A stretch of 64,000 bases of DNA, taken from Fictibacillus nanhaiensis (GTDB taxonomy: Bacteria; Bacillota; Bacilli; Bacillales; Fictibacillaceae). Of this stretch, positions 1-64,000 are shown piece by piece. The position numbers were made by a program, and so were the translations under genes. Each line of letters opens with the position of its first letter. Position 1 is the first letter of the stretch. Under the pieces are notes generated by a model. The model did not search any database, had not been told where the DNA came from, and saw only the letters and a program-made list of their open reading frames with translations. The stretch covers positions 62,001-126,000 of the forward strand of contig JAEACG010000006.1 of assembly GCA_016401345.1 (NCBI GenBank), given 5' to 3'.

Positions 1-1
1 G

Positions 2-1327
2 CGAAAAAGAAACGAGAAGAAAATCAATCAGATGGTCTACCGTGATCCTTTAACAGGTCTGCCAAATCGACTTCTGTTGAACGACCGTCTTTCTCAAGCA
101 CTTGAACTGGCAGATGAGAACAAGCAGACGATCGGCATCATGTTTATCGACCTCGATCGATTCAAGTATATAAACGATACGTTAGGACATGCGGTTGGAG
201 ATCAATTGTTGATTGAAATTGCAAAGCGGATTCAAGCATGTGTAGGGAAGAACGATACGGTCTGCCGCCAAGGTGGGGATGAATTTATCGTACTCATACC
301 AAATACAACGGCAGATGAAGTCTCGAAAATCGCTCAGCAAATCGTAGATCTGTTTAGCAGCTCCGTTATGGTTAACGAGCAAGAGCTTTTTGTCACTCCG
401 TCGATCGGAATCGCGATGTACCCAGGAGATGGCCGTGATATAGAAACGTTGATCAAAAATGCGGATACTGCGATGTATCGAGTGAAGGAACAAGGGAAAA
501 ATAACTTTCAATTTTATACACCAGAGATGAATGAGGCCGTTACTAAAAAAATGAAGCTTGAGATCGGTCTTCGAAAGGCATTGGAACGCGATGAGTTTAA
601 GATTGTGTACCAGCCTCAAATCGATGTTGAAACCGGCGGCATCATTGGAGTTGAAGCTCTTTTACGCTGGCATCATCCGGAATGGGGTACGATCTCACCA
701 GCTGAATTTATTCCGATTGCCGAAGAAACGGGTCTGATTCTACAGATTGGAGAATGGGTGCTTCTTGGGGCTTGTCGTCAAAATAAAGCGTGGCAAAATG
801 CTGGATATGCGCCGTTACGAATGGCGGTCAACATTTCATCCCGTCAATTTCAGCAGAGTGATCTCGTTGAACGGGTGAGTAGAATTTTGAATGAAACTGA
901 GCTTGCGCCACAATATTTAGAGCTTGAGCTAACTGAAAGTATCATTCAAGATTCAAAATATGCTGTAGCTAAGATGCAGCAGCTGAAAGAGATGGGAATT
1001 CATCTATCGATTGATGACTTTGGAACAGGCTATTCGTCCCTAAGCTATCTGAAGACGTTCCCGATTCATACGTTAAAAATCGACCAAAGCTTTACGCGTA
1101 ACATCTATGCCGATCCGAAAGACGCGTCACTCGTAGAAACGATTATTGCAATGGCTCATAACTTAGATTTGAAGGTAATAGCAGAAGGGGTAGAAACGGA
1201 AGAACAGCTTCAGTTTTTGCAGCAAAAGCAATGTAATGAAGCGCAAGGGTATTACTTCAGCCGACCGATTTCAGCTGAAGAATTGGGTGTGTTTTTACAA
1301 GAGCGATTGGTAATTGAAGTGAGCTAA
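2..1327 (+). CDS. GGDEF-EAL cyclic-di-GMP signalling protein (5' truncated by window edge)
   Basis: This encodes a GGDEF diguanylate cyclase domain followed by an EAL phosphodiesterase domain, which make and break the second messenger c-di-GMP. The GGDEF signature is intact (RQGGDEF), and so are the EAL hallmarks: EALLRW, NISSRQF, ELTES, IDDFGTGYSS and IAEGVE. Both activities are therefore possible from sequence. No RxxD inhibitory site is visible just ahead of GGDEF. The frame is open from base 2, upstream of the ATG at 32, and the residues there (RKRNEKKINQM) look like the linker that normally precedes a GGDEF domain. The N-terminal sensor part is therefore outside the window. A terminator follows directly. 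Confidence 0.93.
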   Translation, partial: RKRNEKKINQMVYRDPLTGLPNRLLLNDRLSQALELADENKQTIGIMFIDLDRFKYINDTLGHAVGDQLLIEIAKRIQACVGKNDTVCRQGGDEFIVLIPNTTADEVSKIAQQIVDLFSSSVMVNEQELFVTPSIGIAMYPGDGRDIETLIKNADTAMYRVKEQGKNNFQFYTPEMNEAVTKKMKLEIGLRKALERDEFKIVYQPQIDVETGGIIGVEALLRWHHPEWGTISPAEFIPIAEETGLILQIGEWVLLGACRQNKAWQNAGYAPLRMAVNISSRQFQQSDLVERVSRILNETELAPQYLELELTESIIQDSKYAVAKMQQLKEMGIHLSIDDFGTGYSSLSYLKTFPIHTLKIDQSFTRNIYADPKDASLVETIIAMAHNLDLKVIAEGVETEEQLQFLQQKQCNEAQGYYFSRPISAEELGVFLQERLVIEVS

Positions 1328-1346
1328 GTTAACAAATAATTAAAAG

Positions 1347-1377
1347 AAAAAAGCACTTTTGACAGTGCTTTTTTTTT
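1347..1377. terminator. Bidirectional rho-independent terminator
   Basis: The stem AAAGCACT/AGTGCTTT with a 6-nt loop is followed by a T-run on the + strand and preceded by an A-rich run that serves the - strand. It lies between the convergent GGDEF-EAL and XRE-TPR genes. Confidence 0.85.
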
Positions 1378-1379
1378 GA

Positions 1380-2660
1380 TTAGATATATGTAACTCCAAA
1401 GTCATACATTTTCTTCATAGAAAGAATAGCAGAACTATAATAAACACTTGCTTGTTTATATTTCTGGTTATTCTCAAAATATTTTCCAAGAATCGGATAA
1501 TACTCTGATAAAAAAATCCACTCGTTTCGTTTTTCAAAATAAGGAATCAGCTCTTTTATCATAAATTGAACAGCGTCCTCATTGAGTTCACCATGAGTAA
1601 ATAAGTGTTTATGGTAAAGAAAATGAAGTTCATAACCTCTAAAAAGAGAATTATCTTTCAACTGATCCATCCAAGTATTGATGAGTTCTAGACCTTTTTC
1701 TCGATCGTTACACACTTGATAACTTTTTACTAACGCGGATAAGGTTACAATTTTTAAGGAAAGTGGCTCATTTTCTTTTGCTAATAAACTGCGAGAATAG
1801 AGTTTTATTGCTTCTTCTGTTTCACCTTTATGCGTAGCAATGCCACCTAAATTGTGATAAATAATTCCCTTTAAATGGTCGCTATCACCAAATGAATTAG
1901 CAATCGTCTCTGCAAGTAGTAAATGTTTTGCTGATTCCTCAAAATTCTTTATCCTTAAATGTACAGTGGCGAGTAAAACTCTACAATCTGCACACCGTTT
2001 AAAAAAGTAGGTTTTTTCAAAGATTTCTAAAGCTTTATTTGTATATTCTAATGTAACGACATTTTTGTAAAGTTTATGTGCAGTAAGACCAATGGTGTAG
2101 AGCAAATATCCTTTTTCCCACTCTTGAAAACGGTGTTCTTCTAAAAGTTTCTCAGCTCTAGTGAGATAGTTAAAACATTCTTGGAATTCTTCTAAATAAA
2201 AACTTAATTGTCCTCTGGCAATTAAATAATAAAACGCCTTTTCTCCTTTAATCACATTGTCAATATAGGCAACTTCATCTAATAAACTGGAGACTTCTTT
2301 TGTATCTTCCATTGCCATCATGATATAAATACTCTTAAATATTTTGTGCAATATGTCTTCCTCAACAGACTGTGAGCGTGAATTTAAAAGTGTGTGGTAT
2401 TGTTGCTCTGCACTTTGATAGTCTCTTTGGTACAAAGAATAGAAAAGCTTTACGTAATCTTGAATTAATTCATTCTCGTTTATTGTATGTAACCTAATAT
2501 CTAATCTTGCAGCTAAGTGTTGCTGTATTTCCTCCGAAGGTTCAGTAACTCCGTTTTCAATTTTACTCAAATAAGGAACTGAACAAATCCCGGCAGACAG
2601 TTCTTGCTGGGATAAGTTTTTAACTTTTCGGAAATAACGAATCTTCTCTCCTAAGTTCAT
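1380..2660 (-). CDS. XRE/TPR transcription regulator, RRNPP (NprR/PlcR-like) type
   Basis: The first ~60 residues form an XRE helix-turn-helix (LSQQELSAGICSVPYLSKIENG). The remaining ~360 residues are helical TPR-like repeats. At 426 residues the length and layout fit the RRNPP quorum-sensing receptors of Bacillus, which bind short secreted peptides in the TPR domain. Known NprR and PlcR genes carry their pheromone gene close by, usually just downstream. Here only a terminator and a convergent gene lie downstream, so no cognate peptide is evident. The regulated gene is not known. The HTH and TPR assignment is firm; the peptide-receptor role is inferred. Confidence 0.85.
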   Translation of the reverse strand: MNLGEKIRYFRKVKNLSQQELSAGICSVPYLSKIENGVTEPSEEIQQHLAARLDIRLHTINENELIQDYVKLFYSLYQRDYQSAEQQYHTLLNSRSQSVEEDILHKIFKSIYIMMAMEDTKEVSSLLDEVAYIDNVIKGEKAFYYLIARGQLSFYLEEFQECFNYLTRAEKLLEEHRFQEWEKGYLLYTIGLTAHKLYKNVVTLEYTNKALEIFEKTYFFKRCADCRVLLATVHLRIKNFEESAKHLLLAETIANSFGDSDHLKGIIYHNLGGIATHKGETEEAIKLYSRSLLAKENEPLSLKIVTLSALVKSYQVCNDREKGLELINTWMDQLKDNSLFRGYELHFLYHKHLFTHGELNEDAVQFMIKELIPYFEKRNEWIFLSEYYPILGKYFENNQKYKQASVYYSSAILSMKKMYDFGVTYI

Positions 2661-2883
2661 ATTTGTTACCCCGCCTTCGTTTACTTAATAGATTTACAAT
2701 TATTAGGTATAAGTTCACGTTATATTTTTTCTCTTCTATAAATATACCTGAACTTTAACTGGAAGAGGAAACTAGTCGTAATTTATCGCGATTTAACCTC
2801 TAAATCCCTTCATGTTTCCCAATTTTTTTAACAATTTTATTAGGTATAATTAACTATAGAAACTAACAACTAGGGTGAAGGCT

Positions 2884-3042
2884 ATGACTATTGTAAGAGG
2901 CGATCTCGTAACCTATCAAGATGAATTACATAAAGTACTTCATGTGTATTCTTCAGATTTTCTTGAGATCCGAAAAGTAAATGAACCATACATACCACGT
3001 GTTATTCTGGTTCATAAATCGGAAGTTAATGCCCAACCATAA
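2884..3042 (+). CDS. Small hypothetical protein (52 aa)
   Basis: A 52-codon ORF begins MTIVRGDLVTYQDELHKV and ends in a basic-acidic tail (HKSEVNAQP). A purine-rich GGTGAAGG lies a few bases before the ATG, and a clear terminator follows at 3068-3102, so it looks like a one-gene unit. It has no signal peptide or membrane segment. It stands divergent from the XRE-TPR regulator with ~220 bp between them, and could be its target. I do not recognise the family. Confidence 0.6.
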   Translation: MTIVRGDLVTYQDELHKVLHVYSSDFLEIRKVNEPYIPRVILVHKSEVNAQP

Positions 3043-3067
3043 TCGAGGAGTATACATACATGACCAG

Positions 3068-3102
3068 ACTCAAGAGTGATATAACCACTACTTGAGTTTT
3101 TT
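3068..3102 (+). terminator. Rho-independent terminator
   Basis: The stem is ACTCAAG-AGTG / CACT-a-CTTGAGT, followed by TTTTTT. It closes the 52-aa small gene and separates it from the ABC exporter leader. Confidence 0.8.
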
Positions 3103-3135
3103 GGTGTACACGTAAAATGATGTATCAGAATATTC

Positions 3136-3149
3136 TGTAATCGTTTACA
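3136..3149 (+). promoter_or_regulatory. cre-like site (CcpA)
   Basis: TGTAATCGTTTACA fits the TGWAANCGNTNWCA consensus at every defined position. It lies ~35 bp before the leader ORF, next to a possible -10 (TACAAT), so CcpA binding would be expected to affect this promoter. Binding is inferred. Confidence 0.5.
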
Positions 3150-3182
3150 ATAGTATTACTAATGATTAAGGAGGAATTTAAC

Positions 3183-3239
3183 ATGAGAAACATGACAACT
3201 CAAACCGTACAAACATATAAGGGTGGAACACGTTCTTAA
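3183..3239 (+). CDS. 18-codon leader peptide ORF upstream of ABC exporter
   Basis: An ORF with the sequence MRNMTTQTVQTYKGGTRS has a near-ideal ribosome binding site (TAAGGAGG, 8 nt before the ATG). It ends ~60 nt before the ABC exporter start. Its last codons (AAGGGTGGAACAC) can pair imperfectly with 3252-3261, which also forms the left arm of the hairpin covering the exporter ribosome binding site. That layout is typical of leader-peptide attenuation of drug exporters and resistance genes, such as the bmrB leader of bmrCD in B. subtilis. A role as a signalling peptide for the nearby RRNPP-type regulator is possible but less likely, since there is no export signal. Confidence 0.6.
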   Translation: MRNMTTQTVQTYKGGTRS

Positions 3240-3255
3240 CTTATAGACGGTGTGT

Positions 3256-3292
3256 CCCCTTATGTGTGCCTCGTAAAAAAACACAAAAGGGG
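3256..3292 (+). promoter_or_regulatory. RBS-sequestering hairpin before ABC exporter
   Basis: CCCCTTATGTG (3256-3266) pairs with CACAAAAGGGG (3282-3292), with one mismatch and a 15-nt loop. The right arm contains the AAGGGG ribosome binding site of the ABC exporter that starts at 3299, so folding would block its translation. The left arm can alternatively pair with the end of the 18-codon leader ORF. There is no T-run after the hairpin, so it is a translational rather than a transcriptional switch. Confidence 0.55.
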
Positions 3293-3298
3293 TAAATC

Positions 3299-5041
3299 AT
3301 GAATTTTCCAATCAAACATTTTTTCTCCTATTACAAACCGTATTTAGGGTTATTTCTATCTGTATTAATTATTGCGTTTATTGTTTCTGGAATCACACTC
3401 ATCCTTCCGTTGCTCGTTCGGTATATAACCAAAGATGTTTTAGAAGGGGACTTGTCTGTTGCTCTTCATAAAGTTTACTGGATCGGCGGAATCATGTTCG
3501 TATTAGTTGTCGTACAGAATCTCGGAACCTACTTTGTTGACTATAAAGGACATGTGGTCGGTGCTCGAATGGAAGGTGATATTCGCAGCGAGTTGTTTCA
3601 ACATCTGCAAAAACTTTCTTTTAGCTTTTACGATAAAGAAAAGACGGGCCAACTCATGTCTCGCGTAACAAACGATTTATTTTTACTTGCTGAACTGTAT
3701 CATCATGGTCCAGAAGATTACGTCAAATATTTCGTGAGGTTCGTAGGAGCATTTGTGATTCTGTTTTTTATCAATGTACCTTTAACGCTTGCGGTATTTT
3801 TGTTCTTACCAATCATCGGTTTTCTCTCGCTCTATTTTAACAAGAAAGAGAACGTTGTTTTGCGGCGAAATAAGGAGCGTATAGCAGATATCAACGCACA
3901 GCTTGAAGATACACTTTCAGGCATTCGGGTCGTAAAATCTTTTGCGAACGAACAAGTGGAGATCCGTAAGTTTAATAAAGAAAATCTTCGTTTCTTAGAG
4001 AGTAGAAGGAACACGTATAAAGTAGAAGCAACTTTTTATAACAGCATACAGATTTTGATTCAGCTCATCACGATCACGGTTGTTGTGTTCGGAAGCGCGA
4101 GTATCGTCAAGCAATCGTTGGATTTAGCTGATCTGATCACGTTTTTGTTATATGTGGGTTATATGGTAGAACCAATTCAGCGTCTTACTCATATGAGCAC
4201 ACAGTTTCAAGAAGGGATTACGGGCTTTCAGCGTTTTATGGAGATTATGAACCTGGAGCCAGATATCGAAAGTAAACCAGATGCGATAAAGCTTTCCACG
4301 TTAAAAGGGGAAATTGCTTTTAAGGAAGTGAGCTTTCAGTACGAACCGCATCTGGATCCTGTGTTTACGAATCTTAACCTTCATATAAAGCCTGGAGAGT
4401 ACGTTGCCCTCGTAGGTCCATCTGGTGCGGGGAAGACAACACTCTGCTCGCTCATTCCTCGCTTTTATGAAGTGACAGAAGGGGAAGTGCAGCTTGATGG
4501 AGTGGACATAAAAGAGCTTGATTTAAATGATTTGAGAAACCAGATTGGTGTTGTACAACAGGACGTTTATTTGTTCGCGGGAACGGTGATGGAGAATATT
4601 CGTTATGGTAATAATGAAGCGACTGATGAAGAAGTGATGGAAGCCGCAAAACAGGCAAACGCTCACGAGTTCATTATGAGCTTGCCAAATGGATACCACT
4701 CTGACATCGGTCAACGCGGTGTTAAGCTATCCGGCGGCCAAAAACAGAGACTTAGTATCGCTCGCGTATTCTTGAAGAATCCGTCTGTACTCATTCTGGA
4801 TGAAGCGACGAGTGCGCTGGATAATGAGTCTGAAAGTGTTATCAAGGAATCGCTTGAGTCTTTAGCAAAAGGGCGGACCACAATTGTAATCGCGCATCGC
4901 CTCTCTACGATCCGCAATGCTAAACGGATTATTGTTCTAACGAATGAAGGAATTGTGGAGGAAGGTTCGCACGAGGCATTGCTTAGAAGCGATGGAGCGT
5001 ATGCGCAACTTTACAATAAGCAGTTTGAAGTACAATATTAG
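3299..5041 (+). CDS. ABC exporter, fused membrane and ATPase domains (YgaD-like)
   Basis: This is a 580-residue half-transporter that would act as a dimer in the membrane. Residues 1-310 hold about six transmembrane helices of the ABC exporter type. The ATPase domain follows, with Walker A GPSGAGKTT near residue 373, the signature LSGGQKQR, Walker B VLILDEATSALD and the H-loop IAHR. The family exports lipids or drugs; the substrate cannot be read from sequence. The upstream leader ORF and RBS hairpin suggest translation-dependent induction, as seen for some antibiotic exporters. A terminator follows the stop codon, so it is transcribed alone with its leader. Confidence 0.9.
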   Translation: MNFPIKHFFSYYKPYLGLFLSVLIIAFIVSGITLILPLLVRYITKDVLEGDLSVALHKVYWIGGIMFVLVVVQNLGTYFVDYKGHVVGARMEGDIRSELFQHLQKLSFSFYDKEKTGQLMSRVTNDLFLLAELYHHGPEDYVKYFVRFVGAFVILFFINVPLTLAVFLFLPIIGFLSLYFNKKENVVLRRNKERIADINAQLEDTLSGIRVVKSFANEQVEIRKFNKENLRFLESRRNTYKVEATFYNSIQILIQLITITVVVFGSASIVKQSLDLADLITFLLYVGYMVEPIQRLTHMSTQFQEGITGFQRFMEIMNLEPDIESKPDAIKLSTLKGEIAFKEVSFQYEPHLDPVFTNLNLHIKPGEYVALVGPSGAGKTTLCSLIPRFYEVTEGEVQLDGVDIKELDLNDLRNQIGVVQQDVYLFAGTVMENIRYGNNEATDEEVMEAAKQANAHEFIMSLPNGYHSDIGQRGVKLSGGQKQRLSIARVFLKNPSVLILDEATSALDNESESVIKESLESLAKGRTTIVIAHRLSTIRNAKRIIVLTNEGIVEEGSHEALLRSDGAYAQLYNKQFEVQY

Positions 5042-5051
5042 AAGTTTTCAA

Positions 5052-5085
5052 AAAAAGTCTTTCCAATAAAACGGGGAGGCTTTTT
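5052..5085 (+). terminator. Rho-independent terminator
   Basis: AAAAGTCTTTCC pairs with GGGGAGGCTTTT through several G-U pairs and is followed by TTTTA. It ends the ABC exporter unit. Confidence 0.75.
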
Positions 5086-5145
5086 ATATGGAAACATGTA
5101 ACAAAATTCATGTTTTTCCGTCTATATTGGAGAGGAGGAGGGGTT

Positions 5146-5634
5146 ATGTATAAAATATTTCTATTGCTGATTTTGATTAGTTTGACAGGTTGCTTCAATA
5201 ATGAAGCAGAATCTAAAGAAATTTTTAATGTGAGGAAGCTTGAAAAATCAACGTTTGGAAGATTAGGTGTTGCCACAACTGAGCAAGATGAGCGGATTGA
5301 ACTCAGCTTAGAAAAGAAGACTTATAAAAAAGTGAATAAAATAATATTGACTATAAAAAATACGGGTGAACGAGAGGTTACATCCGATAACTCGTATCAA
5401 CTGGAATATCTTAATGGTGATGATTGGTTTTTTATTCCGGTTAGAAAAGATATTGATTTTACAATGACTGGAAACATACTGAAGCCGAATACATCCTCTG
5501 AAATTGTAATCGACTTTAACAATCATACGTTTAATATGAAAGATGGTAAGTATCGAATTGTAAAAAAGATTGGTAAATCATCTGCACTTGCCGTACCCTT
5601 TTATCTAAAAAAATTGAATAAACAAAAAAAGTGA
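5146..5634 (+). CDS. Lipoprotein with Ig-like domain
   Basis: The start is the ATG at 5146, which follows a long GGAGGAGGGG ribosome binding site; the in-frame ATG at 5110 lacks one. The product has a short hydrophobic signal ending in the lipobox LTGC (Cys16), so it should be a membrane-anchored surface lipoprotein of 162 residues. The rest (KKVNKIILTIKNTGEREVTSDNSYQLEYLNGDDW) resembles the small bacterial Ig-like domain found in many Bacillus lipoproteins. Its partner and role are unknown. Its 3' end overlaps the convergent membrane gene by 30 bp. Confidence 0.75.
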   Translation: MYKIFLLLILISLTGCFNNEAESKEIFNVRKLEKSTFGRLGVATTEQDERIELSLEKKTYKKVNKIILTIKNTGEREVTSDNSYQLEYLNGDDWFFIPVRKDIDFTMTGNILKPNTSSEIVIDFNNHTFNMKDGKYRIVKKIGKSSALAVPFYLKKLNKQKK

Positions 5635-6099
5635 GAGTGTAACAACAATAACGGTGAGTATGACCCATAAATAAATTTTTAGAATCTCTTCAGAGGTGCC
5701 TTTCCCGTTCTTGACTCTAAATAGTAACCACATGTCAATGGTTGCGAATACTGTCGCACATACTCCCCCTGTAAACGTATATAATCCCCAGAAACCAAAG
5801 ATTAGTCTCCCTATTAATAGACCCATTGTTCCAAATAAAACAATGTACATAGGAATACTAATGATGTAATTCATACCTACTTTACAAATGATATACTCAA
5901 TAACCGCTGATATTATAAACCCAAAACATACGATGACACCTGCCGCTATAAATGCGGCAAAAATCGGAATCAAGATGATCTCTAACCCACTTTCACCAGT
6001 ATCGCGGTCTAAAACAGACAGTACTGTCAAAACTAGTGTAAAAAGAAAACTCGTCATTATGGTAGCGAAGATCTTGCGTTTTCCAAAAGCTTCTTCCAT
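5605..6099 (-). CDS. Hypothetical membrane protein (164 aa)
   Basis: Four or five hydrophobic segments span most of the protein (for example IILIPIFAAFIAAGVIVCFGF and the C-terminal VILTVIVVTLSLFLFIQFF). A good AAGGAG site precedes the ATG at 6099. It is followed on the same strand, 37 bp upstream, by another small membrane-protein ORF. The family was not recognised and no catalytic motif was seen. Confidence 0.65.
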   Translation of the reverse strand: MEEAFGKRKIFATIMTSFLFTLVLTVLSVLDRDTGESGLEIILIPIFAAFIAAGVIVCFGFIISAVIEYIICKVGMNYIISIPMYIVLFGTMGLLIGRLIFGFWGLYTFTGGVCATVFATIDMWLLFRVKNGKGTSEEILKIYLWVILTVIVVTLSLFLFIQFF

Positions 6100-6136
6100 T
6101 CTTACATACTCCTTTTTCTTATTTTATAGATATCTA

Positions 6137-6619
6137 CTATAGAATGAGTCCTAACATTAATACTATGACGTACAAAGGGGATGTAGATAGAAGCAAAGCT
6201 ATGCTCTTTTTTTTAATCATTCTACTAGACAAATAATAGATGAAGCTTCCCACTGTTAATAACGGGGCGATTAAGATCATAAAATATAAATCCCCGTAAA
6301 ATAGTAAACTAAAAAATATACTAATTATGATAGATAAAAGCAATAATAGAGATAGATTCAATGAGTGCTTCTTATTAGGAACAAGATAAAGTACAGCTTC
6401 TCCTAGAAAACATATGAAATAAACGAAAAAGATGAAATAAGGCATAAGAAAAGGAAGCCCGTCATTTTCTCCGCTAAATCCTGTGCTCAGGAAGAAATAA
6501 AACATGGTGAATAAAAATGTGGTACCTGCACCTATGTATAGGGACTTTCTTTAATGATAGTACGCATTCGATCCCAACTTTCTTCTAATGATTCTCTATC
6601 TTTATCGTACCATTATTTA
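6137..6619 (-). pseudogene. Degraded membrane protein gene (frameshift, missing start)
   Basis: The open frame 6137-6505 encodes 122 residues with three or four membrane helices. In-frame translation continues upstream without a start codon (GAGTTFLFTMFYFF), then meets a stop. One frame over, the sequence continues smoothly as ESLEESWDRMRTIIKESPY up to about 6619 and breaks exactly where the membrane frame begins. This suggests a one-base frameshift near 6535-6545 in a gene that also lost its 5' end. Initiation at the internal ATG (6505) remains possible, but no convincing ribosome binding site is seen there. Confidence 0.55.
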
Positions 6620-6682
6620 GAAGGTTGAAGTTTCTTCGTTTTGGATATCAGAAAAGAACGTAAAGTTTTAAGGAGTGGTAAG

Positions 6683-7630
6683 ATGTTTGGTTCTCCACAA
6701 ATGGTCTCAGTTATTTTTTATGGTGCTGCCCCAATGCGCTCGCAGTATCATAACCGCGCTGCACTCCAAGCGGCAATCGCGGATGTAGACAGCAGGGGTA
6801 GAGGAGTAGTCGTGGTACCTCCAGAGATTGATTATGGATATAAACGTGGAATCCCAAGTACCTATCCTGATTTTTCTTCAGCACGCCATGATATTCTGAT
6901 TCATGATTATTCGATCAACACTCGTTATGATTCGTATAACGGGGACGGTATGCAATACAGAATCATTACGAAGACTCACAATGAGACGGCTGGCAAAAAT
7001 GATGGAAATACACAGTGGCTAAATGGAAATTGGCACCCAGCCTTCATGCTGATGCATGAAGGTGAAAGCACGAATAACCGAAGAGCCACTTATTTTACAG
7101 GGATAAAAGGTGAAGTGGCTTGGGGAGTGGGTCAAGGAATCAATACAGCAGGCGTATCGAGTGGTGTTTCAAAAGGCGCATCAGATGATGAATTAGCGCA
7201 TTTCAAGATCATTGGTAATAAAGTAGCCGGAGGTAGAGGACTTGAAACGATGCTAGCGATCAACAAAACGAATGGATATTGGGGTTTCGGCGGAATGGCG
7301 AACCCTGACAAAGAATTTCATTTTAAAACAAAGCGTGGCTGTAAAGGGGAAGTGAAATTTGAATCACATACAGATAACTTGGAAATTAGCCTAAGCACAC
7401 CGAACAAAATGCGGAAATGGACAATTCGTGATGATAACGGCAGCTTAAACATTACAGATCTGAACGGAACTTCTAATGTAGTGACCATTACAGATTCTGG
7501 AGAAGTCATTGCAAAAGGCGGTATTAATATAAATGTATCAAGCTTACCTAATAATCCTACTGCGGGACGCATGGTATTTTACAAAGGAGAGCTAAAGCTT
7601 TACACGGGTTGTGAATGGAGAACGATATAA
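6683..7630 (+). CDS. Phage tail-fibre / pectate-lyase-like protein (orphan)
   Basis: The start is the ATG at 6683, preceded by AAGGAG; the in-frame TTG at 6641 is a poor alternative. The product is 315 residues. Its N-terminus (NRAALQAAIADVDSRGRGVVVVPP) resembles the first turns of beta-helix pectate-lyase or tail-spike proteins, where a generated site list is followed by VVxPPG. The C-terminus (LPNNPTAGRMVFYKGELKLYTGCEWRTI) resembles the ends of phage and tailocin fibre proteins. There is no signal peptide and no other phage gene nearby, so this may be a domesticated or stranded tail gene. The next gene is convergent across a shared terminator. Confidence 0.55.
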   Translation: MFGSPQMVSVIFYGAAPMRSQYHNRAALQAAIADVDSRGRGVVVVPPEIDYGYKRGIPSTYPDFSSARHDILIHDYSINTRYDSYNGDGMQYRIITKTHNETAGKNDGNTQWLNGNWHPAFMLMHEGESTNNRRATYFTGIKGEVAWGVGQGINTAGVSSGVSKGASDDELAHFKIIGNKVAGGRGLETMLAINKTNGYWGFGGMANPDKEFHFKTKRGCKGEVKFESHTDNLEISLSTPNKMRKWTIRDDNGSLNITDLNGTSNVVTITDSGEVIAKGGININVSSLPNNPTAGRMVFYKGELKLYTGCEWRTI

Positions 7631-7632
7631 GA

Positions 7633-7660
7633 AAAAAGGAGCTGCGTACAGCTCCTTTTC
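7633..7660. terminator. Bidirectional terminator
   Basis: A perfect stem AAAAGGAGCTG / CAGCTCCTTTT with loop CGTA lies between two convergent genes, with A-rich and T-rich flanks that suit both strands. Confidence 0.85.
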
Positions 7661-7662
7661 AA

Positions 7663-8433
7663 TTACCAAGAATTTTCCTCAATATATAGTTCATAATCGA
7701 TTGAATCTTCTTCGTTAAGTTTTTTACCGTTAATATAGACTTGATTCCATTCATACATGTACTTGTCAAAGTAAACATAAAAGACAATTCTAACGTCTTC
7801 TTTCTCAGTGTAATCATAACCGGTAAATTCTACAACATGGTGACGACCATCTTGTTTGATATAGTTCCACTTCGGATTGTCCATGTAAGCTTCTAATGTA
7901 TCTGCTTCTTCGCTGATTCGTACGGCATTCTTAATATTCGTTTCTGTGGGTATGAAAGACAAACCGAAATCCAATGCAAAGAATAATGCAATCAAAAGAA
8001 CATGCAAACCGATCATACTACCAATATGAGTTCCGCCTTTTGTTTGAACATAAGATTCTTGCACGTTTTCAGGTAAAACTCTAGCTTGTTTCAAAACGTG
8101 ATTCGTATGATTAAAATACCAGCGATTTCCGAATGACCCGACGATTATGGATATGATTCCGTAAAAGGGGAGATCAAGCCATAATGTAAGATCTACAAAA
8201 TAAAAAGGTACCGACCATAGCAATTGAAGACCTGCAATAATAAAGAAAGGTTTATACATTTTGCGGTACGCAAGCCAAAACGTTGAAAAGAAGAAGGCTA
8301 GCCAGTTCCAGGTGCTTTTTGTTGCCGGGTTCTCAACGGATTTCCACTTTAAGTCGTAGTAAGGTATGTTTTTTTGAACAACTTTATGTTGCTGCTCAAA
8401 TAAGCTTTGTTCCTCTTGGTGTGCTTCGTTCAT
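7663..8433 (-). CDS. DUF2628 membrane protein
   Basis: The segment STWNWLAFFFSTFWLAYRKMYKPFF is the typical DUF2628 signature of an amphipathic WNWxAFFF stretch followed by a basic loop. Three further hydrophobic segments follow. The ~90 residues after the last helix form a soluble domain (WNYIKQDGRHHVVEFTGYDYTEKEDVRIVFYVYFDK) that resembles a small extracytoplasmic domain. It totals 256 residues. A possible AAGGAC-type site precedes the ATG. Its function is unknown. It is downstream of, and probably co-oriented with, the Nudix gene. Confidence 0.75.
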   Translation of the reverse strand: MNEAHQEEQSLFEQQHKVVQKNIPYYDLKWKSVENPATKSTWNWLAFFFSTFWLAYRKMYKPFFIIAGLQLLWSVPFYFVDLTLWLDLPFYGIISIIVGSFGNRWYFNHTNHVLKQARVLPENVQESYVQTKGGTHIGSMIGLHVLLIALFFALDFGLSFIPTETNIKNAVRISEEADTLEAYMDNPKWNYIKQDGRHHVVEFTGYDYTEKEDVRIVFYVYFDKYMYEWNQVYINGKKLNEEDSIDYELYIEENSW

Positions 8434-8469
8434 GTCCTTCTCCTCAAATATTTAGTATTTTTATAAACG

Positions 8470-8949
8470 TTACTTCACTACAGGTCTTTCAATACCGTTC
8501 AGAAAATCTTGTATCATCTCAAGGTGATCCGTAAATAGGTTTTGTGGAAGCTTATCTATTGGGAAAAATTTATTATCCATTGATTCCGAATTAGAAGTAA
8601 GAAGATCCCCCGTAAAATCATGACAAGTAAACACATGCATAACCATGGATACTTGGTCGCCATTTGAAAAGGTTTTATCAAGGCGTTGTCCAGAATAAAC
8701 ACCAAACAGCTCAAGTTTACCTAGTGTAAGTCCTGTTTCTTCAAAAACTTCTCGTCTAGCTGTATCCTGGACGGTTTCTCCGAATTCCATAAAGCCCCCT
8801 GGTAAACCCCATTGGCCGTTGTCACTCCGTTTATTAAGAAGTAATTCATTTTCTGTGTTAAAAACAAAAGCTCCGGCGACCACCGTAATGATCCTGGAGT
8901 GACCCACCATTGCTCTCACATACTTTATGTAATCCATCAGAATCCCCAT
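8470..8949 (-). CDS. Nudix hydrolase
   Basis: This is a 159-residue protein with a complete Nudix box, beginning GGFMEFGETVQDTARREV and ending FEETGL. It matches Gx5Ex7REVxEExGU, so metal-dependent cleavage of a nucleoside-diphosphate-linked substrate is expected. The N-terminus (DYIKYVRAMVGHSRI) is typical of Bacillus YtkD/MutT-like small Nudix proteins. The start at 8949 has AAGGA nine bases upstream; the ATG at 8937 has a weaker site. The substrate is unknown, with nucleotide clean-up or ADP-sugar cleavage as the usual alternatives. Confidence 0.88.
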   Translation of the reverse strand: MGILMDYIKYVRAMVGHSRIITVVAGAFVFNTENELLLNKRSDNGQWGLPGGFMEFGETVQDTARREVFEETGLTLGKLELFGVYSGQRLDKTFSNGDQVSMVMHVFTCHDFTGDLLTSNSESMDNKFFPIDKLPQNLFTDHLEMIQDFLNGIERPVVK

Positions 8950-9113
8950 TTCTCTATTTCCTTATTTTTCTACTATACCTTCATTATGTAAGTTCGTCTG
9001 CATTTTTTTTGTAAAAAGACATAATAAAAATGAACTGGTTTATCATCCACTTCATTGGTGTGTTTCTTATAGAGTTTGAGGTCTTTTGTACACTGTTTCA
9101 CAATCTACTGCAA

Positions 9114-9140
9114 AAAGAAAAGCGAGGGTGAATCTCGTTA
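9114..9140 (-). terminator. Weak rho-independent terminator
   Basis: Read on the - strand, ACGAG and CTCGC form a short stem with a 7-nt loop, followed by TTTTCTTTTT. It would end the gene at 9138-9494. The stem is short, so confidence is moderate. Confidence 0.5.
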
Positions 9141-9494
9141 AGCTTCTCTTTGTAAGGCAGGCTTTTCAATCGTACTTAGCAGATCTTCGCGGGCTTTTTG
9201 ACTTAGCTCGTTAGAGTACTCGATTGCCTCATAAATCGATGTAAAGTGCTGTGATGCATAGTACGGTGATTTATAGCAATGTATCACTTTCGTTTGTGAA
9301 GGATAGATGAGCACCTTCCAGTGGTAAACATTTCGTTGCTTTTCACTGCCTTCCATCGCGATGAGCCAGTGTGTAGAGCTCTCAAGTGCTGCGTCGTCTT
9401 CCTGAGCTGTGTTCTTTAGAGCAGCCCGATCATTTTCACCGATTAATATAGGCACCTTTTCATAGAACTCCCTAAGGTTTGGGTAGTTGTTCAT
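9138..9494 (-). CDS. Hypothetical protein (118 aa)
   Basis: The ATG at 9494 has GAGGAG seven bases before it and is preferred over the upstream ATG at 9515. The product begins MNNYPNLREFYEKVPILIG. It has a central soluble region rich in aromatic residues (VYHWKVLIYPSQTKVIHCYKSPYYASQHFTSIYEAI) and no membrane segment. It was not recognised. It is a single gene between terminators, in the same direction as pssA. Confidence 0.65.
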   Translation of the reverse strand: MNNYPNLREFYEKVPILIGENDRAALKNTAQEDDAALESSTHWLIAMEGSEKQRNVYHWKVLIYPSQTKVIHCYKSPYYASQHFTSIYEAIEYSNELSQKAREDLLSTIEKPALQREA

Positions 9495-9589
9495 ACCATC
9501 TCTCCTCTCAAACATGATTTGTCCATTTCACAAAGTACATGTTTCGCTTATTGTGACATTATATGAAGGGAGAAAGGAAAAGATGATTC

Positions 9590-9628
9590 AAAAATAAAAC
9601 CAGATGCCGAAAATCTTTAGCATCTGGT
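9590..9628 (-). terminator. Rho-independent terminator of pssA
   Basis: ACCAGATGC and GCATCTGGT form a 9-bp stem. On the - strand this is followed by TTTTATTTTT. Confidence 0.85.
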
Positions 9629-9637
9629 AGGTGAACT

Positions 9638-10363
9638 TTAGAACCGTCTTCTTTTATTTCGACGAGGTCGTCTCGGCCGTCTGATCTTGATCTCTTTTAC
9701 CTTAATAAAACGAACCCCGATAAATAGGAAGTAAGTAGCTAGTGCGACATAAAAGAAGATCGGTATGCTTTCGAATCGGTTCTTCGCAAGCAAGTAAAAC
9801 ATGTAAAACAAGAATAGCGAGATGATCGTTCCGTATCGCGGCATCGGGATATCCTTGAAGCTTGGAATCTTGATCGTGCTTACCATCAAGAGACCGAGTC
9901 CGTAAAACAGAAGTACAAAAATCCAAAGTGGAATCCATTTTACAAAAAAGACTAAGAATACAACGATTCCCCCAGCTAGCGGGATCGGAATTCCTTTAAA
10001 ATATTTCATCGATTCTTCTGCAGCCGTAATGTTAAATCGTGCTAGCCGGTATGCGCCGAATAGTGGAAAAAGACCTGCAAACAGAAAGCCCCACATCCCC
10101 AGATGAGCGAAGTAGGTATTCGCTACAAAATAGGCGGGTGCTACGCCAAATGAGACAACATCCGCAAGTGAATCGAGTTCCTTTCCGAGGTTTCCTGAGA
10201 CTCCTAAAATCCGAGCTGCTCTTCCGTCGACCGCATCCAGCATCATAGCGATGAAAATGAGGATAGCTGCGTTTCGAATATCACCGTTTGAAACGTAACC
10301 GATGGAAAGAAACCCACAGAATAGATTTCCTAAAGTTAATAAGTTTGGAATATGCTTTTTCAT
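9638..10363 (-). CDS. pssA: CDP-diacylglycerol-serine O-phosphatidyltransferase
   Basis: This is an integral membrane enzyme that joins CDP-diacylglycerol and serine to give phosphatidylserine, the precursor of phosphatidylethanolamine. The CDP-alcohol phosphotransferase motif is complete: Asp43, Asp46, Gly47, Ala50, Arg51, Gly60, Asp64 and Asp68 fit DxxDGxxARx8GxxxDxxxD. About six to eight helices follow. The C-terminal tail is strikingly basic (RRPRRPRRNKRRRF), which suits an association with acidic lipid headgroups or ribosomes. At 241 residues it is longer than the 177-residue B. subtilis PssA. No psd gene is adjacent, unlike in B. subtilis. Confidence 0.93.
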   Translation of the reverse strand: MKKHIPNLLTLGNLFCGFLSIGYVSNGDIRNAAILIFIAMMLDAVDGRAARILGVSGNLGKELDSLADVVSFGVAPAYFVANTYFAHLGMWGFLFAGLFPLFGAYRLARFNITAAEESMKYFKGIPIPLAGGIVVFLVFFVKWIPLWIFVLLFYGLGLLMVSTIKIPSFKDIPMPRYGTIISLFLFYMFYLLAKNRFESIPIFFYVALATYFLFIGVRFIKVKEIKIRRPRRPRRNKRRRF

Positions 10364-10566
10364 TGTTCACGTCCTTAAAAAATACTCTTCTCTATATAAT
10401 AGATGATTTTATTGGAAAAAGTTATGTTTTTTTGGTTAAGTGAGTAGTTTACCATATTTTTTGGGTGGTTGGGGTAGGGGAGATGTTTAAGTAAGTGATA
10501 GCTTATGAACTAAACGCATTCAAAAATGTACAGAAAGAGACTTGGTACGGTTCATGTACTTGGTCT

Positions 10567-10713
10567 GAGCAAAACAAGTATACGATTGAGCGAAAAAGAA
10601 GAGGATTGGGGTGAAACGTGAGCTATACGGAGCGAAACGCCCGACTGTTGGTGTGAAACGAAAGCCATATTGAGCGAACGTGTAATAAATATAAAAACAC
10701 GTACCGTAAAAAC
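10567..10713 (+). repeat. 21-bp phased repeat array A with terminal hairpin element
   Basis: Six units start at 10567, 10588, 10609, 10630, 10651 and 10672, exactly 21 bp apart. Each opens with a core like GAGCGAAACG, GGGTGAAACG or GTGTGAAACG, and the next ~11 bases differ between units. The last unit runs into ACGTGT, a 13-nt AT-rich loop, ACACGTACCGTAAAAAC, which is shared with arrays B-D. The array fills much of the 397-bp gap between pssA (start at 10363) and the rpiR-type gene (stop at 10761). I see nothing else definite in that gap. Confidence 0.85.
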
Positions 10714-10760
10714 AACTTTGTCCACATAAAATATGATAATTCGAGTCCACCCCATGAAGA

Positions 10761-11507
10761 TCACTTCACACTTCTCTTCAAATAACTCTCAAACAAAAGG
10801 TCGATCAATAGCATCAACGTTGATCTTGCTGTAATATCATAGCCTGCGAACTTTACACGGCCGACGGTCATGCTCAAGTTCGTCTTCACCATCTTGCCTA
10901 AAGTAGAGTCGGATGCGTTCGTGATCGCTGCTGTATCAACGACTTTATACGAAAGCTTCTCGGCTGCTTGCACAAGTGTTTTCGTTTCGCCGCTTGACGA
11001 GATAAAGAACACGAGATCGTTCGGTTCTACCATATTCGGTAAAAGGTCGATCATGTGTGATTCGTATGTATAGTGAGTCTGCTTGTTCGTCTGCATGAGT
11101 AATTTGCTGAAGTACTCTGCCATCATTTTCGATAGACCTACACCAACCACCATCACTCGTTTTGCGTTCACGATTTTCTCACTCAATTTTTCGAGCTCCG
11201 TTTTTTGAATCGTTTCAAACGCGGAGACAAATTCCTCTTTATAGCGCTCAACCGGATTATCCCTCAACATGACATGCTGGTTTTCAATCGTTTTTAAAAT
11301 GTATTTCAGTTCCGAAAAGCCTTCAAGTCCGAGCTTATGCGACATGCGTACGATCGTTGTTGTACTCACGTTGTTCACTTTGGCGATCTCGGTTAACGAA
11401 TGCGTTTTTGCTTCATCTATATGGTTGTCTATGTAATACAGTACTTGTTTTTCAGTCGGTGTAAGTTCAGCTAACTTGCTGCTGAACTGATCTAGAAACT
11501 TCCCCAT
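10761..11507 (-). CDS. RpiR/MurR-family transcription regulator of the PTS operon
   Basis: The product has an N-terminal RpiR helix-turn-helix (EIAKVNNVSTTTIVRMSHKLG) and a C-terminal SIS sugar-phosphate-binding domain (MVVGVGLSKMMAEYF, then FISSSGET). Members sense phosphosugars in the cytoplasm. The start at 11507 is chosen because GAGGA lies ~9 nt upstream; the in-frame start at 11555 has no such site. It is divergent from the PTS-mannosidase operon, so it very likely controls that operon. The candidate operators between them are listed separately. E. coli MngR, by contrast, belongs to the GntR family. Confidence 0.88.
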   Translation of the reverse strand: MGKFLDQFSSKLAELTPTEKQVLYYIDNHIDEAKTHSLTEIAKVNNVSTTTIVRMSHKLGLEGFSELKYILKTIENQHVMLRDNPVERYKEEFVSAFETIQKTELEKLSEKIVNAKRVMVVGVGLSKMMAEYFSKLLMQTNKQTHYTYESHMIDLLPNMVEPNDLVFFISSSGETKTLVQAAEKLSYKVVDTAAITNASDSTLGKMVKTNLSMTVGRVKFAGYDITARSTLMLLIDLLFESYLKRSVK

Positions 11508-11565
11508 CGTTAACTTCCTCATTTCCGTACGATTCTTTCTCTTAGTATAGCCCATTTTTCATTCT

Positions 11566-11577
11566 GTACAAATGTAC
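11566..11577. promoter_or_regulatory. Candidate RpiR-family operator
   Basis: GTACAAATGTAC has arms GTACA/TGTAC around two bases. A further TGTACAAAG lies at 11584-11592, about two turns away. They sit in the divergent gap between the rpiR-type gene and the PTS gene, so they are good candidates for the regulator's sites. Binding is inferred from position only. Confidence 0.4.
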
Positions 11578-11590
11578 GGACTCTGTACAA

Positions 11591-11604
11591 AGATAACGCT
11601 TACT
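11591..11604 (-). promoter_or_regulatory. cre-like site
   Basis: On the - strand AGTAAGCGTTATCT matches TGWAANCGNTNWCA at 12 of 14 positions (the first and last bases differ). It stands ~60 bp before the PTS gene, as expected for CcpA control of a sugar operon. Confidence 0.35.
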
Positions 11605-11663
11605 TTCATGTTACAAATAGAGTATAGAAAGTTGGAAGTGCTTTCATACTAGGGGAGATTGGA

Positions 11664-13634
11664 GTGAACGTCATGGAACTAAGAAACATGACCCATCCGA
11701 ATTTAGTGTTGTTCGATGTGGATGCTCAAAATAAAGAGCAAGTTATTCGGCAGCTAATTTCAAAGATTAAAAAACAAAATTATATAGAATCTGAAGAAGC
11801 TTTATTGGAAGCGGTGTTAAAACGTGAGGAGCAATCTCCGACAGGCATGGAGAAAGGGCTAGCGATTCCGCACGGAAAATCGGCAACGGTAAAACAAGCC
11901 GTCTTTGCGGTAGCTCGTCTCAAAACACCACTCCTAGATTGGGAAAGTATCGATCTGAACAATAAAGTTCAGCTCGTATTCTTGATCGCCATTCCTGAAA
12001 GTGAAGCCGGAACGACGCATTTAAAAGTATTGTCTACACTAAGCACAAATTTGATGCGCGATGGCTACTTGGAAGGTTTGATGGCAGCCGGAACAACAGA
12101 AGAATTTTTAAACAGGCTGGATGTTGAAAAGAAGACGGAAGTTACGACTGAAAAAGAGTTCACGAAGACCGTTGTTGCTGTTACAGCTTGTGCAACAGGT
12201 ATCGCGCATACGTACATGGCAGCTGAAGCGTTAGAAAAAGCAGGACGTGAGCTAGGTGTTTCTGTACTCGTTGAAAAGCAAGGTGCGAGCGGAATTGAAG
12301 ATGAGTTATCAGCTGAGGTTATAAAAAACGCGGATGCTGTCATCTTCGCAACGGATATTGCACCAAAGCAAAAAGACCGTTTTGCAGGTAAATCGTATGT
12401 GCAAACGCGTGTAGCTGAACCATTACGAAAAGGGAAAGAAATGATTCAAAAAGCGCTGAGTAACCCTGATGGTGTTGTTGAAGCAGAGGAAGAAGAATCA
12501 TCTACTTCACAATCAAGTGGCGGAGGCGGATTCTTTAAAGATATGGTCCAAGCGGTAATGACAGGGATCTCTTACATGATTCCCGTTATCGTTGCAGGTG
12601 GATTGATGATGGGGATCGCAAAGCTCGGTGCGATGCCGTTCGGACTTGTAAACGAACTTGCTGATCCGAAATACGCTACACATTCAAACGAGATATTCGT
12701 TATTCTGCACCACCTCGATAAGTTTGGAGCACTCATATTCAAATTCATGTATCCGATATTTGCCGCGTTCGTCGCGTATTCACTGGCTGACCGCGTTGGT
12801 CTAGTAGCCGGATTTATCGGAGGAGCTTTTGCTGGCGGACTTCATTACACGTTCTGGAACAACCCGGAAGGCATTCCGTCTGGATTTTTAGGAGCGTTGA
12901 TCCTCGGTCTTGCAGCAGGTTATATCGCTCGCTTCTTGAACCGAAAAATACAGTTGAACAAAAACTTAGCTGCGATGAAGCCGATGTTTCTCATCCCAGC
13001 GATCTCTGTACTATCGATCTTTTTCTTGAACTTTTATATTGTAGACCCTGTTTTTGGCGGTCTGAACGTTGTGTTACGCAACTGGATCGAGTCTGCACAA
13101 GGAACTGGTGACGTTGTGCTTGCATCGATCATCGCTTCTGCAACTGCTTTTGACTTAGGTGGACCGATCAACAAAGCAGCTGGTGCGATCGCGATCGGAC
13201 TTGCCGCTGATGAAGTGTATCCGTTAACAGCTCGCGTTCTAGCGATCGTTATTCCACCGATCGGCCTTGGAATCGCTGTTGTCATTGATAAATATATTGT
13301 CGGTCGCCGTGTATTCCCAGCAGACCTTCGTGTAGCAGGTAATACATCGTTGTTATTAGGATTCCTTGCAATTTCTGAAGGTGCGATACCGTTCATGCTT
13401 CGTAACCCGTTGATCACGATACCGATCAACATTATCGGTGCGATCCTTGGCGCAAGTACGGCTGTCTTGCTTGGAGCTGTTCAATGGCTTCCGCTTCCGG
13501 CAGTTTGGGGCTGGCCGCTCGTTGAGAACCTTTGGGCTTACTTGCTCGGACTCGTTGTCGGCGCTGCATTCATCGCATTCTCCAACATCTTTATACGCTT
13601 TGCGATTTTAAAGAAAAAAGAGAGACAAGCATAA
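11664..13634 (+). CDS. PTS fructose-family IIABC transporter, probably mannosyl/glucosyl-glycerate
   Basis: One chain carries EIIA (His70 in IPHGKS), EIIB (Cys176 in TACATGIAHTYMAA) and an EIIC membrane domain from about residue 290. It should phosphorylate its sugar during uptake with phosphate from HPr. The domain order matches E. coli MngA, the 2-O-alpha-mannosyl-D-glycerate permease. The next genes (GH38, GH13_18, glycerate kinase) support that substrate or its glucosyl analogue. Two starts are plausible, GTG 11664 after AGGGGAG and ATG 11673 after GGAG. A linker rich in Glu, Ser and Gly joins EIIB and EIIC. Confidence 0.9.
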   Translation: MNVMELRNMTHPNLVLFDVDAQNKEQVIRQLISKIKKQNYIESEEALLEAVLKREEQSPTGMEKGLAIPHGKSATVKQAVFAVARLKTPLLDWESIDLNNKVQLVFLIAIPESEAGTTHLKVLSTLSTNLMRDGYLEGLMAAGTTEEFLNRLDVEKKTEVTTEKEFTKTVVAVTACATGIAHTYMAAEALEKAGRELGVSVLVEKQGASGIEDELSAEVIKNADAVIFATDIAPKQKDRFAGKSYVQTRVAEPLRKGKEMIQKALSNPDGVVEAEEEESSTSQSSGGGGFFKDMVQAVMTGISYMIPVIVAGGLMMGIAKLGAMPFGLVNELADPKYATHSNEIFVILHHLDKFGALIFKFMYPIFAAFVAYSLADRVGLVAGFIGGAFAGGLHYTFWNNPEGIPSGFLGALILGLAAGYIARFLNRKIQLNKNLAAMKPMFLIPAISVLSIFFLNFYIVDPVFGGLNVVLRNWIESAQGTGDVVLASIIASATAFDLGGPINKAAGAIAIGLAADEVYPLTARVLAIVIPPIGLGIAVVIDKYIVGRRVFPADLRVAGNTSLLLGFLAISEGAIPFMLRNPLITIPINIIGAILGASTAVLLGAVQWLPLPAVWGWPLVENLWAYLLGLVVGAAFIAFSNIFIRFAILKKKERQA

Positions 13635-13662
13635 GAAGAAAAGCTTTGTTGTCCTTGGAAGA

Positions 13663-13792
13663 GGTTGATTTCCGCTTCAGGATGCTCGCTTTCCGGGGGG
13701 CGTGCGGTGAGCCACCTAGCGCTCTGCGCTGTTAGGTGTCTCACCTGTCCCGCTGATCCCCCAGGAGTCTCGCACCTTACGCTCCAATCAAC
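13663..13792. repeat. GC-rich inverted-repeat-bounded element, copy 1
   Basis: The element is bounded by GTTGATT and AATCAAC. It contains conserved blocks (GCTCGCTTTCCGGGGGGCG, GTGAGCCACCT, AGGTGTCTCACC, CCCGCTGATCCCCCAGG) that fold into nested hairpins. The flanks add TTGTCCT / AGGACAA. It lies between the PTS gene and mngB. A near-identical copy in reverse orientation is at 56187-56315 and a diverged one at 33609-33773. No ORF with a ribosome binding site was found in it. Confidence 0.85.
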
Positions 13793-13853
13793 TTACAAGG
13801 TCGAGAGGACAAAGTGAAATTGAAGCATTATCTCTAAAAATATCTAAAAAAAG

Positions 13854-13891
13854 AAAAGGGGCGCATCTTGTAAAAGGTGACCCCTCTTTCT
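13854..13891 (+). terminator. Terminator or attenuator before mngB
   Basis: AGGGG-CG-CATCTT pairs with AAGGTG-A-CCCCT, followed by CTTTCT. The T-run is short. It lies between the PTS gene and mngB, so partial read-through would let the two be expressed together. Confidence 0.6.
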
Positions 13892-13923
13892 ATTAAACGT
13901 GAGCAACTCGGGAGGGAAACAGC

Positions 13924-16590
13924 ATGAAACAGAAACAAAAAAAGGTATACGTCGTACCGCATTCGCATTGGGATCGCGAGTGGTACTTTACTATAGAAGA
14001 TTCAAACCTACTACTCGTAGAAAACATGGACCGATTGATGGATGTTATGGAGAAAGACCCTGAGTATACGGGTTATGTATTTGACGCGCAGAGCTCAATC
14101 ATTGATGAGTATCTAAAGATTCGTCCAGAAGAAAAAGAACGGTTGAGCCGTTTGATCGCCGATAAGCGTATTTTCGTAGGGCCATGGTACACACAAGCGG
14201 ATTCCCTATTGGTAAACCGAGAGTCATTGATCCGCAACTTGATGTACGGAACGCGAATCGCTGAAAAGACGGGTCACTCCCTGAACGTTGGTTATCTGCC
14301 TGATATTTTTGGTCAGAACACATATCTTCCGTCCCTGTTCAAAGAATTTGATATCGATTATAGCGTGTTACAGCGTGGAATCTATACCGATCAGTTGAAC
14401 GGTGATCTGAACTTCACGTGGCAATCCCCAGACGGCGAGAGCGTGAAGGCAAACAATATCTACTTCGGCTACGGTCCAGGAAAATTTTTATCTGATGATC
14501 CTCAGTACATGGAAGAACGATTGCTGCCTATTTTAGAAAAAATAGCTGATCTGAACGCGAGCACGGATAACTTGTTGTTGCCAGCCGGTGGTGACCAAGT
14601 GCTCGTTCGTGAGCATTTTCCTGAAACGGTAAAAAAGCTGAACGAAAAAGATGACAAACACGAATATGTGCTATCTGACTATGAAACGTTCATGAAGGAT
14701 ACGTGGCAAGAAGGAGATTTTAAGAACGTGATCGAAGGTGAGCTGATCGCGACTCAAAAATCTCGTATCCATAATACGATTCGTTCTCAGCGTTATGATA
14801 TCAAGAAACTTAATGATATTGCTGAAGAAAAGGTCATTTATGAACTTGAACCATTAGCGAGTTTTGCAAGTACGCTAGGTTTTAAATATCCGCAAAGATG
14901 GCTGGATGAGATGTGGAAGATGCTTTTCGATGTTCACGCGCATGACAGCATTGGTGGTTGTAATTCTGATGACACGAACCAAGAAATCGTGAATCGTCTT
15001 ACGAAAGTTATCCGAATTGCTGACGGCTGTTTGAATCTATTAAAAAAACAGATATCAGAAGCTGTGAGCCGTAAGCTAGGCAAAGATTCGATCTTTGTGA
15101 TGTTCCATCTGCTGCCTAAAGAGTTTGAAGGCTCTAAAAAAGTCGTTCTTTTTACAAAAGAAAAAGGGTTCGGTGTTCGTGACCTAGACGGAAATCCTGT
15201 TTTGTTCGACGTATTGAATCAGGAATATATCTCAGGTGGAAAGACGATCGTCGTTACGGCGGATGGCGAGAAAGAAGTAGAAGCGCCTGGTTATTACAGA
15301 AACGAAGTGCTTTTACAGAATGTGAAACTTCCGTCCATGGGCTATGAAACATTCCAAGTGGTAGAAGATGAAGTGATCGAACATGTAGCTCCGAAAGTTG
15401 AAGATAACCGTGCGATACAGAATGAGAGCTTCCGCATTTACGAGGAAGATGGCAGACTTCATTTAACGGTGAAGACATTGAACAAGACAATTTCGGACTT
15501 TGTAAAGTTTGAAAATGTTGCGGATGCGGGCGATTCATATGATTTCTCTCCACTTGCAGGAGATTCTCCGATTTATTCCCGAGAGATCGAATCTGTTTAT
15601 GTTGAGGGAAGTGAAGCTGTAGAATTCATGGAGGTCGTGCATCTGTTGCAGGTGTCGAAAGACTTGGAAGAACGAAAAGTTGGAGACGCAACTGGGAATT
15701 TAGCCATTGTAACCCGATTTGAACTACGCAGTGGTGAGGACTTTATCCGGGTTACACATGACATTGAAAACGAAGTAAAAGATCACCGCGTTCGCGTGTT
15801 GCTGCAAACTTCTGTTGAAGGACCAGATTACTCGTTCGGTGATCAAGGTTTCAGCTTGATTCAGCGCCCGACCGTTAATCCGTACATGGAGAACTGGAAA
15901 AAAGAAAAGTTCGCTGAAGCACCAGTGCCGATCTATCCGCTTGAAAATCTAGCAGGTGTAACGAACGGAGAGTTAACTTCTGCTGTTATCACGAAAGGCA
16001 TCAAAGAGTATGAGTTGATCAAAGAAACGGGGCAACTCGCTTTAACGCTGTTCCGAAGTGTTGGGCTGCTTGGTCGTGACAACTTAGCTTGGAGACCTGG
16101 CCGCGCGTCAGGTATCAACAACAAAGTCGTTTACACGCCAGATGCCCAAATGCAGACGAAAATGTCGTTCGAGTACGCAATTTCATTCACAGAAGGTCAT
16201 GATGTTAAACGGTTGTTTAACATGGTAGATAATTATCGCAGTCACAGTGTGAGTTATCAAAAGCAAGCGTTGAACACGTTTGAAGAGAGACTCGACCGTT
16301 TTGAAATTCCTTATCCAGTGGATATCTTGCCTGCGAGATTCAGCTTGTTTGAGACAGAAGGTGACCTGTTCCTAAGCACGATGAAAAAAGCGCATGACGA
16401 TGATTCGGTCGTCTTACGTTTGTTTAACCCGAGTGAGGTAGAACAGACAGTCTTATTAATAAGCGAACACATCCAGTCTGTTGCACAAACAAAACTGAAC
16501 GAAAAAAGTGTGATCGACGTGAAAGACGAAGTGACGGTTCGAGCAAAAGGATATGTCACACTAAAGCTTCGTATGAAGGAGAATGTGTAA
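13924..16590 (+). CDS. mngB: GH38 alpha-mannosidase (mannosylglycerate hydrolase)
   Basis: This is an 888-residue GH38 enzyme. The zinc motif HSHWDREW is at residues 13-20, the catalytic nucleophile is probably Asp127 in LPDIFGQ, and the second metal cluster is HAHDSIGGC near 338-346. The family's E. coli member MngB hydrolyses 6-phospho-mannosylglycerate from the PTS to mannose-6-P and glycerate. Position after a fructose-family PTS and before a glycerate kinase strongly supports the same role. GGGAGGG precedes the ATG. The stop codon overlaps the next ATG (TAATG), so the two are translationally coupled. It acts in the cytoplasm; no signal peptide is present. Confidence 0.9.
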   Translation: MKQKQKKVYVVPHSHWDREWYFTIEDSNLLLVENMDRLMDVMEKDPEYTGYVFDAQSSIIDEYLKIRPEEKERLSRLIADKRIFVGPWYTQADSLLVNRESLIRNLMYGTRIAEKTGHSLNVGYLPDIFGQNTYLPSLFKEFDIDYSVLQRGIYTDQLNGDLNFTWQSPDGESVKANNIYFGYGPGKFLSDDPQYMEERLLPILEKIADLNASTDNLLLPAGGDQVLVREHFPETVKKLNEKDDKHEYVLSDYETFMKDTWQEGDFKNVIEGELIATQKSRIHNTIRSQRYDIKKLNDIAEEKVIYELEPLASFASTLGFKYPQRWLDEMWKMLFDVHAHDSIGGCNSDDTNQEIVNRLTKVIRIADGCLNLLKKQISEAVSRKLGKDSIFVMFHLLPKEFEGSKKVVLFTKEKGFGVRDLDGNPVLFDVLNQEYISGGKTIVVTADGEKEVEAPGYYRNEVLLQNVKLPSMGYETFQVVEDEVIEHVAPKVEDNRAIQNESFRIYEEDGRLHLTVKTLNKTISDFVKFENVADAGDSYDFSPLAGDSPIYSREIESVYVEGSEAVEFMEVVHLLQVSKDLEERKVGDATGNLAIVTRFELRSGEDFIRVTHDIENEVKDHRVRVLLQTSVEGPDYSFGDQGFSLIQRPTVNPYMENWKKEKFAEAPVPIYPLENLAGVTNGELTSAVITKGIKEYELIKETGQLALTLFRSVGLLGRDNLAWRPGRASGINNKVVYTPDAQMQTKMSFEYAISFTEGHDVKRLFNMVDNYRSHSVSYQKQALNTFEERLDRFEIPYPVDILPARFSLFETEGDLFLSTMKKAHDDDSVVLRLFNPSEVEQTVLLISEHIQSVAQTKLNEKSVIDVKDEVTVRAKGYVTLKLRMKENV

Positions 16591-18263
16591 TGAGTTTTCC
16601 AAAAAAAGTTGAGAATTTGTTAAAAACGATCTATGGCGAAGAATTTTCATCTACCTATAAAGATGAAATCATAAAGCTTGTTGATGGGTGGAAAGAGAAG
16701 AAGTGGAGCGAGACAGCTCCACTTTCTGAAAAAAATGTGTATCTGATCACGTACGGCGACATCATTAAAGAAGAAGGAGAATCAACGTTAAAAACGCTGA
16801 ACAAGTTCATTAACGAATACGCGGCAGATGAGATTACGGATGTACATTTGTTACCGATGTTTCCGTATACGTCTGACGATGGTTTTTCGGTCGTTGATTA
16901 TCGTGAGATTCACCCTGAACTAGGGAACTGGTCGGATATTGAACATTTCTCAAGCGATTATCGTTTAATGTTTGATTTTGTGGCGAACCATATGTCGAAG
17001 TCGAGCAAGTGGTTTCAAGGCTATCTGAAGGGTGAGGCAGAATATGCGAACTATTTTACCCCGAAAGAAGAAGGTTTCGATGCTTCAAACGTCGTGCGTC
17101 CTCGCACCTCTCCGCTATTTCACGAGTACGAAGGTGGAAAGACTGCGTGGACCACATTCTCTGAAGACCAGGTGGATGTGAACTTTAAGCATTTTCCTGC
17201 GTTGCTGGAGATGACGGATATTTTACTGAATTACGCGAACCGCGGTGGGACAAGCATTCGCCTAGACGCGATCGGTTTCATGTGGAAAGAATCAGGTACG
17301 ACTTGTATTCATCTTCCTCAAACACATGCAATCATTCAGTTGTGGCGTGAGATTTTAGAAGAGCTGAAGTTAAACACGCTCTTGATCACAGAGACAAATG
17401 TTCCGCATAAAGAGAATATCAGCTATTTTGGTGACGGAAACAATGAAGCACATATGGTGTACCAATTTTCACTACCGCCGCTCGTATTGCACACGTTAAC
17501 GACTCATGATGCGAGTAAGCTGACGGGTTGGGCGAAGTCGATTGAAAAGGTGTCTGATTCGGCTACGTACTTTAACTTTTTAGCGAGTCATGACGGTATC
17601 GGCATGCGTCCAACAGAAGGAATTTTAACAGAAGATGAGCGTTCCTCATTGGCTAAAAAAGTGTTGAGTAACGGCGGTCGTGTTTCGTATAAAAGTAACC
17701 CAGACGGAACGGAATCTCCTTACGAGCTGAACATCAATTACATGGATGCGCTCAACAATAAAGACGAAGATACGAGTGAAGATATGCAAGTGCAAAAAAT
17801 GCTTGCGGCACATTCCGTTTTGTTCTCCGTGATGGGTGTTCCAGCCGTCTATTATCATTCATTATTAGGGTCTGAAAACGATTATGAAGGATTGGAGTCG
17901 TCAGGAATCAACCGCCGGATCAATCGTCAAAAGTTTCAGTACGATGAGTTGGTAGCTGATTTGGAAACATCTACTCGACGTCAAAAAGTGTTTACAGGGT
18001 TGAAGCGTTTGATTCGTACGCGTCAGCAGGAAACGGCGTTCTCGCCATTCGCTTCACAGTCGATTGTAGATCTTGGGAAGCAGGTATTCTCACTGATTCG
18101 AAGAAATGAAGAAACAGGTGACACGGTGCTGTTCGTGATGAACGCATCGAACAAACTGATCGATGTGGAACTTCCTTTCGGCGGGCAAGACTTGTGGAGT
18201 GGCAATTCTGTTGAGAGAACTGTTGAACTTGTTCCGTATCAGTTTATGTGGATTAAAAAATAA
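16590..18263 (+). CDS. GH13_18 enzyme, likely glucosylglycerate phosphorylase
   Basis: The 557-residue protein belongs to the sucrose-phosphorylase subfamily of GH13. The nucleophile is Asp226 (RLDAIGF), the acid/base Glu268 (ITETNVPH) and the third acid Asp335 (ASHDGIGMRP). The segment FMWKESGTTCIHLPQTH matches the glucosylglycerate-phosphorylase branch (E. coli YcjM type), not sucrose phosphorylase. Length fits too. The reaction would release glycerate and a glucose phosphate. Because uptake here is by PTS, the true substrate may be 6-phospho-glucosylglycerate. The start overlaps the mngB stop. Confidence 0.85.
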   Translation: MSFPKKVENLLKTIYGEEFSSTYKDEIIKLVDGWKEKKWSETAPLSEKNVYLITYGDIIKEEGESTLKTLNKFINEYAADEITDVHLLPMFPYTSDDGFSVVDYREIHPELGNWSDIEHFSSDYRLMFDFVANHMSKSSKWFQGYLKGEAEYANYFTPKEEGFDASNVVRPRTSPLFHEYEGGKTAWTTFSEDQVDVNFKHFPALLEMTDILLNYANRGGTSIRLDAIGFMWKESGTTCIHLPQTHAIIQLWREILEELKLNTLLITETNVPHKENISYFGDGNNEAHMVYQFSLPPLVLHTLTTHDASKLTGWAKSIEKVSDSATYFNFLASHDGIGMRPTEGILTEDERSSLAKKVLSNGGRVSYKSNPDGTESPYELNINYMDALNNKDEDTSEDMQVQKMLAAHSVLFSVMGVPAVYYHSLLGSENDYEGLESSGINRRINRQKFQYDELVADLETSTRRQKVFTGLKRLIRTRQQETAFSPFASQSIVDLGKQVFSLIRRNEETGDTVLFVMNASNKLIDVELPFGGQDLWSGNSVERTVELVPYQFMWIKK

Positions 18264-18278
18264 AGTAGGTGGACACGG

Positions 18279-19421
18279 ATGAAGATTGTCATTGCTCCTG
18301 ATTCATTTAAAGAAAGTATGACAGCGGCTGAAGTCTGTAGAGCAGTGGAAGCTGGTTTCAAAAGTACGTTTCCCCAAGCAGAATATGTGCACGTTCCTGT
18401 TGGCGACGGTGGAGAAGGAACCGTTACATCGGTTGTTGATGCGACAGGCGGCGAGATGGTCGAAGTCCAGGCAACAGGTCCGCTCGGTGAAAAAGTAGAT
18501 GCATTTTACGGCGTAACAGGTGATGGGAAGACGGCAGTGATTGAGATGGCTGCCGCATCCGGTCTTCATCTTGTTCCGAGAGAGAAGCGAAATCCTTGTG
18601 TGACAACATCGCGCGGAACAGGTGAACTGATTCTGGATGCTTTGAATCGAGGAGTGGAACGGATCGTACTAGGTCTTGGTGGATCTGCAACAAATGACGG
18701 CGGTGCTGGCATGGCGTCTGCACTCGGTGTTAAGTTTTTGAATGTGAACGGTGAGGAATTGCCTGCTGGTGGTGAAGCGCTTCGTGAACTTTTGACCATT
18801 GATGTTTCTGGGCTGGATGCTAGATTGCAATCGGTTAAAGTGGATGTGGCGTGTGATGTGACAAATCCGTTAACGGGACCGCACGGGGCATCGGCAGTTT
18901 TTGGACCGCAAAAAGGTGCGACGCCAGATATGGTTGGCATTTTAGATGAAAGTTTAAAACGATACGCTGAAGTAGTGGAGCGAAATATTGGTGTTGCAGT
19001 AGATGAGTTACCAGGCGCGGGCGCTGCTGGCGGCCTTGGTGCAGGAGTTGTGGCGTTTTTAGACGGAAAGCTGCAGAGCGGAATTGATCTTGTGCTTGAT
19101 GTAATTCATTTTGAAGATAGGGTTCGTGATGCGGATCTCGTCATTGTAGGAGAAGGACGGATTGATTCTCAAACCATTCACGGCAAAGCGCCAGTTGGTG
19201 TAGCGAAACGAGCGAAGACTGTTGTGGAAGGTGTACCCGTTGTTGCGATTGCTGGCAGCATAGGTCCTGATTATGAAGCGGTGTATGATCACGGAATTGA
19301 TGCTGTTTTTAGCGTGGTAAACTGTGTGGTGACGTTAGAGGAAGCATTGTTGCATGGAGCGACTAATGTGGAAAAAACAGCGGAAAACATTGCGCGTTTG
19401 ATACATTTGAAAATAAATTAG
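18279..19421 (+). CDS. glxK: Glycerate kinase
   Basis: The 380-residue protein is a GarK/GlxK-type glycerate kinase. Its typical blocks are MKIVIAPDSFKESMTAAEVC at the N-terminus, VGDGGEGT near residue 41, LGLGGSATNDGGAGMA near 129 and GAGAAGGLGAG near 247. It phosphorylates D-glycerate to 2-phosphoglycerate (the usual product of this class), feeding lower glycolysis. It is the last gene of the operon, 15 bp after the GH13 gene. It accounts for the glycerate that both upstream glycosidases would release. A strong terminator overlaps its stop codon. Confidence 0.93.
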   Translation: MKIVIAPDSFKESMTAAEVCRAVEAGFKSTFPQAEYVHVPVGDGGEGTVTSVVDATGGEMVEVQATGPLGEKVDAFYGVTGDGKTAVIEMAAASGLHLVPREKRNPCVTTSRGTGELILDALNRGVERIVLGLGGSATNDGGAGMASALGVKFLNVNGEELPAGGEALRELLTIDVSGLDARLQSVKVDVACDVTNPLTGPHGASAVFGPQKGATPDMVGILDESLKRYAEVVERNIGVAVDELPGAGAAGGLGAGVVAFLDGKLQSGIDLVLDVIHFEDRVRDADLVIVGEGRIDSQTIHGKAPVGVAKRAKTVVEGVPVVAIAGSIGPDYEAVYDHGIDAVFSVVNCVVTLEEALLHGATNVEKTAENIARLIHLKIN

Positions 19422-19450
19422 CCCCTTGCTCTCAAGGGGCTTTTCTTTTT
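19420..19450 (+). terminator. Rho-independent terminator of the hexosyl-glycerate operon
   Basis: GCCCCTTG / CAAGGGGC with a CTCT loop is followed by TTTTCTTTTT. The stem starts inside the TAG stop codon. Confidence 0.9.
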
Positions 19451-19537
19451 AGGATTTGAGAATTTTAAATTTGAAATGGTCTAGAAATGAACGATCGAGG
19501 ACTTTTTGTGAAGCAATCTACACGACTTGATATGAGG

Positions 19538-19864
19538 TTAATGCTTTTGTTTTTGCATCACTTTTAATAACCCAATCACATCATCATTTTGGCTAACTTC
19601 GATCCGACTGACAGTGGCTTTAACATCTTTTACATCTGTTTCTAATGTATCCAGTCTAGTAACAATCTGTTGTTGGCCAGTTTCTAAGGTCGTTACCTTA
19701 TTATCTAGATTGGTCACTTTATTATCTAGATTGTTCACTTTATTATCCAAGTTACTCACTTTATTATCCAAGTTACTCACTTTATTATCCAGTTCAGAAA
19801 CCTTATTATCGATGCTGAGTAATTTAACTAGAATTTCATTCAGTACTTTTTCCACATTTCTCAC
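19538..19864 (-). CDS. Coiled-coil heptad-repeat protein (108 aa)
   Basis: Most of the protein is a perfect heptad series of the type LDNKVSN, repeated about six times (residues ~18-60), then more heptads. A textbook coiled coil with hydrophobic a/d positions is expected. The C-terminal third (TLETDVKDVKATVSRIE) continues the coil. The ribosome binding site is excellent (AAAGGAGGTGAG). It has no signal or membrane segment. Its family function is unknown; such proteins are widespread in Bacillus and are sometimes annotated as DUF or tape-measure-like. Confidence 0.75.
   Translation of the reverse strand: MRNVEKVLNEILVKLLSIDNKVSELDNKVSNLDNKVSNLDNKVNNLDNKVTNLDNKVTTLETGQQQIVTRLDTLETDVKDVKATVSRIEVSQNDDVIGLLKVMQKQKH
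19698..19823 (-). repeat. 21-bp tandem repeat inside the heptad-repeat gene
   Basis: Six 21-bp units starting at 19698, 19719, 19740, 19761, 19782 and 19803 encode the LDNKVxN heptads; units 3 and 4 are identical. They are likely to arise by slippage and to change coil length between strains. Confidence 0.85.
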
Positions 19865-19927
19865 CTCCTTTATTAGTCTTCCTAAACATTTTACAATATA
19901 TAAAACTTATCGTACAGTTGGTGTAAA

Positions 19928-19943
19928 TTAAACAACTGTTTAA
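19928..19943. promoter_or_regulatory. Palindrome TTAAACA-N2-TGTTTAA upstream of pxpA
   Basis: TTAAACAACTGTTTAA has perfect 7-bp arms. It lies 19 bp before the pxpA start. Similar palindromes recur at 31643, 44045 and 51676, so a shared regulator may bind them. Confidence 0.5.
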
Positions 19944-19961
19944 AAAGTAGGAGGTCATTTC

Positions 19962-20729
19962 ATGAGTATTATTGATATTAACTGTGATATGGGCGAGAGT
20001 TTTGGCGCTTACAAACTCGGAACAGACGAAGAGATTTTAAAATACATAACATCAGCCAACATCGCATGTGGTTTTCATGCGGGAGATCCTGCGACGATGA
20101 GAAAAACCGTTAAATTAGCATTAGAGCATGGCGTTGGAATCGGTGTTCATCCGGGGTTGCCTGATCTGGCTGGATTCGGCCGCCGAAACATCGATATCTC
20201 TCCACAGGAAGCATATGAGATGGTGGTTTATCAGATTGGTTCGTTGTGGGGATTTGTACAGGCTGAAGGCGGAACGATTCAACACGTGAAACCGCATGGT
20301 GCGCTTTATAACATGGCAGCGGTGAATCGTGAACTGTCTGAAGCGATTGCCGAAGCCGTTTACAAAGTGAATCCTGAGCTTATTCTGTTCGGACTTGCAG
20401 GGAGTGAGCTCGTTCAGGCAGGTGAAAAGGTTGGGCTGCGCACAGCATCTGAAGTTTTCGCCGATCGTACGTATCAGCAAGATCGCACGCTTACTTCACG
20501 CAAATTGCCACATGCTGTGATTACGGATGATGATGCGGCTGTCGCACAAGTGATTCGTATGGCTAAAGAGGGAAAAGTGATGACGCAGCAAGATGTTGAC
20601 GTCGATATTAAGGCTGATACGGTTTGCATCCACGGTGATGGTGCGCATGCACTGAGTTTTGCGAAGAAAATTAGACAAACGTTAGAGGATTCTGGGATCT
20701 CTGTACGTAAAATCGGAGAAAGTATTTAA
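19962..20729 (+). CDS. pxpA: 5-oxoprolinase subunit A (LamB/YcsF family)
   Basis: The 255-residue protein has the YcsF hallmarks [28 protein letters not shown] and [10 protein letters not shown]. PxpA acts with PxpB and PxpC to open 5-oxoproline (pyroglutamate) to glutamate with ATP. In B. subtilis ycsF (pxpA) heads the same operon as pxpB and pxpC. Here it is alone, with its own ribosome binding site (AGGAGG) and a strong terminator, about 22 kb from pxpBC. It presumably works in trans with them. Promoter control may involve the TTAAACA palindrome just upstream. Confidence 0.93.
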
Positions 20730-20743
20730 ATTAGACTGCAGCA

Positions 20744-20775
20744 AGCTCAAAGGAACGCACCTTTGAGCTCTTTTT
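20744..20775 (+). terminator. Terminator of pxpA
   Basis: AGCTCAAAGG / CCTTTGAGCT with loop AACGCA is followed by CTTTTT. Confidence 0.88.
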
Positions 20776-20815
20776 AATGTGTGGTAGATTGGTTTTTTGT
20801 GGTTAGGAGTGGTTT

Positions 20816-20945
20816 TCAGGTGGTGGAGGGACGATGAGCGGTAAAAAATGAAGTCTCACCGGTGGAAGCTCTCACTTTACAGGTAGAACGACCGACTTTA
20901 CCGGCGAACGTGTAACAAATATAGAAACACGTACCGTAAAACCCC
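20816..20945 (+). repeat. 21-bp phased repeat array B with terminal hairpin element
   Basis: Five units start at 20816, 20837, 20858, 20879 and 20900, exactly 21 bp apart. The core is ACCGGTGGAA (variants TCAGGTGG, AGCGGTAA, ACAGGTAG, ACCGGCGAACG). The last unit merges into the shared element ACGTGT...ACACGTACCGTAAAAC. It separates the pxpA terminator from the next gene. Confidence 0.85.
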
Positions 20946-21001
20946 TCTCTATGTCATAATAAATCTGGAAACTTCTACTAAAGAAAGGAAGCATCACACC
21001 T

Positions 21002-21604
21002 ATGATTTGGATTCTTTACCTTATCTTTTTTATTCTATCATTGACCCTCTCAATACTTGGTGCATCAACATGGATGTTCATCACGCTGCTACTATTTTTT
21101 GTAGCAGGCTCATTTCTAACTCTTCTCTATCCGTTAATGTGGCAAAAAGATGCTGAACAAGTAAAGAAGTACTTACTAAAATCAAAGCAGCCCTACCACC
21201 GCTTTTTATATGCATTTTTATATGAACAAGAAAGTGAGGCTGAAAAGAAGCTCACGAAAATTAAACAAGCTCAGGCGAGAAAATATGCTGAGATCATGCT
21301 TTTCACACAGCAAGAAAGATGGGCAGATGTGAAGGAGCTTCTACAGACTATGAAAAAAAGTGATCTCACCCTTTATTATTCTGCAATCGTTGCGATGGAA
21401 GAAGGCAGACAAGATGAATACGAGAATTACAAGAAACAATTGAAAGACCGCGATTATGTGACATGGTTAACAGTTGAAGAGCATCGACGCAACGGCAACA
21501 GAGACGAGGCCTTCGCTATTCTCGATAAACAAATAAGTACCTTAGGTGGGCTGAAATTACTATCCGCTCTTCACTATAAAAAGAAGCTACTACATACAGC
21601 CTAA
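21002..21604 (+). CDS. Membrane-anchored TPR-like protein (200 aa)
   Basis: Two N-terminal helices (residues ~3-22 and ~25-48) are followed by a long cytoplasmic helical region with TPR-like periodicity (AEIMLFTQQERWADVKELLQTM, then AIVAMEEGRQDEYENYKK). AAGGAAG precedes the ATG. It is a single-gene unit with its own terminator. It was not recognised beyond this; a scaffold or partner-binding role would fit. Confidence 0.7.
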   Translation: MIWILYLIFFILSLTLSILGASTWMFITLLLFFVAGSFLTLLYPLMWQKDAEQVKKYLLKSKQPYHRFLYAFLYEQESEAEKKLTKIKQAQARKYAEIMLFTQQERWADVKELLQTMKKSDLTLYYSAIVAMEEGRQDEYENYKKQLKDRDYVTWLTVEEHRRNGNRDEAFAILDKQISTLGGLKLLSALHYKKKLLHTA

Positions 21605-21607
21605 ACG

Positions 21608-21652
21608 TCAAAAACTAGAAATCCATTACAAGGAAATCTAGTTTTTTCTTTT
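21608..21652 (+). terminator. Rho-independent terminator
   Basis: AAAACTAGA / TCTAGTTTT with an imperfect inner stem and loop is followed by TTCTTTTTC. Confidence 0.7.
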
Positions 21653-21751
21653 TCCAGCACATTCCACGCGTCTTCGAGCTACCTTTATCCGACAAATAGC
21701 AGTATAATTAGGCATAAAAACATATTTTGTAAAAAGGCAGGAATATAGGGG

Positions 21752-24508
21752 ATGAATAATTTTAGATTCGGTATTCGCCAGAAAATCATTACTGGCTACA
21801 TTGTCATCATTGTCTGTTTAATTGCTGCTATTTTTGCGGTGACCAACCAGCTGGATAACATGAAGAGTGAGAGGAACTTTATCATCCAGCATGATATTGC
21901 GGTCAGGGACCTTACGAGTCAGATTGAAAAAGATTTGCTAACAATGGAGACGAACAAAAGGGGTTATCTGATTACAGGAGATGAGAGCTATCTTCAGTCT
22001 TATGATGAAGCTCGTTCAAAATGGACGAAGGACTTCAACACGCTGAACGAACTTCTCTCTGATAATCCGAATCAGCAAAAAAACGCTGCAACGATTAACG
22101 AAAACATTAAAGAATGGATCGCAGTTGCGGGAGATCCGCCTATTAAAATGAAGCAGCAGAACGATACGGCGGGTATCACGGAATTCTTCAGACTAGATCC
22201 AGGGAAAGAAAAGACAGCACAAGTGCTTCAGCAATTCGATTCTTTTCGAACAAAAGAAAAAGTACTTACTGAACAACGCGCGGATGATCTGAACGACCAG
22301 AATCGATACTTAGAGATCGGTCTTTTTAGTTTGCTAGGATTCGTTGTTATCGCATCCATTACGCTTGCTTATATTATTTCCGGTTCGATCATTAAGACGA
22401 TCAAAGCGGTAGTCGAGACGATTCGTGCCATGACGTCAGGCGGAAACTTGAGCAGCCGTATTCATGTGAAATCAAATGATGAGATCCGAGATTTAGGAGA
22501 AGCAACGAACGAACTGTTGAACTCTTTTGAAGAACGCGACTGGCTACAACGAAGTGTCACGGATGTTGTGAGTAGGAACCAAGGCGTTTCATCGCTTGAA
22601 ACGCTAGCGGAGATCTTCCTTTCTGCTACAGCACAGATCACGGAATCGTCGTACGGTGCCTTTTACATTAAAGAAGGTAAAGATGAGAACGTTCGCTTTG
22701 TTAAAAAAGGAGCGTTCGCGGACACTAATGCAGATGTAGGACGAGCTAGCTTTAAGCTAGGACAAGGTCTCATCGGCCAATGTGCACTCGAAAAACGAGT
22801 TCAAGTGATCGAAAAGATCGATGGAAACTATACGCTCATTTCTTCTGGACTTGGTGAAACAAAACCGAACAGCATCTTGATTGCGCCGATCGTGCACGAA
22901 GATGAAATTGTAGCCGTAATCGAGCTAGCGAGCCTAACGACTTACAGCAACCAGCACATTGCATTTATTGAAAAAGTGCTTGAAACGTTCGGACTCACGA
23001 TCAACCGAGTGATCGACCGAATGGAGATTGCAAGACTTCTATCTGAATCACAAGCGATGACAGAAGAACTGCAGGCGCAATCTGAAGAGCTTCAAACGCA
23101 ATCAGAAGAATTGCAGATGCAATCGGAAGAACTGCAGATGATCAACGAACAGCTTGAATCTCGATCACAAGATGCTGAGGAAAAATCGAAGGCACTTGAA
23201 ATCGCGAAAAAGGACCTTGAAGATAAGGCGAAGCAGTTAGAAACAGGATCTAAATACAAATCAGAGTTTTTGGCGAACATGTCTCATGAACTGAGAACTC
23301 CGCTTAACAGTATCTTGATTCTTTCCGAGATGCTTGCTGAAAATGGCAACCAGTCACTTTCTAACGAAGAGCTAGAGTTCGCTCGAGTCATCCATTCATC
23401 CGGACAAGATCTTCTGAATCTGATCAATGATATTTTAGATTTATCGAAGGTAGAAGCAGGTAAACTGGAGATCATGCTTAGTGAGGTGAACCTCAGTGAG
23501 TTCCCGAGTAACCTAGAGAGAAACTTTACGCATATTGCGGATCAAAAGAATCTTAATTTCACGATCAATATGGCTCCTGACGTACCACCACTTCTACAAA
23601 CAGACGAAAAACGTTTTCAGCAGATCGTAAAGAACCTGCTATCCAATGCGTTTAAGTTTACGGAAAAAGGATCCGTATCTGTTAGCGTGAAAAAGGTTGA
23701 GACAGATGTGATCTATAACGGTGTTGATTATTGGTTAGAAGTTGCGATCAAGGATACGGGAATCGGTATACCAAAAGAGAAGCATGCACTCATCTTCCAA
23801 GCTTTCCAGCAAGGAGATGGTGCAACGATTCGTAAGTATGGCGGCACAGGTCTTGGGTTATCGATCAGCAGTGAGTTTGCAAAGCTTTTAGGCGGAAGAC
23901 TGCACCTGCAAAGTGAAGAAGGAAAAGGAAGTACATTTAAACTTCTTATTCCAAGCATCTCAGATGAAAATGTTTCGGTTCAAACGTTCCTTGGTGCATC
24001 AGCTGAAGTGGCAACTGCACTTGAACAGTCAGGCAACCCGCTACCTGTCGCAGAACCACCTATAACAGCTAAAATCGTACCAGCAGAACCTGAGGCAGAA
24101 CAACCGCCTATCTCTGTTGATGAAGAGAACGTGTTCTACGGTAAAACGGTATTGATCACAGATGACGACAACCGAAATATCTTTGCGTTAAAAACAGCTC
24201 TAGAACAAAAAGGAATGAACATTTTGATCGCCAATAACGGCATGGAGTGTTTGGACGTTCTTGATGCAAACAAGAATATAGACCTGATCTTGATGGATAT
24301 TATGATGCCAGAGATGGATGGCTATGAAACGATGCAGCGCATTCGCGGAACCGGTGAGTACAAGGATCTGCCAATCATTGCGTTAACGGCAAAAGCGATG
24401 AAGAACGACCGTGAAAAGTGCCTGGAAGCAGGGGCGTCTGATTATATCAGCAAGCCGTTGAAGCTCGAACAGCTCTTTTCTGTGATGCACGTTTGGATGA
24501 CAAAGTGA
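21752..24508 (+). CDS. rsbK: Hybrid sensor histidine kinase, RsbK-like
   Basis: The 918 residues run as: TM1 (~11-30), CHASE3 extracytoplasmic sensor (~35-180), TM2 (~187-208), HAMP, GAF (~285-430), a coil with repeated QSEELQ heptads (~430-470), HisKA with His512 ([10 protein letters not shown]), HATPase with N, G1 and G2 boxes, and a receiver domain with phospho-acceptor Asp849 ([11 protein letters not shown]). This order, followed by a CheR-type gene and a PP2C phosphatase, matches the RsbK-RsbM-RsbY system that activates SigB in the B. cereus group. The repeated Glu-Glu pairs in the coil are plausible methylation sites for the next gene product. Confidence 0.88.
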
Positions 24509-24521
24509 GGATCGACCACTG

Positions 24522-25376
24522 ATGAAGGATTTCTTATGGAACAACGATGACAACCAGGAGAATAGCATAACGGAAACACTTGAGATGGATCTGTTGTTAG
24601 AAGGATTGTACCGCGTATCTGGATTTGATTTTCGCCAGTATATGCGGTCCTCCATCCATCGACGTGTGCACAACCGCATGCAGCTCGAACAGATTCCAAC
24701 GATTACGGGAGTGCTGGAAAAAGTTCTGCACGAACCAGCTTTTATGACGACGCTGCTCAATGACTTTTCGATTAACGTAACGGAGATGTTTCGTAACCCG
24801 GAGTTTTTTCGTGCATTTCGCCAAAAGGTGATTCCTGAGTTGAGAGATCTACCGGAGATCCGTATTTGGCACGCAGGATGTGCCACGGGTGAAGAAGTAT
24901 ATTCTATGGCTATTTTGATGGAAGAAGAAGGCTTAAGTCATAAGACGAAATTTTATGCGACAGACATGAACGAACCAGTGCTGAACAAGGCGCGTTCAGG
25001 CATTCTGCCGCTGAGCAAGATGAGGACGTACACGAAGAACTATATGGCGGCTGGAGGCACTCAAGCATTTTCTGAATACTATACGACAGACGGCCACTTT
25101 GCTTATTTAAAGCCTTCGTTGTTAAAGCAGATCAGTTTTCTGCAGCATAACCTTGTGACAGATCATTCATTCAATGAATTTCACGTTATTCTTTGCCGAA
25201 ATGTCTTGATCTACTTTACGGCTGCTCTTCAAAATCAAGTGCATGAGCTGTTTTACGATAGCCTCAGCCCGAATGGTTTTCTTGGACTTGGTGATAAAGA
25301 ATCCATTCAATTTGCGGACTGTGCAGATAAGTACGCTGATTTTGCGGAACAAGTAAAAATCTATCAAAAAAAATAA
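24522..25376 (+). CDS. rsbM: CheR-type methyltransferase, RsbM-like
   Basis: This is a 284-residue protein with the CheR all-alpha N-terminal region (YRVSGFDFRQYMRSSIHRR), the SAM-binding motif HAGCATGEEVYSMAI and the later NVLIYF. It would transfer methyl groups to glutamates of a sensor protein. There is no receptor of the chemotaxis type and no CheB methylesterase here. The gene starts 13 bp after the kinase, so the kinase is the probable substrate, as for RsbM and RsbK in B. cereus. The assignment rests on context and domain order. Confidence 0.88.
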   Translation: MKDFLWNNDDNQENSITETLEMDLLLEGLYRVSGFDFRQYMRSSIHRRVHNRMQLEQIPTITGVLEKVLHEPAFMTTLLNDFSINVTEMFRNPEFFRAFRQKVIPELRDLPEIRIWHAGCATGEEVYSMAILMEEEGLSHKTKFYATDMNEPVLNKARSGILPLSKMRTYTKNYMAAGGTQAFSEYYTTDGHFAYLKPSLLKQISFLQHNLVTDHSFNEFHVILCRNVLIYFTAALQNQVHELFYDSLSPNGFLGLGDKESIQFADCADKYADFAEQVKIYQKK

Positions 25377-25421
25377 AGCAGGAAGAAGGGGTGTGAAAAC
25401 CTCTTCAATCCTGCTTTTTTA
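25377..25421. terminator. Bidirectional terminator between rsbM and rsbY
   Basis: AGCAGGA-a-GAAG... / ...CTTC-aa-TCCTGCT with TTTTTT on the + side. It lies between convergent genes. Confidence 0.8.
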
Positions 25422-26549
25422 TTTGGCTTGAATCATCATGATACACATATCATCGCTCTGCCCTTTTTGCTGTTCTTCTGGCATGACAAGATGGATGGGC
25501 GAGCGAATGTTACTCCATTTTTCCGAAGCTACGTACTTCAGCTTCTCTAGCATCAATTCTTCGTCGTCATCAGCTTCTAATACACCATCCGTAAAGAGCA
25601 GCATCTGAATGTTGTCTTCGTAATGGATAACAGACTTCTTCACCTCGATCTGCTCAAAGAAACCGACAGCAAAACAGCTGCGTTCAATGGAACAAAGCGA
25701 ATTATCAACGAGCGCATAGCCTTCAGGATGCCCGGCATTTACGTATTCGACCGTCTTTTTCTCCGTATCGATCAAAAGATAGATGCCTGTAAAATAGTAG
25801 TTATAATCGTTCTTCGGATTATGAAGAAGTGCCATATAACGGTTCAATTCTTTGATCACGAGCTCCGGATCTTTAAGTTCTTTAATGCTATCCCGCATAA
25901 CAGAAGAGATGAACATGCAGACAAGAGAAGAGGAAATTCCGTGCCCCATCATATCAAGCAAGATGATGCCATACCGGTGGTCATCGAACTTATGCCAATA
26001 ATACATATCGCCTGCGAGCTTAAAGGAAGGCAGGTGAGACACGTTAATCGTAATGTTGTCTTCTTTGATCGGAGGATTCAACAAGCCTTTTTGAACTTGC
26101 ATCGCAAGGTCGAGCTCGTTCTGAATCTTTTGCTCTTGTTCCGCGTGCCAATCTTTTTCATATTTTAATCGAAGTGCAACTCGAATTCTAGCAAGCAGTT
26201 CAACTTTATTAATAGGCTTCGTCACATAATCCATACCGCCGCAGTCCAGCGCTTCTGCTAACTTCGTAGAGTCTTCAAGCGCCGTGATGAAGATGATCGG
26301 AATGTCTTTGAAACGCTCGTCTTTCTGTACGCGCTGACAAGCCTCGATCCCATCGATCTCGGGCATCATGATATCAAGGAGAATCAAGTCGATCGACTTT
26401 TTGTTCAGCTCTTTTTCATTTTCTTCGAGGTGATCGAAAAGCTGTTGAGCCGATGAGAGAGAGGTACAGTCTTCGTATCCTGCATTCTTTAATATTTTTT
26501 CTATTACAAATAAATTTACTGTATTATCATCAACGATCAGAATGGACAT
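25419..26549 (-). CDS. rsbY: Response regulator with PP2C phosphatase domain, RsbY-like
   Basis: The N-terminal receiver has the phospho-acceptor Asp59 (LLLDIMMPEIDG). A short helical linker leads to a SpoIIE/RsbU-type PP2C domain (GDMYYWH, LLDMMGHGISSSL, FTDGVLEA, SDDMCIMM). On phosphorylation by RsbK it would dephosphorylate an anti-anti-sigma factor and release SigB. It is convergent with rsbK-rsbM, while B. cereus has a similar set close together. No rsbV, rsbW or sigB lies in this window. 376 residues fits the family. Confidence 0.9.
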   Translation of the reverse strand: MSILIVDDNTVNLFVIEKILKNAGYEDCTSLSSAQQLFDHLEENEKELNKKSIDLILLDIMMPEIDGIEACQRVQKDERFKDIPIIFITALEDSTKLAEALDCGGMDYVTKPINKVELLARIRVALRLKYEKDWHAEQEQKIQNELDLAMQVQKGLLNPPIKEDNITINVSHLPSFKLAGDMYYWHKFDDHRYGIILLDMMGHGISSSLVCMFISSVMRDSIKELKDPELVIKELNRYMALLHNPKNDYNYYFTGIYLLIDTEKKTVEYVNAGHPEGYALVDNSLCSIERSCFAVGFFEQIEVKKSVIHYEDNIQMLLFTDGVLEADDDEELMLEKLKYVASEKWSNIRSPIHLVMPEEQQKGQSDDMCIMMIQAK

Positions 26550-26806
26550 TCAAACTTCTTCCCCTTATATGTACCATTTATTGTGTATTCTTCTAATATC
26601 ATTCATATCTATAACTCTAGTATACAAGTAAATGAGGAAAGGGACTATTTTTTAGATTATTTAGAGTGGGATAGCGGTGATGGAACAGTTATTAGGAGTG
26701 ATTCTGTTAGTTATAGCAGAAGTGGGGGTGTGTTACGTAATAGACTGTGTGCAGGATAAGGACATTGTTGCGGTTTGTACACACCAGATAGACTGCTTGA
26801 AATATA

Positions 26807-26890
26807 TCCACGGTAATCTCATTTTTATTCACGGATAAGCGTAATAATTTCACGGATAACCACGATAATTTCACGTATAGAATAATTTAA
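26807..26890 (+). repeat. 21-bp phased repeat array E (TTCACGGATAA core)
   Basis: Four units start at 26807, 26828, 26849 and 26870, exactly 21 bp apart, with cores TCCACGGTAA, TTCACGGATAA, TTCACGGATAA and TTCACGTATAG. It has the same period as arrays A-D but a different core and no ACGTGT terminal element. It sits in the ~500-bp gap between rsbY and the deoR-type gene. In the rest of that gap I see only the promoter described separately and an unsupported 52-codon ORF. Confidence 0.8.
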
Positions 26891-26973
26891 ACGATTTTCG
26901 ACACTTGTCGCCACAGTGATCATCCATTGAAAACACACAATGCTTAACCGCGTGTTCGTTTTAAACATTTTAG

Positions 26974-27005
26974 TTGACATTTATGTTTGCTTGTAACATT
27001 ATAAT
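26974..27005 (+). promoter_or_regulatory. Sigma-A promoter of the D-threonate-type operon
   Basis: A perfect -35 TTGACA (26974) is followed 17 bp later by CATTAT, or 20 bp later by TATAAT. This explains why the in-frame TTG at 26974 is not a start codon. Confidence 0.6.
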
Positions 27006-27045
27006 GCATATAAGGTGTTCGAAAATAACAAAGGTGATGAAAATA

Positions 27046-27816
27046 ATGCCTAAAGAGCGTAGAGAGCAAATTCTTCAACAATTAAATGAGAACGGGAAAA
27101 TTGAGATTGAGGACTTAGTAAACGAATTAAATGTTTCGGCGATGACAATCCGCCGTGATCTTGCTTTTCTCGAAGAAACGGAACAGATTATTAGAACGCA
27201 TGGCGGAGCGATACTTAACAAGCCGTTAGTCGTGGAATCATCTTTCCGAACAAAAGAAGGGAAGTTCAACGATCAGAAGAGAGCGATCGCCGAAAGAGCT
27301 GTACAATTCATACAGGATCACTCTACTATTCTTTTAGATTCAGGAACAACAACGTTAGAGATCGCAAAATTGTTAAAAGAGAAAACCACGATCACAGTAG
27401 TTACGAATGATATAAAAATCGCAGCAGAGCTTCTAGATACAGATGTGAAAGTGATCGTGACTGGCGGCGAACTGCAAAATACGGTCGGAACATTGTTTGG
27501 CCCGTTAACAGAGCAGATGTTAAGAGGGATTCACGTAGATCTTTTTTTCTTAGGAGCTCATGCGATTCACAGCAGAGCGGGTGTTACAGCACCGACTTAT
27601 GAGAAGGCTGCGATCAAAAAGCTGATGATTGAAGCATCAGAAAAAACATGGCTCGTGGCTGACTCTAGCAAGTTTGATCAAAAATCATTAACAAAGGTTT
27701 GTGACTTAAACCAAATACACGGTTTGATTACAGATCAACACATTTTAGATGAAACCGAAAAAACACTGAATGAATATTTAGAAGTCGTAACCGTTGAAGG
27801 TGGTGAAAAGGGATGA
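27046..27816 (+). CDS. DeoR-family transcription regulator
   Basis: The start is the ATG at 27046 (MPKERREQILQQL) because AAGGTG lies ~9 nt before it and the open frame upstream is the promoter. The helix-turn-helix (EDLVNELNVSAMTIRRDLAFLE) and the C-terminal DeoR sugar-phosphate domain (LLDSGTTTLEIA, then VTGGELQ, FFLGAHAI) are intact. It heads the operon and overlaps the next gene (ATGA), so it probably self-regulates and responds to a phosphorylated acid sugar. Confidence 0.9.
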   Translation: MPKERREQILQQLNENGKIEIEDLVNELNVSAMTIRRDLAFLEETEQIIRTHGGAILNKPLVVESSFRTKEGKFNDQKRAIAERAVQFIQDHSTILLDSGTTTLEIAKLLKEKTTITVVTNDIKIAAELLDTDVKVIVTGGELQNTVGTLFGPLTEQMLRGIHVDLFFLGAHAIHSRAGVTAPTYEKAAIKKLMIEASEKTWLVADSSKFDQKSLTKVCDLNQIHGLITDQHILDETEKTLNEYLEVVTVEGGEKG

Positions 27817-29120
27817 AAGTCGGCGTTATCGCAGATGATCTAACAGGTGCCAATGCGACAGGGGTAAAACTGATCAAGCAAGGTTTTGAAGCGGCAACAA
27901 TGGTGTATTACGATCAGGAACCAGCTTCCGGAAGCTACAACGCAGTGTGTATTGATACAGACAGCAGGTATGCACGAAAAGATGTATCCGAGATGCGAAT
28001 CAAAAAGTCTCTAAGCAACCTTCAGCGTTGGGGTGCGGATGTTATTTGTAAACGAATCGACAGTACCGTAAGAGGAAATATAGGAACAGAGATCGATATG
28101 GTCTTGAATGAACTTGGCGAACGATCGATTGCGGTTGTCGTTGCATCGTTTCCAGATTCAAGCCGAATTACATCTGGCGGTTACTTGCTCGTCGATGGTG
28201 TACCTGTTCAAGCGACAGATGTTGCCAAAGATCCGGTCATGCCTCTTACAGAATCCTATGTTCCTTCTATTATAAGTAAACAGAGTGAGCATCTTGTATC
28301 ACACATCGGGCTCGAAACTGTTTTACAAGGAAAGAAAAGAATTCTGCAGGAGTTAAAGCGAAAAATAGACGAGGGAAATCGTATCCTTGTGATGGATGCG
28401 GTAACAGATGAAGAGATTGAAGACATTGCTCATGCGATGGCATTGATCGAGGATTACCAACTCGTACCGGTAGACCCTGGACCACTAACAGCTTATTATG
28501 CAAAGGCTTACACGTTTCTCCACACACAAAGTAAAAAAATACTCGTCACAGTTGGAAGTGTAACCTCTTTAAGTGGTGAACAGCTAACATACTTAATCGA
28601 TAAAACAGATGCAAAACCCGTCTACGTGGATGCTGAGAAATTAGCAAGTCTATCAGAGAGCTGGGAAACAGAAGTTCAAAGAGCTGTGACAGCAGCCTTG
28701 GAAGCAATCCATCACCAAGACATCCTGATCATCACGACTAATTCACCAGAGGCAAAACGATTAGAACTAAAACGATTGGCGAGGGAGCAAGGTGTGAGTC
28801 AGGATCAACTCGCAAAAAGAATCGCAGATGGGTTAGGAAAGATTACGCGTATTGTCATTCAGTCAACGAATTATGAGATCGGCGGCTGCTTCTCTAGTGG
28901 AGGAGATGTTACGGCTTCACTCTGTTCCGTCGGAAGAGCAGAAGGCATCAAGCTAAAAAACGAAGTGCTACCTCTCGTCGCATACGGTGAATTCATCGGA
29001 GGTTACTTTGATGGTATACCGCTCGCAACAAAAGGCGGCATGGTTGGTGACAAAAAAGCGATTCACACGATTGTAAAGCACCTTTTAGCAAACCAAACGT
29101 CTACAAAGCAATTTCAATAA
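27813..29120 (+). CDS. Four-carbon acid-sugar kinase (DtnK/OtnK family, DUF1537)
   Basis: The 435-residue protein starts [20 protein letters not shown], the DUF1537 signature with conserved DDLTG, and continues with CIDTDSR and [10 protein letters not shown]. The C-terminal half ends with the typical [29 protein letters not shown] block. Members phosphorylate D-threonate, D-erythronate or related acids at C4. With the PdxA2-type dehydrogenase next door, the pair would convert a threonate or erythronate to dihydroxyacetone phosphate. The exact substrate cannot be chosen from sequence. Confidence 0.9.
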
Positions 29121-29151
29121 ATCTTTTAAACAACTGAAGGAGGAACAAAAC

Positions 29152-30186
29152 ATGACAACAACAACAAAAACGACAACAACAGAAAAAGCGATCATCGCAA
29201 TTCCAATGGGTGATCCTGCAGGTATCGGACCAGAGATCACGATGAAGTCTCTTGCGAAAAAAGAGATTTATAACGTGTGTAAACCACTTGTGATCGGAGA
29301 TGCTGCGGTACTAGAAAGAGCGATCAAGATCGTAGGTAAAGATCTCACGATTAATGAAGTAGCATCACCAGCAGAAGGAAAATACGAACTAGGGACAGTT
29401 GATGTAATCAACTTAAACAATATTGATATGAACAAACTTCAGTATGGCGAAGTATCTGCTCAAGGCGGACAGGGAGCGTTTGAATACATCAAAAAAGCGG
29501 TAGAGCTTGCTACAGCTGGTGAGGTTAAAGCGCTGGCAACAACACCGATCAACAAAGAATCGTTAAAAGCGGCGAATGTTCCATATATCGGACATACGGA
29601 GATGCTTGAAGCACTTGCAGGTTCAGATGATCCTCTAACGATGTTTGAAGTAAAAGGGATGAGAATTTTCTTCTTAACACGCCATCTTTCATTAAAAGAT
29701 GCAATTGCAGCTATGACGAAAGAACGTGTGCATGATTATTTAGTACGATGTGATCGAGCGCTCGCTCGTCTAGGTGTTGAAAACAGACGGTGGGCTGTTG
29801 CTGGACTGAACCCGCATAGCGGCGAAGGCGGATTGTTTGGCTGGGAAGAAGTCGAGCAGATCAAACCGGGTATTGAGCTAGCTGTCGCAGATGGAATCAA
29901 CGCAGTAGGTCCGGTTCCAGCAGACTCTGTATTCTTCCAAGCACTTAACGGAAAATATGATGCGGTGTTGTCGCTTTATCATGATCAAGGACATATAGCA
30001 GCTAAGATGACGGATTTTCATAGAACCATTTCTATCACGAACGGACTTCCGTTCTTAAGAACTTCGGTAGACCACGGAACAGCATTTGATATTGCAGGTA
30101 AGAACATTGCAGAGAGCACGAGTATGGAAGAGTGTATCAAACTTGCTGCTCAATATGCGCCGAAGTTTACTGCGAACAGTCTTTAA
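29152..30186 (+). CDS. pdxA2: PdxA2-type 4-phospho-acid-sugar dehydrogenase
   Basis: The 344-residue protein resembles 4-hydroxythreonine-4-phosphate dehydrogenase. It has [12 protein letters not shown] near residue 19, [23 protein letters not shown] and [12 protein letters not shown] with the metal-binding histidines. The genomic setting (acid-sugar kinase upstream, GntP permease downstream) shows it belongs to the catabolic PdxA2 branch rather than vitamin B6 synthesis. It would oxidise and decarboxylate the 4-phosphorylated acid to dihydroxyacetone phosphate and CO2. AGGAGG precedes the ATG. Confidence 0.9.
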
Positions 30187-30200
30187 GATAGTTACATGAA

Positions 30201-30234
30201 AGTGAAGGGTACTATTGCCCTTCACTATTCTTTC
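30201..30234 (+). terminator. Terminator or attenuator between pdxA2 and gntP
   Basis: AGTGAAGGG / CCCTTCACT with an 8-nt loop is followed by ATTCTTTC. The T-run is broken, so it may only reduce transcription into gntP. Confidence 0.6.
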
Positions 30235-30241
30235 AATAAAA

Positions 30242-30255
30242 TAAAAGCGCTTACA
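30242..30255 (+). promoter_or_regulatory. cre-like site before gntP
   Basis: TAAAAGCGCTTACA matches TGWAANCGNTNWCA at 13 of 14 positions, and lies 19 bp before the gntP start. CcpA could block read-through or a local promoter here. Confidence 0.45.
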
Positions 30256-30273
30256 TAAAAGGGGGTTAATGAA

Positions 30274-31647
30274 ATGGAAGTATCAGGAGCACAAATGGTA
30301 GCTGGTTTAGTTCTTGGGGTTATTGCTTTAATTTTTCTCGTTTTAAAAACAAAGATTCACGCTTTTCTAGCTCTGATCATTGCGGCATCAATTGCCGGTC
30401 TTGTCGGAGGTATGGAACCTGGTAAAGTCGCTGATACCATCTCGGCTGGGTTCGGTAGTACGCTTGCCTCTATCGGGATCGTTATCGGACTCGGTGTGAT
30501 GATCGGACGGATTCTCGAAGTGTCCGGAGCGGCTGAAATACTGGCATATTCACTAATAAAAGCTGTTGGCAGGAAAAAAGAAGAATGGGCTATGGCGATT
30601 GCGGGTTATGTGGTTTCCATTCCGATTTTTGTTGACTCAGCGTTTGTTATTTTAAATCCACTCGTAAAAGCTCTATCTAAGAAAACGGGGAAGTCGGTCG
30701 TGTCATTAGGTGTTGCTTTAGCAGTGGGTCTTGTGATCACCCACTCTTTAGTACCGCCAACGCCTGGTCCTTTAGGTGTAGCAGGAATCTTTGGAGTAGA
30801 TATCGGTCTTATGATCGCACTAGGTCTTCTTTTTGCCATTCCGACTATGATTGCAGGCGTTCTTTATGCGAAATGGATTGGGAAACGAATCTATCAAGTG
30901 CCAGATGATTCAGAGCTAGGGTTCACACGACCTACTAAACAAGCAGCTTATCAAGAGTTTATCGAGCTAGCTAGTACACGAGAGAATGATCTGCCGTCTT
31001 TAGGACGCTCCCTTTTACCGATCGTTCTGCCGATTCTATTAATCTTTTTAAACACCACGTTAACCGCACTCGAACTTACATCTGGATTTTACGGAATCCT
31101 GATTTTCCTAGGAAAGCCGATTATCGCCGTAAGTATCGGATTAATTGTAGCAATCTATGCCTTAGCTGGTAACTTGAGTCGCTCTGAATCACTTGACCGC
31201 ATGGAAGAGGGAATTCAGACAGCAGGTATCATCCTGTTAGTAACAGGTGCAGGTGGCGCGCTTGGTAATGTCCTTCGTGAGAGTGGAGCGGGGAACTTTA
31301 TCGCTGAAAAAATTGCAGACCTTCCACTTCCTGCAATCTTGATTCCGTTCTTTGTCGCAACGATTGTTCGCCTTGTTCAAGGAAGTGGAACAGTAGCGAT
31401 GATAACTGCAGCATCTATTTCAGCACCGATCCTTTCTCAGCTAGATGTGAACATGGCACTCGCCGCTCAAGCTGCAGCGATGGGTTCGATGATCTTCTCG
31501 TACTTTAACGACAGCTTGTTCTGGGTGGTTAACAGGATGTTAGGCATTAAAGAGGTAAAAGAACAGATTATGGTCTGGTCTGTACCGACGACGATCTGTT
31601 GGTTCGTAGGATTAGTGTCACTGTTAGTCGCGAATATGATTTTTTAA
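30274..31647 (+). CDS. GntP-family acid-sugar permease
   Basis: The 457-residue integral membrane protein has about 12-14 helices. It shows the GntP/GntT family blocks GLVLGVIALIFLVLKTKIHAF, the loop ITHSLVPPTPGP and GSGTVAMITAASISAP. These are proton symporters for gluconate and other sugar acids. As last gene of the operon it most likely imports the acid that the kinase phosphorylates. AGGGGGT is the ribosome binding site. The stop codon lies inside a TTTAAACA palindrome. Confidence 0.9.
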   Translation: MEVSGAQMVAGLVLGVIALIFLVLKTKIHAFLALIIAASIAGLVGGMEPGKVADTISAGFGSTLASIGIVIGLGVMIGRILEVSGAAEILAYSLIKAVGRKKEEWAMAIAGYVVSIPIFVDSAFVILNPLVKALSKKTGKSVVSLGVALAVGLVITHSLVPPTPGPLGVAGIFGVDIGLMIALGLLFAIPTMIAGVLYAKWIGKRIYQVPDDSELGFTRPTKQAAYQEFIELASTRENDLPSLGRSLLPIVLPILLIFLNTTLTALELTSGFYGILIFLGKPIIAVSIGLIVAIYALAGNLSRSESLDRMEEGIQTAGIILLVTGAGGALGNVLRESGAGNFIAEKIADLPLPAILIPFFVATIVRLVQGSGTVAMITAASISAPILSQLDVNMALAAQAAAMGSMIFSYFNDSLFWVVNRMLGIKEVKEQIMVWSVPTTICWFVGLVSLLVANMIF

Positions 31648-31660
31648 ACAGATGTTTAAA
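31643..31660. promoter_or_regulatory. Palindrome TTTAAACA-N2-TGTTTAAA at the end of gntP
   Basis: TTTAAACAGATGTTTAAA is perfect over 8-bp arms and includes the TAA stop codon. It is the same motif as at 19928 and 51676. Its position at a 3' end argues against a simple promoter operator here. Confidence 0.5.
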
Positions 31661-31699
31661 AAGAGTCTCATCATGATAAAAGAGTGGTGAGGCTCTTTT
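31659..31699 (+). terminator. Terminator of the acid-sugar operon
   Basis: AAAAGAGTCTCA / TGAGGCTCTTTT with a 17-nt loop is followed by a few T bases. Confidence 0.75.
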
Positions 31700-31715
31700 G
31701 TATGTGAAGGGGGTC

Positions 31716-31863
31716 TTTTACAGTACGTGTTTTGATCATTCATTACGCGTTCGCCGGTAAAGTTCTCGTTTTCACCGTTAAACGTGTTCGCTCCACCGTT
31801 CAACTCTCGCTTTGCACCCGTAACCAAGCTGTGACGACCGCTAAGCAGCTCACGACCACCGCT
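31716..31863 (-). repeat. 21-bp phased repeat array C with terminal hairpin element (reverse orientation)
   Basis: Read on the - strand, six units start at 31863, 31842, 31821, 31800, 31779 and 31758, exactly 21 bp apart. Cores are AGCGGTGG, AGCGGTCG, ACGGGTGC, AACGGTGG, AACGGTGA and ACCGGCGAACG. The last unit passes into ACGCGT...ACACGTACTGTAAAA, the terminal element of arrays A, B and D. It lies between convergent gntP and histidine kinase genes. Confidence 0.85.
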
Positions 31864-31889
31864 ACCTTCTTCCATGCCATCTTAATCCA

Positions 31890-31924
31890 ACAAAAAAAGA
31901 ACCTACATCATGTAGATTCTTCTC
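31890..31924 (-). terminator. Terminator of the histidine kinase gene
   Basis: On the - strand, AAGAATCTACATG / ATGTAGGTTCTT is followed by TTTTTTT. Confidence 0.8.
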
Positions 31925-31933
31925 TATCGAGCA

Positions 31934-33475
31934 TTATTTATGAACAGGATCAACAGCTGATGCCGCATGAACTGGTAATGTGATCCGAAATGAGGTGCCT
32001 TCGTTCCGTTTGCTGTCTACCAGAATCGTTCCTCCATGGTTGTGAATGATTTTAAAACAGACCATCAGCCCGAGGCCCGTACCGTTGCATTTTGTCGTAT
32101 AGAACGGCTCGCCGATTCTTTTTTGTTGCTCATCTGTCATGCCGACTCCGTTATCTTTGACCGTAAGAACGACATGGCCGTCAACTGGAGCAGCAGAGAG
32201 CGAGATCTTACCTCCGTCAGGCAGTGCTTCCATCGCGTTTTTGATCATGTTGATGATCACTTGTGTCAACTGGTTCTTTTCACCGTAGACGAGAGGCATG
32301 TTTTTTTCTTTCTCAAAGGAAATAATGACGTTGCGTAAATTCGCTTCAGGCTGCATGAGATCGATGACGTTCTGGATGCTTTCAACGATATTGAACCAGC
32401 TGAAATAGACAGCATGGGGTTTTGCTAGGACCATTAGTTCACTCACGATAAAATTGATGCGATTGATCTCCGTCAGAATGATGTCTTTAAAGAAGGTATT
32501 CTTCTCCTGATCGGATTCGTTAATGAGCTGAACGAGCCCTGCGATCGATGTAAGAGGATTGCGGATCTCATGAGCGATTCCTGCGGCTAAATCGCCGATC
32601 AGCGAAACCTTTTCAGACTTCAATAGAATCTCCTCTGTTTTCTTTTTCTCCGTCACATCGTATTGGATTGAGATGTGCTGATAAGCCACACCTTCCGGAT
32701 CTAGAAATGGAACGATCGTCGTATCCACCCAATAGAGCGAGCCGTCTTTCGCTTTGTTGCAGATCTCACCGTTCCATACGCGTCCTGCTTTGATCTCTTG
32801 TTTAATATGATGAATGAAGCTATCTGAATGAACGCCTGAATAGAAGATCTTGCCGTGATCTTGTCCGATCAAATCTTCGCGGGTATATTGCGTTAACTCA
32901 CAAAAGTGATCGTTCACTTGAATGATGCGATCGTCTTTGTCTGTAACGGAGAAGATCGTTCCTTCAAAGAGAGCGGTTCGAATGTTGTTTAACTCTAGGA
33001 TTGAGATATCTAAATCTCGATTTGTATGTTGAAGAGCTTTTTTCGTGTTATGCATGAATTTTGTATAGTGTGTAGCGATTGAACGAGCAGCGGTATCGAT
33101 CAAAAGGTTCAGGCGATTGGATGCAGTAATAGCACCATCAGCGTTAGTACTGTATGTTTCAAAGTCTTCCTTTAAAAACTGTGAAAGGATAACCCGGGAT
33201 TCAAAGATAAAATGAAGGGCGTGATCGAGCGGAATTTCCAACTCGGATGAGCGCTGGCCGAATGAGTCAGCCCATTTTTTGATCTTTTCTTCAGCGGTTT
33301 GAACATTTTCCGATAAGCCTTCACCTAAGTATTGAAAAAGAATTTCCATCCAGTGAGATACTTTGGTTTTGTAGATCGAAAAATCAGTTCCTAAGTTCTC
33401 GATCGGCGTTAGTGTGTCTACAAGTTGTTTGCTGTTTTCTTTTATTTTCGTTCCTAGCTTCCTACAACCTTCCAT
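31934..33475 (-). CDS. Soluble RsbRD_N-PAS sensor histidine kinase
   Basis: The 513 residues have no membrane helix. The first ~170 resemble the globin-like RsbR/RsbRD N-terminal domain. A PAS domain follows (IFSVTDKDDRIIQVNDHFCELTQ), then HisKA with AHEIRNPLTSI, and HATPase with the N, G1 and G2 boxes. It senses an internal signal, and PAS suggests redox, oxygen or a ligand. No response regulator is adjacent, so it is an orphan kinase, reminiscent of sporulation kinases that feed the phosphorelay. The ribosome binding site GAGGAGG is clear. Confidence 0.88.
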   Translation of the reverse strand: MEGCRKLGTKIKENSKQLVDTLTPIENLGTDFSIYKTKVSHWMEILFQYLGEGLSENVQTAEEKIKKWADSFGQRSSELEIPLDHALHFIFESRVILSQFLKEDFETYSTNADGAITASNRLNLLIDTAARSIATHYTKFMHNTKKALQHTNRDLDISILELNNIRTALFEGTIFSVTDKDDRIIQVNDHFCELTQYTREDLIGQDHGKIFYSGVHSDSFIHHIKQEIKAGRVWNGEICNKAKDGSLYWVDTTIVPFLDPEGVAYQHISIQYDVTEKKKTEEILLKSEKVSLIGDLAAGIAHEIRNPLTSIAGLVQLINESDQEKNTFFKDIILTEINRINFIVSELMVLAKPHAVYFSWFNIVESIQNVIDLMQPEANLRNVIISFEKEKNMPLVYGEKNQLTQVIINMIKNAMEALPDGGKISLSAAPVDGHVVLTVKDNGVGMTDEQQKRIGEPFYTTKCNGTGLGLMVCFKIIHNHGGTILVDSKRNEGTSFRITLPVHAASAVDPVHK

Positions 33476-33608
33476 GGGGTTTGCCTCCTCGAACAGTTTC
33501 CGAATGTATCTGTTGAAACCTTCGACATTTCGACAAACATCCCTTCTATTGGAAGAAAAGGAATGATAAAACTTTTTCTGAGTAGCTCTTTAGGTGTCCG
33601 TGTAAGTG

Positions 33609-33773
33609 GTTGATCTCCGTTTCAGGTGCTCGCTTTCCGGGGGAGTACGGTGAGTTGAAAAAAATTCTTGCTCCTGCGTCTACAAGCAAATGCTACTGGG
33701 GTGTTTTTCCTCGTCGCATGCCTTACTTAGAAGAATTTCAAGTGGTAGGCACGCACCTTACACTGCAATCAAC
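33609..33773. repeat. GC-rich inverted-repeat-bounded element, diverged copy 2
   Basis: It opens GTTGATCTCCGTTTCAGGTG and GCTCGCTTTCCGGGGG, and ends CGCACCTTACACTGCAATCAAC, the same ends as copy 1. The middle differs. It accounts for the apparent 69-aa ORF at 33610 and most of the 412-bp gap between the kinase and the next gene. Confidence 0.75.
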
Positions 33774-33846
33774 TTTTCAATGGTGTCAAAAAGTAAAAAT
33801 CTTTGATATAAGAAAGTAAGAATTTATGATAAATAATGAGGATAAA

Positions 33847-33883
33847 CAAAAAAAGACACTCGATCTATTGTGATCAAGTGTCG
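33847..33883 (-). terminator. Rho-independent terminator
   Basis: On the - strand, GACACTTGATC pairs with GATCGAGTGTC through a short loop, followed by TTTTTTTGTTT. Confidence 0.8.
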
Positions 33884-33887
33884 CTCA

Positions 33888-34340
33888 TTACATCGCTTCT
33901 AAGATACTCTCCATGTAGGTTTCGGTAAATACCTGAAAGCATAGATCGAGCATCTGATTTATCTCTTGAATGATAAATATCACTTCTTTTACGCTAGTTT
34001 CTTCTTGTTCTGCTAGACGTTCAATCACATGAAGAATCTCACTGCGAATAAAAATGGTGGATTGCATGGCAACATCTAACGATTGTCCGTATTCAAGGGC
34101 ATAGCGAGCAGTTTGAATCGCCCAAACTTTTAATCCATCTTCTCTTGCAGACGGCGATAACACGAGTGAGCTGCCGATGAGTTGGACTAACTTCATAATG
34201 TAATCGGTTGATGATTGACGATCAAAGAGCTGTTTATCTTTTATCGGATATTTCTTAAACCGTAGTGTAAGTATTTGCTCAGCCAGTTTCGGTGAATCAT
34301 CGATGAGTGCTTTGGCTAACGTATGTTGAATCTGATTCAA
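33888..34340 (-). CDS. Stand-alone RsbRD N-terminal-like domain protein
   Basis: A 150-residue helical protein (LAKALIDDSPKLAEQILTLRFKKYPIKDKQLFDRQ) with the pattern of the RsbR/RsbRD N-terminal globin-like sensor domain. It has no STAS output domain. It starts with TTG, with AGGGGG about 9 nt upstream. It lies on the same strand as the RsbRD_N histidine kinase and could supply a partner subunit. A link to SigB is possible given rsbK/M/Y 8 kb away, but is inferred. Confidence 0.7.
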   Translation of the reverse strand: MNQIQHTLAKALIDDSPKLAEQILTLRFKKYPIKDKQLFDRQSSTDYIMKLVQLIGSSLVLSPSAREDGLKVWAIQTARYALEYGQSLDVAMQSTIFIRSEILHVIERLAEQEETSVKEVIFIIQEINQMLDLCFQVFTETYMESILEAM

Positions 34341-34469
34341 GATAGTAACCCCCTAATTTAAAAGATATATGTATTGAAATGTTAAGAAAATAAAGCTTTA
34401 CCTTTAGTATTACGTAATCAGATAGGCTTGTCACGAACAATCGAGCTATTATAGACCAAATTTACAAAG

Positions 34470-34497
34470 AGGGCAGCTGAATAATCAGCTGCCCTCT
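34470..34497 (-). terminator. Terminator of the MFS exporter gene
   Basis: A perfect stem AGGGCAGCTGA / TCAGCTGCCCT, loop ATAA, includes the stop codon of the gene. Confidence 0.85.
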
Positions 34498-35903
34498 GTT
34501 TCTGGTTGTTTTTCTTTTATAAAGAAGGAAATCACTAAACCGATCAAAGATAATACAGATACGACGATAAAGGCCATGTTCGCGCCATACATATCTGGAT
34601 GTGTAATTTCAGGGCGCTCTGCCGCGGTTTCGGCAGTTGTGGTCATGACTGTCACTAAAATCGCAGTACCAACTGATGCAGCGATCATCTTCATCGTATT
34701 ATCCATTGCCGCTCCGTGCGGGATCAATCGCTTCGGAAGCCGGTTGAGTCCAGCAGTTGCAACAGGCATCATAACCATCGCAAGGCCAAACATCCGTATG
34801 CCGTACATCACGGTTAAGAAGGTAAAAGATGTAGCGGGACTTAAGGTGGCGAACGCGAATGATGATCCTGTTATGATCGTTAATCCGATGATCGCCAGCC
34901 ACCGCGCACCAAACTTATCGAACAGCCTTCCTGTGATCGGTGACAAAAGCCCCGTGATGAGTGCACCTGGCAAGAGTGCAAGACCTGCTTCAAACGCTGT
35001 AAAGTCTCTCATGTTCTGCATGAATAGCGGTATGATCGTCTCCGCTCCAATCAATCCTAAGAATGTGATCATTCCGATGATGATCGTAAGCGGGAAGATG
35101 GAGTTTGCGAACACTCTAAACTCGAGCATCGGATGTGCCAAACGCAGTTGTCTTGTGATAAATAAAACAAGAGCTACGACACCGATTGCGAGCCAAAGCA
35201 GAGTGCTTGGTGCGGTCCATCCGAGATTTCCTGCACACGTAAATCCGTATAGCAATCCTCCAAAACCGAACGATGACAGAATGATTGAAGTTACATCTAC
35301 CTTTGTTTTGGATGTTTCCGTAACATTTTTTAACGCGAAAAAGGCAACGATAATATCAATGATGGCGATCGGCAGGATGATGAAGAAGAGGATGCGCCAT
35401 GAATAGTGAGAGGTTACCCAGCCTGAAAGAGCAGGTCCGATGGCAGGTGCGAATGAAATCACGAGCCCGACCAATCCCATCGCCGATCCGCGTTTATTCA
35501 CAGGAAAAATCATCAGAAACACCGTCTGCATAAGAGGCAGCATCACCCCAGCACCACTCGATTGGATGACCCTACCGAGCAAGAGCATCTCAAAATTTGG
35601 CGCCAGTCCTGCAACGAGTGTTCCAACAGCGAAGACACTCATCGCTGAAATGAAAAGCTGCCGCGTTGTGAACCGTTCGAGCAGAAATGCACTGACGGGG
35701 ATCATAATCCCGTTCACAAGCATAAAAACGGTCGTCAGCCATTGAGCGCTGTTCGCCGTTATGTTCATTTCTTTCATGATCGGCGGAATCGCAGTGATCA
35801 TGAGTGTTTGGTTTAATATCGCAATAAACGTACCAGCCAGCAGCAAGGCAACGATCGTCGATTGTTTATAATTTTGTGAGGTTTCCATATCGTTCATTCC
35901 CAT
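34485..35903 (-). CDS. DHA2-family MFS drug exporter (LmrB/EmrB type)
   Basis: The 472-residue protein has 14 hydrophobic segments. Family motifs include LNQTLMITAIPPIMKEM in helix 1, WLTTVFMLVNGIMIPVSAFL in helix 2, RVIQSSGAGVMLPLMQ in helix 4 and the antiporter motif FAPAIGPALSGWV in helix 5. It resembles B. subtilis LmrB (lincomycin and puromycin efflux). It uses the proton gradient to expel drugs. The lmrA-type TetR repressor usually next to lmrB is absent. The substrate range is inferred. Confidence 0.88.
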   Translation of the reverse strand: MGMNDMETSQNYKQSTIVALLLAGTFIAILNQTLMITAIPPIMKEMNITANSAQWLTTVFMLVNGIMIPVSAFLLERFTTRQLFISAMSVFAVGTLVAGLAPNFEMLLLGRVIQSSGAGVMLPLMQTVFLMIFPVNKRGSAMGLVGLVISFAPAIGPALSGWVTSHYSWRILFFIILPIAIIDIIVAFFALKNVTETSKTKVDVTSIILSSFGFGGLLYGFTCAGNLGWTAPSTLLWLAIGVVALVLFITRQLRLAHPMLEFRVFANSIFPLTIIIGMITFLGLIGAETIIPLFMQNMRDFTAFEAGLALLPGALITGLLSPITGRLFDKFGARWLAIIGLTIITGSSFAFATLSPATSFTFLTVMYGIRMFGLAMVMMPVATAGLNRLPKRLIPHGAAMDNTMKMIAASVGTAILVTVMTTTAETAAERPEITHPDMYGANMAFIVVSVLSLIGLVISFFIKEKQPETEGS

Positions 35904-36021
35904 CTAACATGTCTTGATGTGTACAGCTTACAGGATTTTAAAAGGAATTGATATAAAGTTGCTTTCATGAAAAGCATCTTCTTCCTCATGACATACACTA
36001 ATCAAAAAGCGGGTGAGTGAT

Positions 36022-36213
36022 ATGGAAGAAGAACAGTTAGCCGCGCTGGATGAAGTCCTGCTGATCGTCGATATGATTACCATTCTATTATTAGAAGATC
36101 GACCTCTTTTAGGTATCGTTTCTGTGGGTCTGCTTAAAATAGTAGCGAAAGATCGTTTGATCAGGATCGCTTTTATTTTGCTGATCATCGTGATAAATGT
36201 CAGCCGGAGATAA
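36022..36213 (+). CDS. Small membrane protein (63 aa)
   Basis: The ATG at 36022 is preceded by GGGTGAG. The product (MEEEQLAALDEVLLIVDMIT...) has an acidic N-terminus, two hydrophobic stretches (LLIVDMITILLL and IAFILLIIVINV) and a basic end. It is divergent from the MFS exporter. No family was recognised, and expression is uncertain. Confidence 0.45.
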   Translation: MEEEQLAALDEVLLIVDMITILLLEDRPLLGIVSVGLLKIVAKDRLIRIAFILLIIVINVSRR

Positions 36214-36340
36214 AAAAACACTCATTTATTCCTGGGTAGTAGGATGGCTGTTTTCGACGAAATGATACAGGATTAAACAATTCATACTATTCAAATGATT
36301 TCGTCGTTATTCTACAATAAGGAACAAAAGGAGGGTTTTC

Positions 36341-37633
36341 GTGAAGATATCATTTGGAAGAAGTATAGGAATGACATGCGCTTTGTTGCTCGGAGTCGTT
36401 ATATTTGAAAATGGTGAAACAGCAGAAGCCAAGAATCAGACAAGCTGCTTTGATTCGAATGTAGCGTTAACAGCAGAAGAAGAGAGAATTGAGGATGGCA
36501 GACCGATCCCGCAACAGTTATTGAAGGAAAGTGAATTTACCTCATACGTGGATCGTTTTAAAAAAGACCTCTGTTCAGCAAGAAGTCCAGAAAAAGCTGA
36601 AAAAGTGATACAGAAGCATGGAACGGCATTATGGAAAACAGCCGTTGACCGCGCTCAAGGAAAAAGACCAGATTTAGGTGAGCTCGATTCGTATGATGAT
36701 CGACCACTATACTGGGCAAGATTACATATGACAAGTGCTCTCAGACAATGGGATCCTGCGTTTAACGTGACGAAAGAACAACGCGATAAGCTGATGAAAT
36801 CGTTAGAATACACATCAAGAGGCATTACGACGATCGATTATCCGAAAAGCAAAAAAGTGAAGCGGATCCTTGTGAGTGGATTCGATCCGTACCGCCTTGA
36901 ACAAGAATTTAGACGAACCAACCCTTCAGGTGCAAGCGGTCTGCAGCTCGACGGACGATGGGTGTGGACAGGTGATGGGCTAGCCTTGATACAGGCGGCG
37001 AATTTCCCTGTTCGATGGGATGACTTTGAAGATGGAATTGTGGAGAACACGTTCGGTCCATTTTTGAAGCAAGGCTCGAAACAAGTGGACTTAATCATGA
37101 CCATCAGCCAAGGCGGACCGCGTAAGATGGCGATCGAAGGATATGCCGGACGCTATCATACGGGAGCTGACAACAAGCTCGAAGAACGAGCGGAAGTCAC
37201 ACCACCTGTAGCTCATTGGCCAATGCCAAAGCCGCTTCCGGAGTTTATTGAAACCACTCTTCCATATGAAGAGATGATTGCGGCTGAAACGGGACCGTGG
37301 CCCGTTTTCCGAAATGATGAAGTATGTGAATGGCTGCCGCCAAACTTTGAAGACCCAGCAGTTTGTAATGAAGATGGACCAACACCGGGCTCTAAAGCGA
37401 AAGAGGGTGGAGGCGGAAGCTATCTGTCTAACGAAAGCATGTACCGCTCGAATCGCGTTCGCTTAGGTCTTGGTGCGACCGATATTCCAGGTGGACATCT
37501 GCATATAGCAGCACAAGAATTTTACCCAGAGGACAAATCCGTATATATGACGGAGGAGTTTAAGGAATTCCGCCGCAATACAGTGGATCAAACAGTTAAT
37601 CTCGTGGAAGCTGCTGCTCGAGCGGTGAAATAG
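36341..37633 (+). CDS. Secreted pyroglutamyl-peptidase-like protein, Cys replaced by Ser
   Basis: GTG start with AAAGGAGGG upstream. The N-terminus is a signal peptide (IGMTCALLLGVVIF...). From about residue 178 it resembles the C15 pyroglutamyl-peptidase fold: ILVSGFDPYRLEQEFRRTNP, then SQGGPRKMAIEGYAGR, which carries the likely catalytic Glu. The normal catalytic Cys motif (YVCN) reads YLSN, with Ser363, and the likely catalytic His is His386 or His388 (GGHLHIA). With 430 residues it is twice the usual C15 length. Enzymatic activity is therefore uncertain. A terminator follows. Confidence 0.75.
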   Translation: MKISFGRSIGMTCALLLGVVIFENGETAEAKNQTSCFDSNVALTAEEERIEDGRPIPQQLLKESEFTSYVDRFKKDLCSARSPEKAEKVIQKHGTALWKTAVDRAQGKRPDLGELDSYDDRPLYWARLHMTSALRQWDPAFNVTKEQRDKLMKSLEYTSRGITTIDYPKSKKVKRILVSGFDPYRLEQEFRRTNPSGASGLQLDGRWVWTGDGLALIQAANFPVRWDDFEDGIVENTFGPFLKQGSKQVDLIMTISQGGPRKMAIEGYAGRYHTGADNKLEERAEVTPPVAHWPMPKPLPEFIETTLPYEEMIAAETGPWPVFRNDEVCEWLPPNFEDPAVCNEDGPTPGSKAKEGGGGSYLSNESMYRSNRVRLGLGATDIPGGHLHIAAQEFYPEDKSVYMTEEFKEFRRNTVDQTVNLVEAAARAVK

Positions 37634-37647
37634 AATAGGTCGAGGAA

Positions 37648-37682
37648 GAATGTCTCTCATACTGATGAGGGGCATTTTTTTG
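37648..37682 (+). terminator. Rho-independent terminator
   Basis: AATGTCTCTCAT pairs with ATGAGGGGCATT, loop ACTG, followed by TTTTTT. Confidence 0.8.
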
Positions 37683-37728
37683 TGGGTTTGATGGGACTTT
37701 GAGGGGCAGGAATGATGACAAGAATGAT

Positions 37729-37887
37729 GACTCATAGAAACATGTTGAAGACCCATAGAGTGTGAACGACGACCCATACAATATTGGTTTGACTCATAGA
37801 AACCGCTTTATGACTCATAGGATGTTCATGACGACCCATAGAAAGGCTATGATGACCCATAGAAGTCTCGTGACGACTCATAGATGA
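37729..37887 (+). repeat. 21-bp phased repeat array F (GACYCATAGA core)
   Basis: Eight cores GACTCATAGA or GACCCATAGA (one GACCCATACA) start at 37729, 37750, 37771, 37791, 37812, 37833, 37854 and 37875. All spacings are 21 bp except 20 bp after the third. The core differs from arrays A-E and the ACGTGT terminal element is absent. It lies in the ~420-bp gap before the BrkB gene. The rest of the gap holds the upstream terminator and an AT-rich promoter-like stretch. Confidence 0.85.
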
Positions 37888-38058
37888 TTTTTCGGTTCGT
37901 TTTAGAAATGTAATGAAACACGCTTAAACAAGCCAACACTCGAAAAATTCAACAATTGAAACTTTTTTTACAAAAAAGTGATCTGATTTGACTACTTTTT
38001 GCGTATATATTATATTACTGTACTTATGGACTGGCTTTAACTAAAGAGGTGTTGCAAC

Positions 38059-38868
38059 ATGAATATCGTTAAAGTGTTAAACCAACTAGGTGACCGATTT
38101 CTCAAATTGAGGGTGTACGATTTATCGGCACAGATGGCCTATTATTTTTTAATGTCGGTCTTTCCATTTTTGCTTGTTATCTATTCATTGCTGACATATT
38201 TACCACTAAGAGAAGAAAATATTTTAGAGCTAGTCCAGCCGTATGCGCCAGAGAGCACATACAATCTAATTGATAAGACATTATCCTATACCGTTATGAG
38301 ACAAGAAGGAAATCTGTTGTCGTTCAGCTTGATCGTCACTTTGTGGCTTTCATCGATGGGTTTTCAAAGTATGAAGCGTATCATGAACGATGCGTACCAA
38401 GTGCGAAATAACGAGAACATGCTAAAACAGATCTTAGAAAGTCTGTTGTTAACCGTTGGATTCATGATCGCTGTTCTGTTCTCTGTATTTGTTCCGTTGT
38501 TTGAAAAAATCCTGCGGGTGTATTTGGAAGGCATCTTTTCGAACCTAGCTTTTCAAAAGCTATGGATCATTATCCAGTGGGGAATAGGAACTGTGTTTCT
38601 GCTATTGTTTTTCATCATGCTATATTCCTTTGCCCCGAGCATCAAGCTTGGATTTAAAAATGTACTTCCGGGTGCATTTCTTGCGACGATCGGCTGGCAG
38701 CTCGTTTCGATGGGCTTCGCTACGTACGTGAGTGGAAGTAACTATTCTGCGCTTTACGGGCAAGTAGCAGGTCTCGTCGTTCTGATGCTGTGGTTCTACC
38801 TGTCAGCGATGATCATCATCCTAGGTGGATTGCTGAATACGGTGGTGTACCCTAAAAAGATTAATTGA
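38059..38868 (+). CDS. YihY/BrkB-family membrane protein
   Basis: 269 residues with about six helices. Family blocks include AQMAYYFLMSVFPFLLVIYSLL near residue 24, WLSSMGFQSMKRIMNDAY, and the region GFKNVLPGAFLATIGWQLVSMGFATYV. Older annotations called these RNase BN, which was an error; a transport or envelope role is suspected. AGAGGTG precedes the ATG. It is a single-gene unit with a good terminator. Confidence 0.9.
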   Translation: MNIVKVLNQLGDRFLKLRVYDLSAQMAYYFLMSVFPFLLVIYSLLTYLPLREENILELVQPYAPESTYNLIDKTLSYTVMRQEGNLLSFSLIVTLWLSSMGFQSMKRIMNDAYQVRNNENMLKQILESLLLTVGFMIAVLFSVFVPLFEKILRVYLEGIFSNLAFQKLWIIIQWGIGTVFLLLFFIMLYSFAPSIKLGFKNVLPGAFLATIGWQLVSMGFATYVSGSNYSALYGQVAGLVVLMLWFYLSAMIIILGGLLNTVVYPKKIN

Positions 38869-38890
38869 AAATTGAAAATCAAATTAAACA

Positions 38891-38933
38891 GGAAGATGCA
38901 GAAGTAAATAACAATTCTGCATCTTTTTTTATT
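38891..38933 (+). terminator. Rho-independent terminator
   Basis: AAGATGCAGAA / TTCTGCATCTT with TTTTT following. Confidence 0.88.
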
Positions 38934-39071
38934 CTTTAAGTTAGAAATAATGTCTATTCTACTATTTAACACGAAACAAAAAATAAAATTTGGTAAGGTT
39001 TAACTATTCCCCTATAAGTTTACGTGCGATAAAATCATTATGGATATTCAATTATTAAGAGGGGGAAAACA

Positions 39072-39653
39072 ATGAAAAGATATTCAAGAATAATTAGTTT
39101 TGTGTTGATTTTTGTGTTTGTTTTATCTGCCTACAATGTTAGAAGCGCAGATGCATTAACTTATCGAGCGGGAGATATTATTGTTACTAATTCTACAAGC
39201 TCTAGCGGTATTGTAGGTCATTCAGGTATTTTTATTAACTCAAATACTATCTTGCATACATCTGGGTGGAAAAGCGAACCGTATCCTTTAACAATCTCAC
39301 TATCAAAATGGAATGATAGATATGAAAAAAGTAAGGTTATAAGGCCAGATTCAGCAACTAAAGGACAGAAGGCGGCAGATGCAGCCATAAAATATTTCAA
39401 AGGAAAAACTATCAATTATAAGATTACGCCAAATCCTAGAGATATAAATCCTAATACATATTGTAGTGAGTTAGTATGGTATGCTTATTATAAAGCTGGG
39501 TATTCAATCAAAAAGCCATTAATGGACCAAACGGGTATTTATGCATGGTATACTCCTGGCAGTGGGGATTACATTTATCCATATGATTTTGCCAATAAAA
39601 CCATTATGGATAACTCAGTGAATGCCTTCACTGTAATTGATGATAAATTCTAG
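39072..39653 (+). CDS. Secreted YiiX-like permuted papain-fold hydrolase
   Basis: A signal peptide (residues ~1-28) leads into a circularly permuted NlpC/P60-like domain of the YiiX (DUF830) type. The conserved His50 is in VGHSGIF and the probable nucleophile Cys131 in TYCSELVWYAYYKAG. Members cleave amide or thioester bonds, often on lipid- or wall-linked substrates. AGAGGGGG is the ribosome binding site. It is likely exported, and its substrate is unknown. A bidirectional terminator follows. Confidence 0.8.
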   Translation: MKRYSRIISFVLIFVFVLSAYNVRSADALTYRAGDIIVTNSTSSSGIVGHSGIFINSNTILHTSGWKSEPYPLTISLSKWNDRYEKSKVIRPDSATKGQKAADAAIKYFKGKTINYKITPNPRDINPNTYCSELVWYAYYKAGYSIKKPLMDQTGIYAWYTPGSGDYIYPYDFANKTIMDNSVNAFTVIDDKF

Positions 39654-39745
39654 CAATGTGAATGTTTGTGAAAAGTAACTTACTTATAAAAAGTTTGATT
39701 ACAAACCTTCATTTGAAAAATTAATATTGGCTATTTTTAAAAATT

Positions 39746-39783
39746 TAAAAAAGCACGACTTTTATAAAAGTCGTGCTTTTACT
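39746..39783. terminator. Bidirectional terminator
   Basis: A perfect stem AAAAGCACGACTTTT / AAAAGTCGTGCTTTT with a very short loop lies between convergent genes. Confidence 0.9.
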
Positions 39784-40106
39784 TATTCCATGTATGTTTT
39801 TCCATTTAATACATACGATTCTAAAACAACTCTGTTTTTATCTCTTTCTTTATAATAATAGTAAGTTTTCTTATCTTTTTCGAGTTTAACTGCTACCATA
39901 TAATTTTTATCGCCTTCAAGATTTGCTATAAAAGGCTGAAGGCTTTTAATTTCACTTTTTTTAGTTCCGTTATCAATTAAGTAATGTTCAACAGCTTTTT
40001 CAGTGTCCTGTTTTTTGTAAGCAAAATAGCTCCATACACCGCCACCTGCAAATCCTATAAAAATAATAACAGAAGCAATTAACTTTATGAAAAATCTCTT
40101 TTTCAT
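39783..40106 (-). CDS. DUF3139-like small membrane protein
   Basis: 107 residues with one N-terminal membrane helix (LIASVIIFIGFAGGGVW) and an extracytoplasmic domain. The stretch YLIDNGTKKSEIKSLQPFIANLEGDKNYMVAV then KKTYYYYKERDKNRVVLE matches the DUF3139 pattern. An AGGAGG site precedes the ATG at 40106. Function is unknown. Confidence 0.75.
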   Translation of the reverse strand: MKKRFFIKLIASVIIFIGFAGGGVWSYFAYKKQDTEKAVEHYLIDNGTKKSEIKSLQPFIANLEGDKNYMVAVKLEKDKKTYYYYKERDKNRVVLESYVLNGKTYME

Positions 40107-40146
40107 ATAAAAATCCTCCTATTGATTATTTGGGTCGAGAACAATG

Positions 40147-40938
40147 TTACAAAACGCCATACTTTTCATCACGAACATCAGTAATGAACATGTGTCCGGG
40201 AGCATGCGTAATCATGACCTCAGGCTTCACATGCATTGCGACAGCTTGAGGAGTTACTCCACAAGCCCAAAACACAGGAACTTCACCGTCATGAATCTGA
40301 ACAGGGTCACCAAAATCGGGCTGATACAGATCTTGAATCCCGATCGCTTCTGGATTTCCAATATGAACTGGAGCTCCGTGAACAGAAGGGAAGCGGCTCG
40401 TTACCTGAACAGCTCGAACGACATCTTTTTCAGGAACCGGACGCATGCTAACAACCATCGGACCTTCGAAACGTCCAGCTTTCACGCATTCTATGTTTGT
40501 TTTAAACATGGGTACGTTACAGCCGCGCTCGATATGACGAACAGGAATGCCGTTATTCATCAGCGCATGCTCGAACGTAAAGCTACAACCGAGCAGGAAG
40601 CCTACCATGTCTTCATTCCAGTGTTCTGTGATATTTGTACACTCTTCAACAAGTTCGCCATGCCGATAGACGTTATACTTCGGTATGTCCACACGTAGAT
40701 CGGCATCAGGTGCAACAAGTGCAGGAACACCGGAACCTGGCTCAGTTACATCAAGTACCGGACAAGGCTTCGGATTTCTCTGACAGAAAAGGAGGAACTC
40801 AAAAGCTAGATCTTTCGGCAACACCACAAGATTTCCTTGTGTAAAGCCATTTGCAAGTCCGCTTGTCGGCTTCCTCCACTCACCGCGGCGTATTAGTTCA
40901 CGAGCTTCAACTGGAGTTAAACGGTCTAGGGCGTTCAT
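40147..40938 (-). CDS. ycsI: YcsI-family putative hydro-lyase (DUF1445)
   Basis: 263 residues with the DUF1445 blocks LTPVEARELIRRGEW, TSGLANGFTQGNLVVLPKDLAFEFLLFCQRNP, GCSFTFEHAL and HAPGHMFITD. Related proteins act as D-glutamate cyclase or remain uncharacterised. In B. subtilis ycsI lies between ycsG and kipI; here it is the last gene, after ycsG. AAGGGGAG precedes the ATG. A role in providing or using 5-oxoproline is a plausible inference. Confidence 0.88.
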   Translation of the reverse strand: MNALDRLTPVEARELIRRGEWRKPTSGLANGFTQGNLVVLPKDLAFEFLLFCQRNPKPCPVLDVTEPGSGVPALVAPDADLRVDIPKYNVYRHGELVEECTNITEHWNEDMVGFLLGCSFTFEHALMNNGIPVRHIERGCNVPMFKTNIECVKAGRFEGPMVVSMRPVPEKDVVRAVQVTSRFPSVHGAPVHIGNPEAIGIQDLYQPDFGDPVQIHDGEVPVFWACGVTPQAVAMHVKPEVMITHAPGHMFITDVRDEKYGVL

Positions 40939-40965
40939 AACAAGCTCCCCTTTTTATAGTAGTAT

Positions 40966-42156
40966 TTATGTGAAAAGTTTTGGAACTTCTGAGTACATCG
41001 TATATACACTCATCGCTGCCATGATTATGACTATTGCTACTCCAAATATCGTCATCCACATCGGATGCTTATAATCGCCAACAATCTTTGGGCGGTAGGC
41101 TGCAATGAGCATAACACCTAAGGAAATTGGTAAGATCAGTCCATTTAACGCACCAACTAGAATTAGAATTTTCACGGGCTTTCCAATGCTAACAAAAATA
41201 GCAGTGGATATTATTATGAATCCGATAATGATCCATTTGTGATATTTTTCAAGATATGGACTGAATGTACGAATGAAAGAAACTGACGTGTATGCAGCAC
41301 CTACTACAGAGGTTATAGCAGCTGCCCACATGACGACACCGAACATTTTATAACCAATGTTTCCAGCAGCTAATTGAAATACTGAGGCTGGCGGGTTTCC
41401 TGGATCAAGTGTTAAACCTTGTGCGACAATACCTAGTGCAGCTAAAAACAGAAATATCCGCATAATAGATGCAATACCAATAGCTGAAATTGATCCTCTT
41501 GTTACTTCTTTTAGACTTTCTTTACCTTTAATACCTGCATCGAGAAGACGATGCGCACCAGCGAAAGTTATATAACCTCCGACCGTACCACCGACTAATG
41601 TAACAATCGCTATTACATCGATCGTATCAGGTGAGAAAGTTTTAATAACTGCTTCACCAACTGGGGGCTGTGCGGTGAACATGACATATACCGTTAACGC
41701 AATCATGACAAAACCGGCAACTTGCGTAAATCGATCCATAGCTTTTCCGGCTTCACGGACAACAAAGACGAGAATTGCTATCACACCACTCATTAATGCA
41801 CCCAACTCAGGAGTAACGCCAAACAAAACATTTAATCCCAATCCAGCACCAGCGATGTTTCCGATATTAAAGGCTAGACCGCCTATGATGATTAATATGG
41901 CTAGGAAAATGCCTAGCCCTGGAAGTACGGCGTTCGCGATATCTTGTGCTCGCTTTTCAGAAACAGCAATTATGCGCCAAACGTTCATTTGCGCGCCAAT
42001 ATCAATAATGATGGATGTTAAAATGACAAACCCAAAACTCGCTGCGAGTATGGATGTAAAGTGCGTCGTTTGTATTAAAAACCCTGGCCCAATCGCTGAT
42101 GTTGCCATCAAGAACGCGGCTCCTAGCAGAATACTAGCTTTTGACTCTTTCTTCAT
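40966..42156 (-). CDS. ycsG: NRAMP-family transporter YcsG
   Basis: 396 residues with about 11 helices, in the NRAMP-related branch typified by B. subtilis YcsG. The N-terminus (LLGAAFLMATSAIGPGFLIQTTHFTS) resembles NRAMP helix 1 but without the DPG metal-binding signature. The gene lies in the 5-oxoproline cluster, so an organic substrate such as pyroglutamate is likelier than metal. AGGAGG precedes the ATG at 42156. Confidence 0.88.
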   Translation of the reverse strand: MKKESKASILLGAAFLMATSAIGPGFLIQTTHFTSILAASFGFVILTSIIIDIGAQMNVWRIIAVSEKRAQDIANAVLPGLGIFLAILIIIGGLAFNIGNIAGAGLGLNVLFGVTPELGALMSGVIAILVFVVREAGKAMDRFTQVAGFVMIALTVYVMFTAQPPVGEAVIKTFSPDTIDVIAIVTLVGGTVGGYITFAGAHRLLDAGIKGKESLKEVTRGSISAIGIASIMRIFLFLAALGIVAQGLTLDPGNPPASVFQLAAGNIGYKMFGVVMWAAAITSVVGAAYTSVSFIRTFSPYLEKYHKWIIIGFIIISTAIFVSIGKPVKILILVGALNGLILPISLGVMLIAAYRPKIVGDYKHPMWMTIFGVAIVIIMAAMSVYTMYSEVPKLFT

Positions 42157-42171
42157 AACGTACCTCCTAAA

Positions 42172-43185
42172 TTACTTCGTTTCTTGTCGTATTTTAAGTG
42201 CGATTCCTTGTTTTAACTGATGCAATTTTTTTTCGCGATCTAAGTAGAGTTGTTGAGCCACTTCATGTGAAACTTCGACAAACTGAACTTTGTCTCCGGG
42301 CTTAAGCTGCGCCATAATTGAGAGATCAACCGTGGCGATCTGTCCGATCTTTGGGTATCCGCCAGTAGTTTGACGATCTGCGAGCAGTACGATTGGATTG
42401 CCTTCAGAGGGAACTTGAATCGTTCCAAAGCTTACAGCCTCAGAAAGCATCTCTTGTTTCTCTTCGAGAGCGAGTTCAGGTCCCTTTAAACGGTAACCCA
42501 TCCGATCTGACTGTGAAGTAACCTCAAAATGGTCGGTAAAAAGCTTCATCTGGCTTTCTGTTGTGAACCAGTCGTATTGTCTTCCTTTCATAACCCGGAC
42601 TTGCGGTTTAGAAGCAGAAGAGGCGATAAAATCAGAAGAGATCGTCCATTGCATCTCCACGAATTTATTCTCTCCAAGCTGTGCTGCTAAAACTCTAGTT
42701 ATCTTTCCGGAAAGCTCACTGAGTTCGCCGATAGAAAGCTCATCATCATTCTGTAGAGCTTTTCCGTTATGTCCGCCGATTCCAGCTCGTAAATATGTAG
42801 ATTTACTGTTCATTACTTCTGGCACATCGAAACCGCCCGCAACAGCAAGATATGCACGACATCCTGTTTTACATCCGCCGAATTTTAGCTTGCTGCCCGC
42901 CGTCACAAGGACCGAGCGCCATAACTTCACAGGTTTTCCGTCAATAGAAGGAGAAAGATTGCCCCCGCAGATTGAGATCAGCGTATCTTCTTTAAACTCC
43001 ATATCAGGTCCGAGCAGCGTGAGTTCTAATGTTGCTTCATTCTCAGCATTTCCAACTAAAGAATTTGCTATCCGATGAGCAGTCGTGTCCATGACACCAC
43101 TCGTGATCACTCCATATTTTTGAAATCCGTAACGGCCAAGATCTTGAACACTCGTTAGGAGGCCAGGCTTTGTAATCTTAATCAT
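42172..43185 (-). CDS. pxpC: 5-oxoprolinase subunit C (KipA)
   Basis: The 337-residue protein belongs to the KipA / biotin-dependent carboxyltransferase-like family, starting MIKITKPGLLTSVQDLGRYGFQKYGV. Family blocks include AHRIANSLVGN, ISICGGNLSP, VAGGFDVP and LLADRQTTGGYPKIGQIA. It would be the 5-oxoprolinase subunit C that works with PxpA and PxpB. In B. subtilis this gene is also called kipA, the counterpart of the kinase inhibitor KipI. It overlaps pxpB by four bases (ATGA), so both are coupled. Confidence 0.92.
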   Translation of the reverse strand: MIKITKPGLLTSVQDLGRYGFQKYGVITSGVMDTTAHRIANSLVGNAENEATLELTLLGPDMEFKEDTLISICGGNLSPSIDGKPVKLWRSVLVTAGSKLKFGGCKTGCRAYLAVAGGFDVPEVMNSKSTYLRAGIGGHNGKALQNDDELSIGELSELSGKITRVLAAQLGENKFVEMQWTISSDFIASSASKPQVRVMKGRQYDWFTTESQMKLFTDHFEVTSQSDRMGYRLKGPELALEEKQEMLSEAVSFGTIQVPSEGNPIVLLADRQTTGGYPKIGQIATVDLSIMAQLKPGDKVQFVEVSHEVAQQLYLDREKKLHQLKQGIALKIRQETK

Positions 43186-43886
43186 CTCGCGTCCTCCTCT
43201 ATTCTTTGAAACTCTTCTTCTGAGATCGGTACAAACTTGATCTGATCACCCGCTTGAAGCAGGGAAGGCGTATCACCGTCAGGAGTGAAAAGCTTTTCCG
43301 GCGTTTTACCGATGAGCTGCCATCCGCCAGGCGTTTCGATCGGATACACGCCTGTCTGTTTGCCAGCGATTCCAACAGAACCGGCTGGAATCTTCAGTCT
43401 CGGATTACTTCGTCTCGGTGCTGCGATTTTTTCACTCATCCCACCGATATACGGAAAGCCAGGGGCGAAACCAATCATATAGACCGTGTATTCACCATTC
43501 GAATGGATATCAATCACATCGTCAACACTGAGTCCGTTGTGATTCGCGACTTCCTCTAAATCAGGACCAAACTCACCGCCGTAACAGACGGGAATCTCCA
43601 CCACACGAGGGTCAGCGTCACCATCAATCTCTAACTTTTCTAAAAGCGGTTCCAAAAATGCGCATACTTCATCATAAGGAAGTGTTGTCGTGTCAATCTT
43701 TAACGGATCATAAAAAACAGCCACAGTCGTAAAACCAGGAATGGTTTCAATCACCCAATCAAACATATTCTCTTCAAAGAAAGCGGAGACTTTTTTGACT
43801 TTTTGCTGGATCTCATGGCTCATGTCTTGTCCGAGTTCAATGATCATGCTGTTATCGCCAAGTGGCTCAATGGTATATTTCATCAT
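43182..43886 (-). CDS. pxpB: 5-oxoprolinase subunit B (KipI)
   Basis: 234 residues with KipI-family features: DNSMIIELGQ near residue 9, TVAVFYDPL and the conserved IGFAPGFPYIGG near 136, then AGSVGIAGKQTGVYPIETPGGWQLIG. It binds PxpC in the oxoprolinase. B. subtilis KipI also inhibits the sporulation kinase KinA. AGGAG lies ahead of the first of two consecutive ATG codons. It heads the pxpB-pxpC-ycsG-ycsI operon. No kipR-type IclR regulator is present. Confidence 0.92.
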   Translation of the reverse strand: MMKYTIEPLGDNSMIIELGQDMSHEIQQKVKKVSAFFEENMFDWVIETIPGFTTVAVFYDPLKIDTTTLPYDEVCAFLEPLLEKLEIDGDADPRVVEIPVCYGGEFGPDLEEVANHNGLSVDDVIDIHSNGEYTVYMIGFAPGFPYIGGMSEKIAAPRRSNPRLKIPAGSVGIAGKQTGVYPIETPGGWQLIGKTPEKLFTPDGDTPSLLQAGDQIKFVPISEEEFQRIEEDAR

Positions 43887-44044
43887 CAGATCTCCTGTCT
43901 TTTTATGTAAAATTAATCAGAATATTTGTATATTTATAAAGGTCTAGTATATCGGAATATGTGACAAAATCAAACCTACATTCTTAGATTCCCGATAGTA
44001 ATAATTTCTAGTCCGATTTTTTTATCGTATCAGGTGGTTTATCT

Positions 44045-44060
44045 TTAAACAAACGTTTAG
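44045..44060. promoter_or_regulatory. Imperfect TTTAAACA-type palindrome before manA
   Basis: TTAAACAAACGTTTAG keeps the motif seen at 19928, 31643 and 51676 with about two arm mismatches. It lies 20 bp before the manA start. Confidence 0.35.
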
Positions 44061-44079
44061 AATGGGAGGGACTATACCC

Positions 44080-45060
44080 ATGTGGGGAGATGTGAAAAGC
44101 GTGTATAATGAACCTATTTTTCTAAAACCTGTATTCAAGGACCGAATCTGGGGCGGTACAAAGCTTCGTGATGAGTTCGGTTATGAGATTCCGACTGAAA
44201 CAACGGGTGAGTGCTGGGGAATCTCCGCACATTCACACGGGCCGAGTGAAGTCGTGAACGGACCATTAAAAGGAGAGACGCTGAATTCAGTATGGGATAA
44301 GCATCGAGAACTTTTTGCTGACCAAGAAGGTGAAGACTTTCCGTTGCTTGTAAAAATTTTAGACGCAAAGACCGACCTGTCCGTTCAAGTACATCCGGAC
44401 GATTCGTATGCGCGCGAAGTAGAAGGCGAGGCATTCGGTAAAACAGAATGTTGGTATGTGATCGACTGTGAGCCAGGAGCAGAGCTTGTTTATGGGCATC
44501 ACGCAGGTTCTAAACTTCAGTTTGAAGAGATGGTAAACGAGAACCGGTGGGACGAGCTGCTTCGTAAAGTGGCGATCAAGCCAGGTGATTTCGTCTATGT
44601 ACCGAATGGAACGATCCACGCGATCGGTGCAGGCACGATGATTCTTGAAACGCAGCAAAGCTCAGATGTTACGTATCGTGTGTACGATTACGATCGTCGT
44701 GATGATGAAGGCAATCTGCGCGAACTGCACATCGAAAAATCGATCGAAGTCGCGATGATTCCACATGAAGACGCTGACTTCGAACAAGTGTTGTCAGGTA
44801 ACGAGGACTTAAGAATCAAAAAACTGGTGAAAGAGAGCTACTTTACCGTTTATCATTGGAATTTAGCTGGTGCTGTTTCGGAAGTCGAAAATCCATCTTA
44901 TTTGCTCGTAAGCGTCCTAGATGGTGAAGGGGAACTGAAGGTAGAAGGTGGAACGACGTCTACTTTTAGTAAAGGTGACCACTTTATCGTCCCTTCAACA
45001 ATAAAAAGCTTCGGAATGAACGGTGATGCACGGTTCATCGTGTCACATCCGACTCTATAG
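44080..45060 (+). CDS. manA: Mannose-6-phosphate isomerase, class I
   Basis: The start is the ATG at 44080, which has GGGAGGG nine bases ahead; the ATG at 44062 overlaps that site. The 326-residue protein has the zinc-cupin motifs QVHPDD, ECWYVIDCEPGAE and GTIHAIG, and the LKPVFKDRIWGGTKL N-terminus. It interconverts mannose-6-P and fructose-6-P in the cytoplasm. It is transcribed alone with its own terminator, upstream of the convergent LacI gene of a beta-mannoside cluster. It could serve both the mannosyl-glycerate and mannoside routes. Confidence 0.93.
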   Translation: MWGDVKSVYNEPIFLKPVFKDRIWGGTKLRDEFGYEIPTETTGECWGISAHSHGPSEVVNGPLKGETLNSVWDKHRELFADQEGEDFPLLVKILDAKTDLSVQVHPDDSYAREVEGEAFGKTECWYVIDCEPGAELVYGHHAGSKLQFEEMVNENRWDELLRKVAIKPGDFVYVPNGTIHAIGAGTMILETQQSSDVTYRVYDYDRRDDEGNLRELHIEKSIEVAMIPHEDADFEQVLSGNEDLRIKKLVKESYFTVYHWNLAGAVSEVENPSYLLVSVLDGEGELKVEGGTTSTFSKGDHFIVPSTIKSFGMNGDARFIVSHPTL

Positions 45061-45071
45061 GGAAGATGAAG

Positions 45072-45103
45072 CAACCGGAATGTTAGGATTCCGGTTGTTT
45101 TTT
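45072..45103 (+). terminator. Terminator of manA
   Basis: CAACCGGAAT / ATTCCGGTTG, followed by TTTTTT. Confidence 0.9.
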
Positions 45104-45130
45104 GTTGGATAGAGGTGTTGTGAGAAGCTT

Positions 45131-45278
45131 AACGGTGAAAAGGTGTAGTTTGCAGGTGGTTATAGTAGAGTTAGCGGTGGTCAGAAGCTCATCACAGGTG
45201 GAAATACACATCTTACCGGTGGAATCTCGATTTTTATCGGCAAACGTGTAACAAATATAAAAACATGTACCGTAAAAA
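45131..45278 (+). repeat. 21-bp phased repeat array D with terminal hairpin element
   Basis: Six units start at 45131, 45152, 45173, 45194, 45215 and 45236, exactly 21 bp apart, with cores AACGGTGA, GCAGGTGG, AGCGGTGG, ACAGGTGG, ACCGGTGG and ATCGGCAAACG. A seventh, one base out of step, may precede them near 45111. The last unit leads into ACGTGT...ACATGTACCGTAAAAAC. It lies between manA and the convergent LacI gene. Confidence 0.85.
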
Positions 45279-45323
45279 CCCAATAAACTAACGACCCTGC
45301 CGATTTTTAGCTAGATCTACCTC

Positions 45324-46337
45324 TCAATCGTTTACTTTCATAGTAGATTCACGCTTCAACAGTTTTGCCGGCAGCAACAATTCTGTGATTGGTTCATCCT
45401 CATTAGCCATCCGCCAAACAAGTTGCTCGATTGCTTTTCTTCCATACAATTGCAGATCAATATCCACTGTTGTAATCTTGGGGTTCGCTAACCGAGATAG
45501 TTGTCCGTTATCGAAGCTGCATACGGACGCCTCCTCTGGAACACGAATTCCATTTCGTTGCAGAGAGGACTGCACGAAGAATCCGAGTCCGTCATTCACA
45601 CAGAACCATGCCGTTGGCGGTGTCGATACTGTTGTAATCAAGTACTTGACGGATTTTTCATCTTCTTCAACAGAGGAGAAGATAAGATTGTCATCCGCAG
45701 CCATTTTGTGTTCTTGTAATGCCAACAAATAACCCTCGAGTCGCTCTTGGTAACTTGGCGAGAACCGAGTATCACCGACAAAAGCGATCTTCTCATGCCC
45801 CAGGTCAATGAGGTGTTTGACAGCGGTATACGCTGCGAATCGATTGTTCGTTAGTATTGCATCTGCTTGGATCAAAGGGTGGTGGTGATCAATCGTTACG
45901 GTTGGTATACCGGTAGAGATCACTTTGTTCATATAGTCTGTACTAATGTGAGAAAGGATGAGCACGCCGTCCACTTGTTTATTCTCAATAAAAGAAGGCA
46001 GAGTAAGGTTATCCCTCATCTCATTGCTAATAGATTGAATAAAAACATTCAACCCTCTGTTCGTTGCCTCTTTTTCTACACTTAAATAGATTTCTCCAAA
46101 AAAGCTTTGAAGGGAAAACGCGAAATCAGATGCGATCAGTCCGATGTTGCCTGTTTGATGAGAATCGGATCGAGAAGCCATCGTCTTGTAGTGATATCCC
46201 AATTCATTTGCTGTTTTTTGTATTTTCTTCCGGGTGGCAGGACTCACACCAGCTTTACCAGACAGAGCCTGTGACACAGAGTTTTTAGAAATATTTAAGG
46301 CATCTGCAATATCTTGCATGGATACTTTTTTAGCCAT
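45324..46337 (-). CDS. LacI-family repressor of the beta-mannoside cluster
   Basis: The 337-residue protein has an N-terminal LacI helix-turn-helix (VSMQDIADALNISKNSVSQALSGKAGVSPATR) and a periplasmic-binding-fold effector domain (GNIGLIASDFAFSLQSFFGEIYLSV). It is divergent from a sugar importer and should repress it until a mannoside, or its product, binds. Candidate operators (TTACAAAT) lie on both promoter sides. No ribosome binding site of full strength is visible in the few bases before the start, which may limit its level. Confidence 0.9.
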   Translation of the reverse strand: MAKKVSMQDIADALNISKNSVSQALSGKAGVSPATRKKIQKTANELGYHYKTMASRSDSHQTGNIGLIASDFAFSLQSFFGEIYLSVEKEATNRGLNVFIQSISNEMRDNLTLPSFIENKQVDGVLILSHISTDYMNKVISTGIPTVTIDHHHPLIQADAILTNNRFAAYTAVKHLIDLGHEKIAFVGDTRFSPSYQERLEGYLLALQEHKMAADDNLIFSSVEEDEKSVKYLITTVSTPPTAWFCVNDGLGFFVQSSLQRNGIRVPEEASVCSFDNGQLSRLANPKITTVDIDLQLYGRKAIEQLVWRMANEDEPITELLLPAKLLKRESTMKVND

Positions 46338-46376
46338 TACTTAAACAAACCTTCCTTGAAAAAAGATTTTGTCACG

Positions 46377-46384
46377 TTACAAAT
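46377..46384 (+). promoter_or_regulatory. TTACAAAT half site near the lacI-type start
   Basis: Same octamer as in the 46511-46530 pair, ~40 bp upstream of the regulator start. It may allow autoregulation. Inference from repetition only. Confidence 0.35.
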
Positions 46385-46467
46385 TAAATATACTGGAAAT
46401 TTTATAAGATGTAAATGTGATTCGTATATTAGAGAGGTAAAAAGAGTGAATCGTCAGAAAAAAGGAT

Positions 46468-46496
46468 TTGACAGATCATGAAACAAGTGTGATAAT
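46468..46496 (+). promoter_or_regulatory. Sigma-A promoter of the beta-mannoside operon
   Basis: -35 TTGACA (46468-46473), 17-bp spacer, -10 GATAAT (46491-46496; five of six). Transcription would start near 46503, giving a leader of about 145 nt. Confidence 0.7.
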
Positions 46497-46510
46497 CACC
46501 TTACATAATG

Positions 46511-46530
46511 TTACAAATTACATTACAAAT
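46511..46530 (+). promoter_or_regulatory. Candidate LacI operator, repeated TTACAAAT
   Basis: TTACAAAT occurs at 46511-46518 and 46523-46530, just downstream of the predicted start site, with TTTTTGTAA in reverse orientation at 46543-46551. Its position suits repression by the adjacent LacI protein. Confidence 0.45.
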
Positions 46531-46646
46531 CATTCAATATAATTTTTGTAATGTTTTAGCTCTTCCATATTTTTTTAGCATGAAATGATATCGCTTTCAT
46601 TGTGTGTCGCAGGTTAACCATTCAGTTTAACAAGGGGGATATTTTA

Positions 46647-47963
46647 ATGAAGATGAAAAAGGTAGCATCTCTTTTCCTTACAGCGTGTATCGGTGCATCG
46701 GCACTTGCCGGTTGTTCTACGGGTAACGGGGATAAATCAGCCGATGGAGAAACAACTATTGAGTTTTGGGCTGCTCCTAATCCAACACAGCAAGTGTATT
46801 GGAAAGAGATGGCGAAGGAGTTTGAAAAAGAGAATCCAAAGATTAACGTGAAAGTAAGCCCTATTAAAGAAAGCCCAACATCTGAAGCGAGTATTCAATC
46901 GGCGATCGCAGGTAAGAGTGCTCCAACGATGTCTGAGAACATAAACCGTGGTTTTGCAGCTCAACTCGCTGAAAGCAAAGCGCTCGTTCCGCTCAACGAG
47001 ATCGATGGTTGGGAGAAGCTTCTGAAAAATCGCAACATGACAGATACGATAAAAACCTGGAAATTTTCGGATGACAATCAATATGTAATGCCAATCTACT
47101 CTAATCCTATGTTATTTGGGTGGAGGATTGATGTATTAAAAGAAATCGGAGTTAACGAAATACCACAAACATATAGCGAAGTTCTAGATGCTACTCAAAA
47201 ATTAAAAGAAAAATACCCTGATAAGTATCTATGGGCGAAGGGGGACCTTGCTGATCCAACGGCTTGGAAGCGATGGTTCGACTTCTTCATGCTATATGAT
47301 GCTGCCTCAGGCGGAAATAACTTTATCGAAGGTGACAAGTTCGTCGCTGAAGACAAAGCCGGTGTAGAGGTTCTGAAATTTATGGACGACTTGAGAAAAG
47401 AAAAGGCTCTTTTAACAAAACAAGCGACAGATCCATTTGAAAGTGCGTTAGGCATCTTCACAGATCTTGGTCCTTGGACATTTAGTTATTGGGAAGAAAA
47501 GTTTCCTGAAATGAAGTACAACGAAAACTTTGGGCTTTCACTTCCGCCTGTTCCGGACGGAACAGAGGTGAAAAACATTAACACGTTCGCTGATACGAAA
47601 GGAATCGTCGTCTATGCTTCAGCTACTGAAGAAGAACGAAAAGCGGCTATGGAGTTTATGAATTTCGTGTATTCAAATCCAGAGAACGATCTGAAATGGT
47701 TAGAGACGACAAAACTACCACCAGCAAGAGATGATCTCTCTACTAATGAATCATTTAAAGCGTTCTTTGATAAAAATCCTGTATTAAAGCCATATGCAGA
47801 AGCTGTTCCAAACGCAATTCCTTCCATTGATAACGCCAAATACAACGAACTTCAAACACATATCGGCCGTTACGCTGTGAACCCTGTTGTGAAGGGAGAA
47901 GTTGATCCTGAAAAAGGCTGGAACGAGATGAAGAAAGCCATAAAGGAGGAACTTAAGAAATGA
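46647..47963 (+). CDS. ABC sugar-binding lipoprotein (beta-mannoside cluster)
   Basis: The start at 46647 has AAGGGGG eight bases before it. The signal peptide ends in the lipobox LAGC. The mature protein (~415 residues) is a family-1 extracellular solute-binding protein, with the N-terminal ETTIEFWAAPNPTQQVYWKEMAKEFEKENP and GKSAPTMSENI segments typical of oligosaccharide binders. It delivers sugars to the permeases encoded next. The ribosome binding site of the next gene lies inside its 3' end and the two overlap (ATGA). Confidence 0.9.
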   Translation: MKMKKVASLFLTACIGASALAGCSTGNGDKSADGETTIEFWAAPNPTQQVYWKEMAKEFEKENPKINVKVSPIKESPTSEASIQSAIAGKSAPTMSENINRGFAAQLAESKALVPLNEIDGWEKLLKNRNMTDTIKTWKFSDDNQYVMPIYSNPMLFGWRIDVLKEIGVNEIPQTYSEVLDATQKLKEKYPDKYLWAKGDLADPTAWKRWFDFFMLYDAASGGNNFIEGDKFVAEDKAGVEVLKFMDDLRKEKALLTKQATDPFESALGIFTDLGPWTFSYWEEKFPEMKYNENFGLSLPPVPDGTEVKNINTFADTKGIVVYASATEEERKAAMEFMNFVYSNPENDLKWLETTKLPPARDDLSTNESFKAFFDKNPVLKPYAEAVPNAIPSIDNAKYNELQTHIGRYAVNPVVKGEVDPEKGWNEMKKAIKEELKK

Positions 47964-48832
47964 AGAAAACAAACGGGACGGGCTGGCTATTCGCCAGTCC
48001 TTATCTTTTATATGGAATCGTTTTTTTCGCGATCCCACTCATATGGTCTATGTATCTTTCATTTACGGATTGGAATTTGATCTCCCCCGTTTATTATTTT
48101 AAAGGATTTGATAATTTTATAGAGGCAGTGAAACATCCTGGTGTTCAAGCTGCGTTCTTCGTTACGTTCAAATTCATGGCGGCTTTCGTGCCGATGGTCA
48201 TCGTTTCATCACTTGCAGTAGCTCTTGTTATTCATGGTCTGCCACGCTTTAAAGGGTTATTTTTAATCGGATTCTTCTTGCCTTATTTAGCCTCTGGGGT
48301 AGTATCGTCCCTGATTGTAAAAGGCCTATTGTCACACAACAGTGCTTTTAATGTGTTATTACGAAATATCGGAATTGAGATCGACTGGCTGAGCACGCCG
48401 CTATCTGCACTATTAGTCGTTGCAGCGATCATCGCATGGAAATTTACCGGTTATTACGCTCTCATTCTGACGGCAGGGTTCGAGGGCATTAATAAAGATG
48501 TTTATGAAGCAGCTGCCATTGACGGAGTGACTTCATCACAGCGTTTTTGGAAAATTACGCTTCCCTTGTTGTATCCTGCTTTATTTACGGTGTTGATCCT
48601 TTCCATCGGAGTTTCGTTCGGAATCTTCACCGAGGTTTACCAGCTAACTGGAGGCGGACCAAACTATGCGACAAACACTTGGCAGATGGAGATCTTTAAA
48701 CAAGCGTTTACGAACTTGAGTGCAGGATACGCGTCTGCTGTTGCGATCATTGCTTCTGTCGTGACGTTCGCATCCATCTTTGTAATCAGAAAACTATTAG
48801 AGATGTGGGGGAAACGAAATGGTTGGGTCTAA
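47960..48832 (+). CDS. ABC sugar permease, MalF-type
   Basis: 290 residues with six helices. The EAA loop is EAAAIDGVTSSQRFWKITLPLLYPAL, which contacts an ATPase. AAAGGAGG precedes the ATG. It pairs with the next permease, but that gene carries an in-frame stop codon. No ATPase gene is in the operon, as is usual for importers that use a shared MsmX-type ATPase. Confidence 0.9.
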   Translation: MKKTNGTGWLFASPYLLYGIVFFAIPLIWSMYLSFTDWNLISPVYYFKGFDNFIEAVKHPGVQAAFFVTFKFMAAFVPMVIVSSLAVALVIHGLPRFKGLFLIGFFLPYLASGVVSSLIVKGLLSHNSAFNVLLRNIGIEIDWLSTPLSALLVVAAIIAWKFTGYYALILTAGFEGINKDVYEAAAIDGVTSSQRFWKITLPLLYPALFTVLILSIGVSFGIFTEVYQLTGGGPNYATNTWQMEIFKQAFTNLSAGYASAVAIIASVVTFASIFVIRKLLEMWGKRNGWV

Positions 48833-49646
48833 AAAAGGGTTAACTTTTCGCTATGTTATAGCATTTGCGCTACTTATCGTTATGGTTTTTCCCTATCTCT
48901 ATATGGTCCTCAATTCTTTTGCCGACTGGACGCAAGTGGATAAGAAGGCAATACCGACTGAATTCACGCTGCGCTCTTATGAGTGGCTATTTTCAGGAGG
49001 AGAAGCAGGTATTGCCAGACCATGGTTAAAGGCTTTTCTTAACAGTGTAATCGTATCGACCGCATCAACGGCGCTTATGATGGTTACAGGCGCGATGGTC
49101 GCTTTTGCTCTTGCAAAAATGAACTTCAAAGGTCGCGATTTTATAAATAACGCCGTATTGTTTCAAATGTTCTTTCCTGCGATCATCTTGCTGATCCCTA
49201 CCTTTTTAATCATTCAAAACGCGGGACTTTATGACACGTATACGGCGATGATCTTACCAAAAGCATTAAGTCTGTGGGCTGTTTTCATGTACACGAACTT
49301 CTTTAGAGCGATACCGGATACGTTTATTGAAGCGGCAAAATAGGACGGAGCTTCAAACTTTCAAATCCTCTATAAAATTGTGATGCCGATGTCAAAGTCC
49401 ATTACGACTGTTGTCTTCCTTTTCTTATTCATGGAAAGATGGACAGAGCTTCTGTGGGATATGATCGTTGTTCGCAGTGACAGCATGCTGACGCTTAACG
49501 TCCTTCTGTCACAGATGTTTGGGCCATACGGCGGTTATCCTGGTCCGATGTACGCAGCATCCGTACTACTGACAGTGCCGATCATCATCTTATTTTTATG
49601 TTTTTCTAAACAGTTTAAAGAAGGCATGCAGTTTACGCTTAAATAG
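48819..49646 (+). pseudogene. ABC sugar permease, MalG-type, interrupted by an in-frame TAG
   Basis: The reading frame encodes a 275-codon CUT1 permease but has one in-frame amber codon at 49341-49343. It falls in the EAA loop, where the family normally has EAAxxDGA: here EAAK-stop-DGASNFQILYKIVMPMSKS. Both sides are well-conserved permease, with four to five helices before it and one or two after (FLFLFMERWTELLWDMI, then VLLTVPIIILFLCFSKQF ending FTLK). No frameshift is present. The gene is either a recent nonsense mutant, read through at low level, or a sequence error. If real, the truncated 174-residue product would lack part of the coupling loop and the last helices. Confidence 0.88.
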
Positions 49647-49663
49647 GTTGAAGGAGAATAAGT

Positions 49664-50587
49664 ATGATAAAAAAATGCGAAGTTTTAGTAGAAGAATATT
49701 TGGAAAAAGAGCAGCCGAAGAATCCGGAAAAGTTATCGTTTACGGGTGTGGGTGAACGTGATGTTTATAACATTACAGCCCCATTTCTAGATAATGGAGA
49801 GCTTGTGATCGCAGGACGTGTTGAATCGCGTGACAGCGAGCATTCAGACGTTTATTTCTTCGTAAATCAAAAGGGTGTATGGATGCCAAAAGAAGGTGCA
49901 ACGGTTCTTCAACTACAAGACCCTTTTGTAACAAAGATATCCGGTGAGCTCATTCTAGGAGGGGTAGAGACCTTCCCGCATCCTACGAATGAAAGTGCGC
50001 TCGGCTGGAGGACGGTGTTTTACAAAGGTTCTTCTATCGATGATCTGACTTTGTTTTTCACAGGACCTGATGGGATGAAGGATTTGCGGCTTGCTGAATT
50101 AAGTGATGGAAGCATCGCGGTGCTAACCCGTCCCCAAGGAGAGAAAGGCGGACGAGGGAAGATTGGTTTTGTGCGTATATCATCATTAGATGAGTTGACT
50201 ATTGAGGTTATTGAAGACGCACCTCTTTTAGATGGACAGTTTGCTGAAGGTGAATGGGGTGGGGCAAATGAACTACACCTCCTGAAGAGCGGACGAGTTG
50301 GCGTGCTCGGACACATCGCACGTTTTGATGAAGAAGGAAATCGTCATTACTACCCAATGGTATTTTCTCTGAATCCAGAAACAGGGGAACATACTGACAT
50401 TCAGCTTATTGCAATCCGGGATGATTTTTTGGCAGGTGCGTCCAAACGAACAGATTTGATAGATGTTGTATTTAGCGGTGGGCTTGTGCGGAAAGAAGAC
50501 GGTACAGCAGTATTTTATGCAGGTATAAGTGATGCTGAGGCTCATCGGATCACTATCAAAGATCCGTTCTTACAATATGAGAGATAA
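49664..50587 (+). CDS. DUF1861 protein, beta-mannoside cluster
   Basis: 307 residues with a beta-rich layout and internal repeats (ITAPFLDNGELVIAGRVESR; DPFVTKISGELILGGVETFP; GGANELHLLKSGRVGVLGHI). The family is DUF1861, which often lies beside GH130 genes and is thought to share their five-blade propeller fold. There is no signal peptide, so it is cytoplasmic. GAAGGAG precedes the ATG. Function is not known; it may process a mannoside before or after the phosphorylase. Confidence 0.8.
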   Translation: MIKKCEVLVEEYLEKEQPKNPEKLSFTGVGERDVYNITAPFLDNGELVIAGRVESRDSEHSDVYFFVNQKGVWMPKEGATVLQLQDPFVTKISGELILGGVETFPHPTNESALGWRTVFYKGSSIDDLTLFFTGPDGMKDLRLAELSDGSIAVLTRPQGEKGGRGKIGFVRISSLDELTIEVIEDAPLLDGQFAEGEWGGANELHLLKSGRVGVLGHIARFDEEGNRHYYPMVFSLNPETGEHTDIQLIAIRDDFLAGASKRTDLIDVVFSGGLVRKEDGTAVFYAGISDAEAHRITIKDPFLQYER

Positions 50588-50600
50588 GGGGATAAGCAAC

Positions 50601-51662
50601 ATGAATGTATACCGTTATGAAGAAAACCCGCTCGTTACACCTCGGGATGTAAAGCCGCATCGTGACGATTTTGAAGTAATCGGTGCGTTTAATGCCGGCA
50701 TTGCACAGTATGAAGGGGAAGTTATCATGCTCTTGCGTGTGGCAGAGCGTCCCATAAGTGATGATCCTAATATAGTAAAAGCGCCTGTTTACAATCATGA
50801 AACAGGTAAGCCTGAGATTCACTCGTTGAGTCTAGATGATGAGCGTTTTGATTACTCCGATCCGCGCGTGATTTGTGAAAAGAAAAATGGAAAGAGCTTT
50901 TCGTATTTGACTTCATTATCTTATATACGTCTAGCTCGAAGTAAGGATGGCAGGAATTTCACAATCGATGATGAGCCGTTCATCTATCCGTCAAATGAAC
51001 AGGAAACTTTCGGCATTGAGGACCCCCGCGTTACTCAAATTGGGGATACGTATTATATATATTATAGTGCGGCTTCTGCGGCTGGTGTGGGTGAGGCACT
51101 TGTATCAACAAAGAATTTTCAGCAGGTTGAGCATCACGGTATGATTTTTTGTCCAGAAAATAAAGACGTGCTCATTTTTCCTGAAAAAATAAACGGATTG
51201 TATTATGCATTACATCGCCCTGTTCCTAAAAGTACGGGGTCACCTGAGATCTGGATCGCGGAATCTACCAACCTCTTACACTGGGGGAACCACAAACACT
51301 TGATCGGATTGCGTGAAGATATGTGGGATAACGGTCGTATAGGCGGGGGAGCCGTTCCGATTAAAACAGAGCACGGCTGGCTAGAACTCTATCATGGTGC
51401 ATCAAAAGAAGATCGATATTGTATGGGAGCGGTCTTACTAGATTTAGAGAATCCAAGTAAAGTCATCGCACGATCAGAGACACCCATTCTAGAACCAGAA
51501 GCGGATTATGAAGTTGACGGATTCTTTGGTAATGTAGTGTTTTCGTGCGGAGTGCTTGTTGAAGGTGATGTTGTTAAGATGTATTATGGTGTTGCAGATA
51601 CATCAATGGCATGCGCCGAGCTTAGTCTGCAGGAAATCATAGAGTCGATGAAGTATTTGTAA
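50601..51662 (+). CDS. GH130 beta-mannoside phosphorylase
   Basis: The start is the ATG at 50601 (MNVYRYEENPLVTP) after AAGGGG. The 353-residue enzyme has GH130 features: FNAGIAQYEGEVIMLLRVAE, DPRVICE, EDPRVTQIGDTYYIYYSA and HWGNHKHL. The family uses phosphate to cleave beta-mannosides, giving mannose-1-P. Similar clusters with DUF1861 in Listeria include a beta-1,2-mannobiose phosphorylase, so 1,2-beta-mannosides are a fair guess; beta-1,4 substrates remain possible. The mannose-1-P would need a mutase to reach ManA. Confidence 0.88.
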   Translation: MNVYRYEENPLVTPRDVKPHRDDFEVIGAFNAGIAQYEGEVIMLLRVAERPISDDPNIVKAPVYNHETGKPEIHSLSLDDERFDYSDPRVICEKKNGKSFSYLTSLSYIRLARSKDGRNFTIDDEPFIYPSNEQETFGIEDPRVTQIGDTYYIYYSAASAAGVGEALVSTKNFQQVEHHGMIFCPENKDVLIFPEKINGLYYALHRPVPKSTGSPEIWIAESTNLLHWGNHKHLIGLREDMWDNGRIGGGAVPIKTEHGWLELYHGASKEDRYCMGAVLLDLENPSKVIARSETPILEPEADYEVDGFFGNVVFSCGVLVEGDVVKMYYGVADTSMACAELSLQEIIESMKYL

Positions 51663-51675
51663 GGATGCAAACAAA

Positions 51676-51691
51676 TTAAACATTTGTTTAA
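51676..51691. promoter_or_regulatory. Palindrome TTAAACA-N2-TGTTTAA before the ROK kinase
   Basis: TTAAACATTTGTTTAA has perfect 7-bp arms and lies between the GH130 gene and the ROK gene, 28 bp before the GTG start. Confidence 0.5.
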
Positions 51692-51718
51692 TAGAATATG
51701 AAAACGGAGTGAAGCCAA

Positions 51719-52606
51719 GTGAAGTTAGGCGCAATTGAAGCGGGCGGCACTAAGTTTGTGTGTGGAATCGGAAATGAGGACGGAGAAGTTATTGAAAGAA
51801 TCTCTATCCCTACAACAACCCCTGAAGAAACGATGAGACACGTTGTTGATTACTTTAAGGAAAAAAAGGTGAATGCTGTAGGAGTTGGTTCATTCGGGCC
51901 GGTTGATCTTGATGTTTCAAGTGTAACTTATGGATACATCACAAGTACGCCAAAAAAACATTGGAATCAGTATGATTTAGTCGGTGAACTGAAGAAGCAC
52001 TTCCAGGTTCCGATCGGATTTGATACGGATGTGAATGCTGCCGCTCTAGGTGAATCTCTCTGGGGTGCCGCCAAAGGTCTAGATAGCTGTCTGTATATGA
52101 CGGTTGGAACTGGAATTGGTGTAGGAGCTGTTTCGGAAGGGAAGCTGGTGCATGGGATGCTTCACCCAGAGATGGGCCACATTCTCGTTAGGCGACATGT
52201 TGAAGACCATTTTGCAGGAAGCTGTCCCTTTCATGGTGATTGTCTAGAAGGGATGGCGTCAGGTCCCGCGATCGAAGCACGCTGGGGCAAGAAGGGCGTA
52301 GAGCTCGCGTCGGATCTAGAGGTGTGGGAGCTAGAAGCTTATTATCTCGCACAAGCTCTTGTAAACTACATTTTGGTGCTCTCTCCAAAACGTATTGTGA
52401 TCGGCGGTGGCGTAATGAAACAAGAACACCTATTTCCGCTCGTACGAAACGGGGTGGTTCAGCTGTTAAACGGCTACATTCAACACGAAAATGTACTGAC
52501 TCGAATTGATAAGTATATTGTACCGCCTGGTTTGGGTGACAACGCAGGTTTGTGTGGGGCTTTAGCTTTGGCTAGGCAGGCATATGCTATTAGAAAGACA
52601 AGCTGA
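51719..52606 (+). CDS. ROK-family sugar kinase (fructokinase/mannokinase, GmuE-like)
   Basis: GTG start, with GGAG about ten bases ahead. The 295-residue protein has the phosphate loop GAIEAGGTKF, the sugar-contact HPEMGH near residue 143, and the ROK zinc motif in HFAGSCPFHGDCLEGMASG. It resembles B. subtilis GmuE (beta-mannan cluster). It would phosphorylate free mannose or fructose produced from the mannosides, complementing ManA. It is the last gene of the operon and its stop lies in the terminator. Confidence 0.85.
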   Translation: MKLGAIEAGGTKFVCGIGNEDGEVIERISIPTTTPEETMRHVVDYFKEKKVNAVGVGSFGPVDLDVSSVTYGYITSTPKKHWNQYDLVGELKKHFQVPIGFDTDVNAAALGESLWGAAKGLDSCLYMTVGTGIGVGAVSEGKLVHGMLHPEMGHILVRRHVEDHFAGSCPFHGDCLEGMASGPAIEARWGKKGVELASDLEVWELEAYYLAQALVNYILVLSPKRIVIGGGVMKQEHLFPLVRNGVVQLLNGYIQHENVLTRIDKYIVPPGLGDNAGLCGALALARQAYAIRKTS

Positions 52607-52636
52607 CTCTGGGAAAAGAGTCAGCTTGTCTTTTTC
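52597..52636 (+). terminator. Terminator of the beta-mannoside operon
   Basis: ACAAGCTGACTCT / AGAGTCAGCTTGT, followed by CTTTTTC, including the stop codon. Confidence 0.88.
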
Positions 52637-52641
52637 TATAC

Positions 52642-52848
52642 TTATTTACTTTTTTTGGGCAAACAGCTGGCTAACGATAATAAGAGAATCATCGCTTCCG
52701 ATACCGTAAAGAACAGGATGAGATATTTTTGAGCATCGTCAGCCCAGCTCCCTTTGTTTAATAGTAGTAAACCAATCATCGCTAGCAAGACTATGTTGGC
52801 TTTCCCTAAAAATGAAAATCCTCGTTTTAATGAAAAGGTTTTGTTCAT
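52642..52848 (-). CDS. Small membrane protein (68 aa)
   Basis: ATG at 52848 with AAGGAG upstream. Two hydrophobic segments (FLGKANIVLLAMIGLLLL and YLILFFTVSEAMILLLSLASCL) and basic ends. The family was not recognised. It is downstream of another small membrane gene on the same strand. Confidence 0.55.
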   Translation of the reverse strand: MNKTFSLKRGFSFLGKANIVLLAMIGLLLLNKGSWADDAQKYLILFFTVSEAMILLLSLASCLPKKSK

Positions 52849-52930
52849 GGGCAATTCTCCTTGAGACATCTGGTATTTAAAATTAAGTATGATGTGATGA
52901 AGTGTACAAGACTACTCTTAATCTTTTAAA

Positions 52931-53308
52931 TTATCCATTAAACATAACTAGAAGGATCAACCAGTTGACTAGTAGCAGAAAAAAGAAAAGGAGAGCCAAC
53001 AATTTGTTGATTATAAATGGTATTAAGCTTAGCACGGATTGAACAGCATGGTTCAGACCGTAAAAAGCAAATGTAGTATATTTGTTTATTAGTGAGAGAA
53101 CATCATTTTTGTTTGTAAGAAAACTATTGTTATAGCGTTTAATAGTGACACGTTGTATAAAAATAGAAAAGAACGCGATGATGGCGTTGGATAATAAAAG
53201 AAGCATGATTATAGTTGTGGGAAAAGCTATGTCAATCCCTACAAAAATTAGTGATAAAAGAGAAAGGAATAGAATGGTTAGAAGTATACTGATTAATTTC
53301 GCAGCCAT
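52931..53308 (-). CDS. Hypothetical membrane protein (125 aa)
   Basis: Four predicted helices (ISILLTILFLSLLSLIFVGI, IIMLLLLSNAIIAFFSIFI, FAFYGLNHAVQSVLSLIPFI, LLALLFFFLLLVNWLILLVM). A moderate AAAGG site precedes the ATG. Not recognised. It stands between the beta-mannoside operon and the GH35 operon. Confidence 0.55.
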   Translation of the reverse strand: MAAKLISILLTILFLSLLSLIFVGIDIAFPTTIIMLLLLSNAIIAFFSIFIQRVTIKRYNNSFLTNKNDVLSLINKYTTFAFYGLNHAVQSVLSLIPFIINKLLALLFFFLLLVNWLILLVMFNG

Positions 53309-53501
53309 AAAAAACCTAAACCTTTCTTAATTATGGAATAAATAGATAGTTCAAGAATAGCACAAGGTATTCAGACTTCATAAAAATTACTTTATACACC
53401 TATAAATATTAAATTCATAATTCGCCAATCCTAAACTCCAATATTACTAATAGATCAACGAACTTCATTTATACCACGTCACAATTTTTAGAAAATTATA
53501 T

Positions 53502-53515
53502 TGTAACCGTTTACA
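53502..53515 (+). promoter_or_regulatory. cre-like site before the GH35 operon
   Basis: TGTAACCGTTTACA matches the CcpA consensus at all defined positions. It lies about 215 bp before the GH35 gene. Confidence 0.55.
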
Positions 53516-53539
53516 AGTTGATTTATAATATTTAAAAGT

Positions 53540-53645
53540 GAAACGTTTCTATTGGTAAAATGAGGATTTCTGGTATTGAACAACAATTCAAACGTTTAGA
53601 TTTACCAAAAACCCTATTTTTTTGCACGATATCGAAACGTTTCGA
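53540..53645. promoter_or_regulatory. Clustered GAAACGTTTC palindromes before GH35
   Basis: GAAACGTTTC (53540-53549), CAAACGTTTAG near 53590 and the longer TCGAAACGTTTCGA (53632-53645) resemble LacI/GalR-family operators. No such regulator is encoded nearby on this side of the window. The rest of the ~420-bp gap is AT-rich with no gene. Confidence 0.45.
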
Positions 53646-53730
53646 ATAGCTATACCCACACGCATCAATGATATGATCTTATCCATTTTTACTCCAGTAC
53701 CCCGGTTTTTTCCGGATGAAGAGGTGATTT

Positions 53731-56121
53731 ATGAAGAACATAGCAATAAAAGATGAAAAGGTGATCGTAGACGGTCAGGAGGTCTTCTTGTTCGGAGGTG
53801 AACTTCACTACTTCCGAATTCCGAAGCAAGACTGGCGCGAGCGCATTCAGCAAGTTAAAGAAGCTGGCGCGAACATGATCAGCACGTACGTGCCGTGGAT
53901 TTTTCACGAATATGAGGAAGGTGTTACGGATCTTACCGGAACCTCTCGCCCAGAACGTGATCTACATACGTTTCTGCAGCTCGTAAAAGAAGAGGGAATG
54001 TACTGCTTAGTTCGTCCGGGACCATACGTCATGGCAGAGATCGTGGATCATGGTGTTCCAACGTGGTTCATCGATAACTATCCGGAAGCGGTAGCGAAAA
54101 CGAACGCTGGCGAGATTCATCCAACCCGAGTCGTGAGTTATAGTCATCCAACATTCTTAGAAAAAACAGAGCTTTGGTATGAAAAGGTATGTGCTGTTAT
54201 TAAGCCGTTTCTCGTAACGAACGGCGGTCCGGTTATTCTATTCCAGCTCGATAACGAAGTGGGAATGTTCCACTGGGTAACGAACCAACCTGATTTCAAT
54301 GCATCAACATTACAAGAGTTTGAACAACATCTAAGAACGAAATATACAGAGCAATCGTTTCAAGAAACATTCCGCATTCCGTTTAGCGACATCCAACCGT
54401 TCGCCGAAAACATGACAAAAAAGCCTGAAGCAATCTACGCTCACGCTTTAAGAAATGAATTTGGACTCTTTTTAAGACAGCATTACAAGCGTTTCATTGA
54501 GCATCTGAAACAGTCAGCAGAAGATAAAGGCATCGACGTTCCGTTCGTCGTGAACATTCATGGTTTTCATGGAATCGATATCTTAAAGCGCGGAACGATG
54601 TATCCGATCGGCATTTCGCAGCTGCTCGAGACCGCTAAGATCGAGAACACGCTCATGGCGGGTGATTATTATATCGGCAACATCGAGTATGACAGCTATG
54701 TGGACATCGTTTTAGCGAACGCCTTTACAAAAGCAATTCAGTGGAAAGAGCAGCCGCTTTTCTCAGCTGAGTTCCAAGGCGGAAGCATTCATGATAAACC
54801 GAAGCTTCAACCGACAACGTTTGATCTGACGACGCGGTTATGTATCGCGGACGGAATGAACGGTGTGAACTATTACATGTTTGGTGCAGGCGAGAACTAT
54901 GAAAATATCGGCTTGTTCGGTAGACGTCACGATTGGCAGGCACCACTTACTAAGTCGGGTCAGAAGAATCCGCACTATCCGGTGATTCAGCATATCGGAA
55001 AGATGCTTCAGACATTTGAGAGCTCTCTTCTGCAAACGAAGCCAGTCGTTGATACGCATCTTGGTTTTTATCCGGATTATTACATGACAGAGTTTCATGA
55101 TGAGCATACGAAACACATGGTCGACCAGATTCAGCGTGATCGTGAAACCTTTATGGCGAACGGCATCGCAAAGGCACTTCGCGTGAACAACATCATCTAT
55201 GATGCGATCAACGTGCAGGATGATGACGAGATCGATCCAAACAAAATTCATTCTCTTTGGATGTTTACCACAGAGTGGATGGATGAAAACATTCAGCAAA
55301 AACTCGTCATGTATCTAGAGAACGGTGGAAAGCTTATCCTGTTCCCGACGATCCCGACAAAAACGCTGAAAAATGTACCATGTACGATTCTGAAAGATTA
55401 CATCAACGTATCGGTAATAGAAACAAAGCACCGCGTGTTCGGTCAGATTGATCAGGCGGATAACGTGTTGATCGACCGAGCTGAAATCTATGAAACAACA
55501 GATGGCGCGTTCGCGCATATCGAGGACAAGCCTAACGAAGTGATCGCTTTTGAAAAGCAGCTTGGCAAAGGTCATCTCTATATGTTTGGAATCGGCATGG
55601 ATCACGGCTTTCATTATCAAAACGACATCATCGTCGATCTTGCCAAACGAGCAGAGATCAAGAGTCGTTTCACACTAGAAGAAGAGCTTGATATTACCGT
55701 TCGATCTTCACCAGAAAAAGGAGACTTCTTCTTTCTTCAAAACTTTGATGAATTTAAGAAGACAACGACGATTACGTACGACGGAGCAACCCTTTTCGGT
55801 GGAAAAGAAATTTCGATTCCAATGCGAAGTGGGCTCATGCTGCCGGTCAATGTACCGTTACATGAAGACCTGTTCATCGAATACGGAACGGGTGAAATCT
55901 ATGAAACGGTACAGCACCAAGACGAGATCTCACTCACAATAAAAATGGTTCAAAAAGAAGAAGGATTCGTCTTCCGTTCCACCTCCTGGAAACCTGTAGA
56001 CACCAAAGAGGTTTCAATAGAGGAAGTCCAAGAGCACACATACAAAGTGCTGATTTCAACAACAGAAGACACAGCACCCATCCGGTTTCAACCAGCGTTC
56101 GCAAACGCTATTCAACCATAA
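53731..56121 (+). CDS. GH35 beta-galactosidase
   Basis: The 796-residue enzyme has the GH35 layout. The start (VFLFGGELHYFRIP) is followed by the catalytic barrel with acid/base Glu176 (QLDNEVGMF) and nucleophile Glu347 (LFSAEFQGGS). C-terminal beta domains complete it. The family removes terminal beta-galactose (some beta-glucosamine) from oligosaccharides. It has no signal peptide, so it works inside the cell on sugars imported by the adjacent transporter. GAAGAGGTG precedes the ATG. It heads a likely operon with the SBP and permease genes. Confidence 0.9.
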   Translation: MKNIAIKDEKVIVDGQEVFLFGGELHYFRIPKQDWRERIQQVKEAGANMISTYVPWIFHEYEEGVTDLTGTSRPERDLHTFLQLVKEEGMYCLVRPGPYVMAEIVDHGVPTWFIDNYPEAVAKTNAGEIHPTRVVSYSHPTFLEKTELWYEKVCAVIKPFLVTNGGPVILFQLDNEVGMFHWVTNQPDFNASTLQEFEQHLRTKYTEQSFQETFRIPFSDIQPFAENMTKKPEAIYAHALRNEFGLFLRQHYKRFIEHLKQSAEDKGIDVPFVVNIHGFHGIDILKRGTMYPIGISQLLETAKIENTLMAGDYYIGNIEYDSYVDIVLANAFTKAIQWKEQPLFSAEFQGGSIHDKPKLQPTTFDLTTRLCIADGMNGVNYYMFGAGENYENIGLFGRRHDWQAPLTKSGQKNPHYPVIQHIGKMLQTFESSLLQTKPVVDTHLGFYPDYYMTEFHDEHTKHMVDQIQRDRETFMANGIAKALRVNNIIYDAINVQDDDEIDPNKIHSLWMFTTEWMDENIQQKLVMYLENGGKLILFPTIPTKTLKNVPCTILKDYINVSVIETKHRVFGQIDQADNVLIDRAEIYETTDGAFAHIEDKPNEVIAFEKQLGKGHLYMFGIGMDHGFHYQNDIIVDLAKRAEIKSRFTLEEELDITVRSSPEKGDFFFLQNFDEFKKTTTITYDGATLFGGKEISIPMRSGLMLPVNVPLHEDLFIEYGTGEIYETVQHQDEISLTIKMVQKEEGFVFRSTSWKPVDTKEVSIEEVQEHTYKVLISTTEDTAPIRFQPAFANAIQP

Positions 56122-56186
56122 GTACCAACAAGGCTATTTCTACCTGTTGCACCTGAAGTATTTGGACTTTTATCATCTCCGAATAA

Positions 56187-56315
56187 GTTGATTGGAGTGC
56201 AGGGTGCGAGACTCCTGGGGGATCAGCGGGACAGGTGAGACACCTAAGGGCACAAGGTGCCGAGGTGACTCACCGCACGCCCCCCGGAAAGCGAGCACCT
56301 GAAACGGAAATCAAC
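56187..56315. repeat. GC-rich inverted-repeat-bounded element, copy 3 (reverse of copy 1)
   Basis: Starts GTTGATTGGAGTGC and ends GGAAATCAAC, and is the reverse complement of copy 1 with about nine-tenths identity by eye. The inner hairpin GGTGAGACACCT / AGGTGACTCACC is kept, with only its loop differing. It lies between GH35 and the SBP gene. Confidence 0.85.
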
Positions 56316-56374
56316 ACTTTCAAAAGCAACAGAGCAAAATAGCCCAAAAAAATTAAATCGGGAGTTGATAGGTA

Positions 56375-57739
56375 ATGAAGAAAGTATTATCACTATTCAT
56401 GATCATCGCACTGCTATTTTCAGTAGCAGCTTGTAGCTCAGATGACAAAGCAAGCTCTGACGACAAGAAAGAAAACGTAACCATCTCGTATGCAAGCTGG
56501 TCACTTGGTACTGAAAAAGAACAAAATCTTGAGCGCCTTATGATCCAAGCGTTCGAAAAAAAGCATCCGAACATCAAGGTTAAGATCGACGAGTCGATTA
56601 ACCCGACAGACTGGAACGGAACACTAGCTGCTGCAGCAAGTGCGGGCAAGATGCCAGACGTTTTCGCTCTACCACAGATTCCATCATCACTATCTAACGA
56701 TTGGTTGATGGACATCACGAAAATGACGGAAAAAGATAAAGATTTTGCTAACATTCCAGAAGCAGTTCGCGAATCAGCGACTTACAACGATAAAGTGTAT
56801 GCGGTTCCATTCGCACAGCATTTCTTAGGCTACTTAGTAAACAAAGATCTATTTAACGAAGCGAACCTCGATTACCCTGAGTTTGGTTTTTCACTAGAAG
56901 AGTACTCGAAATCCATTAAAGAAGTAACGAACATCAACAAAGGTGTAGCTGGAACGAACCACGCGTTCTCCGTAACAGACTGGTATCCGGCAGCAGCTAA
57001 CCCAGACATGGGCTGGTATACGGTTAAAGACGGACAGTATTCTCTTGATTCAAAAGAGTTTATCGCAGGAGCGAATCTTGCAAAAGAAATTACAACGAAC
57101 AACTACGCGTACGAGTCACTTCCAGATGACTTGAAAGCGAACTTTAAAGGGGAAAATCCAGAAGAAGTATGGATGAACGGACAAGTTGCTGTAAAATGGG
57201 ACGGCACTTGGGGAGTTCCTGCTCTTGTTGAAAAAGGAACGTTTGACTTTGACTTCATCGGACTTCCTGGTGGAAGAACGGGTGTAACGAACGACTTTGT
57301 TGGAATCTCTAAAACGAGTAAGCACGCTGAAGAAGCATTCCTTTTCTCTAAGTGGATGTCATTCGGTAAAGAAGGTTTCATGAAGCGTATGGAAATCGCT
57401 GAAAAAGAAGGGAAAGCTCTGAACACACTACCAGTTAACGCAGATCCAGAAATTTTAGAAGAGTACTTCGCGATCAATGAAGTGCCTGGAATTAAGACAG
57501 CTTATGACAACTTAGACAACGCAGTCGTTGAGCCGGTTAAAACCGTACCTGGCTATGTAGATGCACGTTGGGAAGCACCAACAGGCGTGAAGGTTGGAGA
57601 AGAAGCGAACGCGAAAGTGGCTGTCATTTTAGATAACGTGATCAAAGGAAACCTGAAGATCGAAGACTACGCAAAACAGCTTGATCAGTTAGCAGACCAA
57701 AAGAGCAAAGAAGCTAGTGAGGCTTTAAAAGATAAATAG
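56375..57739 (+). CDS. ABC sugar-binding lipoprotein (GH35 cluster)
   Basis: 454 residues with a signal peptide ending in lipobox VAAC. It is a family-1 binding protein (VTISYASWSLGTEKEQNLERLMIQAFEKKHPNIKVK; MPDVFALPQIPSS; AVPFAQHFLGYLVNKDLF). It would deliver galactosides to the permease pair. The ribosome binding site is modest (GGGAG some distance before the ATG). This operon has two binding proteins, this one and the next fusion protein. Confidence 0.88.
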   Translation: MKKVLSLFMIIALLFSVAACSSDDKASSDDKKENVTISYASWSLGTEKEQNLERLMIQAFEKKHPNIKVKIDESINPTDWNGTLAAAASAGKMPDVFALPQIPSSLSNDWLMDITKMTEKDKDFANIPEAVRESATYNDKVYAVPFAQHFLGYLVNKDLFNEANLDYPEFGFSLEEYSKSIKEVTNINKGVAGTNHAFSVTDWYPAAANPDMGWYTVKDGQYSLDSKEFIAGANLAKEITTNNYAYESLPDDLKANFKGENPEEVWMNGQVAVKWDGTWGVPALVEKGTFDFDFIGLPGGRTGVTNDFVGISKTSKHAEEAFLFSKWMSFGKEGFMKRMEIAEKEGKALNTLPVNADPEILEEYFAINEVPGIKTAYDNLDNAVVEPVKTVPGYVDARWEAPTGVKVGEEANAKVAVILDNVIKGNLKIEDYAKQLDQLADQKSKEASEALKDK

Positions 57740-57770
57740 AAAGCCTGAAGTTTAAGGGGAGGTTGATAGT

Positions 57771-60731
57771 ATGAAGTTTAAAAGATTTCTTTGGTTAGGT
57801 TTAGCGCTGTGTCTCATTATTCCACAACCATATGCATCTGCTGAAGGCAACAGTCAGGATAATAAGCCTGCCGAACAAGTCGTGGAGGAAAACTATCATA
57901 CCGTCCTTAACAGTTGGGAGAAGAAAGGGACAGGGGACGCTTCAGAGTTTGAAGCGTCTGTCTCTCCTTCTGATTTTAAGATCAAAGACAAGAAGAATTT
58001 ATTGTCAGAATCAGAGAGTAAGGGCTATAACGATCGTGTTTTCTATTGGCATAACCGTGAGTCCGTTTCTTATGAAGTGAATGTGGAGGAAGCGGGACTT
58101 TATGAGCTAGCGTTTGATTATTATCCACTGAGCAACGAGGTTGTTCCAATAGAGGGCGCCATTCAGGTAAACGGTAACTATCCTTTTTATGAAAGCCGCA
58201 GAATCGTGTTTCCGGCCGACTGGAAAAACGAGAAAAATACCTTCGAGAAAGATCGGTTTAATAACGACATGATTCCGAAGCAAAAGCGGATCGAGCGTTG
58301 GAACACGTTAACAGCGGAAGATGCGAGTCAGCTTCAATCTGAGCCGCTTCGTTACGAACTGAAAAAAGGAAAAAATACGATCCAGCTTACGAACCTTTCA
58401 GGTGAGATGCTGCTAGGCAAAGCATACGTTAAATCACCTAGCGATCTACCAAGCTATAAAGAATACGTAAAAAAACATGAAAACGCAAAAGTGGCGGACA
58501 CGTTGATCACACGTGAAGCTGAGAAGGACTATGAAAAAAACAGCTCGTACATACGTCCTTTTGCAGCAGATGATTCATCAGCGGTACCGAGCTCTCCAAA
58601 GAACCTTCTATTAAACACACTAGGTTCTGAATCGTGGAAAGACTCCGGCCAGACGGTGAACTGGAACGTCAACGTGAAAAAAGATGGTTTTTACAAGCTA
58701 ACATTTAAAGTACTGCAGAACAAAGAGACGGGTGGTCCGGTTTTCCGAAAACTGTTGATCGACGGCAAAGTTCCGTTTCAAGAAGCTTCACCCGTTACGT
58801 TTCCATTCAATAAAAACTGGGATAACGTCACGTTAGAAAATAAAGAAGGTAAAGCGTATCTGTTTTATTTATCAAAAGGTAAGCATCAGATCGGTCTAGA
58901 AGCGGATGCCGCACCTGTTGAGCCCGTTCTTCATACGACGAACAAAGTGATGCGCGAGATGGAAGAGCTGACGCTTGAAATCCGAAAGCTTACAGGAAAT
59001 CAGACAGATACATCTCGTGGCTGGAAGATCAGCGAGTACATTCCAGGCATCGATAAAAAACTGGCTGGCTGGGCGGATGAGCTAGAGAAAGAACTGAAGT
59101 ACCTCAGAAAACTTGATAACTCAAAAGAAGATTCAAAAGATATGGTCTCGCTTGAGATGGCGGTTCAAAAGCTAAGAGCTCTTAGCAAAAAGCCGAATGA
59201 GATTCCAAGCCGACTCACAGAGCTGTCAGAAGGATCGTCTTCAGCGGCACAGCTGCTCGGAAACATGCTCGTGACTTTGCCGGAACAGCCGTTAACGGTC
59301 GACCGTTTCTACGTGCATGGTGACGAAAAAGAAGTGCCAGATGCAGAAGCCGGTTTTTGGGAAAAGCTGATCGACTCGATTCAACGCTTCTTCTTATCGT
59401 TCTTCTCAGAGAACTACTCGGCGAGTGAAGCGGAAGAAGATACGTTAGAGGTTTGGGTGAACCGGCCGCGTCAATACGTTGAACTTTTACAAAATTTGTC
59501 TGATCAAAACTTCACGCCAGAAACAGGAATTAAAGTAAAGTTCTCAATTATGCCAGAAGAGCAGAAGCTGATTCTTGCAAGTGCTTCAAACAAACAGCCA
59601 GACATTGCGCTTGGTATCTCTTCATGGTTGCCGTACGAGCTATCCATTCGTGGTGCGGCCGTTGATCTGCATCAATTCAATGACTTTGAAAAGTTCAGCA
59701 AGCAGTTCTCACCAGGAGCTTTTCTGCCGCTTATGATCGGTGATTCGGTCTATGCGATGCCAGAGACACAAGATTTCTTTGTGCAGTTTTACCGAAAAGA
59801 TATCCTGCAAGCACTAGGTCTTCCGGTTCCAGATACGTGGGATGACGTGAAGAGCATCTTGCCAGAGCTTCAGCGTTTTGGGATGAACTATTATACGCAC
59901 ATCGCTGGTGCAACAGGGTTTAAGCCGTTCCAAGCAACCGCTCCATTCGTGTATCAGTTTGACGGAGATCTGTACGGAAAAGATGGGATGAAGACGGCGA
60001 TCGGAACAGAAGAATCGCTAAAAGGCATTCAGTTCATGGCAGAGCTGAACACGATCTACAGCATGCCGTTACAAGTACCAAACTTTTATAACCATTTCCG
60101 ATATTCAACACTTCCTATCGGAACAGCAAACTTTACGACATATACACAACTTACAGCAGCGGCTCCAGAGATCGCAGGATGGTGGGATATTGCACCGCAT
60201 CCTGGTGTGAAGAAAGAAGACGGAACAGTGGAACGCTGGGCTACTGGTTCAGGTCAGTCCGCGATGATCTTTAAAGGGACGAAGAGCAAGGAAGATTCGT
60301 GGGAGCTTTTAAAATGGTGGCTGTCAGAAGATACGCAGACCGAGTTCGCGACTAATCTTCAGATGCTGTACGGACCAGAGTACATGTGGAACACTTCTAA
60401 CCTAGAGGCGTTTAAGAGTCTTCCGTGGCCAGAACAGCATAAGAAAACGATTTTAAAGCAATGGGAGTACCTGTACGAAGTACCGAAGAATCCAGGTTCG
60501 TACATGATCGAGCGTGAGCTTTCGAACATCTGGAACCGCATCGTGTTCGACGGTGTAAACCCGAGATCGGCAGTTGACGATTCCGTTGTTGCGATCGACC
60601 GGGAGATCAAGCGAAAGATGGAAGAGTTCGGATATGTGAAAGACGGCAAGATGGTCAAGCCGTATCCGATTCCTACCATAGAACAAGTGAAAAGTTGGGC
60701 AGGCGATGAGAATGAAAAAGAAACCAAATAA
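57771..60731 (+). CDS. Fusion protein: two CBM-like domains plus ABC solute-binding domain
   Basis: The 986-residue protein has a signal peptide of the type I class (no lipobox, cleavage probably after ASA). Two beta-sandwich units resembling family-6-type carbohydrate modules follow: residues ~90-215 ([21 protein letters not shown]) and ~270-400 ([19 protein letters not shown]). A helical linker (~400-530) leads to a complete extracellular solute-binding domain (~545-960; [56 protein letters not shown]). No membrane anchor is obvious. GGGGAGG precedes the ATG. Its 3' end overlaps the permease gene by 26 bp. Confidence 0.8.
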
Positions 60732-61608
60732 ACGAGATTATTCACCGTGGATGTTCCTTGCTCCGTATATCATCTTTTTTACAACGTTTATCATCATACC
60801 TGTTGCAGCGGCAATCCTATTGTCATTCACGTATTTTAACGCGATCGAGACACCATCGTTCATCGGGTTGAGCAACTATGTCGGTCTGATCACACAGGAT
60901 GAAGTGTTCATGCAGAAGATCCTGCCGAACACGTTAACGTTCGCACTGATCGTGGGCCCTGGCGGGTATATCTTATCGTTCATACTCGCTTGGGCGCTCG
61001 CTCAAGTGCCAAAGCGCATGCGAACAGTACTTGCGCTGGTCATCTACTCTCCATCCATGACAGCAGGTGTTGCGATGGCCGTTGTTTGGACGATCATCTT
61101 CTCTGGAGATGAAACCGGTTATCTTAACAGCTTGCTTCTAACGATGGGTGTTTTGTTAGAGCCGATCCAATGGTTGCAGTCACCTGAGTATTTGATGAAA
61201 ATTATGATCTTTGTAACGCTTTGGGGCTCTATGGGTGTCGGATTCCTTGCGATGTTATCAGGTGTTCTAAACATTAACACTGAGATCTATGAAGCAGGAT
61301 ACATCGACGGCATCAACAACCGTTTTCAAGAGATCATCTATATCACGATTCCGTCCATGAAGCCGCAGATGTTGTTCGGCGCGGTCATGGCAGTCGTTGG
61401 TACATTTCAAGCTGGTGCGATCGGGGTAGCGCTATCGGGTGCCAATCCGACACCGCAATATGCGGGTCAGCTAATGGTCAACCACTTAGAAGATTATGGA
61501 TTTATCCGTTATGAGATGGGTTACGCAGCAGCGATCTCGGTCGTGCTGCTCATCGTTGTATATCTGTTCTCGAAAGTAGCCTGGAGGCTGTTTGGAGAGA
61601 AAGACTAG
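60706..61608 (+). CDS. ABC sugar permease, MalF-type (GH35 cluster)
   Basis: 300 residues with six helices and the EAA loop [28 protein letters not shown]. It overlaps the end of the fusion-protein gene and lacks a strong ribosome binding site, so translation is probably coupled. It pairs with the next permease. No ATPase gene is in the operon. Confidence 0.9.
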
Positions 61609-61627
61609 CGAAAAAGGAGTGATCAAC

Positions 61628-62506
61628 ATGTCAGCCTTTCAAGGGACAAGAATGAACCCGTCAAAGTTTCATAAAAGTCAGCTGAAATTTCTTGCGTTTT
61701 TAATACCACTGGCTGTCTTTATGGCTTTGCCGATCGTCTATATATTCTTTCATGCGTTCAAACCGATCGACGAACTGTTCGCGTATCCACCGCGCTTTTT
61801 TGTAGAAAACCCAACATTGCAGAACTTTGTAGACCTTTTTACAAAGACGAACGATACCGGTGTTCCGATGTCGCGCTTTTTGTTCAACTCTGTTGTGATT
61901 ACGCTGATCGTTGTTGTTCTGACCGTGATTATCAGCACGATGGCAGGCTACGCGCTGTCTAAGAAAAATTTTAGAATGAAAAAAGCGATCTTTGAGATCA
62001 ACACGTTAGCGCTCATGTTCGTACCAGCAGCGGTTATGATTCCGCGCTACCTTTTGATCGACGAACTCGGCTTGATCAATACATTTTTGGTTCACATCCT
62101 GCCGTTACTCGCAATGCCGATCGGTCTGTTTCTCGTCAAACAGTTCATCGATCAGATACCGGATGAACTGCTCGAAGCAGCGAGGCTTGATGGAGCATCT
62201 GATTTTCAGATCTTCGTACGGATCATCATACCGCTCGTCAAACCTGCGATTGCGACCATCGCGATTCTATCGTTCCAGCTTGTTTGGAACAGCGTTGAGA
62301 GTTCGTCACTCTATGTGAACGACGAAGGACTGAAGACGTTCTCGTTCTACATGTCGACGTTAACTTCAACGGTTGAAGGAAACAACGTAGCAGGACAAGG
62401 ACTCGCAGCAGCTGCTTCCTTAATCATGTTCGTACCAAATCTAATCATCTTTATAATTCTGCAGAGCCAGGTGATGAACACGATGGCCCACTCAGGAATC
62501 AAGTAA
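61628..62506 (+). CDS. ABC sugar permease, MalG-type (GH35 cluster)
   Basis: The ATG at 61628 has AAAGGAG ahead; the in-frame upstream start at 61592 overlaps the previous gene. 292 residues, six helices, and the EAA loop [28 protein letters not shown]. This copy is intact, unlike the MalG-type gene in the beta-mannoside cluster. Confidence 0.9.
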
Positions 62507-62526
62507 GAAAGTAGGAGGGGGGAGAA

Positions 62527-64000
62527 ATGAAGCGCATTGCCCAAGTTGTAGCATTATTGGTATTCCTGCTTGTTCCGATCTACTCTACCGCTTCTGCATC
62601 TGTCCCTTATCAGACAGAAACGTTATCAGCAGACGGTCAGACGATTGAAACACAGACTGCCTACACACCGGTCGGCACCTTGTTGCCAGATGTTGAGATC
62701 ATGAACCCAGAAGATATTTTCTCTGATACAAAAGGAAACCTATATATAGCGGATTCTGCTGCAAAAAAGATTCTTGTCGCCGATAAGAACGGGAAATTTG
62801 TCCGCGAGATCGGGAAAGGTGTTCTTAAATCACCAACCGGCGTCTATGTGGACGAAAACGAAAAAATCTTTGTAGCGGATTATGAAGAAGAAAAGGTATT
62901 CCGCTTTTCACAAGACGGCAAGGTCGAAGAGCAATATGGAAAGCCAGATTCACCGCTTTTTGGTAAAAGCTCTTCTTTTAAACCGCAAAAAGTAGCGGTT
63001 GACCGCCGCGGCAGCATCTATGTGATCAGTGAAGGCTCAACGAACGGAATCATTCAGCTTAGTAAAGATGGCGGATTTCTCGGTTATTACGGTGTAAACA
63101 GCACAGAAGGATCGTTTGGCACGTTTTTGCAGAAGCTTCTCACTTCAGAGAGCAAAAAAGCAAATATGTTCATGAAGACACCTCCCGCGCCAGATAACAT
63201 AGCGCTTGATGATCAAGGTCTCGTCTATTCTGTGACAGAAGGGACGACGAACGAAGTCATCAAAAAGCTAAACGTTGCCGGAAAAAATATGCTGTTCCCG
63301 GATATTTCAGATGAGAAGTCGTTACAAGATATCGCGGTGGATCACGACGGAAATATGTTCGTCGTATCAAGCACCGGTGAGATCTATGAATATGACAGCT
63401 TCGGAAATTTGCTATTCATCTTCGGTGGTAAAGACGATGGAACAAACCGTCTTGGGTTGTTCAAACAGCCGACAGGCATCACGATCGATCCTGATGGCAG
63501 ATTGTACGTAACAGATAAAGAACGAGGCATGATTCAAGTCTTTGAATCTACTGCTTTTTCAAAACAAGTGCATGAAGGAATCGCGCTTTTTAAAGAAGGG
63601 CGTTATGTAGAAAGTCAGAAATATTGGGAAGAAGTGCTGAAGATGAACTCTTCGTTCGGTCTCGCGCATTCTGCCATGGGCTCTGCTTACTACAAACAGC
63701 AAGACTATGATAAAGCGCTAGAAGAGTATGAGTTTGCAAACGATGTGTACGGTTATTCCGACTCGTTCTGGGAAGTTCGTCACGCGTGGATGCAAGAGAA
63801 CCTGGAAACGGTGTTGTTCGCGTTAATTTTCTTCGTCATTTTGTACTATACCGTTAAAGTGATCGACAAAAAGAAAGGCATTTTGGATCAGCCTCGTAAT
63901 GGGTTGCGGGCGATTAAGAAACAAAGATTGATAGGAGAATTGCTCTTCCTATTCAAGTTCTTCCGTCATCCGATCGATAGTTTTTATTATCTGAAAAAGA
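62527..64000 (+). CDS. NHL-repeat, TPR and membrane protein, probably YIP1-type (3' truncated by window edge)
   Basis: The gene has an excellent ribosome binding site (AGGAGGGGGGAG) and runs off the window with no stop codon in 491 codons. A signal peptide (~1-27) is followed by an NHL-type beta-propeller (~55-340; NPEDIFSDTKGNLYIADS, SPTGVYVDENEKIFVADYEEEKVFRF, KQPTGITIDPDGRLYVTDKERG). Next come TPR-like helices (~340-410; ALFKEGRYVESQKYWEEVLKMN) and a membrane helix (~430-448; TVLFALIFFVILYYTVKVID). It ends FKFFRHPIDSFYYLKK, like the start of a YIP1 domain, which probably follows outside the window. It belongs to the GH35/ABC operon. Confidence 0.85.
   Translation, partial: MKRIAQVVALLVFLLVPIYSTASASVPYQTETLSADGQTIETQTAYTPVGTLLPDVEIMNPEDIFSDTKGNLYIADSAAKKILVADKNGKFVREIGKGVLKSPTGVYVDENEKIFVADYEEEKVFRFSQDGKVEEQYGKPDSPLFGKSSSFKPQKVAVDRRGSIYVISEGSTNGIIQLSKDGGFLGYYGVNSTEGSFGTFLQKLLTSESKKANMFMKTPPAPDNIALDDQGLVYSVTEGTTNEVIKKLNVAGKNMLFPDISDEKSLQDIAVDHDGNMFVVSSTGEIYEYDSFGNLLFIFGGKDDGTNRLGLFKQPTGITIDPDGRLYVTDKERGMIQVFESTAFSKQVHEGIALFKEGRYVESQKYWEEVLKMNSSFGLAHSAMGSAYYKQQDYDKALEEYEFANDVYGYSDSFWEVRHAWMQENLETVLFALIFFVILYYTVKVIDKKKGILDQPRNGLRAIKKQRLIGELLFLFKFFRHPIDSFYYLKK

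What the first reader, a model, noticed from the sequence alone, without database searches (positions are those of the whole stretch)
10567..10713. Array A: six intergenic units on an exact 21-bp period, capped by a shared hairpin element
The core (GAGCGAAACG / GGGTGAAACG / GTGTGAAACG) recurs every 21 bp with unrelated bases between. 21 bp equals two helical turns, so the cores face one side of the DNA. The same construction, ending in ACGTGT-N13-ACACGTACCGTAAAA, occurs at three other places in this window (arrays B, C, D), each between genes. A common core is GGYGRAA. I know of no described Bacillus repeat of this exact form, though simple intergenic repeats exist. Alternatives are a multivalent protein-binding array (nucleoid or regulator), a small structured RNA, or a repeat peptide.
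Basis: seen in the sequence. Interest (0 to 1): 0.85.

Follow-up and report, generated by a model that had tools for sequence, protein, structure and literature searches.

The report
Six-unit phased DNA arrays between genes
The window carries four of about two dozen short DNA arrays in a Fictibacillus chromosome, each with six copies of a short word about two helical turns apart plus a constant end; the layout looks like dispersed docking sites for an unknown chromosome-organising protein, and similar arrays occur in related genera.

Summary
Array A has six cores at exact 21-bp steps plus a cap (ACGTGT-N13-ACACGT-ACCGTAAAA). This Fictibacillus genome holds at least 23 such arrays; 17 of 18 genus genomes have them. 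Of 164 arrays read, 122 have exactly six units; 758 of 769 steps are 20 or 21 bp. Core and cap are conserved; spacers drift about twice as fast as cores. Arrays fall into word classes (TGAGCGAAA, TGCGTGAAA, GGGGTGAAA, ACAGGTGGWA); at 9 of 41 syntenic sites the class differs between species while geometry and cap stay. No excess RNA folding, no Rfam match. Related arrays without this cap occur in other genera of the order, in three of them mostly with exactly five units. Arrays lie mostly after gene ends; in four of six near-complete chromosomes they run with replication (also in gene-neutral positions), in two not; they are denser towards the origin in four of six. Best reading: multivalent, direction-bearing protein-binding sites for chromosome organisation, working like RacA ram or Noc sites. 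The protein is not identified: RacA is a candidate with evidence both ways; no extra ParB copy was found. An insertion-driven or selfish origin is the main rival.

The parts
10567..10676 (+). Array A, six cores (GAGCAAAACA, GAGCGAAAAA, GGGTGAAACG, GAGCGAAACG, GTGTGAAACG, GAGCGAACGT) at 10567, 10588, 10609, 10630, 10651, 10672
   Evidence: sequence; same place in relatives G010 and G012 with cores kept; absent in G006, which lacks the whole stretch 10462-18262
10678..10711 (+). Cap of array A: ACGTGT-N13-ACACGT inverted repeat followed by ACCGTAAAA
   Evidence: sequence; cap composition over 150 caps of modal length
20796..20941 (+). Array B, class II (AGGTGG type), six units and cap, behind an intrinsic-terminator-like hairpin after the LamB/YcsF-family gene 19962-20729
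   Evidence: at the same place in G010, G012, G006
31716..31862 (-). Array C, class II, six units and cap, between convergent genes (GntP permease 30274-31647 + and histidine kinase 31934-33475 -)
   Evidence: at the same place in G010, G012 and G006
45132..45277 (+). Array D, class II here, six units and cap, behind the terminator of the mannose-6-phosphate isomerase-like gene 44062-45060; class I arrays stand at this place in G010, G012 and G009, and the genes beyond the cap differ

Best explanation
Each array is a multivalent binding site for an oligomeric DNA-binding protein. Shown: repeated cores at 20-21 bp steps in a near-fixed number, a conserved cap that gives the site a direction, cores and cap conserved relative to spacers, no excess RNA structure, many copies per chromosome mostly behind gene ends, direction following replication in four of six chromosomes, enrichment towards the origin in four of six. 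Inferred: one subunit (or wHTH/HTH domain) reads each core on one face of the helix, the cap is the nucleation or end site, and the assembled nucleoprotein complex organises, anchors or marks the origin-side part of the chromosome, so that it works like RacA ram sites or Noc sites rather than like a promoter operator. The word can change as long as all units of an array change together, because avidity over six phased cores, not one strong site, does the work. The protein is unknown.
For: Geometry: 122 of 164 arrays have exactly six units; 758 of 769 steps are 20 or 21 bp. Constraint: in 34 overlapping ortholog pairs differences are 342/1496 (0.23) in spacers, 119/1088 (0.11) at the eight core positions not used as filter (0.015 at -1, 0.037 at -3) and 45/1054 (0.04) in the cap, with gene-rich flanks 91.2% identical. 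Within-array identity of the word at -3 and -1 exceeds between-array identity by 0.30 and 0.26 in 33 non-redundant class I21 arrays (0 of 300 permutations). Context: convergent 52, divergent 7, tandem 97 (72 with the genes, 25 against) of 156. Position kept while word changes: 9 of 41 syntenic sites, e.g. flanks 96.5% and 82.8% identical around unrelated arrays. Polarity: G003 24/30, G010 17/21, G147 30/37, G258 29/31 leaving out three arrays near the skew switch; arrays between convergent or divergent genes 28:8 in G003+G010+G147 and 15:0 in G258. Origin side: G003, G010, G147, G099. Passages on RacA ram sites (dense near the origin; PMC6593407) and Noc sites (about 70, absent from the terminus; PMC4331003) describe the model behaviour.
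Against: No binding protein is shown. Two chromosomes with arrays show no polarity (G037 10/19, G099 8/16) and two show no origin bias (G258, G037); on the own genome's contig C20 only 2 of 5 arrays run with replication. In Fictibacillus alone the gene-neutral polarity is modest (15:5). Array-free Fictibacillus G001 exists, so the function is dispensable. In classes I20 and II no extra within-array word identity is seen. Some arrays have fewer units (32 of 164 have under six by the script).
Confidence: 0.42

Rival explanations
1. A small non-autonomous mobile or selfish element (MITE/REP-like) whose orientation and place come from how it inserts (for example into the lagging-strand template at forks), with the repeats being binding sites for its own enzyme.
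For: 115 array pairs at least 68% alike have neither flank in common, so copies do disperse, mainly class I20; gene content changes right at arrays D and E; insertion-type polarity would also ignore transcription; near-perfect tandem 21-bp arrays exist in other genera.
Against: No clean empty site or target duplication was found in the few sites read; positions are kept in two or more species at 41 sites; spacers of arrays in one genome are mostly unrelated while cap and word are kept, which is not expected of recent copies; array A has no match in plasmid and phage collections and the cap none in viral contigs.
Confidence: 0.25
2. The arrays are the RacA-binding (ram-like, centromere-like) sites of these bacteria.
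For: RacA homologs are present in the six Fictibacillus genomes tested and in G147, G048, weakly G214 and G099 (NCBIfam RacA models; the DNA-binding domain matches RacA structures 5i41/5i44). ram sites are dense near the origin (PMC6593407, passages). RacA contacts YpG steps and binds GC-rich DNA (PMC5859096, passages); the word centre G-Y-G holds such a step in the Fictibacillus classes.
Against: RacA binds as a symmetric dimer (same passages) while the arrays are direct repeats; array-rich G258 and G037 give no RacA match with the one model used, though that model is weak even in the B. subtilis control; array-free G001 has RacA with the same recognition helix as array-bearing genomes, and the helix does not change between G007, G017 and others whose words differ.
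Confidence: 0.15
3. A transcription-linked element: a protein roadblock or insulator behind gene ends that stops read-through, co-oriented with the upstream gene.
For: 124 of 156 arrays follow a same-strand gene and only 7 lie between divergent genes; terminator-like hairpins precede 28 of 118 tested arrays against 1.15 in shuffles.
Against: Where gene direction gives no cue, orientation still follows replication (28:8, and 15:0 in G258), and arrays between lagging-strand tandem genes follow replication 8:2 and 5:0; many arrays sit behind complete terminators already.
Confidence: 0.1
4. A small structured RNA or guide-like array.
For: Inverted repeat in the cap; repeat-spacer layout resembles guide arrays by analogy only.
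Against: Fold energies equal shuffles; no Rfam match; spacers drift between orthologs; the inverted repeat is missing in other genera.
Confidence: 0.04
5. Passive decay products: 21-bp tandem duplications that arose by slippage and whose apparent conservation is recency.
For: Near-perfect 21-bp tandem arrays in G283, G164, G302, G290.
Against: Core and cap change more slowly than spacers in the same arrays; near-fixed unit number; constant cap.
Confidence: 0.04

Closest known systems
STAR elements of Staphylococcus (PMC3532100, passages)
   Same: Intergenic direct repeats with spacers that differ between loci, kept at stable places, unknown function.
   Different: STAR units are 14 bp of another sequence with at least 40 bp between them and variable number; here about 10-bp cores at 20-21 bp steps, near-fixed number, constant cap, replication polarity.
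RacA ram sites of B. subtilis (PMC6593407, passages)
   Same: Many dispersed chromosomal sites, dense near the origin, in spore formers of the same order; RacA homologs present in most genomes tested.
   Different: ram sites bind a symmetric RacA dimer; a phased six-unit direct-repeat build is not described in the passages seen.
Noc-binding sites of B. subtilis (PMC4331003, passages)
   Same: Tens of dispersed sites, absent from the terminus region.
   Different: Noc sites are palindromes; both ParB-like proteins are present in array-free G001 too; terminus depletion of arrays holds only in some genomes.
KOPS / AIMS polar octamers (PMC5993296, passages)
   Same: Direction follows replication.
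   Different: Single octamers that increase towards the terminus; arrays are long composite sites that are rarer there or even.
Iteron arrays of plasmid origins (recalled, no call)
   Same: Direct repeats about two helical turns apart in small fixed numbers.
   Different: One origin per replicon with conserved spacers; here tens of chromosomal copies with random spacers.
BldC-type cooperative MerR-like binding to direct repeats (PMC5859096, passages)
   Same: Head-to-tail multimers on direct repeats of varying number give the site a direction.
   Different: Other sequence and step (its consensus repeat is AATTXXXX(C)); transcription regulator in Streptomyces.

Membership tests
STAR elements | 14-bp repeat T(G/A/T)TGTTG(G/T)GGCCC(C/A) with at least 40 bp between | tested here: not met
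   Cores are GNGYGRWA-type with 20-21 bp steps; definition from passages of PMC3532100
RacA ram sites | Bound by RacA | not testable with these tools
   RacA homologs present in 10 of 12 genomes tested, absent by this model in G258 and G037
RacA ram sites | Dense near the origin | tested here: inconclusive
   Yes in G003, G010, G147, G099; no in G258, G037
RacA ram sites | Reader and site co-vary | tested here: not met
   Recognition helix VNPTTVQRWVRHFN is the same in G000, G001 (no arrays), G003, G007, G010, G017 although words differ
Noc-binding sites | Palindromic single site bound by a ParB-like protein specific to the system | tested here: not met
   Arrays are direct repeats; every one of 18 genus genomes has exactly two HTH_ParB proteins, array-free G001 included
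KOPS/AIMS | Leading-strand bias | tested here: inconclusive
   Met in G003, G010, G147, G258; not in G037, G099
KOPS/AIMS | Abundance rises towards the terminus | tested here: not met
   Opposite in four of six genomes, flat in two
Known RNA family | Rfam match or excess fold stability | tested here: not met
MITE/REP-type mobile element | Clean empty sites, terminal repeats or target duplications | tested here: inconclusive
   Few sites read, none clean; no conserved 5' boundary in Fictibacillus
CRISPR-like or other guide arrays | Associated nuclease gene and spacers matching foreign DNA | not tested
   Only indirect: spacers drift between orthologous arrays; no cas-type search was made

The most novel reading that the evidence does not exclude
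A widespread class of centromere-like chromosomal elements in this bacterial order: composite sites of five (or five plus one capped) cores two helical turns apart, read by an unknown oligomeric protein family, which carry replication direction and mark the origin-side chromosome, and whose recognition word turns over rapidly (all units of a site together, and place by place) while geometry and genomic address are kept, as in centromere evolution.
Probability: 0.3. Interest if true: 0.93.

Novelty: new variant of a known kind. Interest (0 to 1): 0.8.

Why it matters
If these are dispersed, directional, multivalent docking sites, they point to a chromosome-organising system in spore-forming bacteria that has not been named in the papers found here (searches; library of open-licence papers only). 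The near-fixed number of cores gives a direct structural prediction (an assembly reading five or six sites spaced by two turns), and the change of word at a fixed address offers a bacterial case of centromere-like turnover that can be tested with one pull-down.

Tried and rejected
RNA reading: folds at shuffle level, no Rfam match. ParB-like extra copy as reader (words resemble a parS half site, from recall): two HTH_ParB proteins in each of 18 genomes, no difference in array-free G001. RacA as reader: left open, see rivals. Mobile carriers: array A gave no match in plasmids and phages (one query each), the cap no match in viral contigs. Composite transposon with arrays as ends: inverted arrays E and D enclose ordinary metabolic genes. 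GC-skew as cause of polarity: the GCGCGAAA word lies on the leading strand in G258 but on the lagging strand in G147, so skew alone does not explain it; the sense counted for G147 (unit to cap) was chosen after seeing the result. Alignment A1 was useless because loci from '-' places had not been turned; replaced by A2. One search ended with a script error after printing the arrays. One search's word matrix drifted to class I and was replaced. The crude ORF caller lets 56 of 164 arrays overlap an ORF of 80 aa or more; I take these as spurious but did not test each. In the G147 polarity count two arrays (near 429146 and 2402583) with near-equal scores on both strands were left out, and a third (1091025) also; one of 36 had no flank sequence. 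For G258 the arm boundary of 1.62 Mb was set after seeing the strands; the skew switches between 1.72 and 1.93 Mb, so three arrays there are ambiguous and are left out of the 29/31.

Full report
Observation. Array A (window 10567-10711) is as described: six cores at exact 21-bp steps, the last one fused to a cap ACGTGT-N13-ACACGT-ACCGTAAAA. Arrays B, C and D repeat the build with another core and small tail changes.

Extent. In the own genome (4.28 Mb, 26 contigs) 23 arrays were read out of 30 fetched loci of a loose tail search with 32 matches; 7 loci were unrelated. The strict cap pattern gives 20 matches and no control match. The same family is in 15 of 18 genus genomes by exact pattern; with a sequence model G007 and G017 also have arrays with variant words, and only G001 has none. 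None of the 16 genomes of three other genera of the family has the cap pattern.

Anatomy. From the loci then held, 164 distinct arrays (orthologs included) were measured: 112 class I, 52 class II; exactly six units in 82 and 40 of them, 122 of 164; 32 have fewer and 10... by the same table 11 have seven or eight. Steps: 590 of 21 bp, 168 of 20 bp, 11 other. A shuffled control gave 0 units in 159 of 164 arrays and 1 in 5 (earlier matrix). Class I splits into I21 (sum of five steps 105 in 38 of 44) and I20 (sum 101 or 102 in 36 of 38); class II has 105 in 36 of 40. The invariant centre is G-Y-G (positions -2 to 0). The cap is nearly invariant in 150 caps of modal length, partly because the search pattern demands it. 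No conserved 5' boundary is seen.

Selection. In 34 overlapping ortholog pairs with both flanks alike, spacers differ at 0.23, cores at 0.11 (eight positions; -2 and 0 were filter positions and are left out), the cap at 0.04, while gene-rich flanks are 91.2% identical. So core and cap are held, spacers are not. In I21 arrays units share the variable letters at -3 and -1 within an array far more than between arrays (0 of 300 permutations); classes I20 and II show no such excess.

Address kept, word changed. Of 187 arrays with flanks, 123 fall into 41 syntenic sites with arrays from two or more places; 9 sites hold both class I and class II arrays by the script's classes. At one, the upstream flank is 96.5% and the downstream flank 82.8% identical while the arrays are of different classes (L005, L184). 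At array D the window has class II and three relatives class I behind the same terminator, and the genes beyond the cap differ. Conversely 115 pairs of arrays at least 68% alike share neither flank, so arrays also disperse.

Context and direction. Of 156 arrays with both neighbours called, 52 lie between convergent genes, 7 between divergent ones, 72 in tandem with and 25 against the genes. Replication direction was set by dnaA and GC skew. Arrays run with replication in 24 of 30 (G003), 17 of 21 (G010), 30 of 37 (G147, sense chosen after the fact) and 29 of 31 (G258, three near the skew switch left out), but 10 of 19 in G037 and 8 of 16 in G099. Between convergent or divergent genes, where gene direction gives no cue, it is 10:4, 5:1, 13:3 and 15:0 (some of these may be among the ambiguous three). 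On own contig C20 only 2 of 5 run with replication, on C23 6 of 8 if its arm is as in G010. Mean distance from the origin is below uniform expectation in G003, G010, G147 and G099 (simulated fractions 0.003, 0.001, 0.0006, 0.012) but not in G258 (0.31) or G037 (0.19); these tests ignore clustering. In G012 contig C10 no array lies between 0.61 and 2.89 Mb.

Beyond the genus. A model of class I arrays matched 67 of 299 genomes of the order at E 0.001 or better, 9 of them of the own genus; outside it the matches shown cover the units, not the cap. Twenty such loci from 17 genomes were read: most show GNGCGAAA-like words at about 21 bp; G164, G283, G302 and G290 are near-perfect tandem repeats and G070, G248 and G064 repeat blocks of units. 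In three genera read more closely the number is mostly five and never more by the script: G147 25 of 37 chains (129 of 130 steps are 21 bp), G214 7 of 8, G048 4 of 6. G147 and G048 have their own upstream cap; that of G048 holds TTATCCACA, a DnaA box by recall. Fictibacillus arrays can be seen as five units plus a capped sixth.

What it is not. No excess RNA structure, no Rfam family. No match of array A in plasmids or phages, none of the cap in viral contigs. No extra ParB-type protein.

Who reads it. Unknown. RacA homologs occur in the six Fictibacillus genomes tested, G147, G048, weakly G214 and G099, not by this model in G258 and G037; NCBIfam and PDB matches name them RacA. For RacA speak ram sites dense near the origin and YpG contacts in GC-rich DNA; against it speak its symmetric dimer, the unchanged recognition helix across genomes with different words, and its presence in array-free G001.

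Verdict. A real, conserved, widespread composite element; most likely a multivalent directional protein-binding site for chromosome organisation (0.42), with insertion-driven dispersal as main rival (0.25). It works like dispersed anchoring or occlusion sites but is not shown to be a member of any such family. The literature check is limited to ten searches of an open-licence library; papers were seen as listings or passages only.

Noticed in passing
window about 13640-13830: A different interspersed repeat (TTGGAAGAGGTTGATTTCC...GCTCCAATCAAC), which I recall as a common Bacillus intergenic repeat, stands where relative G012 has a six-unit array.
   Followed up: partly
window 38865-40147: Relatives G010, G012, G009 and G006 carry a further array (E) here; the window has instead a segment with a weak Amidase_5/NLPC_P60-like ORF and no array.
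   Followed up: partly
L234, L239, L249, L254, L259 (G048): Five-unit arrays preceded by GAGTTATCCACAGA, a perfect DnaA-box-like word as genus-specific cap.
   Followed up: partly
L312 near 1844 (G003): An array with the Fictibacillus cap whose units read like TGTGGATAA (DnaA-box-like) instead of GAGCGAAA.
   Followed up: no
L123 (two arrays), L143, L111: Arrays in which GAGCGAAA units alternate with a second word GGTTCGACAA.
   Followed up: no
L220 (G283), L223 (G302), L219 (G164), L228 (G290): Near-perfect 21-bp tandem arrays of 6 to over 20 units, possibly young stages of such arrays.
   Followed up: no
   Followed up: partly
class I20 arrays, e.g. L052, L066, L126: Steps of 20 and 21 bp are mixed, yet the sum over five steps is 101 or 102 in 36 of 38, narrower than free choice per step would give; orthologs are not removed.
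   Followed up: no
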